This document shows, piece after piece, positions 1 to 64,000 of a stretch of DNA of 64,000 nt. Numbering within the stretch: the stretch's first letter is position 1; each line of letters opens with the position of its first letter. A program made the translations under genes and the position numbers. The notes beneath the pieces were generated by a model. It saw nothing but the letters and a program-made list of their open reading frames with translations, was not told the DNA's origin and did no database searches. Origin of the DNA: CBDCXE01 sp965223725 [NCBI: Nitrospinota bacterium] (lineage in GTDB: Bacteria; Nitrospinota_A; UBA7883); the NCBI GenBank assembly GCA_965223725.1, contig CBDCXE010000005.1, forward strand, positions 124,001 to 188,000, in the 5' to 3' direction.

Positions 1-2
1 AG

Positions 3-497
3 GTTATTGAAGTAGAGAAAAAGGTTGGCGATGAATGGGAAATGTTCTGGAAACCTATGGCATGCATGCATTGCGGCGAGCCTGACTGTCTTCCCGTTTG
101 CCCAACCAAGGCTATATCCAAGAGAGATGAAGATGGCATCGTACTTGTGAGCAAAGACTTATGTATTGGATGCATGGAGTGCTTCAGGGCATGCCCCTTC
201 GGGACTCCTCAGCTTGGGTTTGATGGAAAGATGGAAAAGTGCAACCTTTGCATTCATAAAGTGGCTTATGGCGGAGTGCCGGCATGTGTAGAAAATTGCC
301 CCTCGGAGGCTATGTTTTTCGGCACCATGTTAGAGCTGTCTAACATGATGCGAGCAAAATATTCCAGTAAATCCTTGGGCAATAGCGAGCAGGTATACAA
401 CCCTTCTGTGGCTCCAGGCGTTGGAAACGGGAAAAAGGAGGTGACCAGAAGAGGCGCGTCAATTAATTTTCATAGCAGAAAAAAGGCTATACGCTAA
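3..497 (+). CDS. 4Fe-4S ferredoxin-type electron-transfer protein (5' end cut by window)
   Basis: The frame is open to the left edge, so the N-terminus is missing; the first internal ATG is at 42. Cysteine clusters typical of DmsB/HybA/CooF-like multi-cluster ferredoxins are visible: CMHCGEPDC with a following CP, CIGCMECFRACP, then CNLC and a later CP. These suggest three or more 4Fe-4S clusters. The C-terminal 40 residues are basic and lack cysteines. The protein probably passes electrons to a partner oxidoreductase or to the corrinoid methyltransferase system just downstream, for example for low-potential reactivation of cobalt; that role is inferred from position only. The next gene starts 30 bp later on the same strand. 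Confidence 0.8.
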   Translation, partial: VIEVEKKVGDEWEMFWKPMACMHCGEPDCLPVCPTKAISKRDEDGIVLVSKDLCIGCMECFRACPFGTPQLGFDGKMEKCNLCIHKVAYGGVPACVENCPSEAMFFGTMLELSNMMRAKYSSKSLGNSEQVYNPSVAPGVGNGKKEVTRRGASINFHSRKKAIR

Positions 498-527
498 TTT
501 CAATACTATAGAAAGGACACCGTTAAC

Positions 528-1064
528 ATGGCAGATACAGGATTACTCAATGGCGTAGATACTGAGATATTCATGAGCACAGTCGACGCAGTGAAGGATA
601 ACCCAAATACGGGCGCTACGAGTTGGCGCGTAAGTACTAAGTGGAAAGGAGGGCTGAAAACTGAAGCTACCATCAGGCAATTTACTTTAAACTTTGATGA
701 GCCTGAAGGCATAGCTGGTGAAGATTCAACGCAAAGTCCGCATGAAACAGTATTGGCATGTTATGGCGCATGTCTGACTGTTGGCATGTCACTTAGGGCC
801 GCGCTGAAGGGGATTGCGCTTCAGAATGTTGAGATTGAACTGGAAGGTTTGATTGATCTGCCTGGTTTTCTAGGCCTTGCAGGAATCCAGGGCCTTAAAG
901 ATACACCTGGGTTTCATACAGTGAGGGCCACAATGAATGTCCAGAGTGAAGCTCCTAAAGAGGATATTCAAGAGCTTTTCGATACAGTTGTAAAGTACTC
1001 GCCCGTTGGGCTAACTCTTTCGCAGCCAGTTAAAATGGAAAGCACGCTAGTGTACAAAGGTTAA
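528..1064 (+). CDS. OsmC/YhfA-like family protein
   Basis: 178 residues, the usual size for the OsmC/Ohr superfamily. The central helix carries SPHETVLACYGACLT, the family position of the peroxidatic cysteine. The second conserved cysteine appears to be replaced by serine in the C-terminal KYSPVGLTL segment, as in many OsmC-like proteins that are not classical Ohr. OsmC proteins reduce organic hydroperoxides with dithiol donors; whether this one does so cannot be told. An RBS-like AGGACA lies before the ATG. It sits between a ferredoxin and a corrinoid protein in one apparent operon, so it may protect oxygen-sensitive cofactors (inference). Confidence 0.8.
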   Translation: MADTGLLNGVDTEIFMSTVDAVKDNPNTGATSWRVSTKWKGGLKTEATIRQFTLNFDEPEGIAGEDSTQSPHETVLACYGACLTVGMSLRAALKGIALQNVEIELEGLIDLPGFLGLAGIQGLKDTPGFHTVRATMNVQSEAPKEDIQELFDTVVKYSPVGLTLSQPVKMESTLVYKG

Positions 1065-1157
1065 TTACAGGAAAGCCATTTATTAGTAAGCGTTTGAAAA
1101 TGCATTACTTGTGCAATTTCAAGCAATTAAATTTTACTTTAGAATAAGGAGAGGTGA

Positions 1158-1820
1158 ATGTCTAAAGAGACAGAGATACTGGATGGATTGCATGACGCTA
1201 TCTTGGATTTGGACAAGGATGCGGCTGTGAGTTTAGCAGAAGAATTAGTGAAAACCGGGGGGGACCCACTCAAAGCCATAGATTCTATGGGCACAGCGAT
1301 GAACGAATTGGGCGTGAAATTTGAAAAGATGGAAGTTTTTCTTCCGGAAGTTGTTATTGCTTCTAAGGCGCTTAAGGCAGCCATGGTAATTTTGAAGCCT
1401 GAGATCTTGAAGCAGGGTGAGGAAACAGGCGCAGCAGAAAGGCCTGTTGTTGTCATTGGTACTGTGAAGGGTGATATTCACACCATTGGTAAGGACATGG
1501 TTGCTACTTTGTTGATGACCGCTGGCTTTGAAGTGGTGGACATGGGCCCGGATACTCCGCCTTCGGACTTTCTCAATAAGGCCGAAGAATTGGGCGCCAC
1601 CATCATCGCGGCAACTGCCATGATGTCCACTACCTTGCCAATACAAAAAGATCTTGTTGATTTCCTTGACGCAAAGAAACTTCGCGACAAATATAGCGTT
1701 ATGGTCGGTGGTGGTGTTGCTTCGCAAGGTTGGGCGGAGAGCATTAATGCAGATGGTTATGGTCAGGATGCTATAGAAGCAGTTAAAGTAGCGAAAAACT
1801 TGGCTTCTAAGAAAAAGTAG
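1158..1820 (+). CDS. Methyltransferase cognate corrinoid protein (MtmC/MtbC/MttC family)
   Basis: 220 residues with the family's two-domain plan: an N-terminal helical cap (about 1-90) and a C-terminal B12-binding Rossmann domain. The base-off/His-on cobalamin motif DxHxxG is present as GDIHTIGK, with D106, H108 and G111. The segments GADIIAATAMMSTT-like (about 150-160) and VGGG (about 191) match the rest of the B12-binding fold. The protein carries the methyl group on cobalt between the substrate methyltransferase and the acceptor methyltransferase. An RBS (GGAGAGG) precedes the ATG. Its two expected partners are the next two genes, so the cluster holds a full corrinoid methyl-transfer set. 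Confidence 0.93.
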   Translation: MSKETEILDGLHDAILDLDKDAAVSLAEELVKTGGDPLKAIDSMGTAMNELGVKFEKMEVFLPEVVIASKALKAAMVILKPEILKQGEETGAAERPVVVIGTVKGDIHTIGKDMVATLLMTAGFEVVDMGPDTPPSDFLNKAEELGATIIAATAMMSTTLPIQKDLVDFLDAKKLRDKYSVMVGGGVASQGWAESINADGYGQDAIEAVKVAKNLASKKK

Positions 1821-1899
1821 GAAAGCATCTAGCATTATGCAAGGGCTTAATCTAAATAAATATCAGAATATTACACAAATATAAAAAGGAGATGTTGCA

Positions 1900-3315
1900 A
1901 TGCCAAATACAGGATCAAAAGGTAGGCTACTTGAAGTTTGGTCTAGGGGTGAGACCGGCGAAGTATGTTTTAATACCGAGTTTGATACAGATAGATTCTG
2001 GCCATTACTGAAATCAATCACGGAAAAACACAAGATTGAATATGACCCTAATCGCATTGTGCCTTGGGATGATTCAGAGCTGGACGCGATATGGGATGCA
2101 GGGATGGAGTTTCTGCTAGAGTGCGGAATCCTGAACGTTACCAACGAAAGATTGATCATGTTCGAGGAGTCCGAGGTCAAAAGTGTGCTGGAAAACGTAC
2201 ATAGTGAAACTACTTTAGGTACGGGCAGGGACAGCCTCACTCTCAAGTGGCGCGCGCCAGAGAGCTATGACGAAGGTTTGAACCCGATTGGCGCATTAGG
2301 CAGGATCTTGGGTCCTATTTCTGAAGATATCTATGAAAAGGTAGCCTGGAGTTTTGCCCAGGAGCCGCTTATTGACTTTGTCCACTTCCAGGGCGTTGTA
2401 TTTGAGATTAACGGCACCCCGGTCAAACCGTTCTCTCCTTTTGAGCTTGCGTCAGAGCAAAAAAGGGTAGCTATCGTCAAAGATGTGTGCCGCCGCGCTG
2501 GCCGACCTGGCCTGTCTGATGGTGGCAGTATGCCAGTTACATTGCAGTCAGTGATGGCTGCGGCCCAGCCCGAATGGGGTATGTCGATGGGCGATGTTCG
2601 CCAGACCTATATCATGCCTCATATGAGGACTGATTATGATCAGATGTGTAAGTGTTACATGTGGGATCAGTATGGTAGCAACACCTGGGGAATTCTCCAG
2701 TCCTTTGTCGGCGGTCTGCCTGGTGGGCCAAACACAGCTGTTGTTAACGGCATGGCGGATCTTATTGCCTACATGGTAATGTACGAGCCTTCCATTTGCG
2801 GCCTTTGGGCTAGTGACGCTCTCTATTTCTCCAACACCAGTAAGTTGGCTCTTTATATTGACAACTTTGCTGGCGCTGCGTTTCAGAAGCATGTGAAATA
2901 CCCTGCACTTCTGGGCGGCGGTTGGCAGATGACAGCTGGCATAGGTTGCGAAGAATTTTTCTGGGAAACTGCATGCGGCGCTATCGGCAGCACCACCCTT
3001 GGCTTTTGTACATCCGGTGGAACCGGGTTCCAAAGTGGTGGACTTGATCACGCTTGTGGTTTGGGCGCTAGGTTTGCAGCTGAAGTTGGTCGTGCGGTGG
3101 GTAAGGCCCGCCTGACAAGGAAACAGGCCAATGACATGATGCTCAATATTTTCCCGAAATATATGCCTGGCATAGAAGCAAGGGATATTCATCTTAAGGG
3201 TGGTGATTTCAGAGAAGTTTATGATCTGAAAACCGTAAAGCCGAAGGAAGAATACTTGGCTATTTATGAAAAGGTTAAGGAAGAACTGAGGGGAATGGGG
3301 CTACCCATCGACTAG
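1900..3315 (+). CDS. MtmB-like (monomethylamine methyltransferase family) protein lacking pyrrolysine
   Basis: 471 residues; MtmB proteins are about 458. Collinear matches to archaeal MtmB (recalled, not searched) are seen at GMEFLLECGI (69-), TLGTGRDSL (105-), GPISEDIYE (138-), CRRAGRPG (197-), the C-terminal GLGARFAAEVGRA and the VYDLKTVKPKEEYLAIYE tail. In MtmB the pyrrolysine (in-frame UAG) lies four residues after the glycine of AGRPG; here that position is Gly208, codon GGT at 2521-2523. The protein therefore belongs to the MtmB rather than the MttB branch but cannot use the pyrrolysine imine chemistry. Its neighbours are a corrinoid protein and an MtaA/MtbA-like enzyme, so methyl transfer from an unknown substrate to cobalt is the likely reaction. 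An AAGGAGA RBS precedes the ATG. Confidence 0.85.
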   Translation: MPNTGSKGRLLEVWSRGETGEVCFNTEFDTDRFWPLLKSITEKHKIEYDPNRIVPWDDSELDAIWDAGMEFLLECGILNVTNERLIMFEESEVKSVLENVHSETTLGTGRDSLTLKWRAPESYDEGLNPIGALGRILGPISEDIYEKVAWSFAQEPLIDFVHFQGVVFEINGTPVKPFSPFELASEQKRVAIVKDVCRRAGRPGLSDGGSMPVTLQSVMAAAQPEWGMSMGDVRQTYIMPHMRTDYDQMCKCYMWDQYGSNTWGILQSFVGGLPGGPNTAVVNGMADLIAYMVMYEPSICGLWASDALYFSNTSKLALYIDNFAGAAFQKHVKYPALLGGGWQMTAGIGCEEFFWETACGAIGSTTLGFCTSGGTGFQSGGLDHACGLGARFAAEVGRAVGKARLTRKQANDMMLNIFPKYMPGIEARDIHLKGGDFREVYDLKTVKPKEEYLAIYEKVKEELRGMGLPID

Positions 3316-3325
3316 CGTGAAGCTG

Positions 3326-3458
3326 AAAGCTAACATTGCGTTAGCAAATTCGAAGCAGAGGGTTTGTTTAGCTTCGAATCATGTAACAGGGTGAAACGGC
3401 TCCGGCCTGGTTCTTTGGGATATTTCCCGGAATATTATACAAAGAACTGGCCGGACCG
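3326..3458 (+). promoter_or_regulatory. Three successive hairpins between the MtmB-like and MtaA-like genes
   Basis: The 193-bp gap holds three inverted repeats: GCTAAC/GTTAGC near 3331-3346, TTCGAAGC/GCTTCGAA near 3349-3378, and a long imperfect one at 3397-3458 whose arms pair CCGGCC and GTTCTTTG with CAAAGAAC and GGCCGG. None is followed by a clear T-run, so these look more like RNA-stability or processing structures, or an attenuator, than a classical terminator. I see no cobalamin riboswitch core. Function is inferred. Confidence 0.55.
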
Positions 3459-3508
3459 TTGTTGCCCACATTAGCCGACGACGGCAAATTGCTAGCTGAG
3501 GTATCAAT

Positions 3509-4513
3509 ATGACAGAAGACAATAAATATGAAATTTTCATGAAGGCAATTCGCGGTGAGGAGACTCCGCGCGCTGCAGTAGGCTGTGTGAACCAGACGGT
3601 TAACTATGAGCAGATGGAAGAGCTGGGAATAGGGTGGCCCGACGCCAACTTTAATGCCGATCTTATGGTAGACCTGGCGTATGGAGCATATTCAATCCTG
3701 GGGTATGACGCTGTGAGGGTTCCATTTTGCCAGACAATAGAACAGGAAGCGTTGGGGTGCGGAGTTCTTGAGGGGACTGATAAGAACCTTCCTAGCATCA
3801 ACAAACATCCATATGATATTAACATGACCCCGGTCTTTCCAGAAGACTTCCTCCAGCGGGGCAGGGTCCCGATGATGAGTGAGGTCGTAAAATCCCTTAA
3901 AAAGAAGACCAACAATGAAGTGGCTGTTATAGGTGGAGTCATAGGTCCCTTTACAATAGTGGGGGCGATGATTGCATTGGACGATTTTCTTGAAATAACT
4001 ATGCTGGAGCCGGAAAAGCTGACACCATTTTTGGAGGTGGCCACCAAAGCAGCGACCGCACTGGCCAAGTCTTTGGTCGAAGCTGGCGCTGATGTCATCT
4101 GCGTAGAGGACATGTTAGCGTCGATGGATATGGTAAGCCCCGGAATTTACAACAATCTTGCCTGGTCCTGGGAAAGGGATTTAATACAGGAAATAGACGC
4201 GCCTGTTGTCCTTCATATCTGCGGCAAGGTTGACCATATCATAAAGCCAATGATCGATACAGGCGCAGCGGCTTTGAGCTTTGAGCCAAAAACGGATATT
4301 GAAAAAGTTAAAGAGATTATAAAAGCCGAAGGCAGGAATATTGGCATTGTCGGTGGTGTTCCTGCAATTGAAGATCTTTTTTATGGAAACGCTGAACAGG
4401 TGAAGGAGTCGACACTTAAAGCTATCGATGATGGTTATAACATTATCGCGCCCGGCTGCTCGGTTCCACCTGCCGCATCGACAGAAAAATTGAAGGCAAT
4501 GCTATCGCGATAA
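3509..4513 (+). CDS. UroD-family corrinoid methyltransferase (MtaA/MtbA-like, zinc site present)
   Basis: 334 residues, a single uroporphyrinogen-decarboxylase-like TIM barrel as in MtaA/MtbA. The zinc ligands of the methylcobalamin:thiol methyltransferases are visible: H236 and C238 in VVLHICGK, and C317 in APGCSVPP. These enzymes move the methyl group from the corrinoid protein to a thiol (coenzyme M in methanogens). Whether the acceptor here is coenzyme M, another thiol or something else is unknown. It is preceded by the hairpin cluster at 3326-3458 and followed 30 bp later by a MoxR gene. Together with the corrinoid protein and the MtmB-like enzyme it completes a three-component methyl-transfer pathway. 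Confidence 0.88.
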   Translation: MTEDNKYEIFMKAIRGEETPRAAVGCVNQTVNYEQMEELGIGWPDANFNADLMVDLAYGAYSILGYDAVRVPFCQTIEQEALGCGVLEGTDKNLPSINKHPYDINMTPVFPEDFLQRGRVPMMSEVVKSLKKKTNNEVAVIGGVIGPFTIVGAMIALDDFLEITMLEPEKLTPFLEVATKAATALAKSLVEAGADVICVEDMLASMDMVSPGIYNNLAWSWERDLIQEIDAPVVLHICGKVDHIIKPMIDTGAAALSFEPKTDIEKVKEIIKAEGRNIGIVGGVPAIEDLFYGNAEQVKESTLKAIDDGYNIIAPGCSVPPAASTEKLKAMLSR

Positions 4514-4543
4514 TAAACTAAATATACTGGAGAGGTAAAGCTT

Positions 4544-5428
4544 ATGATGATTGGTCTTGAAAATGAATTTAACCTTGTTCTCCGAGCGCTTGAAAACAAT
4601 GTTCCAGTAATCCTGGAGGGGGAAGCTGGCACAGGTAAAACAGAGATGGCCAAGGAAATCTCCCGTATGCAAAACAAGACACTCTATAGAGTGGATGGAG
4701 ACGAGGAGCTTTCATCATTTAAAATTCAGGGCTGGTTTGATCCTCCCATGGTGTTAAGTAAGGGTTATAACTGGGACTCCTTTTTACCCGGTCCATTAAG
4801 CCAGGCAATGATGGAGGGTGGGTTATTCTTCTTCAACGAGGTCAACCGCGCTCCATCAGAGACTATTAATGCCGTTCTTACCGCTTTGGATGAAAGGATG
4901 ATTACTGTTCCTCGTCTCGGCTGTATCAAGGCCAAAGAGGGGTTTGAATGTATTTTTACGTGCAACCCACTAGACCGTGTGGGTACCAATCCTTTGCCCC
5001 AAGCTTTTTTTGACAGGTGTATATGGTTGAAGCTCGAACATTTACCCCTTGAGCAGGCCATCGAGATAGTACGCTTGAGGACCGAAGAGAGCGATGAACG
5101 TCTTATAAAGACCATTTGCAAGATTACGGATGGTTCCCGAAACCATGAAGAAGTAGTTAGAGGCAAAGGAGGCTCCTTACGAGCCTCCATTTTTATGGTC
5201 AGGCTTGCTTCGGAGTTGAGAAAGCATGAAAATAGTCTTAGTGAAGAAAAGCTTTTTAAAACTGTAGCGAAGAGCGCTTTAGCAAAGCAAATCAAGCTTC
5301 GTTATAACAGCGAGATGGGCGAAGAGGAAGTAATCGAAGATATTGTTGACAACGTACTGGGATTAAAATTCGAGAAAAAAAAAAAGATCGAGCTTGTAAA
5401 GACAAAAGTTCTAAGGACGAAAGGATAG
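4544..5428 (+). CDS. MoxR-type AAA+ ATPase
   Basis: 294 residues with Walker A GEAGTGKT (about 26-33), Walker B LFFFNEVNRA (about 95-104), sensor 1 FTCNP and a conserved FDRC arginine-finger-like segment. This is the MoxR/CbbQ/NorQ/CobS-type AAA+ family, which acts with a VWA protein to remodel or insert cofactors into partner enzymes. The VWA partner follows 5 bp downstream. An RBS (GGAGAGG) stands before the ATG. Because the operon is built around a corrinoid protein, the pair may activate or metallate the methyltransferase system; that is inference by analogy with other MoxR/VWA cofactor chaperones. Confidence 0.88.
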   Translation: MMIGLENEFNLVLRALENNVPVILEGEAGTGKTEMAKEISRMQNKTLYRVDGDEELSSFKIQGWFDPPMVLSKGYNWDSFLPGPLSQAMMEGGLFFFNEVNRAPSETINAVLTALDERMITVPRLGCIKAKEGFECIFTCNPLDRVGTNPLPQAFFDRCIWLKLEHLPLEQAIEIVRLRTEESDERLIKTICKITDGSRNHEEVVRGKGGSLRASIFMVRLASELRKHENSLSEEKLFKTVAKSALAKQIKLRYNSEMGEEEVIEDIVDNVLGLKFEKKKKIELVKTKVLRTKG

Positions 5429-5433
5429 AGGTA

Positions 5434-6324
5434 TTGTTCACTGCCACAGAAGACCCAATACTAATTGGTGAGGAAGAGGTTGAGGACGTAGTATGGGACT
5501 TTGATGAAGATCTTCCCTGTCTGCCCATGGTAGAGAACTACCGGAGACTGGGTAAGAAAGTGAGCCCTAAAGCTCGCAAGATGTTGTTGAACAGCACTGT
5601 GCAGAGTCTATTGCAGGAGGCCAAAAGCATTGCTTCAAAAGGGGGAATTATCACGAAAAAAACGTCCATCGTGCATTATACTCCTGGCTCTGAAATTGAT
5701 CTGGAGTCTACTTTGGAGAATTTGCTGGCAACGGGAACGTACAAGATGCCCACATATTGGGACATGCGTAGCCGCAAGGTCACAAAGATCAGGCGGTGTT
5801 TCGTTGTTTTGGCTGACAAAAGCAACAGCCTCGGGCCTACCATTGATTATGTAGCCCTTGCCGTCAGCATACTTGCTGAAGCTGTCCACGCGGAGGAATT
5901 TTCAGTTTTGTTTTTCGATGACAGGGTCAAAGAAGTTAAATCAATGGACAGTCATAGGGAAACAGGTGATATATTAGAAGAAGTTTTGAATGTACAGTGT
6001 TTTGGGGCAACAGACATGTATAAGGCTTTTGAGGCGGCAAGTAACCAGTTGGCCTTGACGCATGCCGGTATGGAAGGGATCTGCGTAGTAGTGAGTGACT
6101 GCATACCCACGACTGGGCCGGATCCCATTGAAGCTGCAGGAGCGTTGCCTAATGTTGAAGTGCTTTATGTAAGAAATGATGATGCGGCAATTGGCAAAAC
6201 CTGTATAGATGATCTGGAGACTTTACCTAATGTGATGGTTCGTGAAATAAGTGAATTGACTGATATTATCGAGTCCATACAGGATATCGTGTCGTTTGGA
6301 AGTTTGGAGGCGCTACATGAGTAA
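5434..6324 (+). CDS. VWA-domain protein, partner of the MoxR ATPase
   Basis: 296 residues starting with TTG just after the MoxR stop. The C-terminal half is a von Willebrand factor A domain with a metal-ion-dependent adhesion motif DKSNS (DxSxS) in VVLADKSNSLG, a later CFGATD threonine loop and a VVSDC strand. The N-terminal third (about 1-120) is not recognised. VWA proteins of the CoxE/CbbO/BchD type bind MoxR ATPases and the client enzyme. The TTG start is forced by the lack of a nearby in-frame ATG and the tight spacing to the preceding gene; a GAGG lies just before it. Confidence 0.8.
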   Translation: MFTATEDPILIGEEEVEDVVWDFDEDLPCLPMVENYRRLGKKVSPKARKMLLNSTVQSLLQEAKSIASKGGIITKKTSIVHYTPGSEIDLESTLENLLATGTYKMPTYWDMRSRKVTKIRRCFVVLADKSNSLGPTIDYVALAVSILAEAVHAEEFSVLFFDDRVKEVKSMDSHRETGDILEEVLNVQCFGATDMYKAFEAASNQLALTHAGMEGICVVVSDCIPTTGPDPIEAAGALPNVEVLYVRNDDAAIGKTCIDDLETLPNVMVREISELTDIIESIQDIVSFGSLEALHE

Positions 6325-6469
6325 CGTTCATAGGGTGTTTTTGGTTAAAGGTGAGAAAATTGACTTGGGCAAAAATTTATTTAGCATTGCATGAGTTCTT
6401 TTTCTCTTTTAAATGGTGTGGTTCAGAGTGAATCGCAATATGGCAAGTATATGAGGCTATGTAACTAAA

Positions 6470-8554
6470 TTGAAAAACGAAAACAGCGCACATGATACTT
6501 TCCCCAAGCTATTGTTGCGTCAAGCTGAAATCCGTGGGAAGAAGACTGCTAGTCGAAGAAAAGAATTTGGCATTTGGAAAACCTGGAACTGGGCGACGGT
6601 TTCTGAGGAGGTGCGCTATCTGGCGTGCGGTTTAAAGGTCAAAGATTTTAAACGAGGTGAAAATATAGCGATAATGGGGGAAAACGCTAACCTCTATTGG
6701 GCAGCGACTGCTGCGCAATGTTTGGGAGGTGTGGTGGTTCCTATCCATTTAGAGGCGACTGAAGATGAATTAATATATATCCTAAACCATACAAAAAGCC
6801 GTTTTATTCTGGTGGATGATCAGGCGCAGGTTGATATATTATTGGAAATCAAAAACCAATGCCCAAACCTTGTGAAGGTTATTTTCGTCAACCCTATTGG
6901 GATGAAATTCTACACAGATCCCTGTCTCTCTTCCTTTGATTTCATTCGTCAAAAGGGTGTTGAATATGACGAGGAGAACAAAGATTTTTTCGTTGACCAA
7001 ATAGCTCAGGGTGATGGAGAGGATACAGCATTTATCTTCTATACAGCGGAGAAATCGCTGGCGTGGGGTACATCTATTACACAAATATTCACCCATACCG
7101 GTGAGCCTACGGTTCCCTCACTGCCCCTCAAGGGCGAGATGACTGATGAAAAGTTTAAAGGAGTTATGCTGAGTCATAAAGGCCTAATTTCTGCTGCGAG
7201 CAGCAGCGTCAGTGAACTTGGTTTAAATCCAGGTGACGGAATAATTGCATTTTTACCATTGTCGATAGGCGCAAGCATACTGTTTTATTATGCTCAACCA
7301 TATGTCGCCGGGTTTTGTGTCAATTTCCCCGAAAACAATGAAACTGTAGTTACTGATATGCGTGAGATAGGCCCTACCGTTTGCTTCGCCACGCCTAATG
7401 TTTATAAAAGTTTATTAAATCTGATTATGCTTCGGATGGATGAAGCCGGGAAGATAAAGCGATACTTGTTCAATTATTTTAGGCAGATCGCATTCGAGGC
7501 TGGCGCGAATGGTAATAGCCGTAAATCTGGATCTTTTTGGAGACGCGTTCTGCGAAGGATTGGTAAACAGATTTTCTTTGAGCCGCTTAAAAATATGTTT
7601 GGGCTTAAACGAATCCGTGTCGCGTTAACAACCGGTAACCCTATAAGTCCTGAAACGCTCGGCTTCTATCAATCCTTGGGAGTTAATCTAAAACAGTTTT
7701 ACGGTCCTCCTGAGGGATCGTTTTTTGTTTCTGTGCAGCGGGACGGTCAAATAACATTCGACAGCGTCGGGTTTGCGACAAAAGATGTAGAAATCAAAAT
7801 TGCGGAAGAGGGAGAAGTCTTATTCAAGGGCCCAAACGTATTCAAAGGCTATTATGGGAAATCAGACAATAATACTGCGAAGGACCCAGAGGGCTGGACT
7901 AAAACCGGAGATACAGGCCTGATTGACGAGAATGAAGAACTCTTTGTTTTTGGAGCGATGGAGGACTATTGCAAGCTCACCGATGGCACTGACATGTCCC
8001 CGACTGTTGTAGAGAGCATGCTAAAGTCATTTCTTTACATCAAGGAAGCGGTGGTTTTTGGGCATGGCAGACCCTTCGCGGTGGCTTTTATCAGCATTGA
8101 CGGTAAATCAGTATCTCGTTGGGCGGATAGACAAGACATCATATTTTCTGGTTATGCGGAGCTGTCCCAGCAGGAGGAGGTGTACGACCTTATTCGATCT
8201 TGCGTAGAGTCGATCAACTCTGAATTGTGCGACGCTGGTCAGGGAGGGGCGCTAATTAACCGGTTTTTAATTCTTCCTAAAGAAATTGACAGCAGTGAAT
8301 TGAGCCCAGACGGCAAGTTAAACCGTAATGTTATTGTTGTTAAATATATTGAGTTGATTAATTCTTTATACGCAGGAAAGGATCGGTATGTATTGGACGC
8401 GGAGTCCAATACAAATGGTTCACAAACCCAGCTGGCCAGCACCGAGATCAAGATTAGTGATGCGCGGGCCTGGTGCCGCCTCCATGATGATGTCATTGAA
8501 GTAAGTCCATCATTTGGATCAAGAAAAAAGAAATCGGAGAATGATCGATGGTAG
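6470..8554 (+). CDS. AMP-binding acyl-CoA-synthetase-like protein with a degenerate ATP loop
   Basis: 694 residues, long-chain acyl-CoA synthetase architecture. The canonical YTSGTTGxPKGV loop is not intact: residues 191-196 read YTAEKS, about 30 extra residues follow, and the fold resumes at FKGVMLSHKGL (229-239). The second motif reads YGPPEGS instead of YGxTE; TKTGDTG and a C-terminal PDGKLNR lysine segment remain. It may bind ATP poorly or have a changed role. The start is TTG; the stop overlaps the next gene (LivG-type ATPase) by 7 bp, so it is translationally tied to the transporter. Acyl-CoA-ligase-like genes beside Liv transporters occur in other Proteobacteria; the function of that association is not clear to me. 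Confidence 0.82.
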   Translation: MKNENSAHDTFPKLLLRQAEIRGKKTASRRKEFGIWKTWNWATVSEEVRYLACGLKVKDFKRGENIAIMGENANLYWAATAAQCLGGVVVPIHLEATEDELIYILNHTKSRFILVDDQAQVDILLEIKNQCPNLVKVIFVNPIGMKFYTDPCLSSFDFIRQKGVEYDEENKDFFVDQIAQGDGEDTAFIFYTAEKSLAWGTSITQIFTHTGEPTVPSLPLKGEMTDEKFKGVMLSHKGLISAASSSVSELGLNPGDGIIAFLPLSIGASILFYYAQPYVAGFCVNFPENNETVVTDMREIGPTVCFATPNVYKSLLNLIMLRMDEAGKIKRYLFNYFRQIAFEAGANGNSRKSGSFWRRVLRRIGKQIFFEPLKNMFGLKRIRVALTTGNPISPETLGFYQSLGVNLKQFYGPPEGSFFVSVQRDGQITFDSVGFATKDVEIKIAEEGEVLFKGPNVFKGYYGKSDNNTAKDPEGWTKTGDTGLIDENEELFVFGAMEDYCKLTDGTDMSPTVVESMLKSFLYIKEAVVFGHGRPFAVAFISIDGKSVSRWADRQDIIFSGYAELSQQEEVYDLIRSCVESINSELCDAGQGGALINRFLILPKEIDSSELSPDGKLNRNVIVVKYIELINSLYAGKDRYVLDAESNTNGSQTQLASTEIKISDARAWCRLHDDVIEVSPSFGSRKKKSENDRW

Positions 8555-9372
8555 ACGAAAAAACAATACTGGAGTTAAAAGATATATCGCTTAGTTTTGG
8601 TGGTGTCAAAGCTATCTCGAATGTTAGTTTGGCTGTCAAGGAGGGCGAGGTATGCTCCTTTATTGGGCCTAATGGGGCAGGCAAAAGCTCATTACTTAAT
8701 GTGATTACTGGAGTTTATCAACCCCAGGAAGGCTCTGTCGCGTTTAATGGAAAGGTTTGTAAATATGTGAGGCCATGGGATGCCGCTGTTCATGGGTTTG
8801 AGCGAACGTTCCAGAATATCGCTTTGTTTAAAGGTATGTCGGTCCTTGACAACATTATGACCGGAAGTACATTGAAGATGAAGGCTTCATTTATAGAGCA
8901 GGCGTTTTGGTTGGGTAGAGCTAGAAAAGAGGAAATAGAGAGCCGCAAGAAAGCTGAAAAAATAATAGAATTTCTCCATATCCAGGCAATAAGAAAAACA
9001 TTGGTAGGGAAGCTGCCATATGGTCTTCAAAAACGTGTGGAGCTGGGTCGGGCGCTTGCTGGGGAACCTAAATTATTGTTGCTGGACGAACCGCTGGCTG
9101 GGATGAATCTCGAAGAAAAAAAGGAGATGGTCACGTTTATCCTGGAGTTAAATAAAGAGTTTTCTACGACTATAGTGCTTATTGAGCATGATATTGGAAT
9201 AATCATGGATATTTCTGACCATATTGTTGTGTTGGACTTTGGGTGCAAGATAGCAGATGGCACTCCCGAAGAAGTTCGCAATAACAAAGACGTTATTGCG
9301 GCTTATCTTGGCACAAAGGCCGACAGGGAAGAGATAGAAAGTGATCGTATACAGCACCAGGAAAGTAATTAG
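8548..9372 (+). CDS. livG: Liv-type ABC transporter ATP-binding protein (LivG family)
   Basis: 274 residues, normal for LivG. Walker A is GPNGAGKSS (about 35-43), the signature is LPYGLQKRVELGRAL (the usual LivG variant of LSGGQ) and Walker B is LLLLDEP with a downstream IEHD switch histidine. A C-terminal BCA_ABC_TP-like tail is present. It energises import through the two permeases encoded next. It overlaps the acyl-CoA-synthetase-like gene by 7 bp. The substrate is probably not simply leucine; the gene name denotes family, not specificity. Confidence 0.93.
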   Translation: MVDEKTILELKDISLSFGGVKAISNVSLAVKEGEVCSFIGPNGAGKSSLLNVITGVYQPQEGSVAFNGKVCKYVRPWDAAVHGFERTFQNIALFKGMSVLDNIMTGSTLKMKASFIEQAFWLGRARKEEIESRKKAEKIIEFLHIQAIRKTLVGKLPYGLQKRVELGRALAGEPKLLLLDEPLAGMNLEEKKEMVTFILELNKEFSTTIVLIEHDIGIIMDISDHIVVLDFGCKIADGTPEEVRNNKDVIAAYLGTKADREEIESDRIQHQESN

Positions 9373-9466
9373 GCATCGTGTCATGTAACAGGTAGGAGGG
9401 AATGTTATATAGGCTGGCTTTTTAGCAACGTAATCTTGTTTTTTAGAAAATTAGGATGGAGATAGA

Positions 9467-10351
9467 ATGGCTTTTTTCTTTCAGGTATTAGTCGCTGGTT
9501 TATTATCCGGAATGATGTATTCCCTGGTGGCAATAGGATATGTTCTTATTTACAAGGCGTCCGGGGTGTTTAATTTCGCCCAGGGGGCGATGGTTCTTGC
9601 TGCTGCGCTTACGTTTGTCAGTTTTCTGGAAATGGGGATGGGTTTCCCTGCGGCGCTTGTAATAACCATGATAGTAATGGCGCTGCTGGGGATACTTATC
9701 GAGCGTTTTGCTTTGCGGTATCTGGCGAATACATCACTTATCACATTGTTTATGGCGACTGTCGGCCTGGCTTCTATTATAGAAGGCGGGGCGCAGTTTG
9801 TATGGGGTGGTGAAGTTCATGGGTTGGAGCTCGGTATCCCTGATGTTGCTCTTAGCTGGGTAGGTGGATTTACGGTAAGCCAATTTGATTTGTTCGCCGC
9901 TGGTATAACAGGGCTTATGATTTTGGGCCTGGCTATATTTTTCAATAAAACGAAGACCGGCTTGCACTTGCGGGCGATCGCTGACTCTCCCATGGCAGCT
10001 TTGTCAGTTGGTGTGCAATTAAGCAGGATGTGGGCGGTTGTTTGGGCTGTCTCGGGCATCGTGGCTCTGATCGCAGGGCTATTGTGGGGAGCGCGAATGG
10101 GCGTTCAGTTTACACTGAGTGTAGTGGCGTTGAAGGCTTTGCCTGTGTTTGTTTTGGGCGGGTTTACATCAATATTGGGCGCAATCATTGCCGGCTTGAT
10201 TGTTGGCGCCGCAGAAAGTCTGGGAGAGATTTATATTGGAATGGAAATAGGATTTGGCCTTCAGAACTGGATTCCATATGCAGTCGCCATTATTGTCCTT
10301 TTGATCCGTCCTTCAGGCCTATTTGGCGAAAAAACTGTTATGAGGGTATAA
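9467..10351 (+). CDS. livH: Liv-type ABC transporter permease (LivH family)
   Basis: 294 residues, highly hydrophobic, with about eight predicted membrane spans. The family hallmark GYVLIYKASGVFNFAQGAM (about 24-42) is present near the N-terminus, as is the GLLWGARMG/ALPVFVLGGF segment near 200-235 that contacts the ATPase. It is one of two inner-membrane permease subunits. A GGATGGAGA RBS lies before the ATG. The next permease gene starts 3 bp after its stop. Confidence 0.93.
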   Translation: MAFFFQVLVAGLLSGMMYSLVAIGYVLIYKASGVFNFAQGAMVLAAALTFVSFLEMGMGFPAALVITMIVMALLGILIERFALRYLANTSLITLFMATVGLASIIEGGAQFVWGGEVHGLELGIPDVALSWVGGFTVSQFDLFAAGITGLMILGLAIFFNKTKTGLHLRAIADSPMAALSVGVQLSRMWAVVWAVSGIVALIAGLLWGARMGVQFTLSVVALKALPVFVLGGFTSILGAIIAGLIVGAAESLGEIYIGMEIGFGLQNWIPYAVAIIVLLIRPSGLFGEKTVMRV

Positions 10352-10354
10352 TCG

Positions 10355-11413
10355 ATGCTTTACCGCGAAATTGGTCAATTTAAGACCAGCTACAGCGCCG
10401 ACCAGCAAATTTTTACAATGCGCCAGGATCGTTGGGCAATTGTGATCTTGCTATTGGCTGCATTTTTTGTCATACCATTTATCGCGAACGATTACTGGTT
10501 TGTGGCGATACTTATACCTATGTTGACTTTGTCGTTGGCGGCCATTGGCCTTAATATTTTAACAGGTTACTGTGGTCAGCTCTCTCTGGGGGCATCGGCG
10601 TTCATGTCTGTGGGCGGTTTTGCTACTTATAACCTTGTTATTCGGCTTCCTGAAATCCCTTTTCCAATCAGTATATTGTTAGGAGGCGTAATCGCCGGTT
10701 TTGTGGGTGTACTGTTTGGCCTGCCCAGCTTGCGGATAAAGGGATTCTATCTGGTAGTCTCTACATTAATGGCGCATTTTTTCGTGCAATGGCTTTTTGA
10801 TACTTACCAATGGTTTAAGAATTATAATCCACAAGGTGAGATTAAGCCACCGCCTTTCAAACTGTATGGTTTTGTTTTTGACACTCCCGTATCGCAATAT
10901 ATGCTTACCCTGGTGTTTGTTGTTGTGCTGGCCTTCCTTGCAAAGAACATGATGCGTAGTAACCTTGGAAGGCGGATGATGGCTGTGCGCGATATGGAAG
11001 TCGCCGCCGCAGTTATGGGGGTGCCGGTTAAACGAACTAAATTGTTGGCATTTCTGATCAGCTCTTTTTACTGTGGCATTGCCGGCGCGCTTTTCGCATT
11101 TTGCTATTTACAATTACTCGATACAAAAACATTCAGTCTTGAACTCGCGTTTTCTATTGTGTTTATGATTGTTGTGGGAGGTTTAAGCACAATTTTAGGC
11201 TCATTTATAGGGGCGGCGTTTGTTTTTCTGCTACCCATATGGATGAATGCAACTTTTGGTAAATATGGCATTGATCCTTCGCAAATTCAAAATATTTCGA
11301 AGGTCATAATCGGGGCGCTCATTATCATCATAATGATTGTCGAGCCTAATGGTTTGGCGCGGATATGGATAAGGATTAAAGAGAAGCTTAAGAATTGGCC
11401 AACACCTTATTAA
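10355..11413 (+). CDS. livM: Liv-type ABC transporter permease (LivM family)
   Basis: 352 residues with about nine predicted membrane spans. LivM features are visible: LNILTGYCGQLSLG (near 65-78), GLPSLRIKGFYLVVSTL (near 122-138), RDMEVAAAVMG (near 208-218) and the VVGGLSTILGSFIGA ATPase-contact region near 272-286. It pairs with the LivH-type permease directly upstream. The first 25 residues are hydrophilic and the true start could be the ATG at 10418 (MRQDRW), but the close coupling to the previous gene favours 10355. Confidence 0.92.
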   Translation: MLYREIGQFKTSYSADQQIFTMRQDRWAIVILLLAAFFVIPFIANDYWFVAILIPMLTLSLAAIGLNILTGYCGQLSLGASAFMSVGGFATYNLVIRLPEIPFPISILLGGVIAGFVGVLFGLPSLRIKGFYLVVSTLMAHFFVQWLFDTYQWFKNYNPQGEIKPPPFKLYGFVFDTPVSQYMLTLVFVVVLAFLAKNMMRSNLGRRMMAVRDMEVAAAVMGVPVKRTKLLAFLISSFYCGIAGALFAFCYLQLLDTKTFSLELAFSIVFMIVVGGLSTILGSFIGAAFVFLLPIWMNATFGKYGIDPSQIQNISKVIIGALIIIIMIVEPNGLARIWIRIKEKLKNWPTPY

Positions 11414-11866
11414 AACAGGGTTTGTTAATTGCTGGATAACTATTGTTTTAGCAGTGATATTTGGGCGGAATCAATATATTGCTCAGGTATGTGATGGGGA
11501 GAGTTATAGGGTTTGATCTTCTAAATATTGTTAAGGGAGTTTTCCCAGACGGTTGGTTATCTGGCGCGTTTGATGTTCGGGGTTGTGAACATAACATGTA
11601 ATTTTAAAACGTTATGGTTGTCCGTATAAAATGTGTCAAACATGATAAGTAATGACATGGGAAGTAAGAGTTTAGAAAACGAGAAAAATTCAACTGGCTT
11701 AAGATGCCAGATATGGATTTTGAGTAAACCAATTTGGTGGAAGGCGGACATGTGATAACTTTCATCAAGAAGGAAGGTGGTGAAACAGGGGTATTAGAGC
11801 CTTTTTTGAAAAGGGCAATGGTGTCATAAAGTGTTGTAGACTGCAAACTTTACTAGGAGAGTTGTT
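11414..11866. other. Gene-free interval before the binding-protein gene
   Basis: About 450 bp without a credible gene. It must carry any separate promoter for the periplasmic binding-protein gene, which is usually expressed more strongly than the permeases. An AGGAGAG ribosome site ends the interval just before the ATG at 11867. I see no strong sigma-70 pair that I would assert, nor a clear terminator after livM. Confidence 0.4.
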
Positions 11867-13327
11867 ATGAAGGGATTATTGGAAAGAAAGTTACTGGGTC
11901 GGTACAAGAAAGTTGGGTTTGTCGCCGCACTAGCACTCGCTGTTTTGTTTATGTCGACGAGTGCTTTTGCTGAAGGTTTTAGCCTCAACTTTGAGAAAGG
12001 GAAACCTTTTACAGACCATCACAATGTTAACTTGAAGAGGATTATTTATACACCTCTGGCAAGTTACCGAGTCGGGCCATATGCCGCGGGCGGATCTGGG
12101 TATTATGGCGGCGAGATCGATCTTTTTAAATGGATCAATCTGAAGTACGGCGGTATTGATGGTATTCCGATTGTTTGGGATGAATGCGAAACAGAATGGG
12201 ATACTCCGCGTGGCGTTGAATGTTATGAACGTTACAAAAACAAAGGTCCTTACGGCGCGACAGCGAATGACCCTCTAAGTGTGGGTATAGCTTATGCGCT
12301 TCAGGAAAAAACCAGAGCGGACAAAATTCCAAGCATTACTCCGAACCATGGCAACACTGCCTCCCAGGATGGACGCATTTTTCCGTATCAGTTCCCTGTG
12401 CAGATAACCCCTTATGATGAAGCCAACTTGATGGTTAAATATGCTGGCCAGACATTGGGGGGAATGGATAAACTCAAGGGTAAGAAAATTGCCGTACTTT
12501 ACCATGGCTCTGCTTATGGCAGGGAAACCATAGGTTGGCATGATTCGATGGCGGAGATGTATGGTTATGACATCCAGCAGATCGAAATAGCCCATCCTGG
12601 CAACGAACAGACGGCGACCTGGCTGAATGTTAAGCGCTGGAATCCTGATTTCGTATTTTTGCGCGGTTGGGGCGTAATGGTTCCTGTGGCTATTAAGACT
12701 GCGGCCAAAGTAGGTTATCCAATAAGCAAATTGATCGGCAATATCTGGAGTAACTCTGAGGCTGATGTTGTGCCAGCTGGACCTGCCGCAAAAGGTTATG
12801 TGGTTATTAATACCCAGGCCCCTGGTCGGGAATGGCCGCTGATCAATCAGCTTTGGGAAGATTTGTATGAAGGTGGACTCACCGGAAAGAACGAAGGCGA
12901 TATGAGAGATAAAACTAAGGTTGGTAGCGTTTACTATAACCTTGGTGTGGTCGCTGGTATTTTTCATGTTGAGGCCATGAGGGTAGCGCTTAAAAAGTTC
13001 GGTAAGGATATGCCATTGGATGGCAAGCATAAGCGTTATGGATTGGAAAACCTTAACATGACCGATGAGAAGTTGAAAGAATACGGCGTGCTAGGGATGA
13101 TGCAGAATGTGTACACTTCTTGTAAAGACCATACAGGTGGTCACAGAGCGAAGTTTACGCAATGGGATGGCAAGAAGTTTAATGTAATAACACCTGAGTG
13201 GATTGTTGCTGATGAGGACCAGATTTGGGGCTTCATTCACGAACGTTCGGAAAAGTATGCCAAAGAGAAAGGCATCAAAATTCGTAATTGTGATGATCCC
13301 AAGGATGTTATGTATGATTTGAACTAA
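11867..13327 (+). CDS. livK: Liv-type ABC transporter periplasmic substrate-binding protein (long form)
   Basis: 486 residues, longer than classical LivK (about 370). A clear signal peptide is present: basic n-region, hydrophobic core around 18-30 and an Ala-rich cleavage site SAFA/E near residue 36. The mature protein has the type-I periplasmic-binding fold, with segments such as KLKGKKIAVLYHGSAYGRE and the PDFVFLRGWG strand. The substrate is unknown; position downstream of a corrinoid methyltransferase cluster suggests it may capture the methylated compound used there (inference). A strong hairpin follows the stop codon. Confidence 0.9.
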   Translation: MKGLLERKLLGRYKKVGFVAALALAVLFMSTSAFAEGFSLNFEKGKPFTDHHNVNLKRIIYTPLASYRVGPYAAGGSGYYGGEIDLFKWINLKYGGIDGIPIVWDECETEWDTPRGVECYERYKNKGPYGATANDPLSVGIAYALQEKTRADKIPSITPNHGNTASQDGRIFPYQFPVQITPYDEANLMVKYAGQTLGGMDKLKGKKIAVLYHGSAYGRETIGWHDSMAEMYGYDIQQIEIAHPGNEQTATWLNVKRWNPDFVFLRGWGVMVPVAIKTAAKVGYPISKLIGNIWSNSEADVVPAGPAAKGYVVINTQAPGREWPLINQLWEDLYEGGLTGKNEGDMRDKTKVGSVYYNLGVVAGIFHVEAMRVALKKFGKDMPLDGKHKRYGLENLNMTDEKLKEYGVLGMMQNVYTSCKDHTGGHRAKFTQWDGKKFNVITPEWIVADEDQIWGFIHERSEKYAKEKGIKIRNCDDPKDVMYDLN

Positions 13328-13332
13328 TAGTA

Positions 13333-13390
13333 AAGAGGACCTTTTGCGCAGGCTGGCTTTTGTTCAGCTTGCGCAATTCCTCTTGTTTTG
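13333..13390 (+). terminator. Hairpin after the binding-protein gene (terminator or attenuator)
   Basis: Long inverted repeat: outer arms AAGAGGA and TCCTCTT, inner arms TGCGCAGGCTG and CAGCTTGCGCA, followed by GTTTTG. It sits in the 85-bp gap between the binding-protein gene and livF. It probably gives partial termination and mRNA protection, so that the binding protein is made in excess over the ATPase. Confidence 0.75.
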
Positions 13391-13412
13391 ATGATATTGT
13401 AAGGAAATTAAA

Positions 13413-14231
13413 ATGACGTCCATGAGAATGCCGGAATCTGGTCTTATATTGACTGTGAAAAGGATAGAAGTAGTTTACGATTCGGTCATCCTCGCCTTAA
13501 AAGGGCTCACCCTTGAGGTGCCCGAGCGGGGGATAGTTGCTCTATTAGGGGCAAACGGGGCAGGTAAATCGACAACATTGAAATCCATTTCAAGGGTTAT
13601 TTCATCTGAGCGGGGTCAGATAACCAAAGGTGAAATTCTATATAGAGGCCATGATATTACCTCGGCGTCTCCCCATGACCTGGTTCGCCGAGGATTGGTT
13701 CAGGTATTGGAAGGACGCTTTGTTTTTCCGAGTTTGACTATTGAAGAAAACCTGCTGGTCCCTGCTTACATACGCAGTATGTCATCCAAAGATGTGAAGC
13801 AGGAACTGGAGAAGATATATTCTTACTTCCCAAAATTAAAAATGCTACGCTCATCCCAAGCCGGATATACCTCTGGTGGAGAACAGCAAATGCTAGCTAT
13901 AGGGCGCGCGCTTATGGTGAAGCCAGCCTTGGTTTTGCTGGATGAACCATCAATGGGGTTGGCGCCTCAGATTATCGAAGAAATTTATGAAATTATAAGT
14001 GACCTCAATCGCAAGGAGGCTGTAAGTTTTCTTGTGGCAGAGCAGAACGCCGCCATCGCGCTACACTATGCAGATTTTGGTAATATTCTCGAAAATGGTC
14101 GAATTGTAATGTCCGGGAAAGCTAAAGAGCTTAGGGAAAACGAAGACGTGAAAGAGATATACCTGGGAATTGGCGACGGAAGCTCCCATGCCGTTAAGCG
14201 GTATCACTTGCGCAAAGGGCTATTCGCTTAG
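13413..14231 (+). CDS. livF: Liv-type ABC transporter ATP-binding protein (LivF family)
   Basis: 272 residues; LivF is usually about 235-250, so there is a short N-terminal extension and a tail of about 20 residues. Walker A is GANGAGKST, the signature is TSGGEQQML, Walker B is ALVLLDEP, and AEQNAAIAL carries the H/Q-switch region. It is the second ATPase of the importer, separated from the other subunits by the binding-protein gene and the hairpin. The start at 13413 has a TAAGGAAA RBS; an internal ATG (13425) is a possible alternative. Confidence 0.92.
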   Translation: MTSMRMPESGLILTVKRIEVVYDSVILALKGLTLEVPERGIVALLGANGAGKSTTLKSISRVISSERGQITKGEILYRGHDITSASPHDLVRRGLVQVLEGRFVFPSLTIEENLLVPAYIRSMSSKDVKQELEKIYSYFPKLKMLRSSQAGYTSGGEQQMLAIGRALMVKPALVLLDEPSMGLAPQIIEEIYEIISDLNRKEAVSFLVAEQNAAIALHYADFGNILENGRIVMSGKAKELRENEDVKEIYLGIGDGSSHAVKRYHLRKGLFA

Positions 14232-14473
14232 TCATTGATCATACCCCTGCAAAAGCTTGATATAATATAAGCAAAGAGAAATAAACAAAAAGAGGCTGAC
14301 AAGAGAGAAAGCTGGTGCTATCCATTCGCTGGCAATAGCCAAATTGGATGAGTCATAGACCCGATGGCGGGCTATCGAGTACATACCAGAAACGAATTCA
14401 ATAATCTTTGTTTGATTCTGTGGGTTAGCCGTATTAGAAGCCACCGCATTTGCAGGAGTTTGCGATTTATATT
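14232..14473. other. Interval between livF and ferredoxin gene
   Basis: About 240 bp with no supported gene. A TTGATATAATATAAGC stretch near 14259-14274 looks AT-rich and promoter-like, but I cannot assign a convincing -35/-10 pair. AGGAG near 14454 is the likely ribosome site for the following gene. Confidence 0.3.
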
Positions 14474-14980
14474 ATGGATAATATACTAAAAAAAATAATC
14501 ATCACTCCCACAGAGGAGTGCGACGGATGCAGGAAATGTGTTGACGCTTGCAGCCAGGCTATATGCCCTGAAGGAACTGAGCCAAGCGCCTTTGTCAACG
14601 CTATCAAGATCACCAAGTCCATGGATATTAACATACCGAATCTGTGCAAAAACTGTTTGGACGCGCCATGCGTCTCCTCATGCATGACAGGATGTATAAC
14701 CCAGGAGGAAAATGGCCTGGTAATCACCGATACAAACAGGTGTGTCGGTTGCTGGATGTGTGTGATGAACTGTCCGTTTGGCGCAATTGAAAGGTCAGTT
14801 GAGAGCCATGTGGCTGTTAAGTGCAATGGATGCGTTGACTATGACGTGGCGCCTTGCGTGGCTGTCTGCGAAAGGGGAGTTCTGAGTCATATGGACATCG
14901 GCGATTTAACGGAAAGATTAAGAAGAGAAGCAGCGGAAAGATTTGTCCGGGGCGCGGCAGGGAGTAAGGTGAGGGTATGA
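14474..14980 (+). CDS. 4Fe-4S ferredoxin (CooF/HycB-like electron carrier)
   Basis: 168 residues from the ATG at 14474; a TTG 24 bp upstream is in frame but overlaps the AGGAG site, so I prefer the ATG. Cysteine clusters CDGCRKCVDAC, CKNCLDAPCVSSC, CVGCWMCVMNC and CNGC...C indicate up to four 4Fe-4S clusters, as in CooF and HycB. The 3' end overlaps the next gene by 4 bp (ATGA), so the two products are made together and probably form an electron-transfer pair. This ferredoxin is not a copy of the one at the left edge, though of the same general class. Confidence 0.88.
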   Translation: MDNILKKIIITPTEECDGCRKCVDACSQAICPEGTEPSAFVNAIKITKSMDINIPNLCKNCLDAPCVSSCMTGCITQEENGLVITDTNRCVGCWMCVMNCPFGAIERSVESHVAVKCNGCVDYDVAPCVAVCERGVLSHMDIGDLTERLRREAAERFVRGAAGSKVRV

Positions 14981-16251
14981 AGTATGCTATCATTGGCAAC
15001 TCTTATGCGGCCATAGGCGCAGTCGAAGGTATACACGCAGTAGACAAAAGTGGTGAGATCACAATTTTTTCAGACGAACCCCATCTGGCTTATGCCCGTC
15101 CTCTGATTTCCTATTTTGTGGAAGGGCGTGTGCCCTCGGAAAAAATGTATTACAGGACCGCTGACTTTTATAAGAAGCATTCACTTAACCATGTACTTGG
15201 TCAAAGCGTGACTAAAGTCGATGCACAGAACCAGACAATATCTCTTGCTGATGGCGCATCTTACACCTACGACAAGCTTTTAGTATGTTCTGGGAGCAAA
15301 CCCTACATTCCTCCTATTAAAGGGATTGAGGCTAAAGGAGTGATGGGATTTAAAAAATGGGAAGATGCCATGGAACTCCAGAACCTGGCTTCCACCAAGA
15401 AAAAAGCGATCATTTTGGGTGGAGGTCTGGTTGGTCTGAAAGCCACCGAGGGTTTGAGGAATATGGGCCTCGACGTCTCTATTGTCAGCAGAGGGAGCCG
15501 TGCTCTCCATCTTATCCTGGACCAGGAGGCGGGGGAGATGGTCAACGAAAGAATTCGCAATAGCGGTGTGAAGCTGATAACCGGCTTTGACCCAGTGGAG
15601 ATCTTGTCCAATGAGCATGGCGAGGTTCGGGGCTTGGTTCTGGAGAACGGGGAGAAGCTCGAGTGTGACATCCTGGTCGTGGGTAAGGGAGTGCGCCCGA
15701 ATGTGGAGTTTTTGGATGAATCTGGTGTGGAGATTGATTATGGAATCGTAGTCGATCGGCATATGAGAAGCAGCGTGGAAAACATTTACGCTGCTGGAGA
15801 TGTGGCGGAAGCGTGGGATATTTTGAACAGGGAGAATTCGGTTATTGCCATCGCGCCACTGGCGTTTGAACAGGGCAGGGTTGCCGGATATAACATGGCT
15901 GGAAGGGAGCACACCTATGCCGGCGGAATATCGATGAACTCTATTGAAGTGTTCAAGTTGTCCGTGATGTGTATGGGGGCGGCCTCCAAGCCCATTGAGG
16001 GGACCGAGGAAGCAGTTTACAGAGAAGGGGACATATACAGGAAGCTTGTAATAAAGGATGGCAAGCTGATTGGCGCCATATTGGTTGGGGAAGTGGATTA
16101 TGGCGGAGTGCTGACAGCGCTGATCCGTAGCGAGTCTGACATTTCAGAAATAAGGGAAGAATTGACTGGAGTTACACTAGAGTCTGGAAACTTTATTTCT
16201 GTGCTGCCCAGGGTGGGCGACAGTTTGAAAGCCGGTCAGCCAGTCGCATGA
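14977..16251 (+). CDS. FAD-dependent pyridine-nucleotide oxidoreductase (rubredoxin reductase/NirB-N type)
   Basis: 424 residues. The N-terminal FAD fold begins YAIIGNSYAAIGAVEGI (GxGxxA-like), the NAD(P)-binding fold is AIILGGGLVGLKATEGL near 144-160, and the second FAD motif is IYAAGDVAE near 268. No CxxxxC redox-active disulfide is seen, so it resembles rubredoxin-NAD reductases and CooF-associated oxidoreductases, not thioredoxin or lipoamide reductases. It likely moves electrons between NAD(P)H and the ferredoxin encoded directly upstream (4-bp overlap). Confidence 0.88.
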   Translation: MKYAIIGNSYAAIGAVEGIHAVDKSGEITIFSDEPHLAYARPLISYFVEGRVPSEKMYYRTADFYKKHSLNHVLGQSVTKVDAQNQTISLADGASYTYDKLLVCSGSKPYIPPIKGIEAKGVMGFKKWEDAMELQNLASTKKKAIILGGGLVGLKATEGLRNMGLDVSIVSRGSRALHLILDQEAGEMVNERIRNSGVKLITGFDPVEILSNEHGEVRGLVLENGEKLECDILVVGKGVRPNVEFLDESGVEIDYGIVVDRHMRSSVENIYAAGDVAEAWDILNRENSVIAIAPLAFEQGRVAGYNMAGREHTYAGGISMNSIEVFKLSVMCMGAASKPIEGTEEAVYREGDIYRKLVIKDGKLIGAILVGEVDYGGVLTALIRSESDISEIREELTGVTLESGNFISVLPRVGDSLKAGQPVA

Positions 16252-16949
16252 ACAGAGCCAGGTAATGAATGCGTAAAAGCAACAATATTTGCTCTTTCCA
16301 CGATCTTTTTTTATAATTGATTTTCCAGGTTTGGAGGCCAGGATGGTCTCGACCAAACAATCGGGACAACCCAGGTTAATAAACTCTGATAGCGTAAAAT
16401 ATATATCGATAGACCTGCTTTTTATCCTTCCCATATATACAGGCTGCATTAACATATGCCGAATTGTCGGTCTGATAAGGTTTCTTGCTTATAGAGTAAT
16501 ATAGTGGGTCGTGCATGGGTCAAAACTACAATCCACTGAACCCCATGCAGGTATATTAATAAAATTATGAACTATCATGAAACAACAAATACATTCATCC
16601 ACAATTGATAGCCATATTGGGCCGACCAGTATAAACCATGCGTTATGATGCAAACTGGATATTATTTGGCTTGAACCGGTTCGCACCGCATGATCGGCGA
16701 CTGATAGCCAATACACAAATGACTATTTTAAATATTTCACGTGCGCTGCTGTTAGAAAAGTCAAAGAGTGCGATATTGTAATAATGCCTTTTGCTTACTC
16801 CTCGTTTACGACGAGCATGACTGATGTTACCAAGCTTGCCAGCAAGGTCCACGATATTCCGTTTGTGTCTGATGATATACTGTAGTCAAGTCATGTGATT
16901 TCTCCCGAGCCTGAATATCAGAATCGGCGGACATGTTTAGGGTGATTGA
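16252..16949. other. 700-bp interval with one probable gene remnant
   Basis: No intact gene is supported here. The AT-rich stretch contains one open segment (listed separately at 16694-16885) whose composition looks protein-like. Elsewhere only short open frames in both directions are seen. Any promoter for the Rap1a/Tai-like gene at 16950 must lie at the right end. Confidence 0.4.
16694..16885 (+). pseudogene. C-terminal remnant of an unidentified protein
   Basis: An open segment with no usable start ends at a TAG at 16883. It reads like globular protein: alternating hydrophobic and polar residues, a CDIVIMPFAYSS strand-loop and a VHDIPFVSDDIL tail. The pattern is loosely like Asp/Glu racemase-type folds, but I cannot assign the family. 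It is probably what is left of a deleted gene between the ferredoxin/oxidoreductase pair and the Rap1a/Tai-like gene. Confidence 0.35.
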
Positions 16950-17357
16950 ATGAAAGCGATGAAAATTAATAAATTAGCAGCGCTAAGTTTCGCAGGCCTG
17001 GTGATCTGGGCGCATAGCGCTAATGCCATTACTCCGCTTTCCGCAAAAGAATTGACGACACGCTGCGCCGTTTTACCAGAAACGGAGGACGTCGATGCGC
17101 AGTTTTGCATTCGCTATATTCAGGGCTTCGTTGACGGAGCCGTGGCTGCGGTCCAGAAAGTCATGCTTGATGTGGAAGCGAAACTTTCGCAAAAAGAGTT
17201 TTTCCTAAACAGAGTTTATCGACCATGCGGGATTACAACAGAGCTTTGCAGTCATGAACAAATTGGTGACAACATCCTCGCCAGGCCTGTGGTTTATGGT
17301 GCGCTACACAAAAACTACCCGTGTAAAAATGCAGAATACCCCCCAAATGCTTACTAA
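16950..17357 (+). CDS. Secreted Rap1a/Tai-domain-like protein
   Basis: 135 residues with a Sec signal peptide (basic start, hydrophobic core, cleavage near HSANA, residue 26). The mature part begins LSAKELTTRC and has CIRYIQGFVDGAV, matching the four-helix Rap1a/Tai fold, with cysteines placed to form disulfides. Rap1a and Tai are periplasmic immunity proteins against type VI amidase effectors, but many members of the fold stand alone with unknown function. No amidase effector lies nearby, so an immunity role is not supported by context. Confidence 0.65.
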   Translation: MKAMKINKLAALSFAGLVIWAHSANAITPLSAKELTTRCAVLPETEDVDAQFCIRYIQGFVDGAVAAVQKVMLDVEAKLSQKEFFLNRVYRPCGITTELCSHEQIGDNILARPVVYGALHKNYPCKNAEYPPNAY

Positions 17358-17430
17358 AATTATATTATGCAAATATTTGGCTATTTTGGAATATCTATTT
17401 AGAAATTAAAACGAGATTGAGCGCTGCTGT

Positions 17431-18795
17431 ATGCGAGAACCGACTGGAAACGAGTATTTAGCCCCATGGGAAAAGAATTTTGATCGAGTATTAAATCCTT
17501 TGGAGGAGTTTATCCACCGCCAGACAACCAGCGGTATTCTATTGATGTTGTGCGCAATTTTGGCGCTCATTATCGCCAATAGTCAATGGTATGAAACCTA
17601 TCTCCGCATATTGGCAATACCTTTAACCATTGGCATAGAAGGCTTCGCGCTGTCCAAATCACTGCATCACTGGATAAATGATGGTTTGATGGCGATGTTT
17701 TTTTTCCTCGTTGGGCTGGAGCTCAAACGTGAAATCATGGTGGGGGAGCTGGCCAACCTAAAATTAGCGGTTCTACCCATTATAGCTGCGGTCGGTGGGA
17801 TGCTGGTCCCTGCGCTGATTTATATCGCCATAAATCCTTCGGGCCATACTTTTAATGGCTGGGGTGTGCCCATGGCAACAGATATCGCGTTTGCATTGGG
17901 CGCTTTGGCGTTACTAGGAAATCGAATTCCAAAAAATCTTATCACATTTCTGGTGGCGCTGGCGATTGTGGATGACCTGGGCGCCGTTATAGTTATCGCG
18001 GTATTTTATTCAGAATCGATCAATTTGTATGCGTTAACGGTCGCCGCGGTTTTGTTTTTGATGCTGATATCCCTCAAGCTTGGCGGAGTGCGCCGTCCAC
18101 TGCCCTATGTGTTGCTTGGAATAGTACTTTGGATAGCTATGCTTAAAAGCGGTGTGCACGCCACCCTGGCAGGGGTATTTTTGGCATTTACAATACCGAT
18201 GCGGCCTAAATATGACCCAAAGCGATTTCTCGCCCATGTTCACGATATGGTGGCTCAAATAGAACGCGTATACCAGCGCGATGAAAGTATCATCAAAAAC
18301 CATGAATTGCGCTCTCGCGTGAGAGCGCTGGGAGAAGATGTTATGTTGGTGCAAGCGCCTGCGCAAATTCTGGAATATAGGATGCATTTACCGTCAGCCT
18401 ATATAGTCATTCCCATTTTTGCCCTGGCCAATGCTGGCATTCCAATTGATTGGTCATCTTTTGGGAGTATCGCAATCCATCCTGTTTCACTTGGTATTAT
18501 TGCTGGCTTGGTGGTCGGTAAGCTAATCGGCATCGCAGGCTTATCGTGGGTTGCAGTGAAGCTTGGTATAACCGCACTCCCCCATGGGTTGAATTTTAAT
18601 CATATTATCGGCGTCGCTTTAATAGGTGGTATAGGCTTTACCATGTCTATATTCATCGCGGAGTTGGGGTTTGCCCACCATGCAGAAGATCTATTAATGG
18701 CTAAAACTGGGATTCTAATTGCTTCTGCGCTCGCAGGTGTTTCAGGTTTTCTCTGGTTGTACTTTACTTCTGAAAAAAGAGATATAAAAGATTAG
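17431..18795 (+). CDS. nhaA: Na+/H+ antiporter NhaA
   Basis: 454 residues, somewhat longer than the E. coli protein (388), with about twelve membrane spans. The ion-binding aspartate pair is visible in FLVALAIVDDLGAVIVI, as are GVPMATDIAFALGALALLG and the QTTSGILLMLCAILALIIAN first helix. A hydrophilic loop of about 60 residues (around 265-315) accounts for the extra length. It exports sodium in exchange for protons at the inner membrane. It is preceded by the Rap1a/Tai-like gene and followed by a 20-bp palindrome and the first integration repeat. Confidence 0.95.
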   Translation: MREPTGNEYLAPWEKNFDRVLNPLEEFIHRQTTSGILLMLCAILALIIANSQWYETYLRILAIPLTIGIEGFALSKSLHHWINDGLMAMFFFLVGLELKREIMVGELANLKLAVLPIIAAVGGMLVPALIYIAINPSGHTFNGWGVPMATDIAFALGALALLGNRIPKNLITFLVALAIVDDLGAVIVIAVFYSESINLYALTVAAVLFLMLISLKLGGVRRPLPYVLLGIVLWIAMLKSGVHATLAGVFLAFTIPMRPKYDPKRFLAHVHDMVAQIERVYQRDESIIKNHELRSRVRALGEDVMLVQAPAQILEYRMHLPSAYIVIPIFALANAGIPIDWSSFGSIAIHPVSLGIIAGLVVGKLIGIAGLSWVAVKLGITALPHGLNFNHIIGVALIGGIGFTMSIFIAELGFAHHAEDLLMAKTGILIASALAGVSGFLWLYFTSEKRDIKD

Positions 18796-18820
18796 AGAGT
18801 GGCGCCTGACTGAAAAACCG

Positions 18821-18840
18821 ACTGCATGATATCATGCAGT
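18821..18840. repeat. Perfect 20-bp palindrome downstream of nhaA
   Basis: The sequence ACTGCATGATATCATGCAGT equals its own reverse complement. It lies 26 bp after the nhaA stop. There is no loop and no T-run, so it is more like a protein-binding operator or recombination site than a terminator. Confidence 0.7.
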
Positions 18841-18977
18841 GATAGAGGAAAATTAGAATCTACGTGGAGGCTGCGACGAGTGAGCTGTAGATTTTATAAG
18901 TTCGATATATTGCCGTAAAACACTGGAATAGCGAAAGCAATATTAATACTTTTTAAGCTGTAGCTCCACACGCAAAT

Positions 18978-19023
18978 TCTGAACACGCTCAAATTCGATC
19001 AATTTTAGGGAGAATATGGGGGG
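18978..19023 (+). repeat. Arm-type repeat 1 (about 45 bp) beside the integration site
   Basis: A motif beginning CTGAACAC, continuing through TTCGATCAATTTTAGGG and ending AATATGGGGGG. Similar copies are at 19242-19286 and 27328-27372, with a partial one near 27093-27112. The arrangement around tRNA fragments suggests integrase arm-binding sites or remnants of successive integrations. Confidence 0.6.
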
Positions 19024-19059
19024 AATTTTTGTAACAGCTCTAATCAGTGGTTTTGAAAA

Positions 19060-19207
<148 letters not shown>

Positions 19208-19241
19208 CACTTTTATAACAGCGCTTCTATTCTCACCTCCT

Positions 19242-19286
19242 GAACACTCTCAATTTCGATCAATTTTGGGGGGAATATGGGGGGTG
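19242..19286 (+). repeat. Arm-type repeat 2
   Basis: Second copy of the CTGAACAC...TTCGATCAATTTT...AATATGGGGGG motif, lying on the cargo side of integration repeat copy 1 in the same orientation as the copy at 18978. Confidence 0.6.
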
Positions 19287-19337
19287 AAAACATTACCCGA
19301 ATGACATGTTCACTTATTTTAACGAGAGTAAGAGTTA

Positions 19338-20033
19338 CTAACAAAAGGCGGCCACCCAGCTATAAAGGGCCTTCAACAGACCAGACCGTTTTTGATCCGC
19401 AGAAATCTTGGATGTCCGCGAGAACTCAACCTGCAACCAGGGCCTGGAACGCGAATATTGGTGGCATATATAACCACCAGAAAAAGGGTCGTTTAATGTT
19501 ATCCGCTCACCGGGGAACGAGGCGCGAAACAGCTCGACCAAAGCCTGCGCCCACTCGTTGGGACAGGTTTCCCCGGCGCCGTTACTAATACACATGAAGG
19601 GGCGCCTCTGCCCATGATCAGGACCAACAGGGGGTCCATATTCCACCATTGTGTGCAGATCCAAGCCGATCTTGGCTTCTGGAGCGAACGTAGCCAGATT
19701 CTGGTGGTACGGCTTCCAATATCGCTTTATAAGCGCCGAGACAATTTCCGGTTCCAGTGACTTGTTGTATACGGGAATGTTGAAACAGGTATGTGTTTTG
19801 ACCACGCCATCCTTCGAAAAGTCATCCTCGGCACGATTCATGTCGACGAACGGTCTTCCGATGTTAGTGGTGACGTAGCCTGCCACCTCGTTTTCAATGT
19901 CGTAAATATCCGCCGCTCCCTGGTCGCCATCGGCGGAGATCTCTTCTTCGGAAAGGATGCACAGATTGGCCACTTCCGGCGGGATATCTAATCCCGCGTG
20001 CGGTACAGAAACGACAAGGGGGAGCGTCATCAT
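19338..20033 (-). CDS. N-formylglutamate amidohydrolase-family protein
   Basis: 231 residues. The family start SVPHAGLDIPPE carries the first metal histidine, with the DRGAAD-like segment DQGAADIYDIE following, then VDMNRAEDD, LDLHTM and the C-terminal QVEFSRT. The family hydrolyses N-formylglutamate to formate and glutamate with a divalent metal; related members act on other N-acyl amino acids. Its ATG overlaps the stop of the gamma-glutamyltransferase gene (ATGA), so the two are co-translated, which points to glutamate-derivative metabolism. The gene sits at the left end of the first island, next to the integration repeat. Confidence 0.85.
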   Translation of the reverse strand: MMTLPLVVSVPHAGLDIPPEVANLCILSEEEISADGDQGAADIYDIENEVAGYVTTNIGRPFVDMNRAEDDFSKDGVVKTHTCFNIPVYNKSLEPEIVSALIKRYWKPYHQNLATFAPEAKIGLDLHTMVEYGPPVGPDHGQRRPFMCISNGAGETCPNEWAQALVELFRASFPGERITLNDPFSGGYICHQYSRSRPWLQVEFSRTSKISADQKRSGLLKALYSWVAAFC

Positions 20034-21670
20034 TCCGGCCCCGCAGCCGATCCATCGCGGCGCAGGTCAGCCACACCGATAAACCGTTTCTTTTCCCGTA
20101 TAACCAATGCCACGCAGCCGAGATAAAATGAGTAGGGGTCCCGCTCATCGAGGGTGAAACCGGCTTCGGCCAACGCCTTCGTAATGTCGCTCCGAATTCT
20201 GCTTCCTTCGAAGGAGACTTTCCCGTCGAGAGCACAATGTATGCGGGGCGCTTCCACGGCGTCGAAGGGATCATCGGTCTGCAAGCGAATCAAGGTTTGC
20301 GCCACAGCCGAGGCGATGCGCTCGCTGCCGGGGGAGCCGAGAACAGCCCACGGTGACCGCCCACGAAAGACTATAGTGGGGGCCACACTGGCCCACGGTA
20401 CAGCATTGGGACGAAGGTAGTAAGGATGACTGATGTCCTCGTATTCGAATGAACTCATATAGTTGTTGTAAAGGAATCCAAGATCAGGGGACGCTGCGCA
20501 GCTTCCACCCACCCGTTCGATAGATTGAGTTAAGGCCACCGCGTTTCCACGTCGATCCATGACGGATAGATGGGTCGTCTCCCCTCGCAAGTCAAAGTCA
20601 GCCATCAATTGTTCAGCGGCTCGAACTGCATATTTTGGAGAGAGCATCCTTTTTTTGGCGACCTGCGGATAGTAGTGGGGATCAAAGGGGCGGTCCTGCC
20701 GGTCCTGATTCGCTAGTTGCGTGGCGGCGGCGAAAGCGACGGCTCCTCCGGGAGAATCAAGATTCCGTAGAGATGCAGGCAGGCGATCGATGATGTTAAG
20801 TGTCTCCACTAATGTCCTGCCCGCCCCAGGAGGAGGGAAGGTGATAACCCGCCACCCGGCCATTTTTCCGGAGACTGGCTTTCGTTCAATGGGGTGCGGT
20901 ATCTGGGCCAGATCGTCTTTATGAATAAGTCCGCCGTTCCGCTCCATATCGTCGTGAATGGCGGTGGCGATATCGCCCCGATAGAAGTCCTTGATCCCTT
21001 TTTTAGCCAGGCGGCGCAACGTGTTTGCCAGGGCTGGTTGACGCAAGGCCTCTCCGGCTCGGTATGTGGCATTGCCCTTTTTCAGAAATAAGGAGGCCAC
21101 CGACCCCTTTTGCAGTTTCTTCTTTTCTCTTTTGAAAAGGGCGGCCTGCAGTTCGCTGACCACGTACCCCTCCTCGGCTAATCGGATGGTCGGTTCGAGA
21201 AGTTCCCTAATTTTCAGCGATCCGTACCTCTCACGTGCGTAATCGAGTGTTGCTGGTGTGCTCGGTACGGTGGAGGCGATGTGGCCATGCAGCAGCTCTT
21301 TCTTGCTGAAAACGCCTGGCTCAATGCGGTGGGGAGCTCGAGACGAACCATCGAGGGCGATGGTTTTACGGGTGGTGGCGTCGTAGTATAGAATCATCGT
21401 CTGCCCCCCCAGGCCGGAAGCGAGCGGTTCGCAGACACCAAGGGCGAAGGCGGCGGCCACGGCGGCGTCCATGGCATTGCCTCCTTGCTCAAGAATGGCA
21501 AGCCCCGCCGAGGTCGCCTCCCAATGGGCGGTAGCCACCATCCCCCCGCATGCGCTGGCATAACGCTGGGGCTTTACCAGTCGTGGACGGGAGAGATCCC
21601 GCTCGTCCGGCTCAGCCGCGTTTCTTTTTGGCGGCGCCACGGCGTTATGGCTCCTTGATATGGGTGACAA
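20030..21670 (-). CDS. Gamma-glutamyltransferase-family (Ntn-hydrolase) protein, apparently cytoplasmic
   Basis: 546 residues. The family fingerprint is present: GGNAMDAAVAAAFALGVCEP, SGLGGQTMILYYD, the autoprocessing threonine in ETTHLSVMDRRGNAVALTQSI, and GFLYNNYMSSF. Self-cleavage before that Thr would give the usual two subunits. No signal peptide is seen, unlike periplasmic Ggt, so it may work on cytoplasmic gamma-glutamyl compounds. The 5' end overlaps the end of the ATP-grasp/M20 gene by 26 bp and the 3' end overlaps the N-formylglutamate amidohydrolase gene, forming a tight three-gene operon. Confidence 0.87.
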   Translation of the reverse strand: MSPISRSHNAVAPPKRNAAEPDERDLSRPRLVKPQRYASACGGMVATAHWEATSAGLAILEQGGNAMDAAVAAAFALGVCEPLASGLGGQTMILYYDATTRKTIALDGSSRAPHRIEPGVFSKKELLHGHIASTVPSTPATLDYARERYGSLKIRELLEPTIRLAEEGYVVSELQAALFKREKKKLQKGSVASLFLKKGNATYRAGEALRQPALANTLRRLAKKGIKDFYRGDIATAIHDDMERNGGLIHKDDLAQIPHPIERKPVSGKMAGWRVITFPPPGAGRTLVETLNIIDRLPASLRNLDSPGGAVAFAAATQLANQDRQDRPFDPHYYPQVAKKRMLSPKYAVRAAEQLMADFDLRGETTHLSVMDRRGNAVALTQSIERVGGSCAASPDLGFLYNNYMSSFEYEDISHPYYLRPNAVPWASVAPTIVFRGRSPWAVLGSPGSERIASAVAQTLIRLQTDDPFDAVEAPRIHCALDGKVSFEGSRIRSDITKALAEAGFTLDERDPYSFYLGCVALVIREKKRFIGVADLRRDGSAAGPE

Positions 21671-23181
21671 GATACTGTGCCAACAGCAGGGTTCGCTGGA
21701 TGAGACTTATGCGCTGAACCGCTTCGTTTGCAGTGTTGATTTCCTTGGCTACCGGACCGAGCCCGCAGAGAACCCGCGTTGTCTTGGAGGCGTATCCAGC
21801 CACCGACGGGATCGCCGATGTTTCAGAATCAATAGGAATCTGCCACTCTTCGGCCACCTGTCGAACCGACTTGTATAGAGAGCGGGGAGCCCTTACCCCC
21901 TCCATAGGGGGACGCTCCGATTCGAGGTCGAGCCTCCAACTGGAAAGACCTTTATTGGAAAGCGTCGCTCTGATTTCTTCATCCAGATGTTGGGCGCCCT
22001 TGGCGTTGGGAAAGGTCGTCATTAACATCGCCCGGAGGCGATGGGGCAACAGCATCGGATAGGAATCAACCTGGAGGTCGGAAACCCCTACCGCCAGCCG
22101 CTTTTTTCTGTTTGATAGATGGGTGATTTCAGAGAGTCGTTCGAAGGACCAAGTGAGCGCGTCCGGTCTTTTGGTGGGCTGACCAAGCCGTTTGACGCTC
22201 CCGTCGACGGTGAGCCTATAGTTCCTTTGGCCTCGTCTACCAGTCACAACCTTGTCGCCAAGGTTGCCGGGGCGCAGCACCAGGATGTTAGAGGCTCTTT
22301 CCATCGCCTGCTTTAATCGAGCGGAGCTGAAACGGCAGTTACGCCCCTCGTCTGCATACGACAATACACCAAGCGGAATATTTCGCAGGAGGCGGTGCGC
22401 CCGGAGGGAGCGAAGGGCATATTCCAGCATTACCCAGGGCGCCCGCGAACCTCCTATGCCTTCACCATAGAGCCACTCCGGATCGCGTCGGAAAGTCTGA
22501 ACCGAGGCTGTCGTCGTAAGGGGGGTGTCAAGGCTCAGGACGAGTAGGATACCGCCTTCCAGGCCGACGCGGGTCTCCCATGTCCAGACAGATTTCTGGT
22601 CGGTGAGTTCGTCAACCGGTTTCATGGCCAATTCCCCCATCACCCGGCCCAATTCTCCGGCGGCTTCGGTTGTCCCCACTGCGTCATCAGTGCGGCTGGA
22701 GATATGGCACAACTCACCCACCCGCTTTTCGATCCGGTCCCGTCGTCCGGTCAGATATTCGAACACCAGCGTGGGCGGGGCATTCTTTTCCATAATGACG
22801 GTAGGAGGTTCCGGTGATCCAAAATAGCGAGCAGAGGCGACATCGATGAGTCGGTTTACCAGAGCAGTGAAATCAAGCCCCACGTGTTCGGCGCCGTCAA
22901 CATAGGAGCCATGCTCGCTGAGGCTTGGAAGGCTGTTGATCTCCAAAAGATAGATGTTGTTATCCTTGTCGAGCCGCATATCGATGCGGGCGCAGTCGAA
23001 GGCGCCGACGGACCTAAACGCCTTGATGGCCAATTCCTGGGCGTGGGCAAGCGTTTCTTTCGGCAACCGGGCCGGACAAACAAGGCCGATCTCCCGGCCT
23101 GACATTCGCGACTTGTCTTCGTTGCGGTAGATTTGTGGCCCCTCGCCGAATACCAGTTCCACGGGCGGAAAGGCTTCCGGC
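21645..23181 (-). pseudogene. 3' part of an IS-split ATP-grasp/M20-peptidase fusion gene
   Basis: Gene part downstream of the IS. The first ~110 residues finish a D-Ala-D-Ala-ligase-like ATP-grasp domain (FDCARIDMRLDKDNNIYLLEINSLPSLSE holds the metal-binding E and N). The rest (~400 residues) resembles M20 zinc peptidases of the CPG2/glutamate-carboxypeptidase type: SYADEGRNCR, LVLRPGNLGD, GRRGQRNYRLTVDG and LGQPTKRPDAL. The usual HxD motif is not evident, so peptidase activity is doubtful. Joined to 24412-25032 after removal of the IS and one CGGC duplicate, the frame reads through as GNSPPEAFPPVELVF. Confidence 0.85.
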
Positions 23182-23209
23182 TGACCACTTCCCATTTTTT
23201 GGTCCGGCA

Positions 23210-24040
23210 TTATGCGACTTTTCGGGCTTCAATGGCTGGCTGTTTTTCCGTGGCAGCCAACGCAAATTCTTTCGGCGTTTTATTACCTAATGCCGAGTGC
23301 GGGCGAAATTCATTATAATCTTTTCGCCACGTCTCGATCTTACTCCTGGCATCCTCCATTGACAAGAACCAATGTGTGTTCAAACATTCATCCCGAAAAC
23401 TTCCGTTGAATGACTCTATGAAAGCGTTATCCGTGGGCTTGCCGGGCCTCGAAAAATCCAACTCTACCTTCCGCTCATACGCCCACTTGTCCAACGCCTT
23501 CGAAATAAACTCTGGACCGTTATCCACCCGAATACTTTTAGGCGCGCTACGTATATAAACAAGCTGCGTCAAAAATGATGAAACCATCTCACCGGTAACC
23601 TTCTTGTCAACCAACATCCCAAGGCTCTCCCGACTAAAATTATCGACTATCGTCAAAGCCCGAAACCGGCGGCCATCAAACAGAGCGTCGGTCACGAAAT
23701 CCATGCTCCAGCTCTCATTAAGCTCGGTCGCCACTTCACGGGCTCCGCGACTCCTGGCCGACACGTGACGCTTCGGGCGCCGCATGCGCAAGCCAAGCCC
23801 TTCAAGGCGGTACAAACGCAACACACGTTTGTGGTTCACCTTCCAACCTTCCCGACGAAGCAGGGTATATATTCGCTGGTAACCGTATCGAGGACGGTCT
23901 GCCGCCAACTGACAAATACGAGCTCGTAACACGGCCTGGTCAGGAGCAACCGATTGGTACCGGATCGTCGAGCGAGCAAACTCAAACGCTTTGCATATAT
24001 GGCGTTCGGGCGCTCGATACGTATCCTTCATCTCCTGCAC
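23210..24040 (-). CDS. IS3-family transposase OrfB (DDE integrase)
   Basis: 276 residues with an HTH_21-like start (RARICQLAADRPRYGYQRIYTLL) and the rve integrase core: SMDFVTDALFDG gives the first D, IRVDNGPEF the second D and FIESFNGSFRDECLN the catalytic E. It is normally made as an OrfAB fusion by programmed -1 frameshifting. An ATG or GTG start in this frame is uncertain for that reason. Confidence 0.93.
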   Translation of the reverse strand: MQEMKDTYRAPERHICKAFEFARSTIRYQSVAPDQAVLRARICQLAADRPRYGYQRIYTLLRREGWKVNHKRVLRLYRLEGLGLRMRRPKRHVSARSRGAREVATELNESWSMDFVTDALFDGRRFRALTIVDNFSRESLGMLVDKKVTGEMVSSFLTQLVYIRSAPKSIRVDNGPEFISKALDKWAYERKVELDFSRPGKPTDNAFIESFNGSFRDECLNTHWFLSMEDARSKIETWRKDYNEFRPHSALGNKTPKEFALAATEKQPAIEARKVA

Positions 24041-24063
24041 CAGTTGACGCTGCTGACCAGGCC

Positions 24064-24330
24064 TTAAAACTTTTTTCTGAGAGCATCCTGCAGCATCGAC
24101 TTGTCGAGCGACAGATCCGCCACCAGCTTCTTCAGGCGGCCATTCTCTTCTTCAAGCTGGCGGAGCCTGCGAACTTCAGCTGGGCCGAGACCGGCATAGA
24201 TCTTCTTCCAGCGATAAAACGTCTGCTCGCAGATACCCATCTTACGAACCACCTCGGCCACAGGTGTCCCCGTCTCGGCCTGTTGCAAGGCGAAAGCTAT
24301 CTGCTGGTCGGTGAACTTCGACTTCCTCAT
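24064..24330 (-). CDS. IS3-family transposase OrfA (helix-turn-helix)
   Basis: 88 residues: an N-terminal HTH_8/transposase_8 DNA-binding domain (KSKFTDQQIAFALQQAETGTPVAEVVRKMGI, shown in parts in the translation) and a C-terminal leucine-zipper-like region RLRQLEEENGRLKKLV. It binds the IS ends and regulates the transposase. It lies 23 bp upstream of orfB. Confidence 0.92.
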   Translation of the reverse strand: MRKSKFTDQQIAFALQQAETGTPVAEVVRKMGICEQTFYRWKKIYAGLGPAEVRRLRQLEEENGRLKKLVADLSLDKSMLQDALRKKF

Positions 24331-24411
24331 CAGTAAATCTCCACTTTGTTACAAGGTTAATTTAACCGATTACTCGCATTATCAATGGATCAATTTAAAG
24401 GGAAGAGGTCA

Positions 24412-25032
24412 CGGCGGACTGTTGCCGATAACGCCGACGTTGATCTCCTTGCCGTCGATATATTGTTCAAGCAACGCCGGCTGGTTGTACTTCTTGAATA
24501 TCACGTCAGCCGCCTCCCGCAACTCCGTCTCGTCATTGACGATGGCCAGGCCGTAGGAGACCGCCTCGTTTTTCGGCTTGATGATGAGAGGGTAGGCCAT
24601 TTCGGGGGCGGGAAAGGAGGCGTCTTCGAGAACGGCGAAATCGGGGGTGGGAAGGCCACTCTGCCGGAAGATCATTTTGGTCACTACCTTGTCGAGGCAG
24701 AGAGAATGGGCCAGGGGGCCCGAGCCGACATAGGGAATGCCCACCATCTCCAGGATACCTGGAACGTGGGTATAGCGGGCCTGCCCCTGAATGCCGTATG
24801 AGAGGTTGAATACCAAGCCGGGTCGCTCTCCCGCCACTACCCGCGGCATGAAGTCTTCGAGCTTGTCCACCAGGTCCTTGTCCCCCTCCATGGCGATAAC
24901 CTGATGGCCTCCCGCCTTAAGAGCGTCAATGATCCTCTTGATCGCCTTTTTGCCATATTTTTCCTGGTTCGGCGTGCCAAAAAGATTGATGACGTTCTTG
25001 CTCTCGCGATTGTATACGACTGCAATTTTCAT
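24412..25032 (-). pseudogene. 5' part of the IS-split ATP-grasp/M20-peptidase fusion gene
   Basis: About 207 residues of a D-Ala-D-Ala-ligase-type ATP-grasp protein: MKIAVVYNRES start, GLVFNLSYGIQGQARYTHVPGILE (ligase N-domain), VGSGPLAHSLCLDKVVTK, LPTPDFAV, YPLIIKPKNEAVSYG and the LLEQYIDGKEINVGVIGN strand before the break. A stop appears just inside the IS. It could still give a truncated, inactive fragment. It is the first gene of the operon that continues with the gamma-glutamyltransferase and N-formylglutamate amidohydrolase genes, which may now be expressed only from within the IS. Confidence 0.87.
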
Positions 25033-25304
25033 CTTGTTTCAACACCATACAATTTTATATGCTCCTATTTTGTCATTAATATCATAATGTCAAAAACAAA
25101 TTCTACTTCTCTCAATTAAAGCTGATATTAATACTTCGATGTCCTGTGGAATGTAGAATTCAGGGTCTGGAATTGAACCTTTTTTTACTCATCCCTCATC
25201 TTCCTTATATAACTGGTTTTGTGGAAAGAATGATGTAGAGTAAACGACGAGCCATTAAGAATATTCGAAATAACCATTTGTCCACACATTCAGGAGGCGT
25301 AACG

Positions 25305-26459
25305 ATGAACGATAACAAAAATGAGATCACAGCCGCTGAGCTGTTGCAACGAATGCGGTCGGGCAAGGATATTTTCATGCTGGATGTCCGGACCGAAGAG
25401 GATTACGACGCCTGGAAAATAGAGGATATGAATACCCCCCACACTGTGAACATACCTTATATCGATTTCATTGAAGAGCCGGAAAAAATGAGTGAGCTGG
25501 CGCCTAGGGATCGTGAGGTCGTGGTGCTTTGCGCAAAGGGGGGCGCCAGCAATTATGTGGCGGAAATCCTGCGCGGGGCAAACGTTGACGCGGTAAATAT
25601 AGCGGGCGGTATGAAGGCATGGGGGCGGCTGTATAAAGATTCCGTTGTTTGGGATGAGGACGAGGCAAAGGTAATTCAGTATATCCGTGTCGGGAAGGGG
25701 TGCATCTCTTACCTGATCGTGTCTGGCAAAAACGCCGCCTTGGTGGACGCAGCCCGGCACATTGACCAATATGCAGAGTACATTGATAAAAACGACCTTA
25801 CCCTGACCCACGTTTTCGACACCCACCTTCACGCCGACCATATCTCCGGTGGATATGATGTCGCAAAAAAATATGGAGCAAAATATCACATGAGCCCGGC
25901 GGATATGGACTGGGCAAAAATCAACTACGAGTCGCTTGAGGATGGGCAGACGATTAAAATCGGGTCGTCATCACTGCAGGTGGTGGCCATCAGCACTCCC
26001 GGGCATACTCCAGGCTCCACCTGCTACATATTGGATGGCAAAGTCATGTTCACCGGAGACACCTTGTTTGTCTCCAGCCTGGGCAGGCCGGACCTGGGCG
26101 GCAAGGCGCACTTGTGGGTCAAGGATTTGTATAAAACAGTTCGCAAGCTTCATGGTCTGGATGATGGAATGACAATTTTGCCAGCGCACACGGCCGGGCC
26201 CGTTGAATATGACAAACAGGGGAGGGTGTTCACAACATTGGGTGAAGTGAAAAATAAAAACGAGCTGTTTGCAATGAGTGACGCCGACTTTTTCGCCTGC
26301 GATGTATTGCGAAATATTCCCGAGGAGCCGGAAGCCTACCAGAGCATGCGGCTTGCCAACCTTGGAGAAATCGATCCGGAGGAGGATAAGCGGGAGCTAT
26401 GGGAGCTGGGTCGCAACCGTTGCGCCATAGAAGCGGCGGCGGAGTCCACGGGCAAATAG
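25305..26459 (+). CDS. Rhodanese/metallo-beta-lactamase fusion (persulfide-dioxygenase-like)
   Basis: 384 residues from the ATG at 25305, chosen because AGGAGG stands 7 bp before it; an in-frame TTG at 25278 is less likely. Residues 1-110 form a rhodanese domain with active-site C76 in VVVLCAKGG. Residues 120-384 form a metallo-beta-lactamase domain with THLHADHISGG (174-184), TPGHTPGSTCY and FTGDTLFVSSLGRPDLGG, as in ETHE1/Blh persulfide dioxygenases. The likely job is glutathione-persulfide oxidation in sulfide detoxification. Bacterial fusions usually put the rhodanese at the C-terminus; here it is N-terminal. It runs opposite to the preceding operon. Confidence 0.9.
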   Translation: MNDNKNEITAAELLQRMRSGKDIFMLDVRTEEDYDAWKIEDMNTPHTVNIPYIDFIEEPEKMSELAPRDREVVVLCAKGGASNYVAEILRGANVDAVNIAGGMKAWGRLYKDSVVWDEDEAKVIQYIRVGKGCISYLIVSGKNAALVDAARHIDQYAEYIDKNDLTLTHVFDTHLHADHISGGYDVAKKYGAKYHMSPADMDWAKINYESLEDGQTIKIGSSSLQVVAISTPGHTPGSTCYILDGKVMFTGDTLFVSSLGRPDLGGKAHLWVKDLYKTVRKLHGLDDGMTILPAHTAGPVEYDKQGRVFTTLGEVKNKNELFAMSDADFFACDVLRNIPEEPEAYQSMRLANLGEIDPEEDKRELWELGRNRCAIEAAAESTGK

Positions 26460-26519
26460 AAAAGCTGGACAGCGCATCAAATTCCAACAATCTAAACAAC
26501 AGAGCTATGCCTCTTAGTA

Positions 26520-27292
<773 letters not shown>

Positions 27293-27327
27293 TGCTCCTT
27301 GAACGGCATATCTGCCCACATCTTCTG

Positions 27328-27372
27328 AACACTCTCAATTTCGATCAATTTTAGGGGGAATATGGGGGGTAA
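27328..27372 (+). repeat. Arm-type repeat 3
   Basis: Third full copy of the CTGAACAC...TTCGATCAATTTT...AATATGGGGGG motif, placed after integration repeat copy 2 exactly as arm repeat 2 follows copy 1. A shortened version (GGGGGAATATGGGGGGAA) lies before copy 2 near 27093. Confidence 0.6.
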
Positions 27373-27450
27373 AACGCCCTTGGTGTCCATTTAGGACCTG
27401 ATCCTTAATATAGATCGATGAACTGGTTGCCACTTCACTGGACAAAACAT

Positions 27451-28482
27451 TTAACAATGCGTGTAATGTCGCTCACGGAGTTCGACAGGATGAATGAAAT
27501 GCTGCGAGATCACGTTCTTATTCACTTCAAAATCAAACGCCGCTAATTTCGGGAGCCGTTCCATAGCAGTATCGTAGTCATCCATTTCAATTTGCGCACT
27601 CTCGCAAGTGGGTTCGAGGCGTAGACACGAATTTGGCCCAAGCAATAACTTTGCTTGCGAAGTTGCATTGTCAGTTGCAAGGAACATGGCGGCCTTTATG
27701 ATTTCCTTCCAGGAAAATAGTCCACTTAATACGCTTGGGCTACTTAGCTCAAATGGCATATTGCCTGTCCCGATACTGAATACTTCTATTTGCTCTGGGT
27801 TCAGATCATAAGTCGTTAGAGCGTCGACAATAGCAATCATTACTGGATTATTTGCCCAGACACCACCATCAATAAAGATATGTCCACTCTCGTCATGCTC
27901 ATGACCTTTGAGATAGGTTGGCGCCGCTGATGTCGACCGCGCAACCTTCCACATTGGAGTTAGGTGATCTTTTGCGAAATCCTCATGATGATCAGTTTTA
28001 AAAACAACAATTTCTGTCTTGGGCATCATAAATGCAGGAATTACGAGGCGAGTAATAGACTCTCCAAAAAGGTGATCATTGAATCGAAGTTTGAGCGCAT
28101 TTTCTAATTCCTCATGGTCAAGTTTTGTTCTAATTAGCCACTTCAGGCACTGCAAGATTTGGCCAAAGCACCCAACCGGGAGAGGTGGAAAGATTTTTCG
28201 CCCATAGTTATGGTAGAAATTGAGGATTTCTCTGGTTGGAATACCTAACCCAAGCCCAAGCGCTATTATTCCGCCTGTTGAGGTCCCTGCAATCATGTCG
28301 AAATATCTGGCGATAGGCTCGCCCAATCCGAATTTTTTTTCGCAGTGCTTTAATAGTTCTGCTGTATATAAACCTCTTATTCCACCTCCATCGAGAGACA
28401 GAATCCTAAAGGTCCGATCTTTCGGCCACGGTTGGCGGCGACGCCTTGTTGGTAAACTGTTCGTACGGCGATCAGTGAACAT
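27451..28482 (-). CDS. capV: CBASS effector CapV-like patatin phospholipase
   Basis: 343 residues, patatin fold. The oxyanion motif DGGGIRG (31-37), nucleophile S68 in GTSTGG and catalytic D205 in IDGGVWANNP are all present. In CBASS, CapV is switched on by a cyclic dinucleotide and degrades membrane phospholipids, killing the infected cell. It is the last gene of a three-gene minus-strand operon with an E2-like protein and a CD-NTase, which makes this a short type II CBASS. It appears intact. Confidence 0.93.
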   Translation of the reverse strand: MFTDRRTNSLPTRRRRQPWPKDRTFRILSLDGGGIRGLYTAELLKHCEKKFGLGEPIARYFDMIAGTSTGGIIALGLGLGIPTREILNFYHNYGRKIFPPLPVGCFGQILQCLKWLIRTKLDHEELENALKLRFNDHLFGESITRLVIPAFMMPKTEIVVFKTDHHEDFAKDHLTPMWKVARSTSAAPTYLKGHEHDESGHIFIDGGVWANNPVMIAIVDALTTYDLNPEQIEVFSIGTGNMPFELSSPSVLSGLFSWKEIIKAAMFLATDNATSQAKLLLGPNSCLRLEPTCESAQIEMDDYDTAMERLPKLAAFDFEVNKNVISQHFIHPVELRERHYTHC

Positions 28483-28514
28483 CTCGCAAGACCTCTCTTA
28501 TAACCTTGGCTTCA

Positions 28515-28970
28515 CTAGATCTTATCTCCGCAACACTTTCGTAGCGCAACCCCAGGCGCTAACCATTTCCCCGTCATATGCCATAGTTCGTAGTAAGCCA
28601 ACCATTCGGATGCCCAAAATATTGTTGTTTCAGCAATTAAATCTGCTGGTGACCATTCCAGCCCTTCCGGATCAAATAGGCATAAACCTGACCGTGTGGG
28701 CTCATCCTCATGGAAAATAAGATGAGGTATTTCCACAAACGAACTGCCTTCTCGTGGTTTTAGCGGCGGGTCCAAAACCATTACGTATGGAAGTGACATA
28801 TCTTTGGGATTCCAATAGACCCCGATTATATAATACTGCGCCTTTGGTCTCAGTGCTCCCACCCAATACAGCGCTCCATTTGGTAGCTTCCGGCCTTTAA
28901 TACCTGGCCAACTGCGGCGCATGGCTTCTTGTTGTGCATGTGGTGACCGGCGCTTGTCATGGTCACTCAC
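28515..28970 (-). CDS. CBASS E2-like conjugation protein (short type II CBASS)
   Basis: 151 residues. The C-terminal two thirds match the prokaryotic E2-like domain of CBASS: YVMVLDPPL strand, IPHLIF, candidate catalytic C97 in GLCLFDP, then WSPADLIAETTIFWASEWLAYYELWHMTGKW (quoted in pieces of the translated tail). Such proteins act on the C-terminus of the CD-NTase to prime signalling, without the E1/JAB parts found in long type II systems. It overlaps the CD-NTase 3' end by 8 bp and precedes capV by 32 bp. Confidence 0.87.
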   Translation of the reverse strand: MSDHDKRRSPHAQQEAMRRSWPGIKGRKLPNGALYWVGALRPKAQYYIIGVYWNPKDMSLPYVMVLDPPLKPREGSSFVEIPHLIFHEDEPTRSGLCLFDPEGLEWSPADLIAETTIFWASEWLAYYELWHMTGKWLAPGVALRKCCGDKI

Positions 28971-30250
28971 TTTTACTACCTCTTAGGAGAAAGGGATGGA
29001 AATTGTGAGTGGGTACCTCTCGGTAACGTTCGTTACTCATTATAATTGCAGGAGCTTTAATAGCACCAGTGCGTCCCTCTGAAAGAATTGGTGTTTTATC
29101 TTTCCTCCGGTCGTATCGCTTTTCCAAAACGGCTCTTTGCTCCTTGCCGACTCGTTCACCGAACAGATCATCAATGGCCACTGCCATATCTGCTAGAGAC
29201 ATGATCTGCATTTTTTCTAAGCGTTCACAGAGATATTCAAGCTGTTCTTCGAGCAATCGCATATCCCGGTTACCCGCTGCTTCAGGGCGCGGCCATCGGT
29301 CATTGATCTTGTCTGCTGGATAAGAAGGATTTTTTTCGTTAGGGCGAGTACCGTTTTTAATATGGTCTCGTAGAAGTTTTGCAGTAGAATCGGCCAGTAA
29401 GAAGAGCTGTACAGATAAACCTTTTGAATGGTACCCAATGCCCCCAGCCCTTTTGGCCAAGTAAATCGAAGGCGGTCGTTTTTCCGTTCGGCCCTCATAG
29501 CGGAGGTTCAGGAAACGTTTGAGTAGCTTTAGCGCTACTGCTTCCTGGGCATCTATTGCACTAGGAATCATAGGTGGAAGATCAACCTGATCAGCTTTTG
29601 CAAGGAATTGGCGTTCACGCTCGTCGATATACTGTAGTCGATTGCGGGACGCTACTAGCCGGTTGCCGCTCCAAAGTCTCAGCAAAGGAACTTTGGCCAA
29701 TACCTACTGTAGACCGGAACCATGCTGTGAACCCCCACGGATTCGCATCGACCCGAATAGATTTACCTTCATCGGGCGAATGATAGATTTCACCAGCGCG
29801 AGGTATGGGGATCCTCGCTCGTCGATCCATGATCGTGACATCCATATGCATGAACGGAAACTGCAACTGAACACATCTTGTACAACGCTCGATGGTTTCG
29901 ACACCGGGGAAACCTCGAAGGGCTTCTTCCAGTAAATCAAGTGCCTTGTTGTTGTCCCAATCGGACGGCGCATCGATTTCGACTATAGCATCGATGTCAA
30001 ACCTATCATCATCGGTACCACTTACAATGGTTGTGCTCGTTGCAATAGAGCCTTGTGCGTAAATTAGACTCTCTCCGTCGACCAGATATGGAGCAAGCGG
30101 ACTCCTTTTTCTTTCGAGGTGTACTTTTAGAAGCCGGTATCGGTTTTCGGCAATCTGTCTGTCACGTGGACTAAGTTCGATAAGCGTAGCTACGTCCAAT
30201 AACACTTCATCAAGAGTATCTGCCTGCTGGAAGGGGTTGTCATTAATCAT
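28963..30250 (-). pseudogene. CBASS CD-NTase (cyclic oligonucleotide synthase) with one frameshift
   Basis: Two overlapping frames together give one CD-NTase. The first (30250-29615) has the nucleotidyltransferase site: GS at 67-68, FDIDAIVEID (D85, D87) and the third Asp in FMHMDVTIMD (D137). The second frame (used from about 29640 down to 28963) supplies the alpha-helical C-terminal half starting KADQVDLPPMIPSAIDAQEAV and the conserved LKLLKRFLNLRYEGR. The shift lies roughly at 29615-29660. As written the synthase would be truncated and CBASS inactive; a sequence error is possible because many one-base errors are suspected in this region. The C-terminal end is the expected E2 target. Confidence 0.85.
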
Positions 30251-30549
30251 GATTTACTCCTTAATATGTCAAATAGCATTGATTTCCGTCCGATCTGTAA
30301 GTTAGTATTTTTGTCGATTTAAAATTCTTGTTCATAATAACCTCCTATCAGGTATTGCAAAATTGATCCTCTTCTTGTAAGCTGTATGTCTATGAAATAC
30401 CACAGGCATGTAGATCATAAATCGCTAATTAGTTCCATATAGATGACTATATTATGCGATTACGTTGCTTATCTAGACAACAGTATGGCGCCTTATAACC
30501 GAGATGTCAAGATTCACCGAAAATATTTTTGAGAAAGGACAGACAGTCT
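30251..30549. promoter_or_regulatory. Divergent control region between CBASS operon and CapH/CapP-like genes
   Basis: About 300 bp, AT-rich, holding both divergent promoters. GTTGCTTATCTAGACAAC at 30464-30481 is an imperfect inverted repeat (GTTG...CAAC ends) and is the best visible candidate for an operator of the HTH repressor. TTACTCC on the plus strand at 30252 is the complement of a GGAG ribosome site for the CD-NTase. Repressor binding here would silence CBASS (inference). Confidence 0.5.
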
Positions 30550-30924
30550 ATGTCTTTTGGTTATATTTTGAAGAAATTTCGCAAAGAACGTGGACTCAGT
30601 TTACGAGAACTTGGAAAACTTTGTGGACTTGATCACGCCTACATCCATCGTCTTGAAAAGGATGAGAAAACGGCTCCCTCTGAAAAGACTGTCGATACGC
30701 TTGCCAGAAAACTTAAGCTTGATGCTCGACGTACGCATATGTTCACCTTCCTTGTTGGCAAAAATGTTGATCAGTTGCTTATTGATCTCATTCTCGAAGA
30801 TGCGGATCAGCCACTGGATGTCTTTGAGGCAGTCAGCCAGATGAGTTACCGCGGAAAGCGGCCAAGCACAAGGGATGAATGGCTGACTAAAATCGATCAG
30901 GTTAAAGAGCTTCTCAATAGTTGA
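30550..30924 (+). CDS. XRE-family HTH repressor, CapH-like
   Basis: 124 residues from the ATG at 30550 (AAGGA 10 bp upstream); an in-frame TTG at 30529 is less likely. The N-terminal 60 residues are an HTH_3 domain (RKERGLSLRELGKLCGLDHAYIHRLEK). The C-terminal half is helical and acidic. Divergent from a CBASS operon and followed 7 bp later by an ImmA/IrrE-type protease, it matches the CapH repressor of CBASS, which is cleaved by CapP after DNA damage. Confidence 0.8.
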   Translation: MSFGYILKKFRKERGLSLRELGKLCGLDHAYIHRLEKDEKTAPSEKTVDTLARKLKLDARRTHMFTFLVGKNVDQLLIDLILEDADQPLDVFEAVSQMSYRGKRPSTRDEWLTKIDQVKELLNS

Positions 30925-30931
30925 GTGACTT

Positions 30932-31816
30932 ATGGAAGAGTCGGATGCTGTTCATATGGCACGACAGTTTATCAAGAAGGTGGGAATCAATACGATCCCT
31001 GTAGAGATTGATCGTTACGCGCAAGCCGCAAATGCCATTATAAAAATTAGTGATGATTTGGATGACGATGAGTCTGGTCATGTTGTCCCCATAAGTGCAG
31101 ATCAACACATTATTGTTCTCAACGGTAAGCATACAGATGAGCGACAGCGATTCACTGCTCTTCATGAAATCGCCCATATTGTGCTGGATCTCCCTTCTCA
31201 AAAACATGATGGTAAGCTTACCAATGTGAACCTAATGAGTTATTCGCGGCGCCCTGCTGAAGAAATTTTTTGTGACACTTTTGCAGCCGAATGCCTTCTA
31301 CCATACAATTTTTTTATGGAAGACATAGAAGATGTTGATGTATCGATGGATAATATCAAGGAACTCTCTGGGCAGTATAAAGCTTCATTGGCATCAACTT
31401 GCTCAAGGTTTGTCACTTATCACGGTGCTTTGTGTGCTTATGTTTTGGTTGAGAACGGGATTATCCGATATGTTAAGCAATCAAAAGCGCTTCGAGAGCT
31501 AAATTGCTGGATTAATATAGGGGAACCGGTTGTGAAGAATAGTGTTGCCTATAGGCTAATAAATTCAACTTCAGAAATGGAAGGAAGCGATAAAATCGAT
31601 ACACGGATCTGGTTTACAAATCCTATCACCGGTTATGACCTGCTAATTGAAGAGGCTATTCGCATTGAAGAATGGAAACAGTGTCTATCACTGATCAGTT
31701 TTGATGAGAACCTTGACGAAGTAGGGTTCATCAATGAAGATACCGACAAAGAAAGGCCACTTCTTGAAGAGCTAGACGGAATTTTGCCATGGCCTTCAAA
31801 GAGTCGAAAAAGATAA
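30932..31816 (+). CDS. ImmA/IrrE-type zinc metallopeptidase, CapP-like
   Basis: 294 residues. Zinc motif HEIAH at 78-82 in RFTALHEIAHIVLD, and a downstream EEIFCDTFAAECLLP with the third ligand region, as in ImmA/IrrE. The C-terminal ~130 residues form a second domain of the kind that senses the activating signal in CapP. Likely role: cleave the upstream HTH repressor on DNA damage (single-stranded DNA for CapP) and so induce CBASS. Gap to the repressor gene is 7 bp. Confidence 0.85.
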   Translation: MEESDAVHMARQFIKKVGINTIPVEIDRYAQAANAIIKISDDLDDDESGHVVPISADQHIIVLNGKHTDERQRFTALHEIAHIVLDLPSQKHDGKLTNVNLMSYSRRPAEEIFCDTFAAECLLPYNFFMEDIEDVDVSMDNIKELSGQYKASLASTCSRFVTYHGALCAYVLVENGIIRYVKQSKALRELNCWINIGEPVVKNSVAYRLINSTSEMEGSDKIDTRIWFTNPITGYDLLIEEAIRIEEWKQCLSLISFDENLDEVGFINEDTDKERPLLEELDGILPWPSKSRKR

Positions 31817-31999
31817 ACGTATTCTTTACTGCTAGGTTCATTCAACTAGTTCACTTTCCCTTGACCTGCCCTCATTAAACGGGTCCACTTTAAATGTTAG
31901 TATTTTTGACATATTTTCGTTTAAAGAGGATTGTCATGGCATAAAATTTTCAGATTACCATGTTCTTTATATCCTTAAAGTTCACCAACAAATGTATAG
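31817..31999. other. Short interval between convergent genes
   Basis: About 180 bp between the end of the CapP-like gene and the end of the broken polymerase gene. I see no clear terminator hairpin or gene in it. Confidence 0.3.
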
Positions 32000-34900
32000 T
32001 CAAGTTTGTAAAGGCGCCAGGGCAGGGCTGTCTGTGGTGGTGGCGCATTCATACCTGGAGCTGAGTGGCTCCAGCTTTTCTCCTGTGATCATGATGTAGC
32101 CATCCTCGTCTTCCACCCGGCCGGTGACGAGGAAGGGGCCGCGGGTCCCGCCGGCCAGGTTGTGCCCGGTCCGCTGGTAGGCGCGGGGGAACAAGGTCAC
32201 TTCATAGATGGCGGTCTTATCTTCCATGGTCAGAAACTTCATCTGCTCGCCATGAACAGTCTTGGTCCGTTGCCCATGCACGAGCCATCCGGCCACGGTC
32301 ACCCTCCGCCCCACATGGCGGTCAAGGTCGCGGGCGGGGGTCAAGCCATCCGGCAACTGGTCACGATGGATGGCCAGTGGATGCGCCCACACGGTCAGCC
32401 CCAGCAGCTCCTGTTCATACTGGAGCAGACGCTCGAAAGAATATGGGTGGACATCCGGCAGCGCAGGCTCCGCGTCGATGAGCCACAGCTCGTTGGATCG
32501 AGGCACCCCCCGGCCGAGGTGCGCCGCACAGGAGGGCGGGGCGGGGATAGCCGAACGTGTCGAGGGCGCCGACGATGGCAAGGGTCCTGGTTTCCGACTG
32601 GCCAACACCAGAACGGTTCAGAAAGTCACCCAACGATCGGTATGGCCGGTTCTCTATAATCAACTCAATACTTTTCTGTGTCAGACTTTTCACGTGGCCC
32701 AGCCCGATCCGGATTGCGTTTGCCCGGCGTGCGCCATTGACTGTTTCGGCGCTGCACTCTTCGCCGCTCCGGTTCACGTCGGGCGGCAGGATAGTCAGCC
32801 CCATCCGCCTCGCCTCCTCTATGTAGGCCGATGTGCCGTAGAACCCGCCATGGTTGGCGATCACCGCCGCCATGAACTCCGCCGGGTAATGCTCCTTCAG
32901 GTAAGCGGTCTGCCACGAGACGACGGCGAACGAGGCGCTGTGCGCCTTGCAGAAGGCATAGCCGCCAAAGCTCTCTATCTGCCGCCAGATCTCTTCCGCC
33001 ACATCCAGCGCCACACCATTTTCCTTCGCCCCATCCATGAACCGCTGTTTGTGGCGGCGCATGGCGTCGTACCCTTTGCGCCAGCTCATCAGTCGGCGAA
33101 GGGCGTCCGCCTCGGCCAGGCTCATCCCGCCGACGGCGTTGGCCACCTTGATCACATCCTCCTGATAGACCATCACGCCGTAGGTGTCGCCCAGAACCTT
33201 TTCCATGGCCGGATGCAGATAGACCGGCTCCTCCCGGCCGAAATGCCGGTCGATGTACGCCTTCATCATGCCGGAGTCGGACACGCCGGGCCGGATGATG
33301 GAGCTGGCCGCCACCAACGTTTCGAAGTCGTCCACCAGCAGTTTTTTCAGCAGCCCACGCATGGCGGGTGACTCCACGTAGAAACAGCCCATGGTCCTGC
33401 CGTCGCGCATTCTGCTTTGGGTCGCTTGGTCGTTAACCGGGTCTATCTTCTCCCAGTCGATGGCGTCGTCGTACCGTTCCTTTACCTCCCGGATAACGTC
33501 GGAGACCACTGCCAGCGCCCGCTGCCCCAGGATGTCGATCTTCACCAGGCCCAGATCCTTGGCGCCATACATATCCATCTGGGTGATGGCCAGATTGCGG
33601 CCCGACAGCTCCAGCGGGGTGAAATTCTGGACCGGCTCCGGCGTGACGACGATGCCGCTGCAATGGGTCGAAAGACAGCGGGGGAACCCTTCGATCTGTT
33701 TGGCGATGGCTGATGATACTTCGAAACGGCTCTTCTTCAATCGGCAGGTTGCGGCACTCCGGCAAGGTCCGGACTGCATCGTCGATCTCGCTGACCTTGA
33801 AGTAGCCGGGCAGGCGTTTGGTGAACTTCGTGAGCTCCCGGTCGGTCAGGCCGAACGCCTTGCCCACTTCGCGCACCGCGCCCCGGCCGCGATAGGTCAC
33901 ATGGGCGCCGATCATGGCCACCCGCTCCTCGCCGTACCGTTCATAGATGAAACGCAGAATCATCCTCCCGCTGGTTCCAGGGGAAGTCGAGGTCGATATC
34001 GGGATGATCCTTGCGGCCAGGGTTCAAAAACCGTTCGAAATACAGGTTGTATTTCAGCGGGCAGATGTCGGTGATGCCGAGGCAGTAGCAGACCAGCGAA
34101 TTAGCGGCCGAGCCGCGCCCGATGGTGGGGATGCGGAGCCGTTTCGCTTCGTTGACGATCTCGTGAACTATCAGGAAATATTCGTTGAACCCCAGCTGGT
34201 CGATGAGTCGCAGCTCATACTCCATCCGCGATCTTGCTTCGTCAGTGACAACCCGATAGCGGCGAACTAGTCCTTCGCCCGCCAGCTTGGCAAGCTGCGT
34301 TTTCGGCGCCCCGATTTCCGGCGGCTGGTATACAGGGAACCGATTCACCCCCAACTGGAACCGGAAGTCGCAGCCCTCGGCGATCTCTACCGTATGGGCA
34401 AGCGCTTCCGGAACTTCGCGGAACAGGCGGCGCATCACGCTGGCCGGTTTCAGCCACGCCTCGCTGGAGATCGCGGCCCCCTTCCGGTAATGTCTTCACG
34501 GTACGGTTCGTGCGGATCGCCGCCAGCGTCCTGTGTGTTTCATAACCGGCCCGGTCGGCAAAGTGGACATTGTTCGTTGCGACCAGTGGAAGCTCCAGCC
34601 GCTTCCCCAACTGGATGAGATCGCGAATCCGCTTGTAGTCGCCCCGCCCATCGTTGTTGACAAGCTCGACATAGCGGTTGCGGATCGTCCCGGATAGACG
34701 ACAGGTTTCCAGCGTTCCGGGGTCGGAGGAGATAACCGCCACCTGCTCCGACAGTTTTGCGACCGCAGTCGGAAGTGAAAACTCGTCCGGTTCGAGCCGC
34801 CGCTTGGTCACCAGTCGGCTGATCTCTCCATAGCCAGTTTTGTTTTGCGCCAGCAGGACCGCGTATCTTGCGGAGGGCCACCCGGCCGACGTTGGTTGAT

Positions 34901-35108
34901 CGACAACAGCGCCGATGATCGGCCGGACGCCATGCTCGTCCCCCGCCCGCTGGGCCAGGAGGGCGCCGTAGAGGCCGTTGGTGTCGGTGATTGCCAGGGC
35001 CGACATCTTGAGCCGTGCCGCCAGCGCGAAAAGGTCGTCCGGCGAGCTTGCCCCTGCCCCCATGGAGAAGCAGGAGTGACAATTGAGATGAACGAACTGA
35101 CCAACCAT
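32000..35108 (-). pseudogene. dnaE2: Error-prone DNA polymerase III alpha (DnaE2/ImuC), multiply frameshifted
   Basis: Read from 35108 down, consecutive frames give a full-length DnaE2 (about 1030 codons): PHP domain (FVHLNCHSCFSMGAGASSPDDLF; 35108-34242), palm (QLGFNEYFLIVHEIVNEAKR, RGSAANSLVCYCLGITDICPL and DHPDIDLDFPW; 34438-33941), the KAFGLTDRELTKFTKRLPGY segment (33963-33700), the thumb/finger part with GVMVYQEDVIKVANAVGGMSLAEADALRR and GYAFCKAHSASFAVVSWQTAYLK (33779-32560), and the OB-fold end (32608-32000). At least four frame changes are needed. DnaE2 carries out SOS mutagenesis with ImuA/ImuB, not seen here. Either decayed or miscalled bases. Confidence 0.88.
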
Positions 35109-35179
35109 GGGCTCAGAGTATACGAAAATATAACGAAAATCAAGGAGGGCTTGATATGGGGAGAAAAATAAACAGTTTT

Positions 35180-35851
35180 CTAAAAGAGGGTCAGTGGGTC
35201 GGCTCGAACTATAAGCTCCGGGCTATCATTTTTGGCGTCGTTTACCTTGGGCGAAACAGGATAGAACTCCACTGGCTCGGTGGTTGGGACCAGCAGCGAG
35301 CGGAGCTGGTCGCTGTCATGATATGAACCGTCGAGCCACTGCTCCCAATGTTCCGGAGGCAAGATTGCGGGCATACGTTCATACAGATCGCGAAACGCAT
35401 TGTTAGCATTGCAAGTGATCACCGTGAAAGTTTCGAGCGGCTGGTCGTCGTTTTCCTTTCGTTCCCACAAGCCGGCGACCAGAAGGGGCGATTGATCCGG
35501 GCGCCGGATGAAGTAAGGCTGCTTGCTGCCCGCCTCCTTCCGCCATTCGAAAAAGCCATCCATAGGTATTAGGCAACGCTTTTTCTTGAACGCATTTTTA
35601 AAGGCCGGTTTTTCATGAACGGTTTCACTGCGGGCGTTAAAGGTTTTGAAACCGAAATTTTCATCCTTTGCCCACGGTGGAACCAGGCCCCAGCGCAGTG
35701 ATGCGTATGAAACGTCGCTGTCGATATAGCGAATAACATCCGCCATTCCACCCGGCGCGATGTTATATCGGTAGACCGAACGTTCACCGTTTACCTTCAG
35801 ACTTTCACTTATTACATCATAAGAATTGAACTGACCGAATCTACCACACAT
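35180..35851 (-). CDS. yedK: SRAP-domain protein (YedK/HMCES family)
   Basis: 223 residues starting MCGRFGQ at 35851; this start is required because Cys2 becomes the catalytic N-terminal residue after Met removal. An upstream in-frame start six codons earlier is therefore rejected. Other family marks: NIAPG, LRWGLVPPWAKD, FNARSETVHEKPAF, CLIPMDGFFEW, and the FTVITCNANN...RMPAIL block carrying the active-site region. The protein crosslinks to abasic sites in single-stranded DNA to shield them. It stands just upstream of dnaE2 in the same direction, an SOS-type pairing. It appears intact. Confidence 0.92.
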   Translation of the reverse strand: MCGRFGQFNSYDVISESLKVNGERSVYRYNIAPGGMADVIRYIDSDVSYASLRWGLVPPWAKDENFGFKTFNARSETVHEKPAFKNAFKKKRCLIPMDGFFEWRKEAGSKQPYFIRRPDQSPLLVAGLWERKENDDQPLETFTVITCNANNAFRDLYERMPAILPPEHWEQWLDGSYHDSDQLRSLLVPTTEPVEFYPVSPKVNDAKNDSPELIVRADPLTLF

Positions 35852-36026
35852 ATATACGCCAGACCCCACTGCAATACCAACACTATATATCTATGCTATC
35901 AAATACTACCTATCAAGCAAACATCTTCACCGACTACTCTCCACGACGACCAAGCTCTATCAATGTTCCCTCCTTTCGCATTTATAGGTAAGTGATTTTA
36001 TTGATAAATATGAAAGGACGATTATT

Positions 36027-36404
36027 GTGTATAACCGTATTATTTTTGCTGGCAATCTTACCAGGGATCCAGAGATTACGACTCTTCCGGATGGTTCTCA
36101 TGTAACCAAATTTTCTTTGGCTGGCAACACAAAGTTCAAAGCAACAGGCGGGCGGTACAAAAACGGAAACTCTGTTCATCGATGTGCAGGTTTATGGCTC
36201 CCGCGCAAAGCCGTGTAATGATATCTGTCGAAGGGTCAACCGGCTCTTGTGGAGGGTCGGCTACGTGAATATTCGTGGGAGCGGGATGATGTGAAACATC
36301 GACGTATGGAGATCGTCGCCAGCCACGTTGTGTTCCTGCCTACTGGCAAACGTATCGAAAATGTTGAGCATGACTCCACGGAAGAAGATGACCACGACGA
36401 ATAA
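36027..36404 (+). pseudogene. ssb: Single-stranded DNA-binding protein Ssb, frameshifted
   Basis: The start YNRIIFAGNLTRDPEITTLPDGSHVTKFSLA is a typical SSB N-terminus. The frame breaks near 36155, continues in another as TLFIDVQVYGSRAK (to about 36220) and again as LREYSWERDDVKHRRMEIVASHVVFLP, ending with an acidic EEDDHDE tail at 36404. At least two one-base changes are needed. SSB genes are common on conjugative elements. The lack of a P-F tip in the acidic tail is consistent with a mobile-element SSB. Confidence 0.82.
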
Positions 36405-36472
36405 AACTGTCCCGATCGATATAAGCGAGCTCACCGAGAAGTATCGCCTTCCTGAACAGATCGTCTGTGAGG
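36388..36472 (+). pseudogene. Start of a small gene cut by an IS
   Basis: ATG at 36388 overlaps the last codons of ssb. The product begins MTTTNKTVPIDISELTEKY and runs 28 residues before the IS at 36473. The rest is not found on the right side of this IS copy, whose right neighbour is a cut reverse-transcriptase gene, so DNA has been lost here. Family unknown. Confidence 0.4.
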
Positions 36473-36535
36473 TGGACTTCCCCCGGTTTTGTGGACAGTT
36501 TTTCGGTTATATTTTGAGTGTTATGGAGGTGTTTA

Positions 36536-36835
36536 TGTCTAGTAAGCGATATACAGCGGAGTTCAAGGTCCTGATGCGGTTGGTCAGGTGGTTGATCGTG
36601 GTTATTCCTGTCCCGTCGGTGTCGAAACCGTTTAGGTGTATCTGATCACAGCCTTTACAAGTGGGTCCGGGAGTCAGGTAAAAGCAGTAATGATCGCTCC
36701 GTGGATGATCTGGATGCGGTTCGTCGCGAGAACGCCCGTTTGAAGGCGGAGCTGAAACGGGTTGAGGAGGAGCGGGACATACTAAAAAAAGGCCACAGCG
36801 TACTTCGCCAAGGTGTCCGGGTGAGGTACGCGTTT
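36536..36835 (+). pseudogene. OrfA of IS copy A, frameshifted
   Basis: Begins MSSKRYTAEF at 36536 as in the intact copies but loses frame at 36567 through one-base insertions; the C-terminal coiled part VRRENARLKAELKRVEEERDILKK is readable in another frame from 36701. Confidence 0.85.
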
Positions 36836-37685
36836 ATCCGTGATCATCGTGATCGGTTCCGTGTGACATCGATGTGCCGAGTGTTGCGGACATGCCGCAG
36901 CGGGTTTTACTCCTGGCTAAAATCTCCGTTATCTGATCGTGATCGGGAAGACCGCAGGTTGCTGGTGAAGATAAAGGAATCGTATATTGCCAGCGGCAAG
37001 GTATATGGCAGTCCCCCGGGTTCATCGTGACCTGGTGGAGGCTGGTGAGCGTATCGGCGAGAAGCGGGTGGCCCGTTTGATGAGGTCTGCTGGTATTGCG
37101 GCTATCCGTGGTTACCGTAAGCCCCGTTATAAATCTGGCTCTCCTTGTGTGATGGCTCCTAACCGGTTGGGGCAATGTTTTGATGTAGACGGTCCAGACC
37201 AGGCGTGGGTGACTGATATTACTTACATCCGCACCTGGGAGGGATGGCTTTATCTTGCGGTGGTGATGGACCTGTACTCCCGGCTGGTTGTTGGCTGGTC
37301 TATGGGGTCCGCTTTGGCCAGGGGGTTGGTGTTGGATGCGCTACTGATGTCGGTTTGGCGGCGCAGGCCAAAGGAGAAGGTTATAGTTCACTCGGATCAA
37401 GGGTCACAGTATGGCAGCGATGACTGGATCAGGTTTTGTGATGATAACAATCTTGTTACCAGCATGAGCCGACGTGGTAACTGTTATGACAACGCCGTGG
37501 CGGAGTCGTTTTTTAGCAGTCTGAAGAAGGAGCGGATCAGGCGCAGGATATACAGAACGCGTAAAGAGGCCCGGTCTGATATATTTGAATATATAGAGAT
37601 GTTTTACAACAGGACAAGACGTCACAGCTACGTAGGATACGTCAGCCCAATGGAATTTGAGCAAGCCTCAAAACAACGGGCTTAA
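36828..37685 (+). pseudogene. OrfB of IS copy A, frameshifted near its N-terminus
   Basis: Same DDE transposase as at 55790 and 62237. One extra C near 37014 breaks the frame after VYGSP; from 37018 on, the sequence is identical to the intact copies, including VTDITYI, VHSDQGSQYG and DNAVAESFFSSLKKE. It would be inactive unless the insertion is an error. Confidence 0.85.
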
Positions 37686-37711
37686 ATGTCCACTATAACG
37701 GGGGAAGTCCA

Positions 37712-38526
37712 CAGTAGCGTTTCCCGCCTCGCTTGGTTTCGCGAGGAAACCGCTTTGCGAGCAACGGCTCCAACCCATCCAGCGCCATGTTCGCGAGCAC
37801 TGGAGAAATGATGCCACCTTGCGGTGTACCTTCTCCAGTAACGAACAAGGCTTCGCCTTCCATGTACCCGGCTTTCAGCCATTTTCGCAAGATGGCCTTG
37901 TCCATGGGGATGTTGGCCACGAGCCAGTCATGGCTGATATTGTCAAAGCACCCTCGGATGTCTCCTTCCAGTATCCACTGCGCGCGGTCTTTTCGAGCAA
38001 GCGCCTTGAAGCACTGCTCGATGGCGTCCGCTGTCGAGCGGCCCGGACGAAAACCGTAGGAGTTCGGGTCCGCCGCTGTTTCCGCAACTGGATCAAGGGC
38101 AAGCAGATAAAGCGCTTGCATCGCCCGGTCACGGAATGTCGGGATCCCTAACGGCCTGCGTTTCCCATTGGCTTTCGGAATGTAAATCCGCCTCAAAGGA
38201 GCGGGACGATACCCACGTCTTCTGAGGGACAACATGCCTTTTGATTTGGCGTCCGGCGTTGACCAGATTTCTCCGTCAACTCCGGGGGTGTTTCTGCCTT
38301 TGTTGCCTGTCACTCGTTTCACGGCAAGCGCTTTGCCGGAAAACGAGGTGGTCAGCAGCCGTTGCAAAGCTTTCACCTTGCCCCAGCGGCCTTCCTTGGT
38401 AGCCTTCACGATACGCGCTTGCAGCTTCCTGACATTCCCATGACACTTGGCCCAGTCGATGCTGTGCCAGTTCACGGTACCGTCGGAAGGCGCACACGCT
38501 CGCATCAGTTCGATGTTTGCGTTCAT
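37712..38526 (-). pseudogene. ltrA: Group II intron reverse transcriptase, 3' half lost at an IS
   Basis: Start MNANIELMRA at 38526 with a GGAGG site; further upstream in-frame starts are unlikely. Contains the RT N-terminal domain (WHSIDWAKCHGNVRKLQARI), RT0-RT2 region (GVDGEIW, RRIYIPKANGKRRPLGIPTFRDRAMQALYLL), ADPNSYGFRPGRSTADAI, ILEGDIRGCFDNISHDWL (first Asp) and GTPQGGIISPVLAN. The YADD box, maturase and endonuclease parts are missing because IS copy A starts there. No intron mobility is possible from this copy. Confidence 0.92.
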
Positions 38527-39126
38527 TTGCTTTCCTCCATTAAGAAGTTCTACCGCTTTCTCGTGATTGAGAACCAACGTGGAAGTCTGCTCGCTTTCGC
38601 GCCGGGTAATGTCTCAACCCATATCCGATCCATTACGGATCGGCGTTCGCTTTCTCCACAATCCTGTACCCGCACCTCCATCAGCTCACCTTGCGGTTCA
38701 CCTGCCAGTCGCTTGGCAAAGATACGGGCTTACCCTGTTCCACATAAGTGACAAGAGTGGGTTAGGTTCCGCCTTTCCACCGGTAGCATTTCGTCCGCGA
38801 CTTCCGATGCACAAGCGGAAGTCCAAGCTACATGCCTTTTGGCCAGAGCCTGTCAGCGCGTTTGGCTCTTCGACATTGACGGTGTTTAACAGCGGTTCAC
38901 TTACGTTAACCAATACCACTCAGCCTTAGCCCCCTAGACACGTGCGCTCGCGTCACTTCCCTAGTCCCTCACGGTTTCGGGTCGCCTTTCGGCGGGGTAC
39001 CGTTTTCCCCAGGGCTTCACACAACCCGATTGCTCAGGATGCATGCCTGGGTAGGCTACTGCAGGCGGAACAGCAGGTTTCCTCGCTAGTCGCCTAGCTG
39101 AAACAATCACTTATGTGACTTTCAGG
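37712..39126 (-). mobile_element. Truncated group II intron
   Basis: The 600 bp between the interrupted gene at 39127 and the reverse transcriptase start are noncoding and rich in short inverted repeats (for example GCCGAAAGGCGACCC), as expected for the 5' ribozyme domains I-IV. The 5' boundary is put at GTGAC near 39126 because the host frame breaks there; bacterial introns usually start GTGYG, so this boundary is approximate. The 3' part, with domains V and VI, has been removed at the IS. Confidence 0.7.
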
Positions 39127-39373
39127 TCACACTAAACAATACGTCCCAAAGTCTTCCAGACTCTGTCTGGTGAACCTGTCGTTTACTGTCCTCTTCGGAC
39201 CATGCGACACAGTCTTCCCAGACGGCCCTGGTTAGGGCGACAGGCCAGCGGAAACCAGATTCGTTAGCTGTCTCGGTTACATCCACCAACACGCCGTCGG
39301 CGATAGCCTGAGCGCGGGTGTACTTGTAAATGAAATCTCCGAATTTATCGGATGGTTTGTCATCTTTGGTCAT
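39122..39373 (-). pseudogene. DUF6573-like mobile-element protein, cut by the group II intron
   Basis: 83 residues. Core YTRAQAIADGVLVDVTETA...GFRWPVALTRAVWEDCVAW and GRLWDVLF match a small family common on plasmids and ICEs (I recall it as DUF6573). Normal members continue about 30 residues beyond LWDVL; here the frame runs into the intron and stops. Function of the family is unknown. Confidence 0.7.
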
Positions 39374-39492
39374 GATCTCTATCTCCTGAAGTTAGTGGTC
39401 TCCAGCAGAAAGAGCGCCATTGGCGCCCCCGTCGCCGGAGACCGTGAATGAACACGATTCCCGGCGATACCGGGGGATTTAATTTGCCAACG

Positions 39493-40011
39493 TTACACTT
39501 CGGCTACGGCGTTTTCTCTCGGCGCCGAGTCGTAGATCGCATTCGCAAATACGCAATGCTCACCTTCAGAGAAATAGACTTTCACCTTGTTTCCCTTGGC
39601 GAGATTTGTTTCGATCCGCGTGGAACCGGTGACTTTGTACCACTGGTCGCGAATCCTGAAACCTTCTCCGTCCTCTCTCACCGCCGCGATGAAGCCGGTG
39701 GTGATGTTCCGGTCGGAACTGTGGGCGGACGGTTTTTCCACCGGGCCAGGCGCGGCCTGTGCGAGTGACTCGGTCACTCCATTGACGCTATCGCCCGGCT
39801 GGCTAGCATTCTCGTTTGCGGCAGAAACTGCGAGAGAGGAATGCTCCTCGTCGTGACCGATGTCAGACTCCTGGGAGCCTTCCTGCTCGGTCTCAGTGGC
39901 TTGTTCCTCGCTGTGTTCTGCTTCGGAGTGAGTCAACAATTCGTTGACTGTGTTCTCCAGAACTTCTCTCAGCTCGGACTCTGTGATGTTGATGATTCTT
40001 TCGTTTTCCAT
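39493..40011 (-). CDS. Hypothetical acidic protein with C-terminal conserved-looking domain
   Basis: 172 residues from MENERII at 40011, chosen for the AAGGAGAAGG site just upstream; a longer reading to 40071 lacks one. Residues 1-100 are acidic and low in complexity (Glu, Gln, Ser rich) after a short helical start ELREVLENTVNELL. Residues 110-172 look like a small beta domain (ITTGFIAAVREDGEGFRIRDQWYKV). No family recognised. It belongs to the accessory gene string of the mobile region. Confidence 0.6.
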   Translation of the reverse strand: MENERIINITESELREVLENTVNELLTHSEAEHSEEQATETEQEGSQESDIGHDEEHSSLAVSAANENASQPGDSVNGVTESLAQAAPGPVEKPSAHSSDRNITTGFIAAVREDGEGFRIRDQWYKVTGSTRIETNLAKGNKVKVYFSEGEHCVFANAIYDSAPRENAVAEV

Positions 40012-40141
40012 GATCCTTCTCCTTGAAAAAGGCGCGCGAGCCCCCTTCGTAAAGAAAGGATTTCCCTTCAAGGGCCGCGCTGATTAAAAAATGCGACCCT
40101 ATGGGCCAGTTGAACTGTCACCGCGATCTAGTCGCGTTACT

Positions 40142-40167
40142 GCCGTTTTGGTGACAAACGGCTTTTT
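40142..40167 (+). terminator. Intrinsic-terminator-like hairpin
   Basis: GCCGTTT and AAACGGC arms with a 7-base loop, followed by TTTTT on the plus strand. No plus-strand gene ends nearby, so it may end a small untranslated RNA starting within about 40080-40140, or be left from a deleted gene. Confidence 0.55.
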
Positions 40168-40435
40168 ACATTGGATTGAATTCCCTGCGAACAGGCCGAA
40201 ACGCAATAATGCGCAAAGCAGTACACAGGTAGATAAAAGAAAATTACGAATACGCCAACCCGCCGGTCAGCCTTTGACACACAGGGCTAATACCCATGTC
40301 CTTGGTCTTCGGAACAAATCCGAAGAGTGCTCATGATGAGCGGAAATTATGTGTCTATTATACCTGAAAAGCTAATGAAATAAACTGAAAAACTATGTAG
40401 TAGACAAATACATATAATATACATATAATCAGGAT

Positions 40436-40711
40436 ATGGAAATTGTTTGGGATAAACGTAAGGCAAGGTTAAATTATCAAAAACATGGTATCGAATTTCC
40501 TCATGCGGCAACTGTGTTGGATGATCCAATGGCGGTCACAATAGAAGATGTGCGACATAGAGAGCAACGTTTCGTATCAGTGGGAGCCGATATTATTGGC
40601 AGAGTGCTAGTGGTCGTCTATACTTATCCCGAGCCAGGTGAGATCAGGCTGATTTCAGCGCGCAAAGCAACACCCAAAGAAAGGAGGCATTATGAAGACA
40701 AAGGAATATGA
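40436..40711 (+). CDS. brnT: BrnT-family toxin
   Basis: 91 residues: WDKRKARLNYQKHGIEFPHAATVLDDP and the C-terminal IRLISARKATPKERRHYE are the BrnT (DUF497) signature. BrnT is a RelE-fold ribonuclease that stops translation. Its 3' end overlaps the antitoxin gene by 20 bp. Together they form a type II toxin-antitoxin pair that probably stabilises the mobile region. Confidence 0.92.
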   Translation: MEIVWDKRKARLNYQKHGIEFPHAATVLDDPMAVTIEDVRHREQRFVSVGADIIGRVLVVVYTYPEPGEIRLISARKATPKERRHYEDKGI

Positions 40712-40952
40712 TTTTAGCAAGGGTAAAAGAGGAAGTGTAATTCCTCATCCCGGAAAGACAAGGATCACAATTTGGATCGACAACTCCACGCTGGAATGGT
40801 TCAAGGAGAAAGCGAAGCGTGAAGGTAAAGGCTACCAAACTGAGATCAACGAGGCCTTGAAAAATTATATTGAGCAAGATCAGCGCCCGATCCAAGACAT
40901 AGTTAAAGAAGCCGTTCGGGAAGGTTTGAAAGATCTTAAGAAAACGGGTTAA
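40692..40952 (+). CDS. brnA: BrnA-family antitoxin
   Basis: 86 residues, BrnA/CopG-like: KTRITIWIDNSTLEWFKEKAKREGKGYQTEINEALKNYI is the ribbon-helix-helix-like DNA-binding part (quoted in pieces). The N-terminal ~20 residues include a YDFSKGKRG segment. A GGAGG site lies just before the ATG inside brnT. It neutralises BrnT and represses the operon. Confidence 0.9.
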   Translation: MKTKEYDFSKGKRGSVIPHPGKTRITIWIDNSTLEWFKEKAKREGKGYQTEINEALKNYIEQDQRPIQDIVKEAVREGLKDLKKTG

Positions 40953-40985
40953 AGATATGATTTATTTGAAGTAAATGCGCTTTAT

Positions 40986-41172
40986 CTAGTCTGTGCTGCA
41001 AATCATCGGATTGCCTTCCACGTACCCAAAAGTATTGAACCCGCCATTTAACCCAATAGGATCGGATTCTATATACCGGCCCAGGGTGGGGTCGTAGTCC
41101 CTGAAGTAATTGTAGTGCAGTCCGGTCTCTTCGTCAAAGTATTGGCCGGGGAAACGGAGGTTGCTGGCGATG
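40986..41172 (-). pseudogene. Orphan Rhs core end with an alternative short tail
   Basis: About 60 codons, no start. The DNA at 41030-41168 nearly repeats 41920-42058 inside the big rhs gene (offset 890 bp) and encodes the same [18 protein letters not shown]...YIESDPIGL core end. It then diverges to [13 protein letters not shown] and a stop. This is the pattern left when a new Rhs tip and immunity gene displace an old one. Confidence 0.85.
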
Positions 41173-41253
41173 AAGTTTGTCCAATTAAATGAAATTTCAT
41201 TGAACTGTGTTTTGCAATAATCTATTTAAGCTGTGTTGAAAGCATGATAAGGA

Positions 41254-41553
41254 TTAATAAATAACGCCAGTAAAATGAAAAATCAATAATATAATACTGG
41301 TTGCTAGTGGGAAGGCACAAATTAGCAATAATATTACAACTGATGATCGTCGCTGATATTCCATAAAAGCATCAATATCACTATTATCTATTTTTGATCT
41401 CCAATTTTTAGTAAATGGTAGTGCCGATACGACTAATATACTGGTATTGTATTTGCGTAACACTTGTTTTGGTGGTTTTGCTTTGTCTGCCCAGAACCCT
41501 GCAATAATCAACGACGTGCCAAGCACTGAATAGACTAATATTGTATATGTCAT
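41254..41553 (-). CDS. Small membrane protein, candidate immunity protein for the Rhs tip
   Basis: About 99 residues from MTYTILVY at 41553; a start seven codons earlier overlaps the rhs stop. Two hydrophobic segments are visible (about 1-20 and 70-92 of this start) with a basic, polar middle. It directly follows the variable C-terminal tip of the Rhs protein and lies between it and the orphan tail, the normal place for an immunity gene. No family recognised. Confidence 0.6.
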   Translation of the reverse strand: MTYTILVYSVLGTSLIIAGFWADKAKPPKQVLRKYNTSILVVSALPFTKNWRSKIDNSDIDAFMEYQRRSSVVILLLICAFPLATSIILLIFHFTGVIY

Positions 41554-41557
41554 AGAA

Positions 41558-44500
41558 TTAAGGGATTGGAGCAACTCCTAGTGCTCCACATAAAAAAGTA
41601 TATGCGATTGCTCTAATGTAAATAGACCTCATCTGCTCTTTACTTTCTTCAAGAGTTGCGTGGGCTAGAGCCAACCTTAACTCTCTTTTCATTTGTTCCA
41701 ACACAAATTCTTGCTCTGCGGTACAATCACGATCCCGACAAAATTCTTCCGCATGATTCAATTGATCTAATATTTTATTTGCTTCAGTAGCCCAATCTCC
41801 TACAGATTTTAGTGATAGTAATGTATCCATAACACCAATTACTGTGCACAACCCTAAACATATCGGTCCAGTGCCAGGCGGATCACTGTATATAACAGGA
41901 TTCCCGTCCACATAGGCGAAGGTATTGAATCCGCCGTTCAATCCAATCGGGTCGGATTCTATGTACCGGCCCAGGGTGGGGTCGTAGTCCCTGAAGTAAT
42001 TGTAGTGCAGTCCGGTCTCTTCGTCAAAGTATTGGCCGGGGAAACGGAGGTTGCTGGTGATCCGGTTTGTCGCATCCAGCGCCACTTCACCGAACGGCAG
42101 ATAGTCCGCCCGCCAGACCGGGGCGCCTGTCATATCGGTGACCACCTGCGGCGTGCCTAGATGGTCGTTGTGGATGAAGTAGACACCGGCCAGGCCCTTG
42201 CCGCCGGTCTGTTTATCCTTGTCGCCAGCGGCGGTGATCGCCAGCGCAACCGGCTCGCCATCGAGGTAGACATACTCCCGCAACACCTTCTCCGACGCCA
42301 CGTCCACCTCCGCGATCAGCTGCCCGGCCGGATTGTACACATACCAGACCGATTCCTTGATCTTTTTCAGCTTCTTCTTTTTAGGCTTTTTGGGTGGACC
42401 GGATTTCTTTATCTCCACAAACTTGACCGCCTCCTTGCCGACCCGCTCGCCCCGGCCGTTGTAGGTATACCGGGCGATCTGGTCGCCTTGACCGTCGGTC
42501 ACCTGGGCCAGGCGGGCGCCGCCGTTGTAACTGTAAGTATAGATATCATCGCCCAGCCGGTTACCAGCATTATCGCGGGAGAACGTCCTGCCCACCCCGG
42601 CCTCGGTCAGCCGGTTGCTGTTGGCCTCGTAATAGTAGCTGTCGGTTGCCACAGAGCCCGATTTGCTGGTCCTGTTGCCGTTGGCGTCATAGGTATAGCC
42701 GAGCGCGCCGTAACCGCCGCTGGCCGACACCAGACGCTCCGCCGGGTCGTATACGAAGGATTGCGATTTGCCAGCGTTCAGATTATCCGATATCGAGCCG
42801 ATCATCGAATCTGCGTTCCACGCCAACGAGCGGGAGAGGGCGGAGCCCGCCGCCACGCCAGCAACCCGCCCCAGCGCATCGTATGACCTCGTCTCCACAA
42901 TGCCGTTGCCGAACGTGCGGGAGGCGATGGCGCCCTGCGCATTTCGTGTGACATTCGATACCAGGCTGACACCGCCGGAGCCGCCGCTGGTGTTCATGGA
43001 GGCCACCGCGCCATCCGGCCCATAGGCATAGGTGATGACCCGGCCGGATGGATAAACAGCGGAGCTTATCCGCCCGGCGCCGTCGTATGTATATGAAACA
43101 GACATAACAGCCGTGGCGCCCACGGGACGCCAGGAAGTGGATAAAGTGTTGCCGACAATATCGTAAGCATAACCGGTCGCGCCCGATCCGTCCTGCATGG
43201 AGGTGGTACGGCCGACCACGTCATACGTAAAACCAACGTTGCTGGCGGGGTCCGACGGGTAGGCGACCGCGGTGGCACGGTTCATGATGTCGTACGTGTA
43301 GTTGGTGGCTGTACCGTTGCCGTCAGTCCTTGATATCATGTTGCCCATGGCGTCATAAGCCATGGTCGTGGAACCACGGTCGGGCGAGTGTTCAGCTGTT
43401 TTCCTGCCGAGGGCGTCGTAGACATAAGAAGTCGTAGCGCCGTTTGCGGCGATGACCGCTGTCTGCCTGCCCAGCAGGTCATAGGTATATGCGACCGTCT
43501 CGCTGTTCGGGTTGGTGACAGAGGTCATCCTGCCCAGCGGATCGTAAGTATATTGCGTGACTTTGCCCGCCTGGTCTGTGGAGGATATCAACCGGCCGAT
43601 CACGTCGTATGTATTCAAAGAGCTGGTTCCATCGGCATAGGTTGTCTGGACAAGCCTGCCCTGCGCGTCGTAGGTCATCGTCTCTACAGTGACCAGCGCG
43701 CCGGCCGCGTCGTACAGCTGCTGGCTGACAAGGTTGCCCATGGCGTCATACGCAGTCTGAACAATGGAACCGTTCGGGTTGGTGACTGTCAGCGGCCTGT
43801 CTTCGCTGTCGTAGGTGAACGTGGTTATAAGACCAGCCTGATCGACTATGGACGCAAGGTTGCCCTTGATGTCGTAACTGTTGGCGATAGACCGGCCCAG
43901 CGCGTCGGTGACAGAGAGCAGCCGGTCTTTTGCGTCGTAAGTGTAGCCGGTGACGGCGCCGGCTTCATCCCGGACCGATACAAGCCGGCCTGCGGCGTCG
44001 TAGATCATCATGCGGACGCTGCCATCCGGGTTGGTGACATATTCGGTCTGACCAAACCCGTTATAGGTATACGCGATCACTCCTCCATTGGCCGCTGTGA
44101 CAGTGGCTATGGTGTTATCCGGGTTCCATACCCATTGGGTTGTATCGCCTGTCGGTAACGCTTTCGACAGGGCGCGGCCCTGGGCGTCCCGGATATATGA
44201 TGTGGTCGCGCCCAAAGCGTCGGTTTCGCTTATCAGATGGCCGGACGCGTTATATATTCTGGTCAACGTTGTCTCGTACTGGGTACCGGCAGCTTCTGTT
44301 TTCGTCAGCATGTTTCCAAGACCATCGTAGGTGTACGCAGTGACAACTCCGTTTTTATCGCTGCTGGAAGCCAGATGGCCGGTGGCTGGATCGAACACGA
44401 AGCTGGTGCTTGAGCCGCAGTTGCAGCTGAGCTCCTGAACGGATGTCACAACCGGGATATTGTTGACATCCGAAACCGTGTATCGGTTTACATTGCCCAG

Positions 44501-47500
44501 CGCGTCCGTGACCTCGACAATCCCGTTGGCCAGATAGGAAATGGTGTGTCCATATCCAGACGTATGACTGGAAGCAATGGCCCGGTCCTGCGCATCGTAT
44601 GTGAAGCGCGCATAGGTCAAACCGGATTCGTCAATGATTTCCGTCAGATTGTGCAGGTCATTGCTATCCTGATAGAAATAGCTCCGCGTGGAGCCATCGG
44701 CCCCTGTAACGGTGGCAAGGTTGCCTTCGGTGTCATAGCTGTATGAGACAACTCGGCCTATGGGGTCCGTCACTGAAGTCAGCCGACCGGCTGTGTCCAC
44801 TGTCAACATCAACTGGCGACCGTATGGGCCGGTGATTATCGCTGGATGACCCATGATGTCGTAGGTGACGGAAGTTCTCTGGCCTGTCTCCGTCGTGGCC
44901 GAGATGAAACTGCCGTTGAAATCAAAATCTATATGGGTCCTGTCTTTATCCGTGTAGCGCCAGCCGAAGGCGGTTCTGACAACGGCTTCATACATTCGTT
45001 CATTCTGGCGGTGGAATATCTCAACGCTGTCGCCCGGAACTTTGTCTGCAAAGCTCATCAACTTGCCATCGGGACGGCGGATGGTCAGCAGGTCGGTGTT
45101 GTTATTAACCAGCCTCCAGCCGTATGACCATGTCCAGCCATAACCGATGCGCCCGTCATGGGTCGATTGGGAGTGGTAAGTGCGGGTGATCTGGATCGAG
45201 CCTATCGACAGGTCTGTTTCGGTCTCTTCCTTGTCGCCATTGGCAAGATAGACCGGGTTGGTGCCGCCGGTCTGGGAGTCGTCACAACCGCACTCTTCCT
45301 CACAATCATCAGGCCCGCCCAGCCCTTCTTCTTTTGGTTTGATGGTGACAGAGCCAGGCGTGATTGGCGCCTCACGACCATTTATGGTCGCTGCTCCAGT
45401 TACTTCATGTTTACCCGGCGCCATACCAGCGCTGGAAAGCGTGAATGGGAAGTCACCAAGTTTGTCTATATCCACCGTTGTAGAGTTGCCTTCAACGGTG
45501 ATTGTAGCGGTCCCACTTATGGGGCACAGGTTATCGCCGGTGATAGTCAATGTTCCCTTAATGGGGGCGCCTTGATTGATCACAGATGGGTTAACCGATA
45601 TGGAGCCACTGTATTCCGCCGCCATGACAGTAACAGTGGATGTAACTGTATCGGACCCACCCACAGATGTGGCGGTGGCTACAAAATTTAATGTTTGGCC
45701 GCCAAGACCAACGGTTCCTATACCATTAGGGGCGCCAAGGTCGGCAAATGAATAGGTACCGCCCCCGCCCGGGAAATCGGCAGACCCAACCGGAGATACC
45801 TGTACTGTGCCCGTAACATTTTGCGGTGAATTAACAGACACCGAACCATTAATAGGCTCACACTCTCTCGGCGTCGATGGAATTACAATTAATGACACAG
45901 ACGGAGCGTTGTCGATGGATACGTTTTTCGTATCACTGTCGCTTTCTTCATTATAGGCTGTCGCAACAGCAGTAAACAAATAGTCGCCGCTGGGCAGGTT
46001 CTGAGAAGCCAATGGAAACGAGAATGAACTGGAATCGCCTTGATATATTTCCTTACTGCCGATATGCCCACCAACGCCAGCTATATTTGAGCTGTAGGAG
46101 ACTTCGACTATGCCAAGGTAGGCCCCGGGGACATCATTGTTGGGTGGGAAATCGACGGAGCCAGTTACATCCGTCGGCCCGCCCTGCACTTTACCCGACG
46201 GAGAGGAGAGCGTTGGGTGGGGCGCATTATCAATAGTGACATTTTTAGTTGATGGCTCACTCTTTTCTCCGTTGGTAGCGGTTGCCACCGCTGTGATCAC
46301 ATAACTGCCACTGGGCAAACCTATTGTGGCCCAGGGGAAAGTGAATGAATTCGACTCGCCCTGTTTTATGGTTTTCCTGCCTATCAGGCCAGACCGACTA
46401 TTTGTAGTGGAGTGAAAATTTACTACAACTTCGCCGAGGGTGGAGCCAGGCCCGCCCACAGGAACAAAATCTACGGTACCAGTTACATCAGTAGGCCCAC
46501 CCCGCACTGTACCGGATGGGGATGTGAGGGATACTTTTGGCGCATTGTCGATCGTTACATTCTGTATATCCTCACCTGTGTCACCGCTGGCTGAGGTCGC
46601 CAATAAACGAAATTCATATTCCCCACTACTACGAGACTGGGAGTTAAATGGGAAGCTGAAGGATGTATCGCCTGTATAAATATTTTTGCCACCAGCGTAT
46701 CCCCAAACGCCGCCTACAACGCGGAAATATACATTAACCTTACCCAAATACGCATTGTTACCAGCCACCGGCGGAAAATCGACTGTGCCAGCGATATCTA
46801 CCGGTCCACCGCGCACCGTGCCGGATGGGGATGTGAGGGTTGGCTTAGGGGCATTATCGATCGTTACATTCTGTATATCCTCACCTGTGTCGCCACTGGC
46901 TGAGGTCGCCAATAAACGAAATTCATAGTCCCCACTACTACGAGACTGGGAGTTGAATGGAAAGCTGAATGATGTATCGCCTGAATAAATATTTTTGCCA
47001 CCAGCGTATCCCCAAGCGCCACCTACAGCACGGAAATATACATTAACCTTACCTAAATACGCATTGTTACCGGCCACCGGCGGAAAGTCGACTGTGCCAG
47101 CGATATCTACCGGACCACCGCGCACCGTACCGGATGGGGATGTGAGGGTTGGCTTAGGGGCATTATCGATCGTTACATTCTGTATATCCTCACCTGTGTC
47201 GCCACTGGCAGAGGTCGCCAATAAACGAAATTCATAATCACCGCTACTGCGAGACTGGGAATTGAATGGAAAGCTGAATGATGTATCGCCTGAATAGATA
47301 TTTTTGCCACCAGCGTATCCCCAAACGCCACCCACAGCACGGAAATATACATTAACCTTACCTAAATACACATTGTTACCAGCCACCGGCGGAAAGTCGA
47401 CTGTGCCAGCGATATCTACCGGCCCACCGCGCACCGTACCGGATGGGGATGTGATGGTCGGTATTGGCGTATTGTCAATAGTGACACCCTTGACAGACTC

Positions 47501-48160
47501 CATCGTCTGACCATTAGCTGCTGTAGCCAGAGCGCGAAACTCATAGTCCCCACTTCTACGAGATTGGGAGTTGAATGGAAAGCTGAATGTATCAGAACTC
47601 TTATAAATATTTATCCCGCCTGCGTAACCCCATACGCCACCTTCAATGCGGTAATACACATTGACCTTGCCATGATAGGCGTCTGGATTGATCCTTGGGG
47701 TGAAGCTAACAGTGCCTGTTATATCAGTTGGACCGCCACGCACCGTCCCAGCAGGAGAAGTGAGGGAAACAGTCGGTTCATTGTCCACATCAAATGTTGT
47801 GGAGCCTGTAACCGATTCATGGGAATCGGTCGCCCGGGCGTTGATTGTGTGCGTGCCTTCGGCCAGTGTGGCCAGCTCCCTGGAGCCGCTGGTTGTGCCG
47901 CTATCGCCTGTGGAGGAACAAACCCTGGGGGCGTAGGTGGCGCTGACACATCCGCCGCTGTGGTTGGTGCAGTTACCATTCGAATCGCAATGGGTATCGA
48001 CAACATAACCAGCGTTTGCTTCGATATCGACCGTTGTTGTGCCCACAGTCGCTGTCACTGTGACTGATGCGGCATAAGCAGGGGTGGCGAGCGCCGAAAC
48101 GGTTAGAATGGAACAACAAAATAATAACCAGACATATATTCGCTCTGAACTGCTCATCAT
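41558..48160 (-). CDS. Giant secreted Rhs/YD-repeat protein with Ig-like repeats and a polymorphic C-terminal tip
   Basis: 2200 residues. A Sec signal peptide (ends near ATPAYAAS, ~31) is followed by tandem Ig-like repeats to ~850, each about 103 residues (SGTVRGGPVDIAGTVDFPP... units). A cysteine-rich CEEECGCDD spacer near 960 leads into an Rhs section with many YD repeats (YTYDxxGRxxSV). The core ends with [36 protein letters not shown] and YSDPPG, after which 104 residues form the variable tip (probable toxin, no family seen; two hydrophobic stretches). Sec export plus Ig-like repeats suggests delivery by surface display rather than T6SS. A candidate immunity gene follows and a lipoprotein-like gene precedes it. 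Confidence 0.9.
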   Translation of the reverse strand: MMSSSERIYVWLLFCCSILTVSALATPAYAASVTVTATVGTTTVDIEANAGYVVDTHCDSNGNCTNHSGGCVSATYAPRVCSSTGDSGTTSGSRELATLAEGTHTINARATDSHESVTGSTTFDVDNEPTVSLTSPAGTVRGGPTDITGTVSFTPRINPDAYHGKVNVYYRIEGGVWGYAGGINIYKSSDTFSFPFNSQSRRSGDYEFRALATAANGQTMESVKGVTIDNTPIPTITSPSGTVRGGPVDIAGTVDFPPVAGNNVYLGKVNVYFRAVGGVWGYAGGKNIYSGDTSFSFPFNSQSRSSGDYEFRLLATSASGDTGEDIQNVTIDNAPKPTLTSPSGTVRGGPVDIAGTVDFPPVAGNNAYLGKVNVYFRAVGGAWGYAGGKNIYSGDTSFSFPFNSQSRSSGDYEFRLLATSASGDTGEDIQNVTIDNAPKPTLTSPSGTVRGGPVDIAGTVDFPPVAGNNAYLGKVNVYFRVVGGVWGYAGGKNIYTGDTSFSFPFNSQSRSSGEYEFRLLATSASGDTGEDIQNVTIDNAPKVSLTSPSGTVRGGPTDVTGTVDFVPVGGPGSTLGEVVVNFHSTTNSRSGLIGRKTIKQGESNSFTFPWATIGLPSGSYVITAVATATNGEKSEPSTKNVTIDNAPHPTLSSPSGKVQGGPTDVTGSVDFPPNNDVPGAYLGIVEVSYSSNIAGVGGHIGSKEIYQGDSSSFSFPLASQNLPSGDYLFTAVATAYNEESDSDTKNVSIDNAPSVSLIVIPSTPRECEPINGSVSVNSPQNVTGTVQVSPVGSADFPGGGGTYSFADLGAPNGIGTVGLGGQTLNFVATATSVGGSDTVTSTVTVMAAEYSGSISVNPSVINQGAPIKGTLTITGDNLCPISGTATITVEGNSTTVDIDKLGDFPFTLSSAGMAPGKHEVTGAATINGREAPITPGSVTIKPKEEGLGGPDDCEEECGCDDSQTGGTNPVYLANGDKEETETDLSIGSIQITRTYHSQSTHDGRIGYGWTWSYGWRLVNNNTDLLTIRRPDGKLMSFADKVPGDSVEIFHRQNERMYEAVVRTAFGWRYTDKDRTHIDFDFNGSFISATTETGQRTSVTYDIMGHPAIITGPYGRQLMLTVDTAGRLTSVTDPIGRVVSYSYDTEGNLATVTGADGSTRSYFYQDSNDLHNLTEIIDESGLTYARFTYDAQDRAIASSHTSGYGHTISYLANGIVEVTDALGNVNRYTVSDVNNIPVVTSVQELSCNCGSSTSFVFDPATGHLASSSDKNGVVTAYTYDGLGNMLTKTEAAGTQYETTLTRIYNASGHLISETDALGATTSYIRDAQGRALSKALPTGDTTQWVWNPDNTIATVTAANGGVIAYTYNGFGQTEYVTNPDGSVRMMIYDAAGRLVSVRDEAGAVTGYTYDAKDRLLSVTDALGRSIANSYDIKGNLASIVDQAGLITTFTYDSEDRPLTVTNPNGSIVQTAYDAMGNLVSQQLYDAAGALVTVETMTYDAQGRLVQTTYADGTSSLNTYDVIGRLISSTDQAGKVTQYTYDPLGRMTSVTNPNSETVAYTYDLLGRQTAVIAANGATTSYVYDALGRKTAEHSPDRGSTTMAYDAMGNMISRTDGNGTATNYTYDIMNRATAVAYPSDPASNVGFTYDVVGRTTSMQDGSGATGYAYDIVGNTLSTSWRPVGATAVMSVSYTYDGAGRISSAVYPSGRVITYAYGPDGAVASMNTSGGSGGVSLVSNVTRNAQGAIASRTFGNGIVETRSYDALGRVAGVAAGSALSRSLAWNADSMIGSISDNLNAGKSQSFVYDPAERLVSASGGYGALGYTYDANGNRTSKSGSVATDSYYYEANSNRLTEAGVGRTFSRDNAGNRLGDDIYTYSYNGGARLAQVTDGQGDQIARYTYNGRGERVGKEAVKFVEIKKSGPPKKPKKKKLKKIKESVWYVYNPAGQLIAEVDVASEKVLREYVYLDGEPVALAITAAGDKDKQTGGKGLAGVYFIHNDHLGTPQVVTDMTGAPVWRADYLPFGEVALDATNRITSNLRFPGQYFDEETGLHYNYFRDYDPTLGRYIESDPIGLNGGFNTFAYVDGNPVIYSDPPGTGPICLGLCTVIGVMDTLLSLKSVGDWATEANKILDQLNHAEEFCRDRDCTAEQEFVLEQMKRELRLALAHATLEESKEQMRSIYIRAIAYTFLCGALGVAPIP
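46511..47437. repeat. Three 309-bp tandem DNA repeats inside the rhs gene
   Basis: The 5' part of the repeat region holds near-identical units spaced exactly 309 bp (landmark at 46511, 46820, 47129 and 47438). Each encodes one 103-residue Ig-like domain. More diverged units lie on both sides. Such identity implies recent amplification and likely copy-number variation. Confidence 0.9.
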
Positions 48161-48186
48161 ACCCTCATACTTCTGAATTTTTATGG

Positions 48187-49416
48187 TTACTGATCGAAAT
48201 TTTTAATCCATTGTTCTACTCTGGACACGTTCCCCTGCGGGTCCGTTAGTTCACTCTGGATTATCGAGCTCTCCGCCAGGATCACGCCTTCGAGGCGTAC
48301 GTTGCCCTCTTTATCAGCCACAACTTCCGTCTGACCTATGCGGACGGTCACATCCGGCTCGTTTACTTTTCCTTCGAGAATGGCCCCTTCGTCATTTCGT
48401 TCGACAAGGGTCAGCTCCACCCACTGCGGCGGGAAATAATCGCTCCTGGGCAATGGCGTTTCCGACCGGTTGCCTATACTGTCGGTGGCGATAAGCAGAG
48501 GCGCAGAATTATCCATAGCGGTTTCAAGATCGAACAGCGGTATTTCATGCTGGAAGTCGCCTTTTTCATCAACGGGGACAGGGCGACCCATAAAATTGAC
48601 GTCTGCCTGTTCTGAAACGGTCCCTTTTATCAGGAGAGATTGCAGATTGGCGTCGCTGCGAGCCACCTGCGCGCTGGCAATCCGTATCTCCGGGGCGGTG
48701 GTGTCCAGTGTGACTTCATATTTTTCTTCGGCGATGTTGCCGGCCGGATCCTTTGCAATAAAATTGATGAAGTTCGGGCCTTCATTTAGAACTATTGCGC
48801 CAGTAAACCCATCACCAGAATCCAAAATCTCCAGTTCAGCTCCATTTGCTGTTACAACGACACCTTTCTCAATTTCCTCTGACTCGCCATACAGATGAAA
48901 CTCACCCAGGACAGATAACTTCGGCTCTGACACCAGGTTGTCGTCGGGTGATCTGCTAAGTGAGATTATCTGAAAGTCTGGCGGAGTTTGATCCAGCGTC
49001 CAGTAAAGTATTTTTTCCTCTCTATAACCGGACTCCAGGTTTTCGTATGCAAAGGCAATTTTATTCTCATCCGGCAGGAGGGTGATATTTGTCTCGAAAG
49101 CGCCATTTTCCCTGAATTCGACCGGCGCCTCGTTAACCGTAACGGTTGATTGCAGATTCCTGACCCGACCGCTCAGGATAACATCAGGATCATTGGTATG
49201 ATGTTCTGAAATAGGCTGGCTGGTAATAAGTATGAATTCTTTATCCGCAGGAATCTCTGCTTGTATTTCAGGCTTTTTGTTCACATTGGTATTTTCGTTT
49301 TGGGATGGAGCTTTGGCGCAGCCTGTATTAGCAAGCAATGATATGCTAACATGCATCAAAATGAGGATAATTGTCAATTGAAGATTAAGGCTTTTGGATT
49401 TCTGTTGCGGAGCCAA
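48187..49416 (-). CDS. Secreted Ig-like repeat protein linked to the Rhs gene
   Basis: 409 residues. The N-terminus has a hydrophobic export signal (about 10-30) and a cysteine in LLANTGCAK that could be a lipoprotein site, though the -3 residue is not canonical. The rest is a string of bacterial Ig-like/invasin-type strands with DTTAPEI, DQTPPDF and LTDPQGN turn motifs. It ends 26 bp before the rhs gene on the same strand, so the two are probably co-transcribed; a role as anchor or export helper of the Rhs protein is inferred. Confidence 0.65.
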   Translation of the reverse strand: MAPQQKSKSLNLQLTIILILMHVSISLLANTGCAKAPSQNENTNVNKKPEIQAEIPADKEFILITSQPISEHHTNDPDVILSGRVRNLQSTVTVNEAPVEFRENGAFETNITLLPDENKIAFAYENLESGYREEKILYWTLDQTPPDFQIISLSRSPDDNLVSEPKLSVLGEFHLYGESEEIEKGVVVTANGAELEILDSGDGFTGAIVLNEGPNFINFIAKDPAGNIAEEKYEVTLDTTAPEIRIASAQVARSDANLQSLLIKGTVSEQADVNFMGRPVPVDEKGDFQHEIPLFDLETAMDNSAPLLIATDSIGNRSETPLPRSDYFPPQWVELTLVERNDEGAILEGKVNEPDVTVRIGQTEVVADKEGNVRLEGVILAESSIIQSELTDPQGNVSRVEQWIKNFDQ

Positions 49417-50057
49417 TTATATTTACCTCTAACTATACGACTATCAAGCGTTTATGCCGCTATAAAAATATTATTTAAGAATAAATTGCAGCATAAAATC
49501 TCTTCACAAATATTTATCGATGGAATATATCACTATAACTATACTCACGTCAATAAATAATTAACATATTAAATAAATATAGTATGCATCGTCATTGGCT
49601 AATTATATTCATCTATAAAGTGTCGCGTATGCACCAACTCTCGTCATCCATCACAATAATTTCCATACAATAGAAATTGTTATAATTAGTAAAATATTTA
49701 CATCAAAATCCCTGACGATAAGGGATTGATGGGCATTGGCTTTAGATATATCTTAATTGGCGCATTCTTTAATAATTGGTGTTTTGAAATCTAGTATCAC
49801 AGTCAGGAAACCAAGCTTTTAAACAGTGCGCCACTGTTGATTTGAATAGCGTATTCTAGGGGCCTCTCTACGGCACTTACTTCCTATATATTTTTAAATT
49901 CAGTCAAGTATTCTATCAAAGGCTGCAACCTAGCGCCAAGGACGGGGTAGTGAATAATGCCCAAACCAGTTTTATAAGGATCTGGGAATCGAATTTTAAT
50001 AAATAACGACTTGTATATATTAAAATATAGTTAAATATGAGCTGGGTAGGGATACAA
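49417..50057. other. AT-rich gap between the Rhs cluster and traG
   Basis: About 640 bp, strongly AT-rich, with only short open frames. It must hold the promoter for the Ig-like/rhs genes (transcribed leftwards) and the end of the tra operon. No clear terminator or gene seen. Confidence 0.4.
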
Positions 50058-53000
50058 TCACTTTTCATCCTTCATTTTACGCAGTTCCTCCTTTATCGTT
50101 TGATCGGCGGCTCTCTTTATCAGGTTCTGTTCGTTCATATCGTTGGCAAGGTTGATCCTGGCGTTCAGGGTTCTTTCGTTGTCACCGGTGATTTCGCCGA
50201 TTATTGAGTTTTCGTCCGGTTGCGCCACTTTTTCTACTTTTGTAAGTGGCATGTCGGCGCCATACTGGTCCGGTTTGTCTTCTTCGACTTTCCCCATCAG
50301 ATCATCGTAATAGCTTTTGAATTTCTCATGACGAAGCTGGGTATACATCTCCGGATCAAATTTGTGTGTGTCGCCGCCCGATTCGGTCCAGGCTTCTTCA
50401 TTAAGGCGCGCCACGTTGGCAAGGTGCAGATTGATGGCTTCTTTTTCCGAGCTTGTTTCGATCAGCTCTCCGGTGGCTCCGGTTCCGAAAAACCGGAATC
50501 CCGCAGAGGCCTTACCTCTCGCCTGACCATCCATACTACCTTCATGCCTAGTGATTTTCGTGAGCCCTTCCGCCAGAGCCCTGTGCTGGGCGTCACGGTT
50601 CGCATATTGGGTGGAGGTTTCCCCAAGTAATAATGAACCGGTCAGCCGATCAAAATCGTGTCCACCGGTAACCACGGCGTTGAGCATCGTGTTGGGATCG
50701 TATTGCGGGCCCATCTTGTATGTCTCGCTGGAGTCGTACATGTATCCACGTTTTTCCGAGTAGCTGGTGTCTTCTGTGTAACTGTGATTGACGACGGTTT
50801 TGTCCACATCCTTGACGACATGGTCGCGTCCTTCGACTTGCTGATCAATCCAACGTTTTTGGGCCACGTCGTAATGGAGCGCTTCGGTTCCATGTTTAAC
50901 ATGTCCAGTAGCCAGGTCACCGGCCGCTCCGTATTGCAAACGGACGTTGGCCGTTTCGTCCGAGCGCAGATTATTCGCCATCGCTTCTGTTTTTAACGCA
51001 GCGTTGAAGTGGCCCCTTCGTACGAAACCTGACGCGATATCATTAAGCGCAGGAGCGCCGATGTTCCCATCAACCTCAAGGTATCCGATATCGCCCGTGT
51101 CACGATCAACGCTCATATCCTTAACCCGCATCCCGGCGGCCACCTCGGAAAATCCTTGCCGGTTCAGCCAATCGGCAACTTCCTCCGTTACCAGTGAACC
51201 GCTCTCCCTGAATTTACTGAGTTCACGGACCCCATCCATCCCGAGCGCCGCCGCGAAAGCTTCCGCGCCTTTCCCCCTGCCGAATGACCGGCTCCAGTTG
51301 ATATAAGAAACATACTCCGCCTGCCCGGCCACGGTTGTGCCCGCATCGGCCGCCGCTGATCGTTTACCGATCATATCGCCAAGTGTGGACTGCCCACGTG
51401 TATCACCGATCGTTAGCGAGTTTTGCGGATCATAATGCTTGGCTTCCGAAGCCTTCTGTGTATTACTCATCGCGAAAACATGACCAAGCTTGTTGGCAGT
51501 ATCCTCAATGTTTTTTCTGTTATCAAAGCTCCCTTTACCAATGGCTTTCACGGTCTGTCTGGCGCCCTCCATCTTCTGCGCATGACCAAAGTAGCCAAGA
51601 CCGGTACGGTTGCTCCAGTTGAATTTTTCGGCATATTGCCAATACGCCGCCGCCTCACTTTGCGACAGCATCGCCCGTGACGATCCTTCCGGTGTCATCG
51701 CCATACGGCCCGCCTCCGCTCCGGCGATCCTTGCCGGGGCGCCTACCTGTCCCGCGAACATCGCCATGGCATGACCGCCGAACCGGATGATCATCATCGT
51801 CATCACCGTGGCCAACATCGCGCCGGACCATCGGATCGCTCCGAACGCCGCGAGGGTTTTCATCGAGCTGGTCTCGAACATCATGATGGCGTGCAAGCCG
51901 AGCTGATGGCGCCGCACATCTTCGAACGCTTTCCAAGCATAGTCCATGGCGAACTGATGAACGATGGCGTCTGTAATACCCCATGCCGTTATCCAGATAA
52001 AGAACCCGGCGATCATCCCGACCACTTTGGGGAACAGCGGCGTTGGGAGGAACATGACCAAAAATGGCGTAAGGCCAACAGCTATCGCCAGGACGACAGC
52101 GCGGATGATCGGTATCCACTCGTTCGCCGCGATGCCGGTGGAGATCATGGCCACACCTGCATTCCTGTCGGTCAACGCCTTAATGGCGGCATCCGGACTG
52201 TATTTGCGGATGATCGTATCGATCGCCTGCGCTATGGCCGCCTGACGGAATACCTTTTCGGCTGTGTATGATCCGCTACTGTTCTCCAGCCAGTTTACGG
52301 CATCGGATAACACAGCTTTGCATTGGGTGAGCTGGGCCGGGATCGTGGGATCGAACCCGGCTGATGCGCATTTTGCTTTGCTGATACTGGTGTAGTTGGT
52401 GGTTGCGGTAAGATCCGCCCGCAACCTTGGCCATGCCTGGGAACAGGTGAGCTCAATACCTCCGGGATTTGAATCGCTGAAGTAAACCGTGTAAATCGGG
52501 TTGTAATTGGCCTGGGCCAGGACGCTCAGGAAATCTGCGTTCGTGGCGACTTCGTTCGGGTCGATGTTCAGAGCCGGTTGCGGATTGTTGATCCCGAAAA
52601 CCAGACAGTCCTCCGTATATTTTTTCAGTGACTGATTGATATGGAGATCGTCGAACCAGACACCACGTTGACCGATGCCGAGCAGGATATTGAACCCGAC
52701 ACCGCCAGCCTGCCGATCGTAGCCAACTTCCGGAGGGATGTCCCCGGCGGTCGATATAATTTCAACCAGGCCACGCTCTATCTTATTTAGAATCCCGAGC
52801 AGAGCGATCATACCATCCGGGATCCCGTCAACCGCCTGGTAGCGGTTCTTCACCGTGTCATAAATGTGCAGCGTACCTTTCGGAGTGACGAGAGCCAGGA
52901 AGACGATTACGCCGAGGGTTATCGGCATCGCCCAAGATAACAGCGGGTCAACTTTCATCCCGATACCTGCGCGGAACAGGGAGCTGATCATTCCAAACAA

Positions 53001-53189
53001 CATTCCGAGAATAATGACGGCGAGAATGAGCCCTTGATAATTCGGATCGGAGAATATCAATGCGACTCGATGGAACGAGCCTACGGCGGCCTCGAACCCG
53101 TTATAGACATAGAACTCGTCTTCATAAGCGTAAGCGGGGGTGGCTATCAATATAATAGAAGGAATAATGTAAGCGCCGGGGTTCTTCAT
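50058..53189 (-). CDS. traG: Conjugal transfer protein TraG (F-type)
   Basis: 1043 residues. Signal peptide-like start, then N-terminal membrane domain of TraG (spans near 50-70, 88-108, 360-400 and 445-475), followed by a long soluble C-terminal region of about 550 residues. F TraG is 938 residues and works in mating-pair formation and stabilisation, with the C-terminal part also contacting the recipient. Gene order traF-traH-traG with 4-bp overlaps matches the F-type transfer cluster. Intact. Confidence 0.88.
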   Translation of the reverse strand: MKNPGAYIIPSIILIATPAYAYEDEFYVYNGFEAAVGSFHRVALIFSDPNYQGLILAVIILGMLFGMISSLFRAGIGMKVDPLLSWAMPITLGVIVFLALVTPKGTLHIYDTVKNRYQAVDGIPDGMIALLGILNKIERGLVEIISTAGDIPPEVGYDRQAGGVGFNILLGIGQRGVWFDDLHINQSLKKYTEDCLVFGINNPQPALNIDPNEVATNADFLSVLAQANYNPIYTVYFSDSNPGGIELTCSQAWPRLRADLTATTNYTSISKAKCASAGFDPTIPAQLTQCKAVLSDAVNWLENSSGSYTAEKVFRQAAIAQAIDTIIRKYSPDAAIKALTDRNAGVAMISTGIAANEWIPIIRAVVLAIAVGLTPFLVMFLPTPLFPKVVGMIAGFFIWITAWGITDAIVHQFAMDYAWKAFEDVRRHQLGLHAIMMFETSSMKTLAAFGAIRWSGAMLATVMTMMIIRFGGHAMAMFAGQVGAPARIAGAEAGRMAMTPEGSSRAMLSQSEAAAYWQYAEKFNWSNRTGLGYFGHAQKMEGARQTVKAIGKGSFDNRKNIEDTANKLGHVFAMSNTQKASEAKHYDPQNSLTIGDTRGQSTLGDMIGKRSAAADAGTTVAGQAEYVSYINWSRSFGRGKGAEAFAAALGMDGVRELSKFRESGSLVTEEVADWLNRQGFSEVAAGMRVKDMSVDRDTGDIGYLEVDGNIGAPALNDIASGFVRRGHFNAALKTEAMANNLRSDETANVRLQYGAAGDLATGHVKHGTEALHYDVAQKRWIDQQVEGRDHVVKDVDKTVVNHSYTEDTSYSEKRGYMYDSSETYKMGPQYDPNTMLNAVVTGGHDFDRLTGSLLLGETSTQYANRDAQHRALAEGLTKITRHEGSMDGQARGKASAGFRFFGTGATGELIETSSEKEAINLHLANVARLNEEAWTESGGDTHKFDPEMYTQLRHEKFKSYYDDLMGKVEEDKPDQYGADMPLTKVEKVAQPDENSIIGEITGDNERTLNARINLANDMNEQNLIKRAADQTIKEELRKMKDEK

Positions 53190-54601
53190 TGCCCACTCAT
53201 GTTCATTATGTCAACACTATCCTCACCCGCCTGGTCACGGGTGTCATCCAGCTTTGCCACAACGGAAAGGTGTGTACTTAGTTCCATGATTGAGCGGCGA
53301 TAGTCGTGACCGATGGCCATTGTCTTTTCAGCCAGCTGTTTCTTAATTCCGTTTAAAGCTGTCTTCGTCGGCGCTATCAGATGATCAATCCGGCAATTAT
53401 CGTTAATGAAACCGGACTGCCGGTCGATCAAGGTTTCCATAAGCTGAACATTACTGTTTACCATTTGATACAGGTCAGACATCATGCCGAACGCGTATGC
53501 CCTGGCGGAGATATCGGCGAACAGAGACTTGGCGACCGGAGCCTGATTCGTCTGAACGGCTGTCTTCAATGTTTGATAAACGGGCAGGGGAAACGCGTCG
53601 ATGAAACTTTCCTGGGCAGATGTCAGTTGCGTGTTGTTCTCGATATTGTTGGCGATCTGGTCGAGCATCTGTTGCGCCCAACCGGACAGGTTTCGGTTTG
53701 CGTCTCCGACGAGATAACAGTTACTACCGTCGGAGGGTCGAGCGTAAACTTCACCACTTACCAGTCCATCTGTCGACATGGTTTTATTGGCCGGGCATGG
53801 CGCGATCTCTTTCGCGATGATCGATATCTGGCCGCTACCCTGATTGATCTGCTCCATGACCAGGTCCCCGACGAATCCACGGGCAAGGTCCATGTATGGG
53901 CCGGGATAGCCGCGTCTTTCACCAGCGATCTGAAGAACGCTTTTGTTTGCGAATCCACCAAAAACGTTTTTTATCTCGGCAGTGCAACCGCTGATTGCAT
54001 TTAAATCGTTGGTTATCGGCTTGTCGTTGTTGGCGCTCCACGCCTCCTTCACCCCGTGCCAGGAATCCTCGACACCCCTGGTCATCGCGTTCCAGCTATC
54101 TACGGCGCTTCGGTATTTTGGGTCATCCTCCTTACCAGCCAGCTTGGCGACCAGCACTTGCGACGCCTGGCAATCGTTGATCTGGATCTGGTTGAGCATA
54201 TCGGAGATCGACTCCAGGCTCTTCATCGCCTTGGCGCATTGCGGGCAGAGGGTATCGAGCGCGATATCGAATGCGTATGACGCGACCGCCGGGCCGATGA
54301 TCCTCTCGAACTTGTTCATCAGGTAATTAGAATCCTGCAGCAGGGAGAATGCGCCGAGATTGACATCGATACCGCCGCAACCATACCTGACCCCCGGCGG
54401 CTCCACCGTGAAGAGGTAATCGTTGCCCTGGTACCATCGAGCGGAGAATCCGCCGGCGGTGTAGTAACCTCGCTTCTGCCCAGCGAAATAGCCGGGTGAC
54501 GATTCTGTTTTCTGTTGTATCCAGTCGTCGATCCAGTCCGCATACGCAGGTGTCGTGAAAGTTGCGAGAATGAGAAGCGCAATATAGAAGTGACTGGTCA
54601 T
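53186..54601 (-). CDS. traH: Conjugal transfer protein TraH (F-type)
   Basis: 471 residues, F TraH is 458. Signal peptide ends near TTPAYA (residue 20). Features of the family include YYTAGGFSARW, the PPGVRYGCGGIDVNLGAF block and a C-terminal coiled region. TraH is a periplasmic component of pilus assembly. Overlaps both neighbours by 4 bp (ATGA), so the three Tra proteins are co-translated. Confidence 0.92.
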   Translation of the reverse strand: MTSHFYIALLILATFTTPAYADWIDDWIQQKTESSPGYFAGQKRGYYTAGGFSARWYQGNDYLFTVEPPGVRYGCGGIDVNLGAFSLLQDSNYLMNKFERIIGPAVASYAFDIALDTLCPQCAKAMKSLESISDMLNQIQINDCQASQVLVAKLAGKEDDPKYRSAVDSWNAMTRGVEDSWHGVKEAWSANNDKPITNDLNAISGCTAEIKNVFGGFANKSVLQIAGERRGYPGPYMDLARGFVGDLVMEQINQGSGQISIIAKEIAPCPANKTMSTDGLVSGEVYARPSDGSNCYLVGDANRNLSGWAQQMLDQIANNIENNTQLTSAQESFIDAFPLPVYQTLKTAVQTNQAPVAKSLFADISARAYAFGMMSDLYQMVNSNVQLMETLIDRQSGFINDNCRIDHLIAPTKTALNGIKKQLAEKTMAIGHDYRRSIMELSTHLSVVAKLDDTRDQAGEDSVDIMNMSGQ

Positions 54602-55422
54602 TTGGTTGTCTCCTTATGATATGCCGCAGGATCGTAGTATCCACCGCGTTGGAACTCGTAGATGGAGGATTGCTGGGGCGTGATCTCGCCTCGTAACAGG
54701 CGGATGCCGGTAAACAGACCTTTCTCAAGTTCAGAGAGAGACACGACGCCTGTGGCAATCGGCAGATAGTCCTGGCTCTGTTTGTAAATGAGAAGCAGTG
54801 TCGGGGTTGTGTGAACATTGAACCTTGATGCGGAAGCTGGGTTGTGATCTATATCGAATGATTTAATGGGCCAACGATATTTCTCCAAAAAGTATCGCAA
54901 GATGCTGTTTTGCGCTTCGCAAAACTTGCAGTCCGTCGAATGGAAATATAAAAGCGCGAACTGATCACGGGCCCTGGCGATGGTCGATTCGATTTCATCA
55001 CGTCGGGTTTTCAGAACAATTTTGCGGCCGGGAGCGGAGAGAGGCATATCCGCCCCGCCCGAAAGCTCCGGGTACATTTTCGAAACCACGGCGGCCACAT
55101 TGGCGAACGCGGCCGCCTTGCGCCGGGCGACATCCTGGACGATGAAATAGTTTTTCACGTTGTCGATTGTGGGAACACGGACAGCTTCTTTGCGAGTGTC
55201 ATCTAGCAGTTGCTGGAACTGTCCAGGGTCCATGCTCCAAAGTTCATCTGTTGAGGGTGCTGAATGCTTTGGTCCATCCCCATCAACCGGCTGTGTCTCG
55301 TACCAGAACCAACCGCAATTGGAGCAGGAAGGAGCTTCACCCTCAGCCTGCACATGAGAAGAGTAAAGTAGAATGATTACCATGACCAACCTAGAAAAGC
55401 GGGTAAGCGATCGCTTTGACAT
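54598..55422 (-). CDS. traF: Conjugal transfer protein TraF (F-type, thioredoxin-like)
   Basis: 274 residues; F TraF is 247. Signal peptide (about 1-26, ends HVQA), then CSNCGWFWYE and a thioredoxin-like domain with C165-KF-C168 in FHSTDCKFC, as in members keeping the CxxC. TraF acts in the periplasm in pilus assembly, probably in disulfide formation of other Tra proteins. It is the first gene left of the operon: IS copy B lies only 25 bp upstream, so the promoter and the genes normally before it (traW, traU, trbC, traN) are gone or displaced. Confidence 0.92.
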   Translation of the reverse strand: MSKRSLTRFSRLVMVIILLYSSHVQAEGEAPSCSNCGWFWYETQPVDGDGPKHSAPSTDELWSMDPGQFQQLLDDTRKEAVRVPTIDNVKNYFIVQDVARRKAAAFANVAAVVSKMYPELSGGADMPLSAPGRKIVLKTRRDEIESTIARARDQFALLYFHSTDCKFCEAQNSILRYFLEKYRWPIKSFDIDHNPASASRFNVHTTPTLLLIYKQSQDYLPIATGVVSLSELEKGLFTGIRLLRGEITPQQSSIYEFQRGGYYDPAAYHKETTK

Positions 55423-55508
55423 CTTTCACCTTTATGAAACCAAAATTGGACTTCCCCCGGTTTTGTGGACAGTTTTTCGGTTATATTTTGAGTGTTATGG
55501 AGGTGTTT

Positions 55509-55793
55509 ATGTCTAGTAAGCGATATACAGCGGAGTTCAAGTCTGATGCGGTTGGTCAGGTGGTTGATCGTGGTTATTCTGTCCCGTCGGTGTCGAAACG
55601 TTTAGGTGTATCTGATCACAGCCTTTACAAGTGGGTCCGGGAGTCAGGTAAAAGCAGTAATGATCGCTCCGTGGATGATCTGGATGCGGTTCGTCGCGAG
55701 AACGCCCGTTTGAAGGCGGAGCTGAAACGGGTTGAGGAGGAGCGGGACATACTAAAAAAGGCCACAGCGTACTTCGCCAAGGTGTCCGGGTGA
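55509..55793 (+). CDS. IS3-family transposase OrfA, copy B
   Basis: 94 residues starting MSSKRYTAEF at 55509 with a GGAGG site. HTH domain KRLGVSDHSLYKWVRESG, then a leucine-zipper-like ARLKAELKRVEEERDILKK. An AAAAAAG run at the 3' end is the likely -1 frameshift site to make OrfAB. The stop overlaps orfB by 4 bp. Confidence 0.93.
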   Translation: MSSKRYTAEFKSDAVGQVVDRGYSVPSVSKRLGVSDHSLYKWVRESGKSSNDRSVDDLDAVRRENARLKAELKRVEEERDILKKATAYFAKVSG

Positions 55794-56653
55794 GGTACGC
55801 GTTTATCCGTGATCATCGTGATCGGTTCCGTGTGACATCGATGTGCCGAGTGTTGCGGACATGCCGCAGCGGGTTTTACTCCTGGCTAAAATCTCCGTTA
55901 TCTGATCGTGATCGGGAAGACCGCAGGTTGCTGGTGAAGATAAAGGAATCGTATATTGCCAGCGGCAAGGTATATGGCAGTCCCCGGGTTCATCGTGACC
56001 TGGTGGAGGCTGGTGAGCGTATCGGCGAGAAGCGGGTGGCCCGTTTGATGAGGTCTGCTGGTATTGCGGCTATCCGTGGTTACCGTAAGCCCCGTTATAA
56101 ATCTGGCTCTCCTTGTGTGATGGCTCCTAACCGGTTGGGGCAATGTTTTGATGTAGACGGTCCAGACCAGGCGTGGGTGACTGATATTACTTACATCCGC
56201 ACCTGGGAGGGATGGCTTTATCTTGCGGTGGTGATGGACCTGTACTCCCGGCTGGTTGTTGGCTGGTCTATGGGGTCCGCTTTGGCCAGGGGGTTGGTGT
56301 TGGATGCGCTACTGATGTCGGTTTGGCGGCGCAGGCCAAAGGAGAAGGTTATAGTTCACTCGGATCAAGGGTCACAGTATGGCAGCGATGACTGGATCAG
56401 GTTTTGTGATGATAACAATCTTGTTACCAGCATGAGCCGACGTGGTAACTGTTATGACAACGCCGTGGCGGAGTCGTTTTTTAGCAGTCTGAAGAAGGAG
56501 CGGATCAGGCGCAGGATATACAGAACGCGTAAAGAGGCCCGGTCTGATATATTTGAATATATAGAGATGTTTTACAACAGGACAAGACGTCACAGCTACG
56601 TAGGATACGTCAGCCCAATGGAATTTGAGCAAGCCTCAAAACAACGGGCTTAA
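55790..56653 (+). CDS. IS3-family transposase OrfB, copy B
   Basis: 287 residues, GTG start overlapping the orfA stop. HTH_21 part (YGSPRVHRDLVEAGERIGEKRVARLM) and integrase core with D in VTDITYI, D in VHSDQGSQYG and E in DNAVAESFFSSLKKE. Intact and identical to the copy at 62237. Confidence 0.95.
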   Translation: MRYAFIRDHRDRFRVTSMCRVLRTCRSGFYSWLKSPLSDRDREDRRLLVKIKESYIASGKVYGSPRVHRDLVEAGERIGEKRVARLMRSAGIAAIRGYRKPRYKSGSPCVMAPNRLGQCFDVDGPDQAWVTDITYIRTWEGWLYLAVVMDLYSRLVVGWSMGSALARGLVLDALLMSVWRRRPKEKVIVHSDQGSQYGSDDWIRFCDDNNLVTSMSRRGNCYDNAVAESFFSSLKKERIRRRIYRTRKEARSDIFEYIEMFYNRTRRHSYVGYVSPMEFEQASKQRA

Positions 56654-56679
56654 ATGTCCACTATAACGGGGGAAGTCCA

Positions 56680-56851
56680 GATGACCCAAGCGGAAGCCGC
56701 CAAGTTTTTAAAGATCGGTCAGCCTCGTGTGAGCTATATCATGAATGGCGCCACTGATAAATTCTCGATCGATATGCTGGTGAAAATGCTGGCTAAATTC
56801 GGATTCTCCATCGAGACCAAGGTGAAACGACCGAAGAAGCAAGTCGCCTGA
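56680..56851 (+). pseudogene. 3' part of an XRE-family HTH gene cut by IS copy B
   Basis: About 56 codons: QMTQAEAAKFLKIGQPRVSYIMNG is the helix-turn-helix, followed by FSIDMLVKMLAKFGFSIETKV and a basic tail. This matches HTH_37/HigA-like antitoxin regulators, whose N-terminal ~40 residues are missing. A fused start inside the IS end could give a 65-residue product but is doubtful. Its toxin partner is not seen. Confidence 0.65.
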
Positions 56852-56901
56852 AGCTACGGGGCAACTTAGCGGTTACCTGGTAACGGATGAGTTTTGGGCG
56901 C

Positions 56902-57462
56902 CTACGTGGTTGTTTCCAATTCCTGTTTCGATCCGTTGGTGGCAAAATGTTTCCGGACTCGGACCAGGCCGGTATCACGAATCTGCCGGATCCTTGGGCT
57001 TGAGACTCCGAACATCTTGGCCACTTTGGCTATCGTGCATTTGCCGTGATCGGTTTCACCGAGTAGCAGCTCCCATACTCGTCTTTCGCGAGGCGCCATC
57101 AGGCATAGCGCTTCCTCCATTTTATTCTCTGATTGGTGAAGTTGTTGGTTTTCATTTTCAGGTTTACTGCTTTTTTCATACGAAGGTAGCGCCGTTGCCA
57201 AAAGCACAGGATCGGCGAGCAATCTTGATAACTGAAACTTATACGTCACCCAGAAGTATTGCTCCAACAGCTCCGGTTTGCCCTTCTGCTCCGCCACATC
57301 CAGCGCTTTCATGGCGGCAAGGTACGCCTCCTGGATAAAATCTTCCTGCTCATAACCAAGGGTCCAGATTTTTGACCTGGCCCAACCCAACACAGCTGGT
57401 TTGCGCTCGTCCACAAAATTAATCACCAGTTCCCATTTGTGTGATTCGTTTCGATCATTCAT
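56902..57462 (-). CDS. Small sigma-70-like factor
   Basis: 186 residues. LGYEQEDFIQEAYLAAMKAL fits sigma region 2 (the D-x-x-Q-E helix) and MAPRERRVWELLLGE plus TIAKVAKMFGVSSPRIRQIRDTGLVRVRKHF fit region 4 with its HTH. Regions 1 and 3 are lacking, as in ECF or mobile-element-encoded factors. It lies in the replication/regulation block, so may turn on transfer or replication genes (inference). Confidence 0.75.
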   Translation of the reverse strand: MNDRNESHKWELVINFVDERKPAVLGWARSKIWTLGYEQEDFIQEAYLAAMKALDVAEQKGKPELLEQYFWVTYKFQLSRLLADPVLLATALPSYEKSSKPENENQQLHQSENKMEEALCLMAPRERRVWELLLGETDHGKCTIAKVAKMFGVSSPRIRQIRDTGLVRVRKHFATNGSKQELETTT

Positions 57463-57464
57463 GA

Positions 57465-57749
57465 TTATTTTTCCTCGTTTGAGTTATTTATTGGTGTGTA
57501 TGGCCGGAGCTGATGAAAAGGGCAGGAGGTCAGATCGCACTCCGATATCAATCGGCGAAAGCTTCGCTCCCTCCCAACGCAGTCGTAACAGTTTGCCGCG
57601 ATGGCAAGCCGTATGTATGGCTTGCTACCAGGCAAATGCTTTGTCTGACGGAACCGCTCCTCCGGGTTGGATGGAAACTTGACTCCTTGTTCGCGTAAAT
57701 CCTTCACCCGCTGTTTTGCTCGGCGCCTATGCTCTTCTGAGAACGTCAT
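57465..57749 (-). CDS. Small Cys-containing mobile-element protein
   Basis: 94 residues. The C-terminal half has ANCYDCVG...ISECDLTSCPFHQLRPY, the C-x2-C ... C-x4-CP pattern of a small family often found next to phage and ICE replication genes; it may bind zinc. The N-terminal half is basic. It is 2 bp from the sigma-like gene and probably co-transcribed. Function unknown. Confidence 0.65.
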   Translation of the reverse strand: MTFSEEHRRRAKQRVKDLREQGVKFPSNPEERFRQTKHLPGSKPYIRLAIAANCYDCVGRERSFRRLISECDLTSCPFHQLRPYTPINNSNEEK

Positions 57750-58407
57750 ATTTACCTTTCAACTCTCTGCTGACATGAGAGTTTGTGACACTCGGTTGTA
57801 GAACCTATGGTCGTGTACCAGTGGAAAATTGATTTTCGTTTGCTCTGGGCTCCTGTGAGAGTTGAGAACTGCAGAAACCCTATGAAGCTTGTCAATCCAG
57901 CGCGTACTCCGGTACATCTCAAGACCCTCACATGCCCACCCACAGGCAGCGTTTTTGATGTTTTGATGGAAGGGGGTCTTGCCGGTTAAATTCCTTTTTA
58001 AATTCAACAAGATGACTTCCACCACTTTCCACCAGTTAGCTGTTTTTATTGATGGAAACTGGTGGACTACTTTTTCATACACCCTATAAACTGGTGGATG
58101 ACTGTTTTCTGCTTTTTCGGTGTTTTCTATTCTTCTTTCTCTTTTAGATTCAATAAGTAAAGAGATATAAGGGACACAAACTCGCCAAAATGTATTGATG
58201 GAGATAAATACGAATATGATGGAAGCTGAGGCGAAACTGGTGGAGAATGCGAGGTAACTGGTGGGGGCCTTGCCCTCCCAGATCAACGACTTGGAATGGG
58301 CGTCAGTGAGAATCCACCAGTTTTCTGCGTACTGCCTGTGGTCCGGTCGGCCAAAATCGGCCGGGAAAGTTGGGGGTTTGGAGTACGGTTTTACCTGAGT
58401 ACATTTT
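57750..58407. other. Noncoding interval holding the iteron-like cluster
   Basis: About 650 bp. A long minus-strand open frame runs through it, but it shares no family, includes repeats in several frames and lacks an RBS, so I treat the interval as noncoding. It is AT-rich in its middle (58090-58210), as expected for an opening region next to iterons. Confidence 0.55.
58029..58322. repeat. Six copies of the 9-mer AACTGGTGG (iteron-like cluster, candidate oriV)
   Basis: Direct copies at 58057, 58089, 58235 and 58256; inverted copies (CCACCAGTT) at 58029 and 58314, one at each end. Five of six extend to AACTGGTGGA. Six hits of a 9-mer in 294 bp is far above chance (a given 9-mer is expected about 0.002 times on both strands). 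The cluster lies just downstream of the primase/helicase gene in otherwise noncoding DNA, the place and pattern of plasmid-type iterons or a replication-control site. Confidence 0.7.
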
Positions 58408-61128
58408 TTAGTAACGCGACCAGTGGTCATCGTTCTCTCGTTTGGTTGGATATTCAACCGGAGCGGACAGCCCGAACCGCTCCAGTTTCTCGATGCCGAT
58501 GGCCAGCATCCTGCTCAGACGTTTGCCCTCTATGGTTCGCTCCACATTGTCGTTGACCACCACGCCGGCGGAGATCAACTGCCGTTTGAAAACACGATCG
58601 CTTTTCACCGGGAGCATGTTCCATTTATCCCGCAGATTAGATGTATGGGCGATGTGGTCCATGACATGGCTTGACCGGATGACAAGGCACTGCTCCGCAT
58701 CCATAGTGTCGTCATTGAAAACCGTATCCCATGTATATGGGTGCTTGAAATTTCCGGCTGAAATCTCGGACAGAATTAACTCCATGATCCAGACCCAGGG
58801 CTCACGATCGGCGACCGTTTCCGCGATATGGACATTCATCTCCTCGACCAGGCTACCTATAAAATCGCCCTGGTTCTCGCTGGTTTCCACGAACTCGCAA
58901 AGCAGTTTCCACGAGGTCAGCACGGCAGCGTAGTTACCAGCCATACGAAGAGCCTGGGTATCTTCTTTTGGGGCGCGGCAATATTCCAGAAGATAGGAAA
59001 GCGACTTTTCATGCGCGTCGAGAGCCTGCTTTCGTTTGAGGGTAGATAGAAACTTCAGCCATTCATAAACAGGGAAACGGGGCAGGTCATGGGGCAGTAA
59101 CTCTCCTTTTTTGCCGGTGAGCTCGGTGCGAACAACCTTGCCCAAAAGGCTTCGTACTGGTACATCCTCGCCGGCCAATAGGACCGGCGCACATATCAGG
59201 TATTCGGTCATCTCACTTCCGCGACGGGTCACTGTGTATTGATACGCTTCCTGCAAAAGCGCAACGGCGCGATCGATCACTTCCTGCCGTCTCGCCGACA
59301 GCTCTTCCCAACCGACCGGGTGCGATGTGTGGGATACGCTGGTTAACAATCGAAACTCGGTCGATAACGATTGGCCGGAGAACATCGTCATGGCCAATGT
59401 TCGTTCGAGCCGTTTCATCAATGTCGATTTACCTGCGCCTTTATCCGCCTGCATGATCAGGTGCGGCCAGAACCCGAGGAACGCTTTCAAAGGCGCTCCC
59501 AATCCCCAAACCAGCGGAATGGACGCGGCGTTTTTCATGAAAGTTGATTGGTAGGCAGAGATCATTCGACGGGCATCGTTCAGCGTTCCCGACGGAAATG
59601 AGAGGGCGTGATAGGGGCACTGTTTCTCCTGGTCAGTGAAATAACAGTCTCGCCCCTGGTTTACGGTCGGTTTTCCATCTAGCCAGGCCAGTCCTACGAA
59701 GTTTGCGGCCCGGCGTTCACCAAGACCTGCCGCCCGCTCCCATATGGTCACAAGGCGAGACAACAAAGCAGGTTTGAATACCGGCCCAAACTTTTTCCAC
59801 TTTTCGATGTTATGCAGATCCTCATCGGCGAATACTCGGCGGACAAGATTATTTCCATGTCTAGGGATCTGCGCCGTAACGGAGAAAAGGATTTTTGATT
59901 GATGGTCCGCGTCTCCTGTCATTACCGAGACGGCGTTGGCGATGGTTATTCGGGTAAGGCCTGCAATCCGGAACCCTGCCAGATCTTCGGTTATCAGCTT
60001 CTCATTACCATCGTCGTCTTCATCTCTTCTTGATACCCATGATGTAAAATCTTCTTTCACACGAAATCGCCAGTAGCGAGAGTAATCGTGAGGCGGTAGC
60101 CATAGACGCAGTCTCCCTTTACCGCCATCACCCGGCAATCCTGGTATCGCCCATGGCTCCAGCTTTTGCAATACCTGGCGCAGTTCATCGGTTCCCATCT
60201 CACACAGGATGTCATTAACATCGTTAAACTCCCAATCGTTCTGATCAACGATAAGTGAAGCAATACCCAGAGCCGTGAGCCGCTCATTTAATTCCCATGC
60301 CGCTTCCGGTCCGGGTCGGCGGCCATCACTCAAAGGCTCATCATTATCCATGCAGATCACAACTTTTTTGCCGGCAAGGAAACGCCAGTCGATAGAGCTC
60401 ATGTTAGAGACACCACGGGTGGCCAATGCATTTAGTCCAGCGGTCTCGATGGATAATGCGTTAATGGGTGATTCGACAATGTAGACTGTGCGCGCTTTCC
60501 TGATTGACTCCCATGACAGTGCCCACGGATGTCCGGATTTTTCTCCAACACAGCTTGTTTTGAGGCCACCGTTGAGTTCCGGATTCACGTACCGCATGTC
60601 GACGGCCACGACATGGCCACTGTTTTGTGAAGTGACAATGAACGCCGCAGCAGGGCCGCCATGCATTTGCTGACCCGGTTCAACTTTTGAGCTTGTCCAG
60701 CTGTTCCAGCCGACACTTTTGGATTTAATGGCGCGCTCAATTACATCTCTCGATATTTTCCGACCGGCCAGGTAGTCAATCACTTGGGCTGGATCGCCTA
60801 GACAACAATCCGCCACATATTCCGCCCGGGATTTATAACGAGGCTGTTCAACTGTAGTGAAAGGAATTGCGTAAATATCATGGAGCTGACTTATTGCTTC
60901 CCCGGTGTCACAGTCAGAAACGTATTTGAACAGGTCTATGCAGGATCCACTTTTATTAGTGGAGTGGTCCTTCCACGCTTTGCCGTTTGCAAATATGGAG
61001 AGGGAAGGGTTTTTGTCGGCATGTTTTGGACTGCGATAATTTCCGCGCCCGTTGGGCCGCTCAAGCCCAAGTTTAGCAGCCAGGTCATGCAGGTCGATTA
61101 ATCTTTTAAGCTCATCGATGCCGGCCAT
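58408..61128 (-). CDS. Mobile-element DNA primase/helicase
   Basis: 906 residues. N-terminal primase zinc-ribbon-like segment (YRSPKHADKNPSLSIF, WKDHSTNKSGSCIDLFKYV), Toprim domain with E219 in YIVESPINALS and VVICMDNDE (256-264), a linker, then a helicase/ATPase part with Walker A ADKGAGKSTL (561-570). It would prime and unwind at the element's origin. The iteron-like cluster lies just past its 3' end and an excisionase-like gene is upstream, so this is the replication module of a plasmid-derived element. Confidence 0.85.
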   Translation of the reverse strand: MAGIDELKRLIDLHDLAAKLGLERPNGRGNYRSPKHADKNPSLSIFANGKAWKDHSTNKSGSCIDLFKYVSDCDTGEAISQLHDIYAIPFTTVEQPRYKSRAEYVADCCLGDPAQVIDYLAGRKISRDVIERAIKSKSVGWNSWTSSKVEPGQQMHGGPAAAFIVTSQNSGHVVAVDMRYVNPELNGGLKTSCVGEKSGHPWALSWESIRKARTVYIVESPINALSIETAGLNALATRGVSNMSSIDWRFLAGKKVVICMDNDEPLSDGRRPGPEAAWELNERLTALGIASLIVDQNDWEFNDVNDILCEMGTDELRQVLQKLEPWAIPGLPGDGGKGRLRLWLPPHDYSRYWRFRVKEDFTSWVSRRDEDDDGNEKLITEDLAGFRIAGLTRITIANAVSVMTGDADHQSKILFSVTAQIPRHGNNLVRRVFADEDLHNIEKWKKFGPVFKPALLSRLVTIWERAAGLGERRAANFVGLAWLDGKPTVNQGRDCYFTDQEKQCPYHALSFPSGTLNDARRMISAYQSTFMKNAASIPLVWGLGAPLKAFLGFWPHLIMQADKGAGKSTLMKRLERTLAMTMFSGQSLSTEFRLLTSVSHTSHPVGWEELSARRQEVIDRAVALLQEAYQYTVTRRGSEMTEYLICAPVLLAGEDVPVRSLLGKVVRTELTGKKGELLPHDLPRFPVYEWLKFLSTLKRKQALDAHEKSLSYLLEYCRAPKEDTQALRMAGNYAAVLTSWKLLCEFVETSENQGDFIGSLVEEMNVHIAETVADREPWVWIMELILSEISAGNFKHPYTWDTVFNDDTMDAEQCLVIRSSHVMDHIAHTSNLRDKWNMLPVKSDRVFKRQLISAGVVVNDNVERTIEGKRLSRMLAIGIEKLERFGLSAPVEYPTKRENDDHWSRY

Positions 61129-61184
61129 GGGGTCCCCGCGCCCATAAGATTAAATCGTTGACTGATCACACCCACCCGCAAAAA

Positions 61185-61388
61185 CTACCGCTTGCCGCTG
61201 AAGTCGGAGTCAGAGACCTCCACCGCGTTCCTGTCGATAAACTCCTGAAGGTCAGTCAGGCTGTATCGAACGCTCCGGCCGTTCTTGACGTAGCGAGGAC
61301 CGGTGGCTCTCCAGCGCCACTGCTGCAATGTGCGGGGCGATTGCCCAAGCAGTTCGGCCGCTTCCTTTTCATTTAGCAGCTTTTCCAT
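61185..61388 (-). CDS. Excisionase/AlpA-like DNA-binding protein
   Basis: 67 residues with the MerR-type HTH of AlpA/Xis proteins: LLNEKEAAELLGQSPRTLQQWRWRATGPRYVKNGRSVRY (quoted in parts), then a recognition wing and a short tail. It either assists excision with the integrase or activates the primase gene 56 bp downstream. A GGGAGA site lies before the ATG. Confidence 0.88.
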   Translation of the reverse strand: MEKLLNEKEAAELLGQSPRTLQQWRWRATGPRYVKNGRSVRYSLTDLQEFIDRNAVEVSDSDFSGKR

Positions 61389-61403
61389 GATCTCCCTTTC
61401 AAA

Positions 61404-61835
61404 TTAATGTGAGTATTGATTTATAATTGCCGCTATTCGTTCCGCCATGAGGAGTCCAGCTGGTGTAAGCTCTATTACTTCGAAACTGATGACCTGAGTC
61501 GGTAACTCCATCGACTTCCAGCTTGCGAAAAACTTGCGTAATGGATGTAAACATGCTGGTGTGAGTATCGGAAACTGATCAAGAAACGCGAAACCTTCAT
61601 CGATGTAATCATGATCGGTAAGGTTTGATGTGGACTCGTATTTTGGACATTCAACGAGGTGTATTACTGCGATTGGTTTGCCGCCATACCTGATAGGATA
61701 ATCGTAGGCCAAAACGAACTGACCTTTATGGAAGCATCCAGGACCATCGCCAATCCCAATCTGCCTCATAACATTTTTCTGTCCTGCCAACAGGGCGGGC
61801 GTCGTCCAGGTGAACGGAATGATCGGCGGCATCAC
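61404..61835 (-). CDS. ASCH/PUA-like domain protein
   Basis: 143 residues. Begins MMPPIIPFTWTTPALLAGQKNVMRQIG, the phage/ICE form of ASCH-like proteins in which TTPALLAGQKTVTRR is typical; then a small beta barrel (KGQFVLAYDYPIRYGGKPIAVIHLV) and an EGFAFLDQF segment. ASCH domains bind RNA or modified bases. Precise role unknown. Confidence 0.65.
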   Translation of the reverse strand: MMPPIIPFTWTTPALLAGQKNVMRQIGIGDGPGCFHKGQFVLAYDYPIRYGGKPIAVIHLVECPKYESTSNLTDHDYIDEGFAFLDQFPILTPACLHPLRKFFASWKSMELPTQVISFEVIELTPAGLLMAERIAAIINQYSH

Positions 61836-61955
61836 GATTTCTCCCCTTCAAATGGTGGAGGATAAAAAATATGTAAGAACGAACTTGAATAGTTGGACTT
61901 CCCCCGGTTTTGTGGACAGTTTTTCGGTTATATTTTGAGTGTTATGGAGGTGTTT

Positions 61956-62240
61956 ATGTCTAGTAAGCGATATACAGCGGAGTTCAAGTCTGATGCGGTT
62001 GGTCAGGTGGTTGATCGTGGTTATTCTGTCCCGTCGGTGTCGAAACGTTTAGGTGTATCTGATCACAGCCTTTACAAGTGGGTCCGGGAGTCAGGTAAAA
62101 GCAGTAATGATCGCTCCGTGGATGATCTGGATGCGGTTCGTCGCGAGAACGCCCGTTTGAAGGCGGAGCTGAAACGGGTTGAGGAGGAGCGGGACATACT
62201 AAAAAAGGCCACAGCGTACTTCGCCAAGGTGTCCGGGTGA
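61956..62240 (+). CDS. IS3-family transposase OrfA, copy C
   Basis: 94 residues from the ATG at 61956, identical in sequence to the copy at 55509, with the same AAAAAAG slip site at its end and a 4-bp overlap with orfB. Confidence 0.93.
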   Translation: MSSKRYTAEFKSDAVGQVVDRGYSVPSVSKRLGVSDHSLYKWVRESGKSSNDRSVDDLDAVRRENARLKAELKRVEEERDILKKATAYFAKVSG

Positions 62241-63100
62241 GGTACGCGTTTATCCGTGATCATCGTGATCGGTTCCGTGTGACATCGATGTGCCGAGTGT
62301 TGCGGACATGCCGCAGCGGGTTTTACTCCTGGCTAAAATCTCCGTTATCTGATCGTGATCGGGAAGACCGCAGGTTGCTGGTGAAGATAAAGGAATCGTA
62401 TATTGCCAGCGGCAAGGTATATGGCAGTCCCCGGGTTCATCGTGACCTGGTGGAGGCTGGTGAGCGTATCGGCGAGAAGCGGGTGGCCCGTTTGATGAGG
62501 TCTGCTGGTATTGCGGCTATCCGTGGTTACCGTAAGCCCCGTTATAAATCTGGCTCTCCTTGTGTGATGGCTCCTAACCGGTTGGGGCAATGTTTTGATG
62601 TAGACGGTCCAGACCAGGCGTGGGTGACTGATATTACTTACATCCGCACCTGGGAGGGATGGCTTTATCTTGCGGTGGTGATGGACCTGTACTCCCGGCT
62701 GGTTGTTGGCTGGTCTATGGGGTCCGCTTTGGCCAGGGGGTTGGTGTTGGATGCGCTACTGATGTCGGTTTGGCGGCGCAGGCCAAAGGAGAAGGTTATA
62801 GTTCACTCGGATCAAGGGTCACAGTATGGCAGCGATGACTGGATCAGGTTTTGTGATGATAACAATCTTGTTACCAGCATGAGCCGACGTGGTAACTGTT
62901 ATGACAACGCCGTGGCGGAGTCGTTTTTTAGCAGTCTGAAGAAGGAGCGGATCAGGCGCAGGATATACAGAACGCGTAAAGAGGCCCGGTCTGATATATT
63001 TGAATATATAGAGATGTTTTACAACAGGACAAGACGTCACAGCTACGTAGGATACGTCAGCCCAATGGAATTTGAGCAAGCCTCAAAACAACGGGCTTAA
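62237..63100 (+). CDS. IS3-family transposase OrfB, copy C
   Basis: 287 residues, identical to the intact OrfB of copy B, all three catalytic acidic residues present. Confidence 0.95.
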   Translation: MRYAFIRDHRDRFRVTSMCRVLRTCRSGFYSWLKSPLSDRDREDRRLLVKIKESYIASGKVYGSPRVHRDLVEAGERIGEKRVARLMRSAGIAAIRGYRKPRYKSGSPCVMAPNRLGQCFDVDGPDQAWVTDITYIRTWEGWLYLAVVMDLYSRLVVGWSMGSALARGLVLDALLMSVWRRRPKEKVIVHSDQGSQYGSDDWIRFCDDNNLVTSMSRRGNCYDNAVAESFFSSLKKERIRRRIYRTRKEARSDIFEYIEMFYNRTRRHSYVGYVSPMEFEQASKQRA

Positions 63101-63126
63101 ATGTCCACTATAACGGGGGAAGTCCA

Positions 63127-63435
63127 AGTTGACAATTAACTTATACGGAACTATAGTGAAAGCATAATATTGAGTGCAATGAGTTTGGAGAATGAAAATA
63201 TTTATTTTAGACGTTGGCTTTGATTTTTCACATAGCGGTTTGTGTAATGAACAGGAGCCAGTCACTAACCGGGAATCCTGGCCTGTGAGCTCTGAGCAAC
63301 GCATTTTTATACTCGCAACCATCTTTTAGTTTTATCAATATCAGATATTATTGAATTAACCAAAGTTACAGGTAGTAATTATAATTCCGTTAATAGTAAA
63401 TAGTCAATTTCTCATTTCGTCTATAGGGAACTATT
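63127..63435. promoter_or_regulatory. Upstream region of the XRE repressor
   Basis: About 310 bp, AT-rich towards its right end (63330-63430), probably with promoter and operator of the repressor and of the genes to its left. GGGAAC lies just before the ATG at 63436. No clear inverted repeat picked out. Confidence 0.35.
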
Positions 63436-63801
63436 ATGGTCGGTAGTCGTCTACGTCAGTATCGAAAAGTAAAAAAAATGATGGCCAAAACCCTTGCGAA
63501 GCTCATAGGAATATCCCAAGGCTCGCTGTCAGATATCGAAAACGGAAAGACGAAACCATCATCTGATACCATAGCCTCAATTATTCGGCAAACGGATGTC
63601 AATCCCACCTGGCTCATGACCGGAGACGGCCCTATGCTGGTTGGAAAAATCAAGGAGGATATCGACAGCGTCAGTAAAATCGTCCTTGAGCATATGAAGG
63701 AAATGGATGAAGACGCGAGGCGCGACGTCTTAAAATACCTTCAAGAGAAGAAACTTCTCACCGAACTCCTCAATGAAAGACAAGAACAAAAAGCGTCGTA
63801 A
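63436..63801 (+). CDS. XRE-family HTH repressor (phage/ICE CI-like)
   Basis: 121 residues. HTH_3 domain at 5-60 (RLRQYRKVKKMMAKTLAKLIGISQGSLSDIENGKTKPSSDTI, read in pieces), then DVNPTWLMTGDGPMLV, which is typical of phage/ICE regulators, and a helical C-terminus. No peptidase part. It lies beside the integrase, in the normal place for the element's master repressor. Confidence 0.9.
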   Translation: MVGSRLRQYRKVKKMMAKTLAKLIGISQGSLSDIENGKTKPSSDTIASIIRQTDVNPTWLMTGDGPMLVGKIKEDIDSVSKIVLEHMKEMDEDARRDVLKYLQEKKLLTELLNERQEQKAS

Positions 63802-63812
63802 GTAGCAAAGAT

Positions 63813-63998
63813 TTATCTTGTATTTTCTTTGCTATCCAGATTTCTAGTTTTCTCCATTGCAAGGGCGACAGTCTCTGAAGCCTGGATGGCCCACTCTTTA
63901 GAAATATGGATGTAACGTTCGGTTGTTTGAACCTGGCTGTGCGTCATGAGAGTTTTCAATGTAAACAGGTCTACACCATTGACTGCGGCAATGGTCCC
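63813..63998 (-). CDS. Tyrosine recombinase (integrase), C-terminal end only
   Basis: 61 residues and a TAA at 63813, open to the right edge of the window. GVDLFTLKTLMTHSQVQTTERYIHIS holds the conserved LxxLMxH (His of the box II region) and the catalytic Tyr in TERYIHI. The rest of the enzyme lies outside the window. It is the first integrase seen in this region and probably belongs to the mobile element occupying 27-64 kb. Confidence 0.92.
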   Translation of the reverse strand, partial: GTIAAVNGVDLFTLKTLMTHSQVQTTERYIHISKEWAIQASETVALAMEKTRNLDSKENTR

Positions 63999-64000
63999 GA

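What the first reader, a model, noticed from the sequence alone, without database searches (positions are those of the whole stretch)
1158..4513. MtmB-family methyltransferase without pyrrolysine in a full corrinoid methyl-transfer cluster
The protein at 1900-3315 aligns over its length with monomethylamine methyltransferase MtmB, not with MttB. The pyrrolysine position, four residues after AGRPG, is Gly208 (codon GGT). Characterised MtmB enzymes depend on pyrrolysine. Non-pyrrolysine members of the MttB family are known to demethylate glycine betaine and similar compounds; an MtmB-branch counterpart is, to my knowledge, little described. A corrinoid protein with intact DxHxxG and an MtaA/MtbA-like zinc enzyme flank it, so the set looks complete and functional on a new substrate.
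Basis: partly seen in the sequence, partly recalled or inferred. Interest (0 to 1): 0.78.

Follow-up and report, generated by a model that had tools for sequence, protein, structure and literature searches.

The report
Pyrrolysine-free MtmB-type methyltransferase gene cluster
A probably bacterial gene trio is likely to strip methyl groups off an unidentified compound, using a relative of the archaeal methylamine enzyme MtmB that lacks its special amino acid pyrrolysine; such pyrrolysine-free relatives are already known, but this one sits on a deep branch of its own with a rebuilt active site.

Summary
ORF 1900-3315 is a full-length Pfam MtmB (PF05369, 206 bits); its only convincing PDB hits are MtmB entries. 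The predicted fold matches MtmB at Z 49, against 20.5-22 for MttB and MtgB. There is no pyrrolysine codon: AGRPG is followed by L-S-D207-G208, and G208 (pairwise) or D207 (family alignment) falls on Pyl202. It lies between a corrinoid gene and an MtaA-like zinc enzyme, both with intact motifs. A Synergistota genome holds an orthologous trio (65, 56 and 40% identical) plus a corrinoid activator, without the window's OsmC, AAA, VWA and ligase genes. The trio is therefore the likely working unit.

The novelty claim is only partly right. Pyrrolysine-free MtmB homologues are in print: MtqB for tetramethylammonium and choline (PMC13044021), EmtA for estrogens (PMC7448270). What stands out is the branch: window protein and ortholog form a 100/100 clade, the window protein is at most 29% identical to any other listed full-length family member, and residues around the pyrrolysine are replaced. 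Substrate unknown. A new variant of a known kind, moderate interest.

The parts
1158..1820 (+). corrinoid protein (MtbC/MttC/MtgC type), cognate methyl carrier
   Evidence: PF02607 + PF02310; TIGR02370 174.5 bits, under its 215.3 cut-off; MttC 7xcn 4e-42; DIHTIG at residue 106; 56% identical to the corrinoid gene of the ortholog locus L118
1900..3315 (+). non-pyrrolysine MtmB-family methyltransferase (substrate:corrinoid), 471 aa, ends in TAG
   Evidence: PF05369 206 bits; 1l2q/1tv2 5e-40; AlphaFold2 pLDDT 78, pTM 0.84, Foldseek TM 0.90-0.92 to MtmB, VIA Z 49; 65% identical to L118 5755-7167
2518..2523 (+). codons of D207 and G208 (GAT GGT), the pyrrolysine position
   Evidence: codons printed; G208 opposite Pyl202, D207
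3316..3508 (+). 193-base gap between mtmB-like and mtaA-like genes holding strong hairpins (candidate mRNA element)
   Evidence: MFE -75.5, z -5.88, 0 of 200 shuffles as low, folded as 3313-3508; no Rfam family here
3509..4513 (+). MtaA-like zinc methyltransferase (methylcorrinoid:thiol or other acceptor)
   Evidence: PF01208 207 bits; PRK06252 281.5 over cut-off 244, TIGR01463 256.7 over 235.4, but MtaA_Meth 292 under 400; MtaA 4ay7 6e-62; H236-I-C238, C317
528..1064 (+). OsmC-like protein, same strand, role unknown
   Evidence: PF02566 48.9 bits; OsmC_like_Se below its cut-off; not found in L118
4544..5428 (+). MoxR/MadB-like AAA ATPase, possible helper of the trio; not in the ortholog locus
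   Evidence: PF07728; no match at E 1e-20 in 185 Synergistota genomes, the ortholog's included; AAA-VWA pairs of another type beside some archaeal non-Pyl mtmB genes
5434..6324 (+). CoxE-like VWA protein, pair with the AAA ATPase; not in the ortholog locus
   Evidence: PF05762; not found in L118

Best explanation
A three-part corrinoid methyl-transfer system. The MtmB-like protein (MT1) binds a small methylated compound in its TIM barrel and hands the methyl group to Co(I) of the corrinoid protein encoded just upstream. The MtaA-like zinc enzyme (MT2) then passes the methyl from methyl-Co(III) to an acceptor: coenzyme M or another thiol, or tetrahydrofolate. MT1 does not use a pyrrolysine adduct, so the donor must already be activated; a positively charged quaternary-amine or sulfonium methyl donor is my best guess (about 0.35 by itself). 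Shown here: family, fold, lack of Pyl, loss of the conserved residues around it, intact corrinoid and zinc motifs, conservation of the trio in a Synergistota genome. Inferred: direction of transfer, donor, acceptor.
For: PF05369 full length and MtmB fold. Corrinoid gene about 80 bp upstream and MtaA-like gene 193 bp downstream on the same strand, with motifs. A locus in a Synergistota genome keeps corrinoid, MtmB-like, activator (RACo), DUF1638 and MtaA in one run. A corrinoid gene sits directly upstream of 21 of 21 MtmB-family copies in the 20 Synergistota loci L102-L121. Columns invariant in 63 of 63 Pyl sequences (E229, E259, Q333, Y335 of MtmB) are Q235, I265, G341, Q343 here, while the ortholog pair shares W263, W303, W342, D207 and D306. 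A pyrrolysine-free MtmB homologue is shown to demethylate quaternary amines (PMC13044021).
Against: No activator was detected in the window. No transporter specific for amines is seen; the nearby ABC genes are of the branched-chain amino acid type. The MtaA-like protein is only 40% identical to the one in the ortholog locus, less than the other two parts, so MT2 may differ in use. The pocket argument rests on an alignment at about 27% identity and on recalled roles of the four residues; no coordinates or ligand model could be examined. EmtA shows that the family can also run in the methylating direction.
Confidence: 0.72

Rival explanations
1. It is an MtqB-type tetramethylammonium/choline methyltransferase, that is, a bacterial member of the published MtqB branch.
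For: MtqB is a non-Pyl MtmB homologue with a cognate corrinoid protein under the neighbouring locus tag, and its branch has bacterial members (PMC13044021). The archaeal non-Pyl group with adjacent corrinoid genes (L082, L084, L087, L089) is my candidate for that branch: found in 5 of 111 genomes of the family, its first two members 77% identical. Its copy in G194 is the window protein's best hit in the archaeal searches (159 bits, 29%).
Against: In those 111 genomes no listed full-length match to the window protein exceeds 29% identity. The candidate group is a starred clade without the window protein. The paper reports 78 and 87% identity between MtqB and two Methanococcoides homologues.
Confidence: 0.12
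2. It works in the methylating direction like EmtAB: the MtmB-like subunit moves a methyl group from the corrinoid onto an organic acceptor, to start its breakdown.
For: EmtA is described as MtmB-related and Pyl-free (PMC7448270). The same strand carries an acyl-CoA ligase, solute transport genes and iron-sulfur/FAD redox proteins, as a catabolic operon would.
Against: An MtaA-like methyltransferase, which in methanogens removes the methyl from the corrinoid, is beside it, whereas EMT uses SAM as donor. No ligase or OsmC-like gene was found in the 13-kb ortholog locus, and only one LivG-like hit of 71 bits at its far end. EmtA's sequence could not be reached, so kinship is untested.
Confidence: 0.1
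3. It is a decayed or moonlighting copy without methyltransferase activity.
For: All four residues recalled as the Pyl surroundings are replaced; the contig also carries conjugation genes and transposases.
Against: Intact 471-aa frame; 65% identity to a Synergistota ortholog with no gap over 467 aligned residues; corrinoid and zinc motifs intact.
Confidence: 0.05

Closest known systems
Monomethylamine methyltransferase MtmB (PF05369; 1l2q, 1nth, 1tv2)
   Same: Whole-length homology, same TIM-barrel fold (Z 49), corrinoid partner of the same type, MtaA/MtbA-type second enzyme
   Different: No pyrrolysine; E229, E259, Q333 and Y335 replaced; about 27% identity
MtqB, tetramethylammonium/choline methyltransferase of Methanococcoides methylutens Q3c (PMC13044021)
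   Same: Pyrrolysine-free MtmB-family MT1 with a cognate corrinoid protein under the neighbouring locus tag
   Different: No listed full-length homologue in 111 genomes of the Methanosarcina family is above 29% identity to the window protein; other residues at the Pyl position; the MtqB sequence itself was not compared
EmtA of EmtABCD, estrogen methyltransferase of Denitratisoma (PMC7448270)
   Same: Bacterial, MtmB-related, Pyl-free, with a corrinoid subunit (paper's words)
   Different: EMT methylates its substrate with SAM as donor; no MtaA-like partner named in the passages read; sequence not compared here
Ga0180325_111810 of 'Ca. Formimonas warabiya' DCMF (PMC9768040)
   Same: Non-Pyl MtmB superfamily protein in a bacterium
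   Different: Function unknown; sequence not compared here
MtgB/MttB superfamily (glycine betaine and similar; 9yce, 2qne, 7xcl)
   Same: Same kind of job and barrel class, non-Pyl versions
   Different: Structural match much weaker (Z 20.5-22, TM 0.42-0.54); no MttB Pfam hit

Membership tests
MtmB family (PF05369) | Full-length match to the family profile above its curated cut-off | tested here: met
   206.1 bits against 25, profile 4-450 of 450
MtmB family (PF05369) | MtmB fold rather than MttB/MtgB | tested here: met
   TM 0.90-0.92, Z 49 to 1l2q/1nth against Z 20.5-22 to MttB/MtgB
Pyrrolysine-dependent monomethylamine methyltransferase | In-frame TAG at the Pyl202 position | tested here: not met
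   G208 (GGT) or D207 (GAT) there; 63 of 114 aligned rows are of the Pyl type (62 with TAG plus MtmB1 itself), the window is among the other 51
Pyrrolysine-dependent monomethylamine methyltransferase | E229, E259, Q333, Y335 around Pyl (roles recalled, invariance measured) | tested here: not met
   Q235, I265, G341, Q343 in the window; invariant in 63 of 63 Pyl sequences
MtqB branch (tetramethylammonium/choline) | Lies inside the MtqB clade | tested here: inconclusive
   MtqB sequence not in hand; the archaeal candidate group is a starred clade without the window protein, but a joint clade is not rejected (p 0.192); best identity 29% among listed matches in 111 genomes
MtqB branch (tetramethylammonium/choline) | Demethylates tetramethylammonium or choline | not testable with these tools
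   Needs enzyme assay
EmtA | Sequence kinship with EmtA and estrogen methylation | not testable with these tools
   EmtA's sequence and phylum could not be reached with the scans left
Three-component corrinoid methyltransferase system | Cognate corrinoid protein with DxHxxG next to MT1 | tested here: met
   DIHTIG, residue 106, gene about 80 bp upstream
Three-component corrinoid methyltransferase system | MT2 with metal site | tested here: met
   MtaA-like, H236-x-C238 and C317 aligned with 4ay7
Three-component corrinoid methyltransferase system | Reductive activator of the corrinoid (RamA/RACo) | tested here: inconclusive
   None detected in the 64 kb window with the L118 RACo as query; present in the ortholog locus; the window's genome is not held

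The most novel reading that the evidence does not exclude
The window protein and its Synergistota ortholog found a third functional class of pyrrolysine-free MtmB enzymes, next to MtqB and EmtA. Its barrel has gained tryptophans (W263, W303, W342) and aspartates (D207, D306) that could cage a cationic methyl donor not yet known to be demethylated anaerobically, with the methyl leaving through an MtaA-type methyltransferase in a probable bacterium, and with the AAA-VWA pair next door as an ATP-driven helper that loads or revives the corrinoid enzyme in place of RACo.
Probability: 0.3. Interest if true: 0.65.

Novelty: new variant of a known kind. Interest (0 to 1): 0.46.

Why it matters
Non-Pyl MtmB homologues are numerous, and in the one published tree those outside the highlighted clades are of unknown function. 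Their roles bear on which methylated compounds anaerobes can use and on how pyrrolysine came and went in this fold. This cluster offers a compact, testable trio from a deep branch that the published functions do not clearly cover, and an MtaA-type second step whose methyl acceptor is an open question.

Tried and rejected
Led nowhere: protein scans of viral contigs and genome contigs with the single protein and of viral contigs with a two-sequence alignment gave no relatives; tblastn against plasmids and phages gave none. A C-terminal motif pattern found no viral contig and six genome stretches, which gave the first genome handles. PHROGs gave nothing; NCBIfam has no hit for this protein. Deep tree order is unresolved: joining the window clade with the Pyl clade or with the MtqB-candidate group is not rejected (p 0.197 and 0.192), and the join with the Synergistota V-type clade has support of only 62/12.8; the tree program warned that long branches meet, this join among them. 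Host: the DNA search with 24 kb of the window matched 59 bp of a transposase in an Acinetobacter plasmid and the ligase's best listed plasmid hits were Xanthobacter and Aminobacter at 37-38%; neither tells the host.

Dropped rows: 166 ORFs matched, 4 were dropped for covering under 350 query positions, 162 were reduced to 112 unique; the second tree used 41 of the 114 rows, chosen by me. Short fragments with higher percent identity (for example 46% over 83 residues in G370) were not counted as relatives. The 20 Synergistota loci with fetched neighbourhoods come from 19 of the 24 genomes with a match, plus G160.

Considered and weakened: an AAA-VWA pair as a standing partner of non-Pyl MtmB. 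Such a pair, of another type (AAA 26% identical, VWA without a significant match), lies beside the MtqB-candidate genes of G194, G262 and G728, 3 of the 5 genomes that have one. Against it: the same AAA gene is found in 47 of 111 genomes of that family, so mostly without an MtqB-candidate; no AAA or VWA hit was found in 42 of the 46 fetched loci searched (the four with hits are L082, L084, L194 and L196, the last being the same place as L082); and there was no match to the window's AAA at E 1e-20 in 185 Synergistota genomes, the ortholog's among them, though that empty answer had no positive control. It stays a lead.

Considered and rejected: better fit to MttB/MtgB. Pyrrolysine elsewhere in the protein: no in-frame TAG before the terminal TAG; TAG ends 6 of 15 genes of this run, so it looks like an ordinary stop here. 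No Rfam riboswitch in the window (one hit only, a group II intron).

Full report
What is there. Three same-strand genes fill 1158-4513: a corrinoid protein (220 aa), an MtmB-like protein (471 aa) and an MtaA-like protein (334 aa). The bases before the first two genes carry AAGGAG-type ribosome sites (printed). The middle protein matches PF05369 over its length at 206.1 bits and no other Pfam family; NCBIfam gave no hit. MtmB1 entries are its only convincing matches in the PDB.

The pyrrolysine position. AGRPG is followed by L205-S206-D207-G208 with codons CTG TCT GAT GGT. The pairwise alignment puts G208 opposite Pyl202. An alignment of 114 rows (112 family members from searched genomes, the window protein and MtmB1) opens a one-residue gap and puts D207 there; among the non-Pyl rows printed, only the close ortholog shares this gap. 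In 63 of 63 Pyl sequences (62 with TAG plus MtmB1), E229, E259, Q333 and Y335 of MtmB do not vary; I recall these from the MtmB structure papers as the pyrrolysine surroundings. The window has Q235, I265, G341 and Q343 at these columns, the ortholog H, I, A and Q. Both share W263, W303, W342, D207 and D306, which the consensus of the other groups mostly lacks: at W342 the Pyl and M-type groups have Tyr, and at D306 one two-member group (L003/L033) also has Asp. By strand parity with E259, W263 and Q267 should point into the barrel; that is inference from the model's strand limits, since no coordinates could be measured.

Fold. AlphaFold2 on the window protein with eight translated relatives gave mean pLDDT 78.4 and pTM 0.84. 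Foldseek: MtmB TM 0.90-0.92, MttB and MtgB 0.42-0.54. VIA-align: MtmB Z 48.8-49.0 over 448-450 residues at 2.0 A, MttB/MtgB Z 20.5-22.0.

Relatives. No whole genome is held for the window. Starting from six motif hits, PF05369 was found in 24 of 149 Synergistota genomes, 23 over the cut-off. A search with the ortholog found 23 of 185 at E up to 1e-30; only one of these, G068, carries the ortholog, the others are at 25-31% identity to it. No listed full-length match was above 29% identity. In a 41-row tree the window protein and the G068 protein form a 100/100 clade on a stem of 1.5 changes per column. The Pyl clade, the archaeal M-type clade, the archaeal group with adjacent corrinoid genes and the Synergistota V-type clade are each starred and exclude it. 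The order among these deep clades is not resolved, and long branches meet there.

The trio is the likely unit. In G068 (locus L118) the order is corrinoid, MtmB-like, RACo activator (PF14574 320 bits), DUF1638, MtaA-like. Identities to the window are 56%, 65% and 40% for the three shared parts. The window's OsmC, AAA, VWA and ligase were not detected in that 13-kb locus; one LivG-like ABC hit of 71 bits lies at its far end, after a periplasmic binding protein of PF01497. In the 20 Synergistota loci L102-L121, 21 of 21 MtmB-family copies have a corrinoid gene directly upstream, a RACo-type gene lies in 13 of 20, and a URO-D/MtaA-like gene in 15 of 20, at only 48-91 bits outside L118. The ortholog in 1 of 185 Synergistota genomes suggests horizontal transfer (inference).

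Second step. The MtaA-like protein passes the PRK06252 and TIGR01463 cut-offs but not that of the methanogen equivalog MtaA_Meth (292 of 400 bits). It aligns with the solved MtaA 4ay7, including H-x-C and the later C. Clusters of bacterial MtaA-like proteins have been proposed to work on methyl-sulfur or methyl-selenium compounds, and the part of tetrahydrofolate there is left open (PMC10418091, passages; one search found none of its terms). The acceptor here is unknown.

Wider surroundings. From base 3 to 16251 the genes with a family match are all on the + strand: 4Fe-4S subunit (cut by the window edge), OsmC, the trio, AAA, CoxE-like VWA, AMP ligase, branched-chain-type ABC transporter with binding protein, and a 4Fe-4S/FAD pair whose FAD subunit is closest to chain E of the aldehyde oxidoreductase entry 8c0z. 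Whether these serve the methyltransferase cannot be told. AAA-VWA pairs load or revive metal enzymes elsewhere (CobS/CobT, CbbQ/CbbO, NorQ/NorD, CoxD/CoxE; recalled). Pairs of another type, with a CbbQ/NorQ-type AAA and a VWA protein of about 1000 aa, stand beside the MtqB-candidate genes of 3 of 5 genomes, but the AAA gene occurs in 47 of 111 genomes of that family, so the link is only a lead. Beyond 19 kb lie integrase-core transposases, a group II intron, an RHS protein and F-type conjugation genes. The three best listed plasmid matches of TraG, at 34-37% over half its length, are Geobacter, Desulfosarcina and Pelobacter, while 69 of the 89 matching records belong to the ten commonest genera, all gamma- or alphaproteobacterial; I infer, weakly, a Desulfobacterota host.

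Literature. PMC13044021 (abstract and sections 8, 15, 16, 18 read) shows that MtqB, a non-Pyl MtmB homologue, acts on tetramethylammonium and choline and calls this the first function shown for a non-Pyl MtmB. PMC7448270 (passages) says EmtA is related to MtmB and lacks Pyl. PMC9768040 (passages) reports a non-Pyl MtmB-superfamily protein with the greatest rise on dichloromethane. PMC9842639 (passages) compares MttB with MtmB; PMC10989822 (passages) describes a Bathyarchaeia O-demethylase without known homology; PMC2933860 (one passage) was of no further use. Searches. In what I read of the seven papers opened, this cluster is not described; the other hits were seen as listings only.

Verdict. 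The reading as an MtmB-type, Pyl-free methyl-transfer trio is well supported, but the kind is already known; what is new is a separate deep branch with a rebuilt pocket and unknown substrate.

Noticed in passing
window 3313-3508: The gap between the mtmB-like and mtaA-like genes folds far better than shuffles (-75.5 kcal/mol, z -5.88, 0 of 200 shuffles as low), with two long hairpins and no T-run directly after the longer one in the printed bases; perhaps an mRNA element that sets different levels of MT1 and MT2. The hairpin arm is not repeated elsewhere in the window beyond chance.
   Followed up: partly
L082 1188-5003, L084 1379-5235, L194 4-4532 (archaeal loci): A CbbQ/NorQ-type AAA gene and a VWA gene of about 1000 aa lie beside MtqB-candidate mtmB genes, recalling the AAA-VWA pair after the window trio; but the AAA gene is in 47 of 111 genomes of the family.
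   Followed up: partly
window 14450-16251: A 4Fe-4S protein and a FAD/NAD oxidoreductase: the FAD protein's best PDB match is chain E of aldehyde oxidoreductase entry 8c0z (2e-52), the 4Fe-4S protein matches chain C of it more weakly (1.5e-10, eighth row); the large subunit is not among the genes examined.
   Followed up: partly
window 3-497: A 4Fe-4S subunit of the formate dehydrogenase-N beta / 2vpw / DMSO reductase type II kind runs off the window start, so a molybdenum or tungsten enzyme gene may lie upstream.
   Followed up: no
window 50058-55422: F-type conjugation genes TraG, TraH and TraF; the three best listed plasmid matches for TraG are Geobacter, Desulfosarcina and Pelobacter, suggesting a conjugative element near the methyltransferase operon.
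   Followed up: partly
window 55790-56653 and 62237-63100: Two integrase-core (IS3-like) transposase genes with identical Pfam scores on the same strand flank a block with a toprim protein.
   Followed up: no
window 41558-48160: A 2200-aa RHS-repeat protein with a 309-bp tandem array of 3.8 copies at 46497-47668 in its gene.
   Followed up: no
window 37693-39077: Group II intron: reverse transcriptase plus Rfam RF02012 on the minus strand; the reverse transcriptase is about 70% identical to intron proteins on Yersinia and E. coli plasmids.
   Followed up: no
L118 9133-9807: A DUF1638 gene is embedded in the ortholog methyltransferase operon, and a DUF1638-like hit (87 bits) also lies in L103 near another non-Pyl MtmB; its role is unknown.
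   Followed up: no
L083, L085, L091, L093-L099 (archaeal loci): A large archaeal non-Pyl MtmB group (motif like AGREGLALMGP, mostly Met at the Pyl position) shows no corrinoid gene in these 12-kb loci, unlike the other groups.
   Followed up: partly
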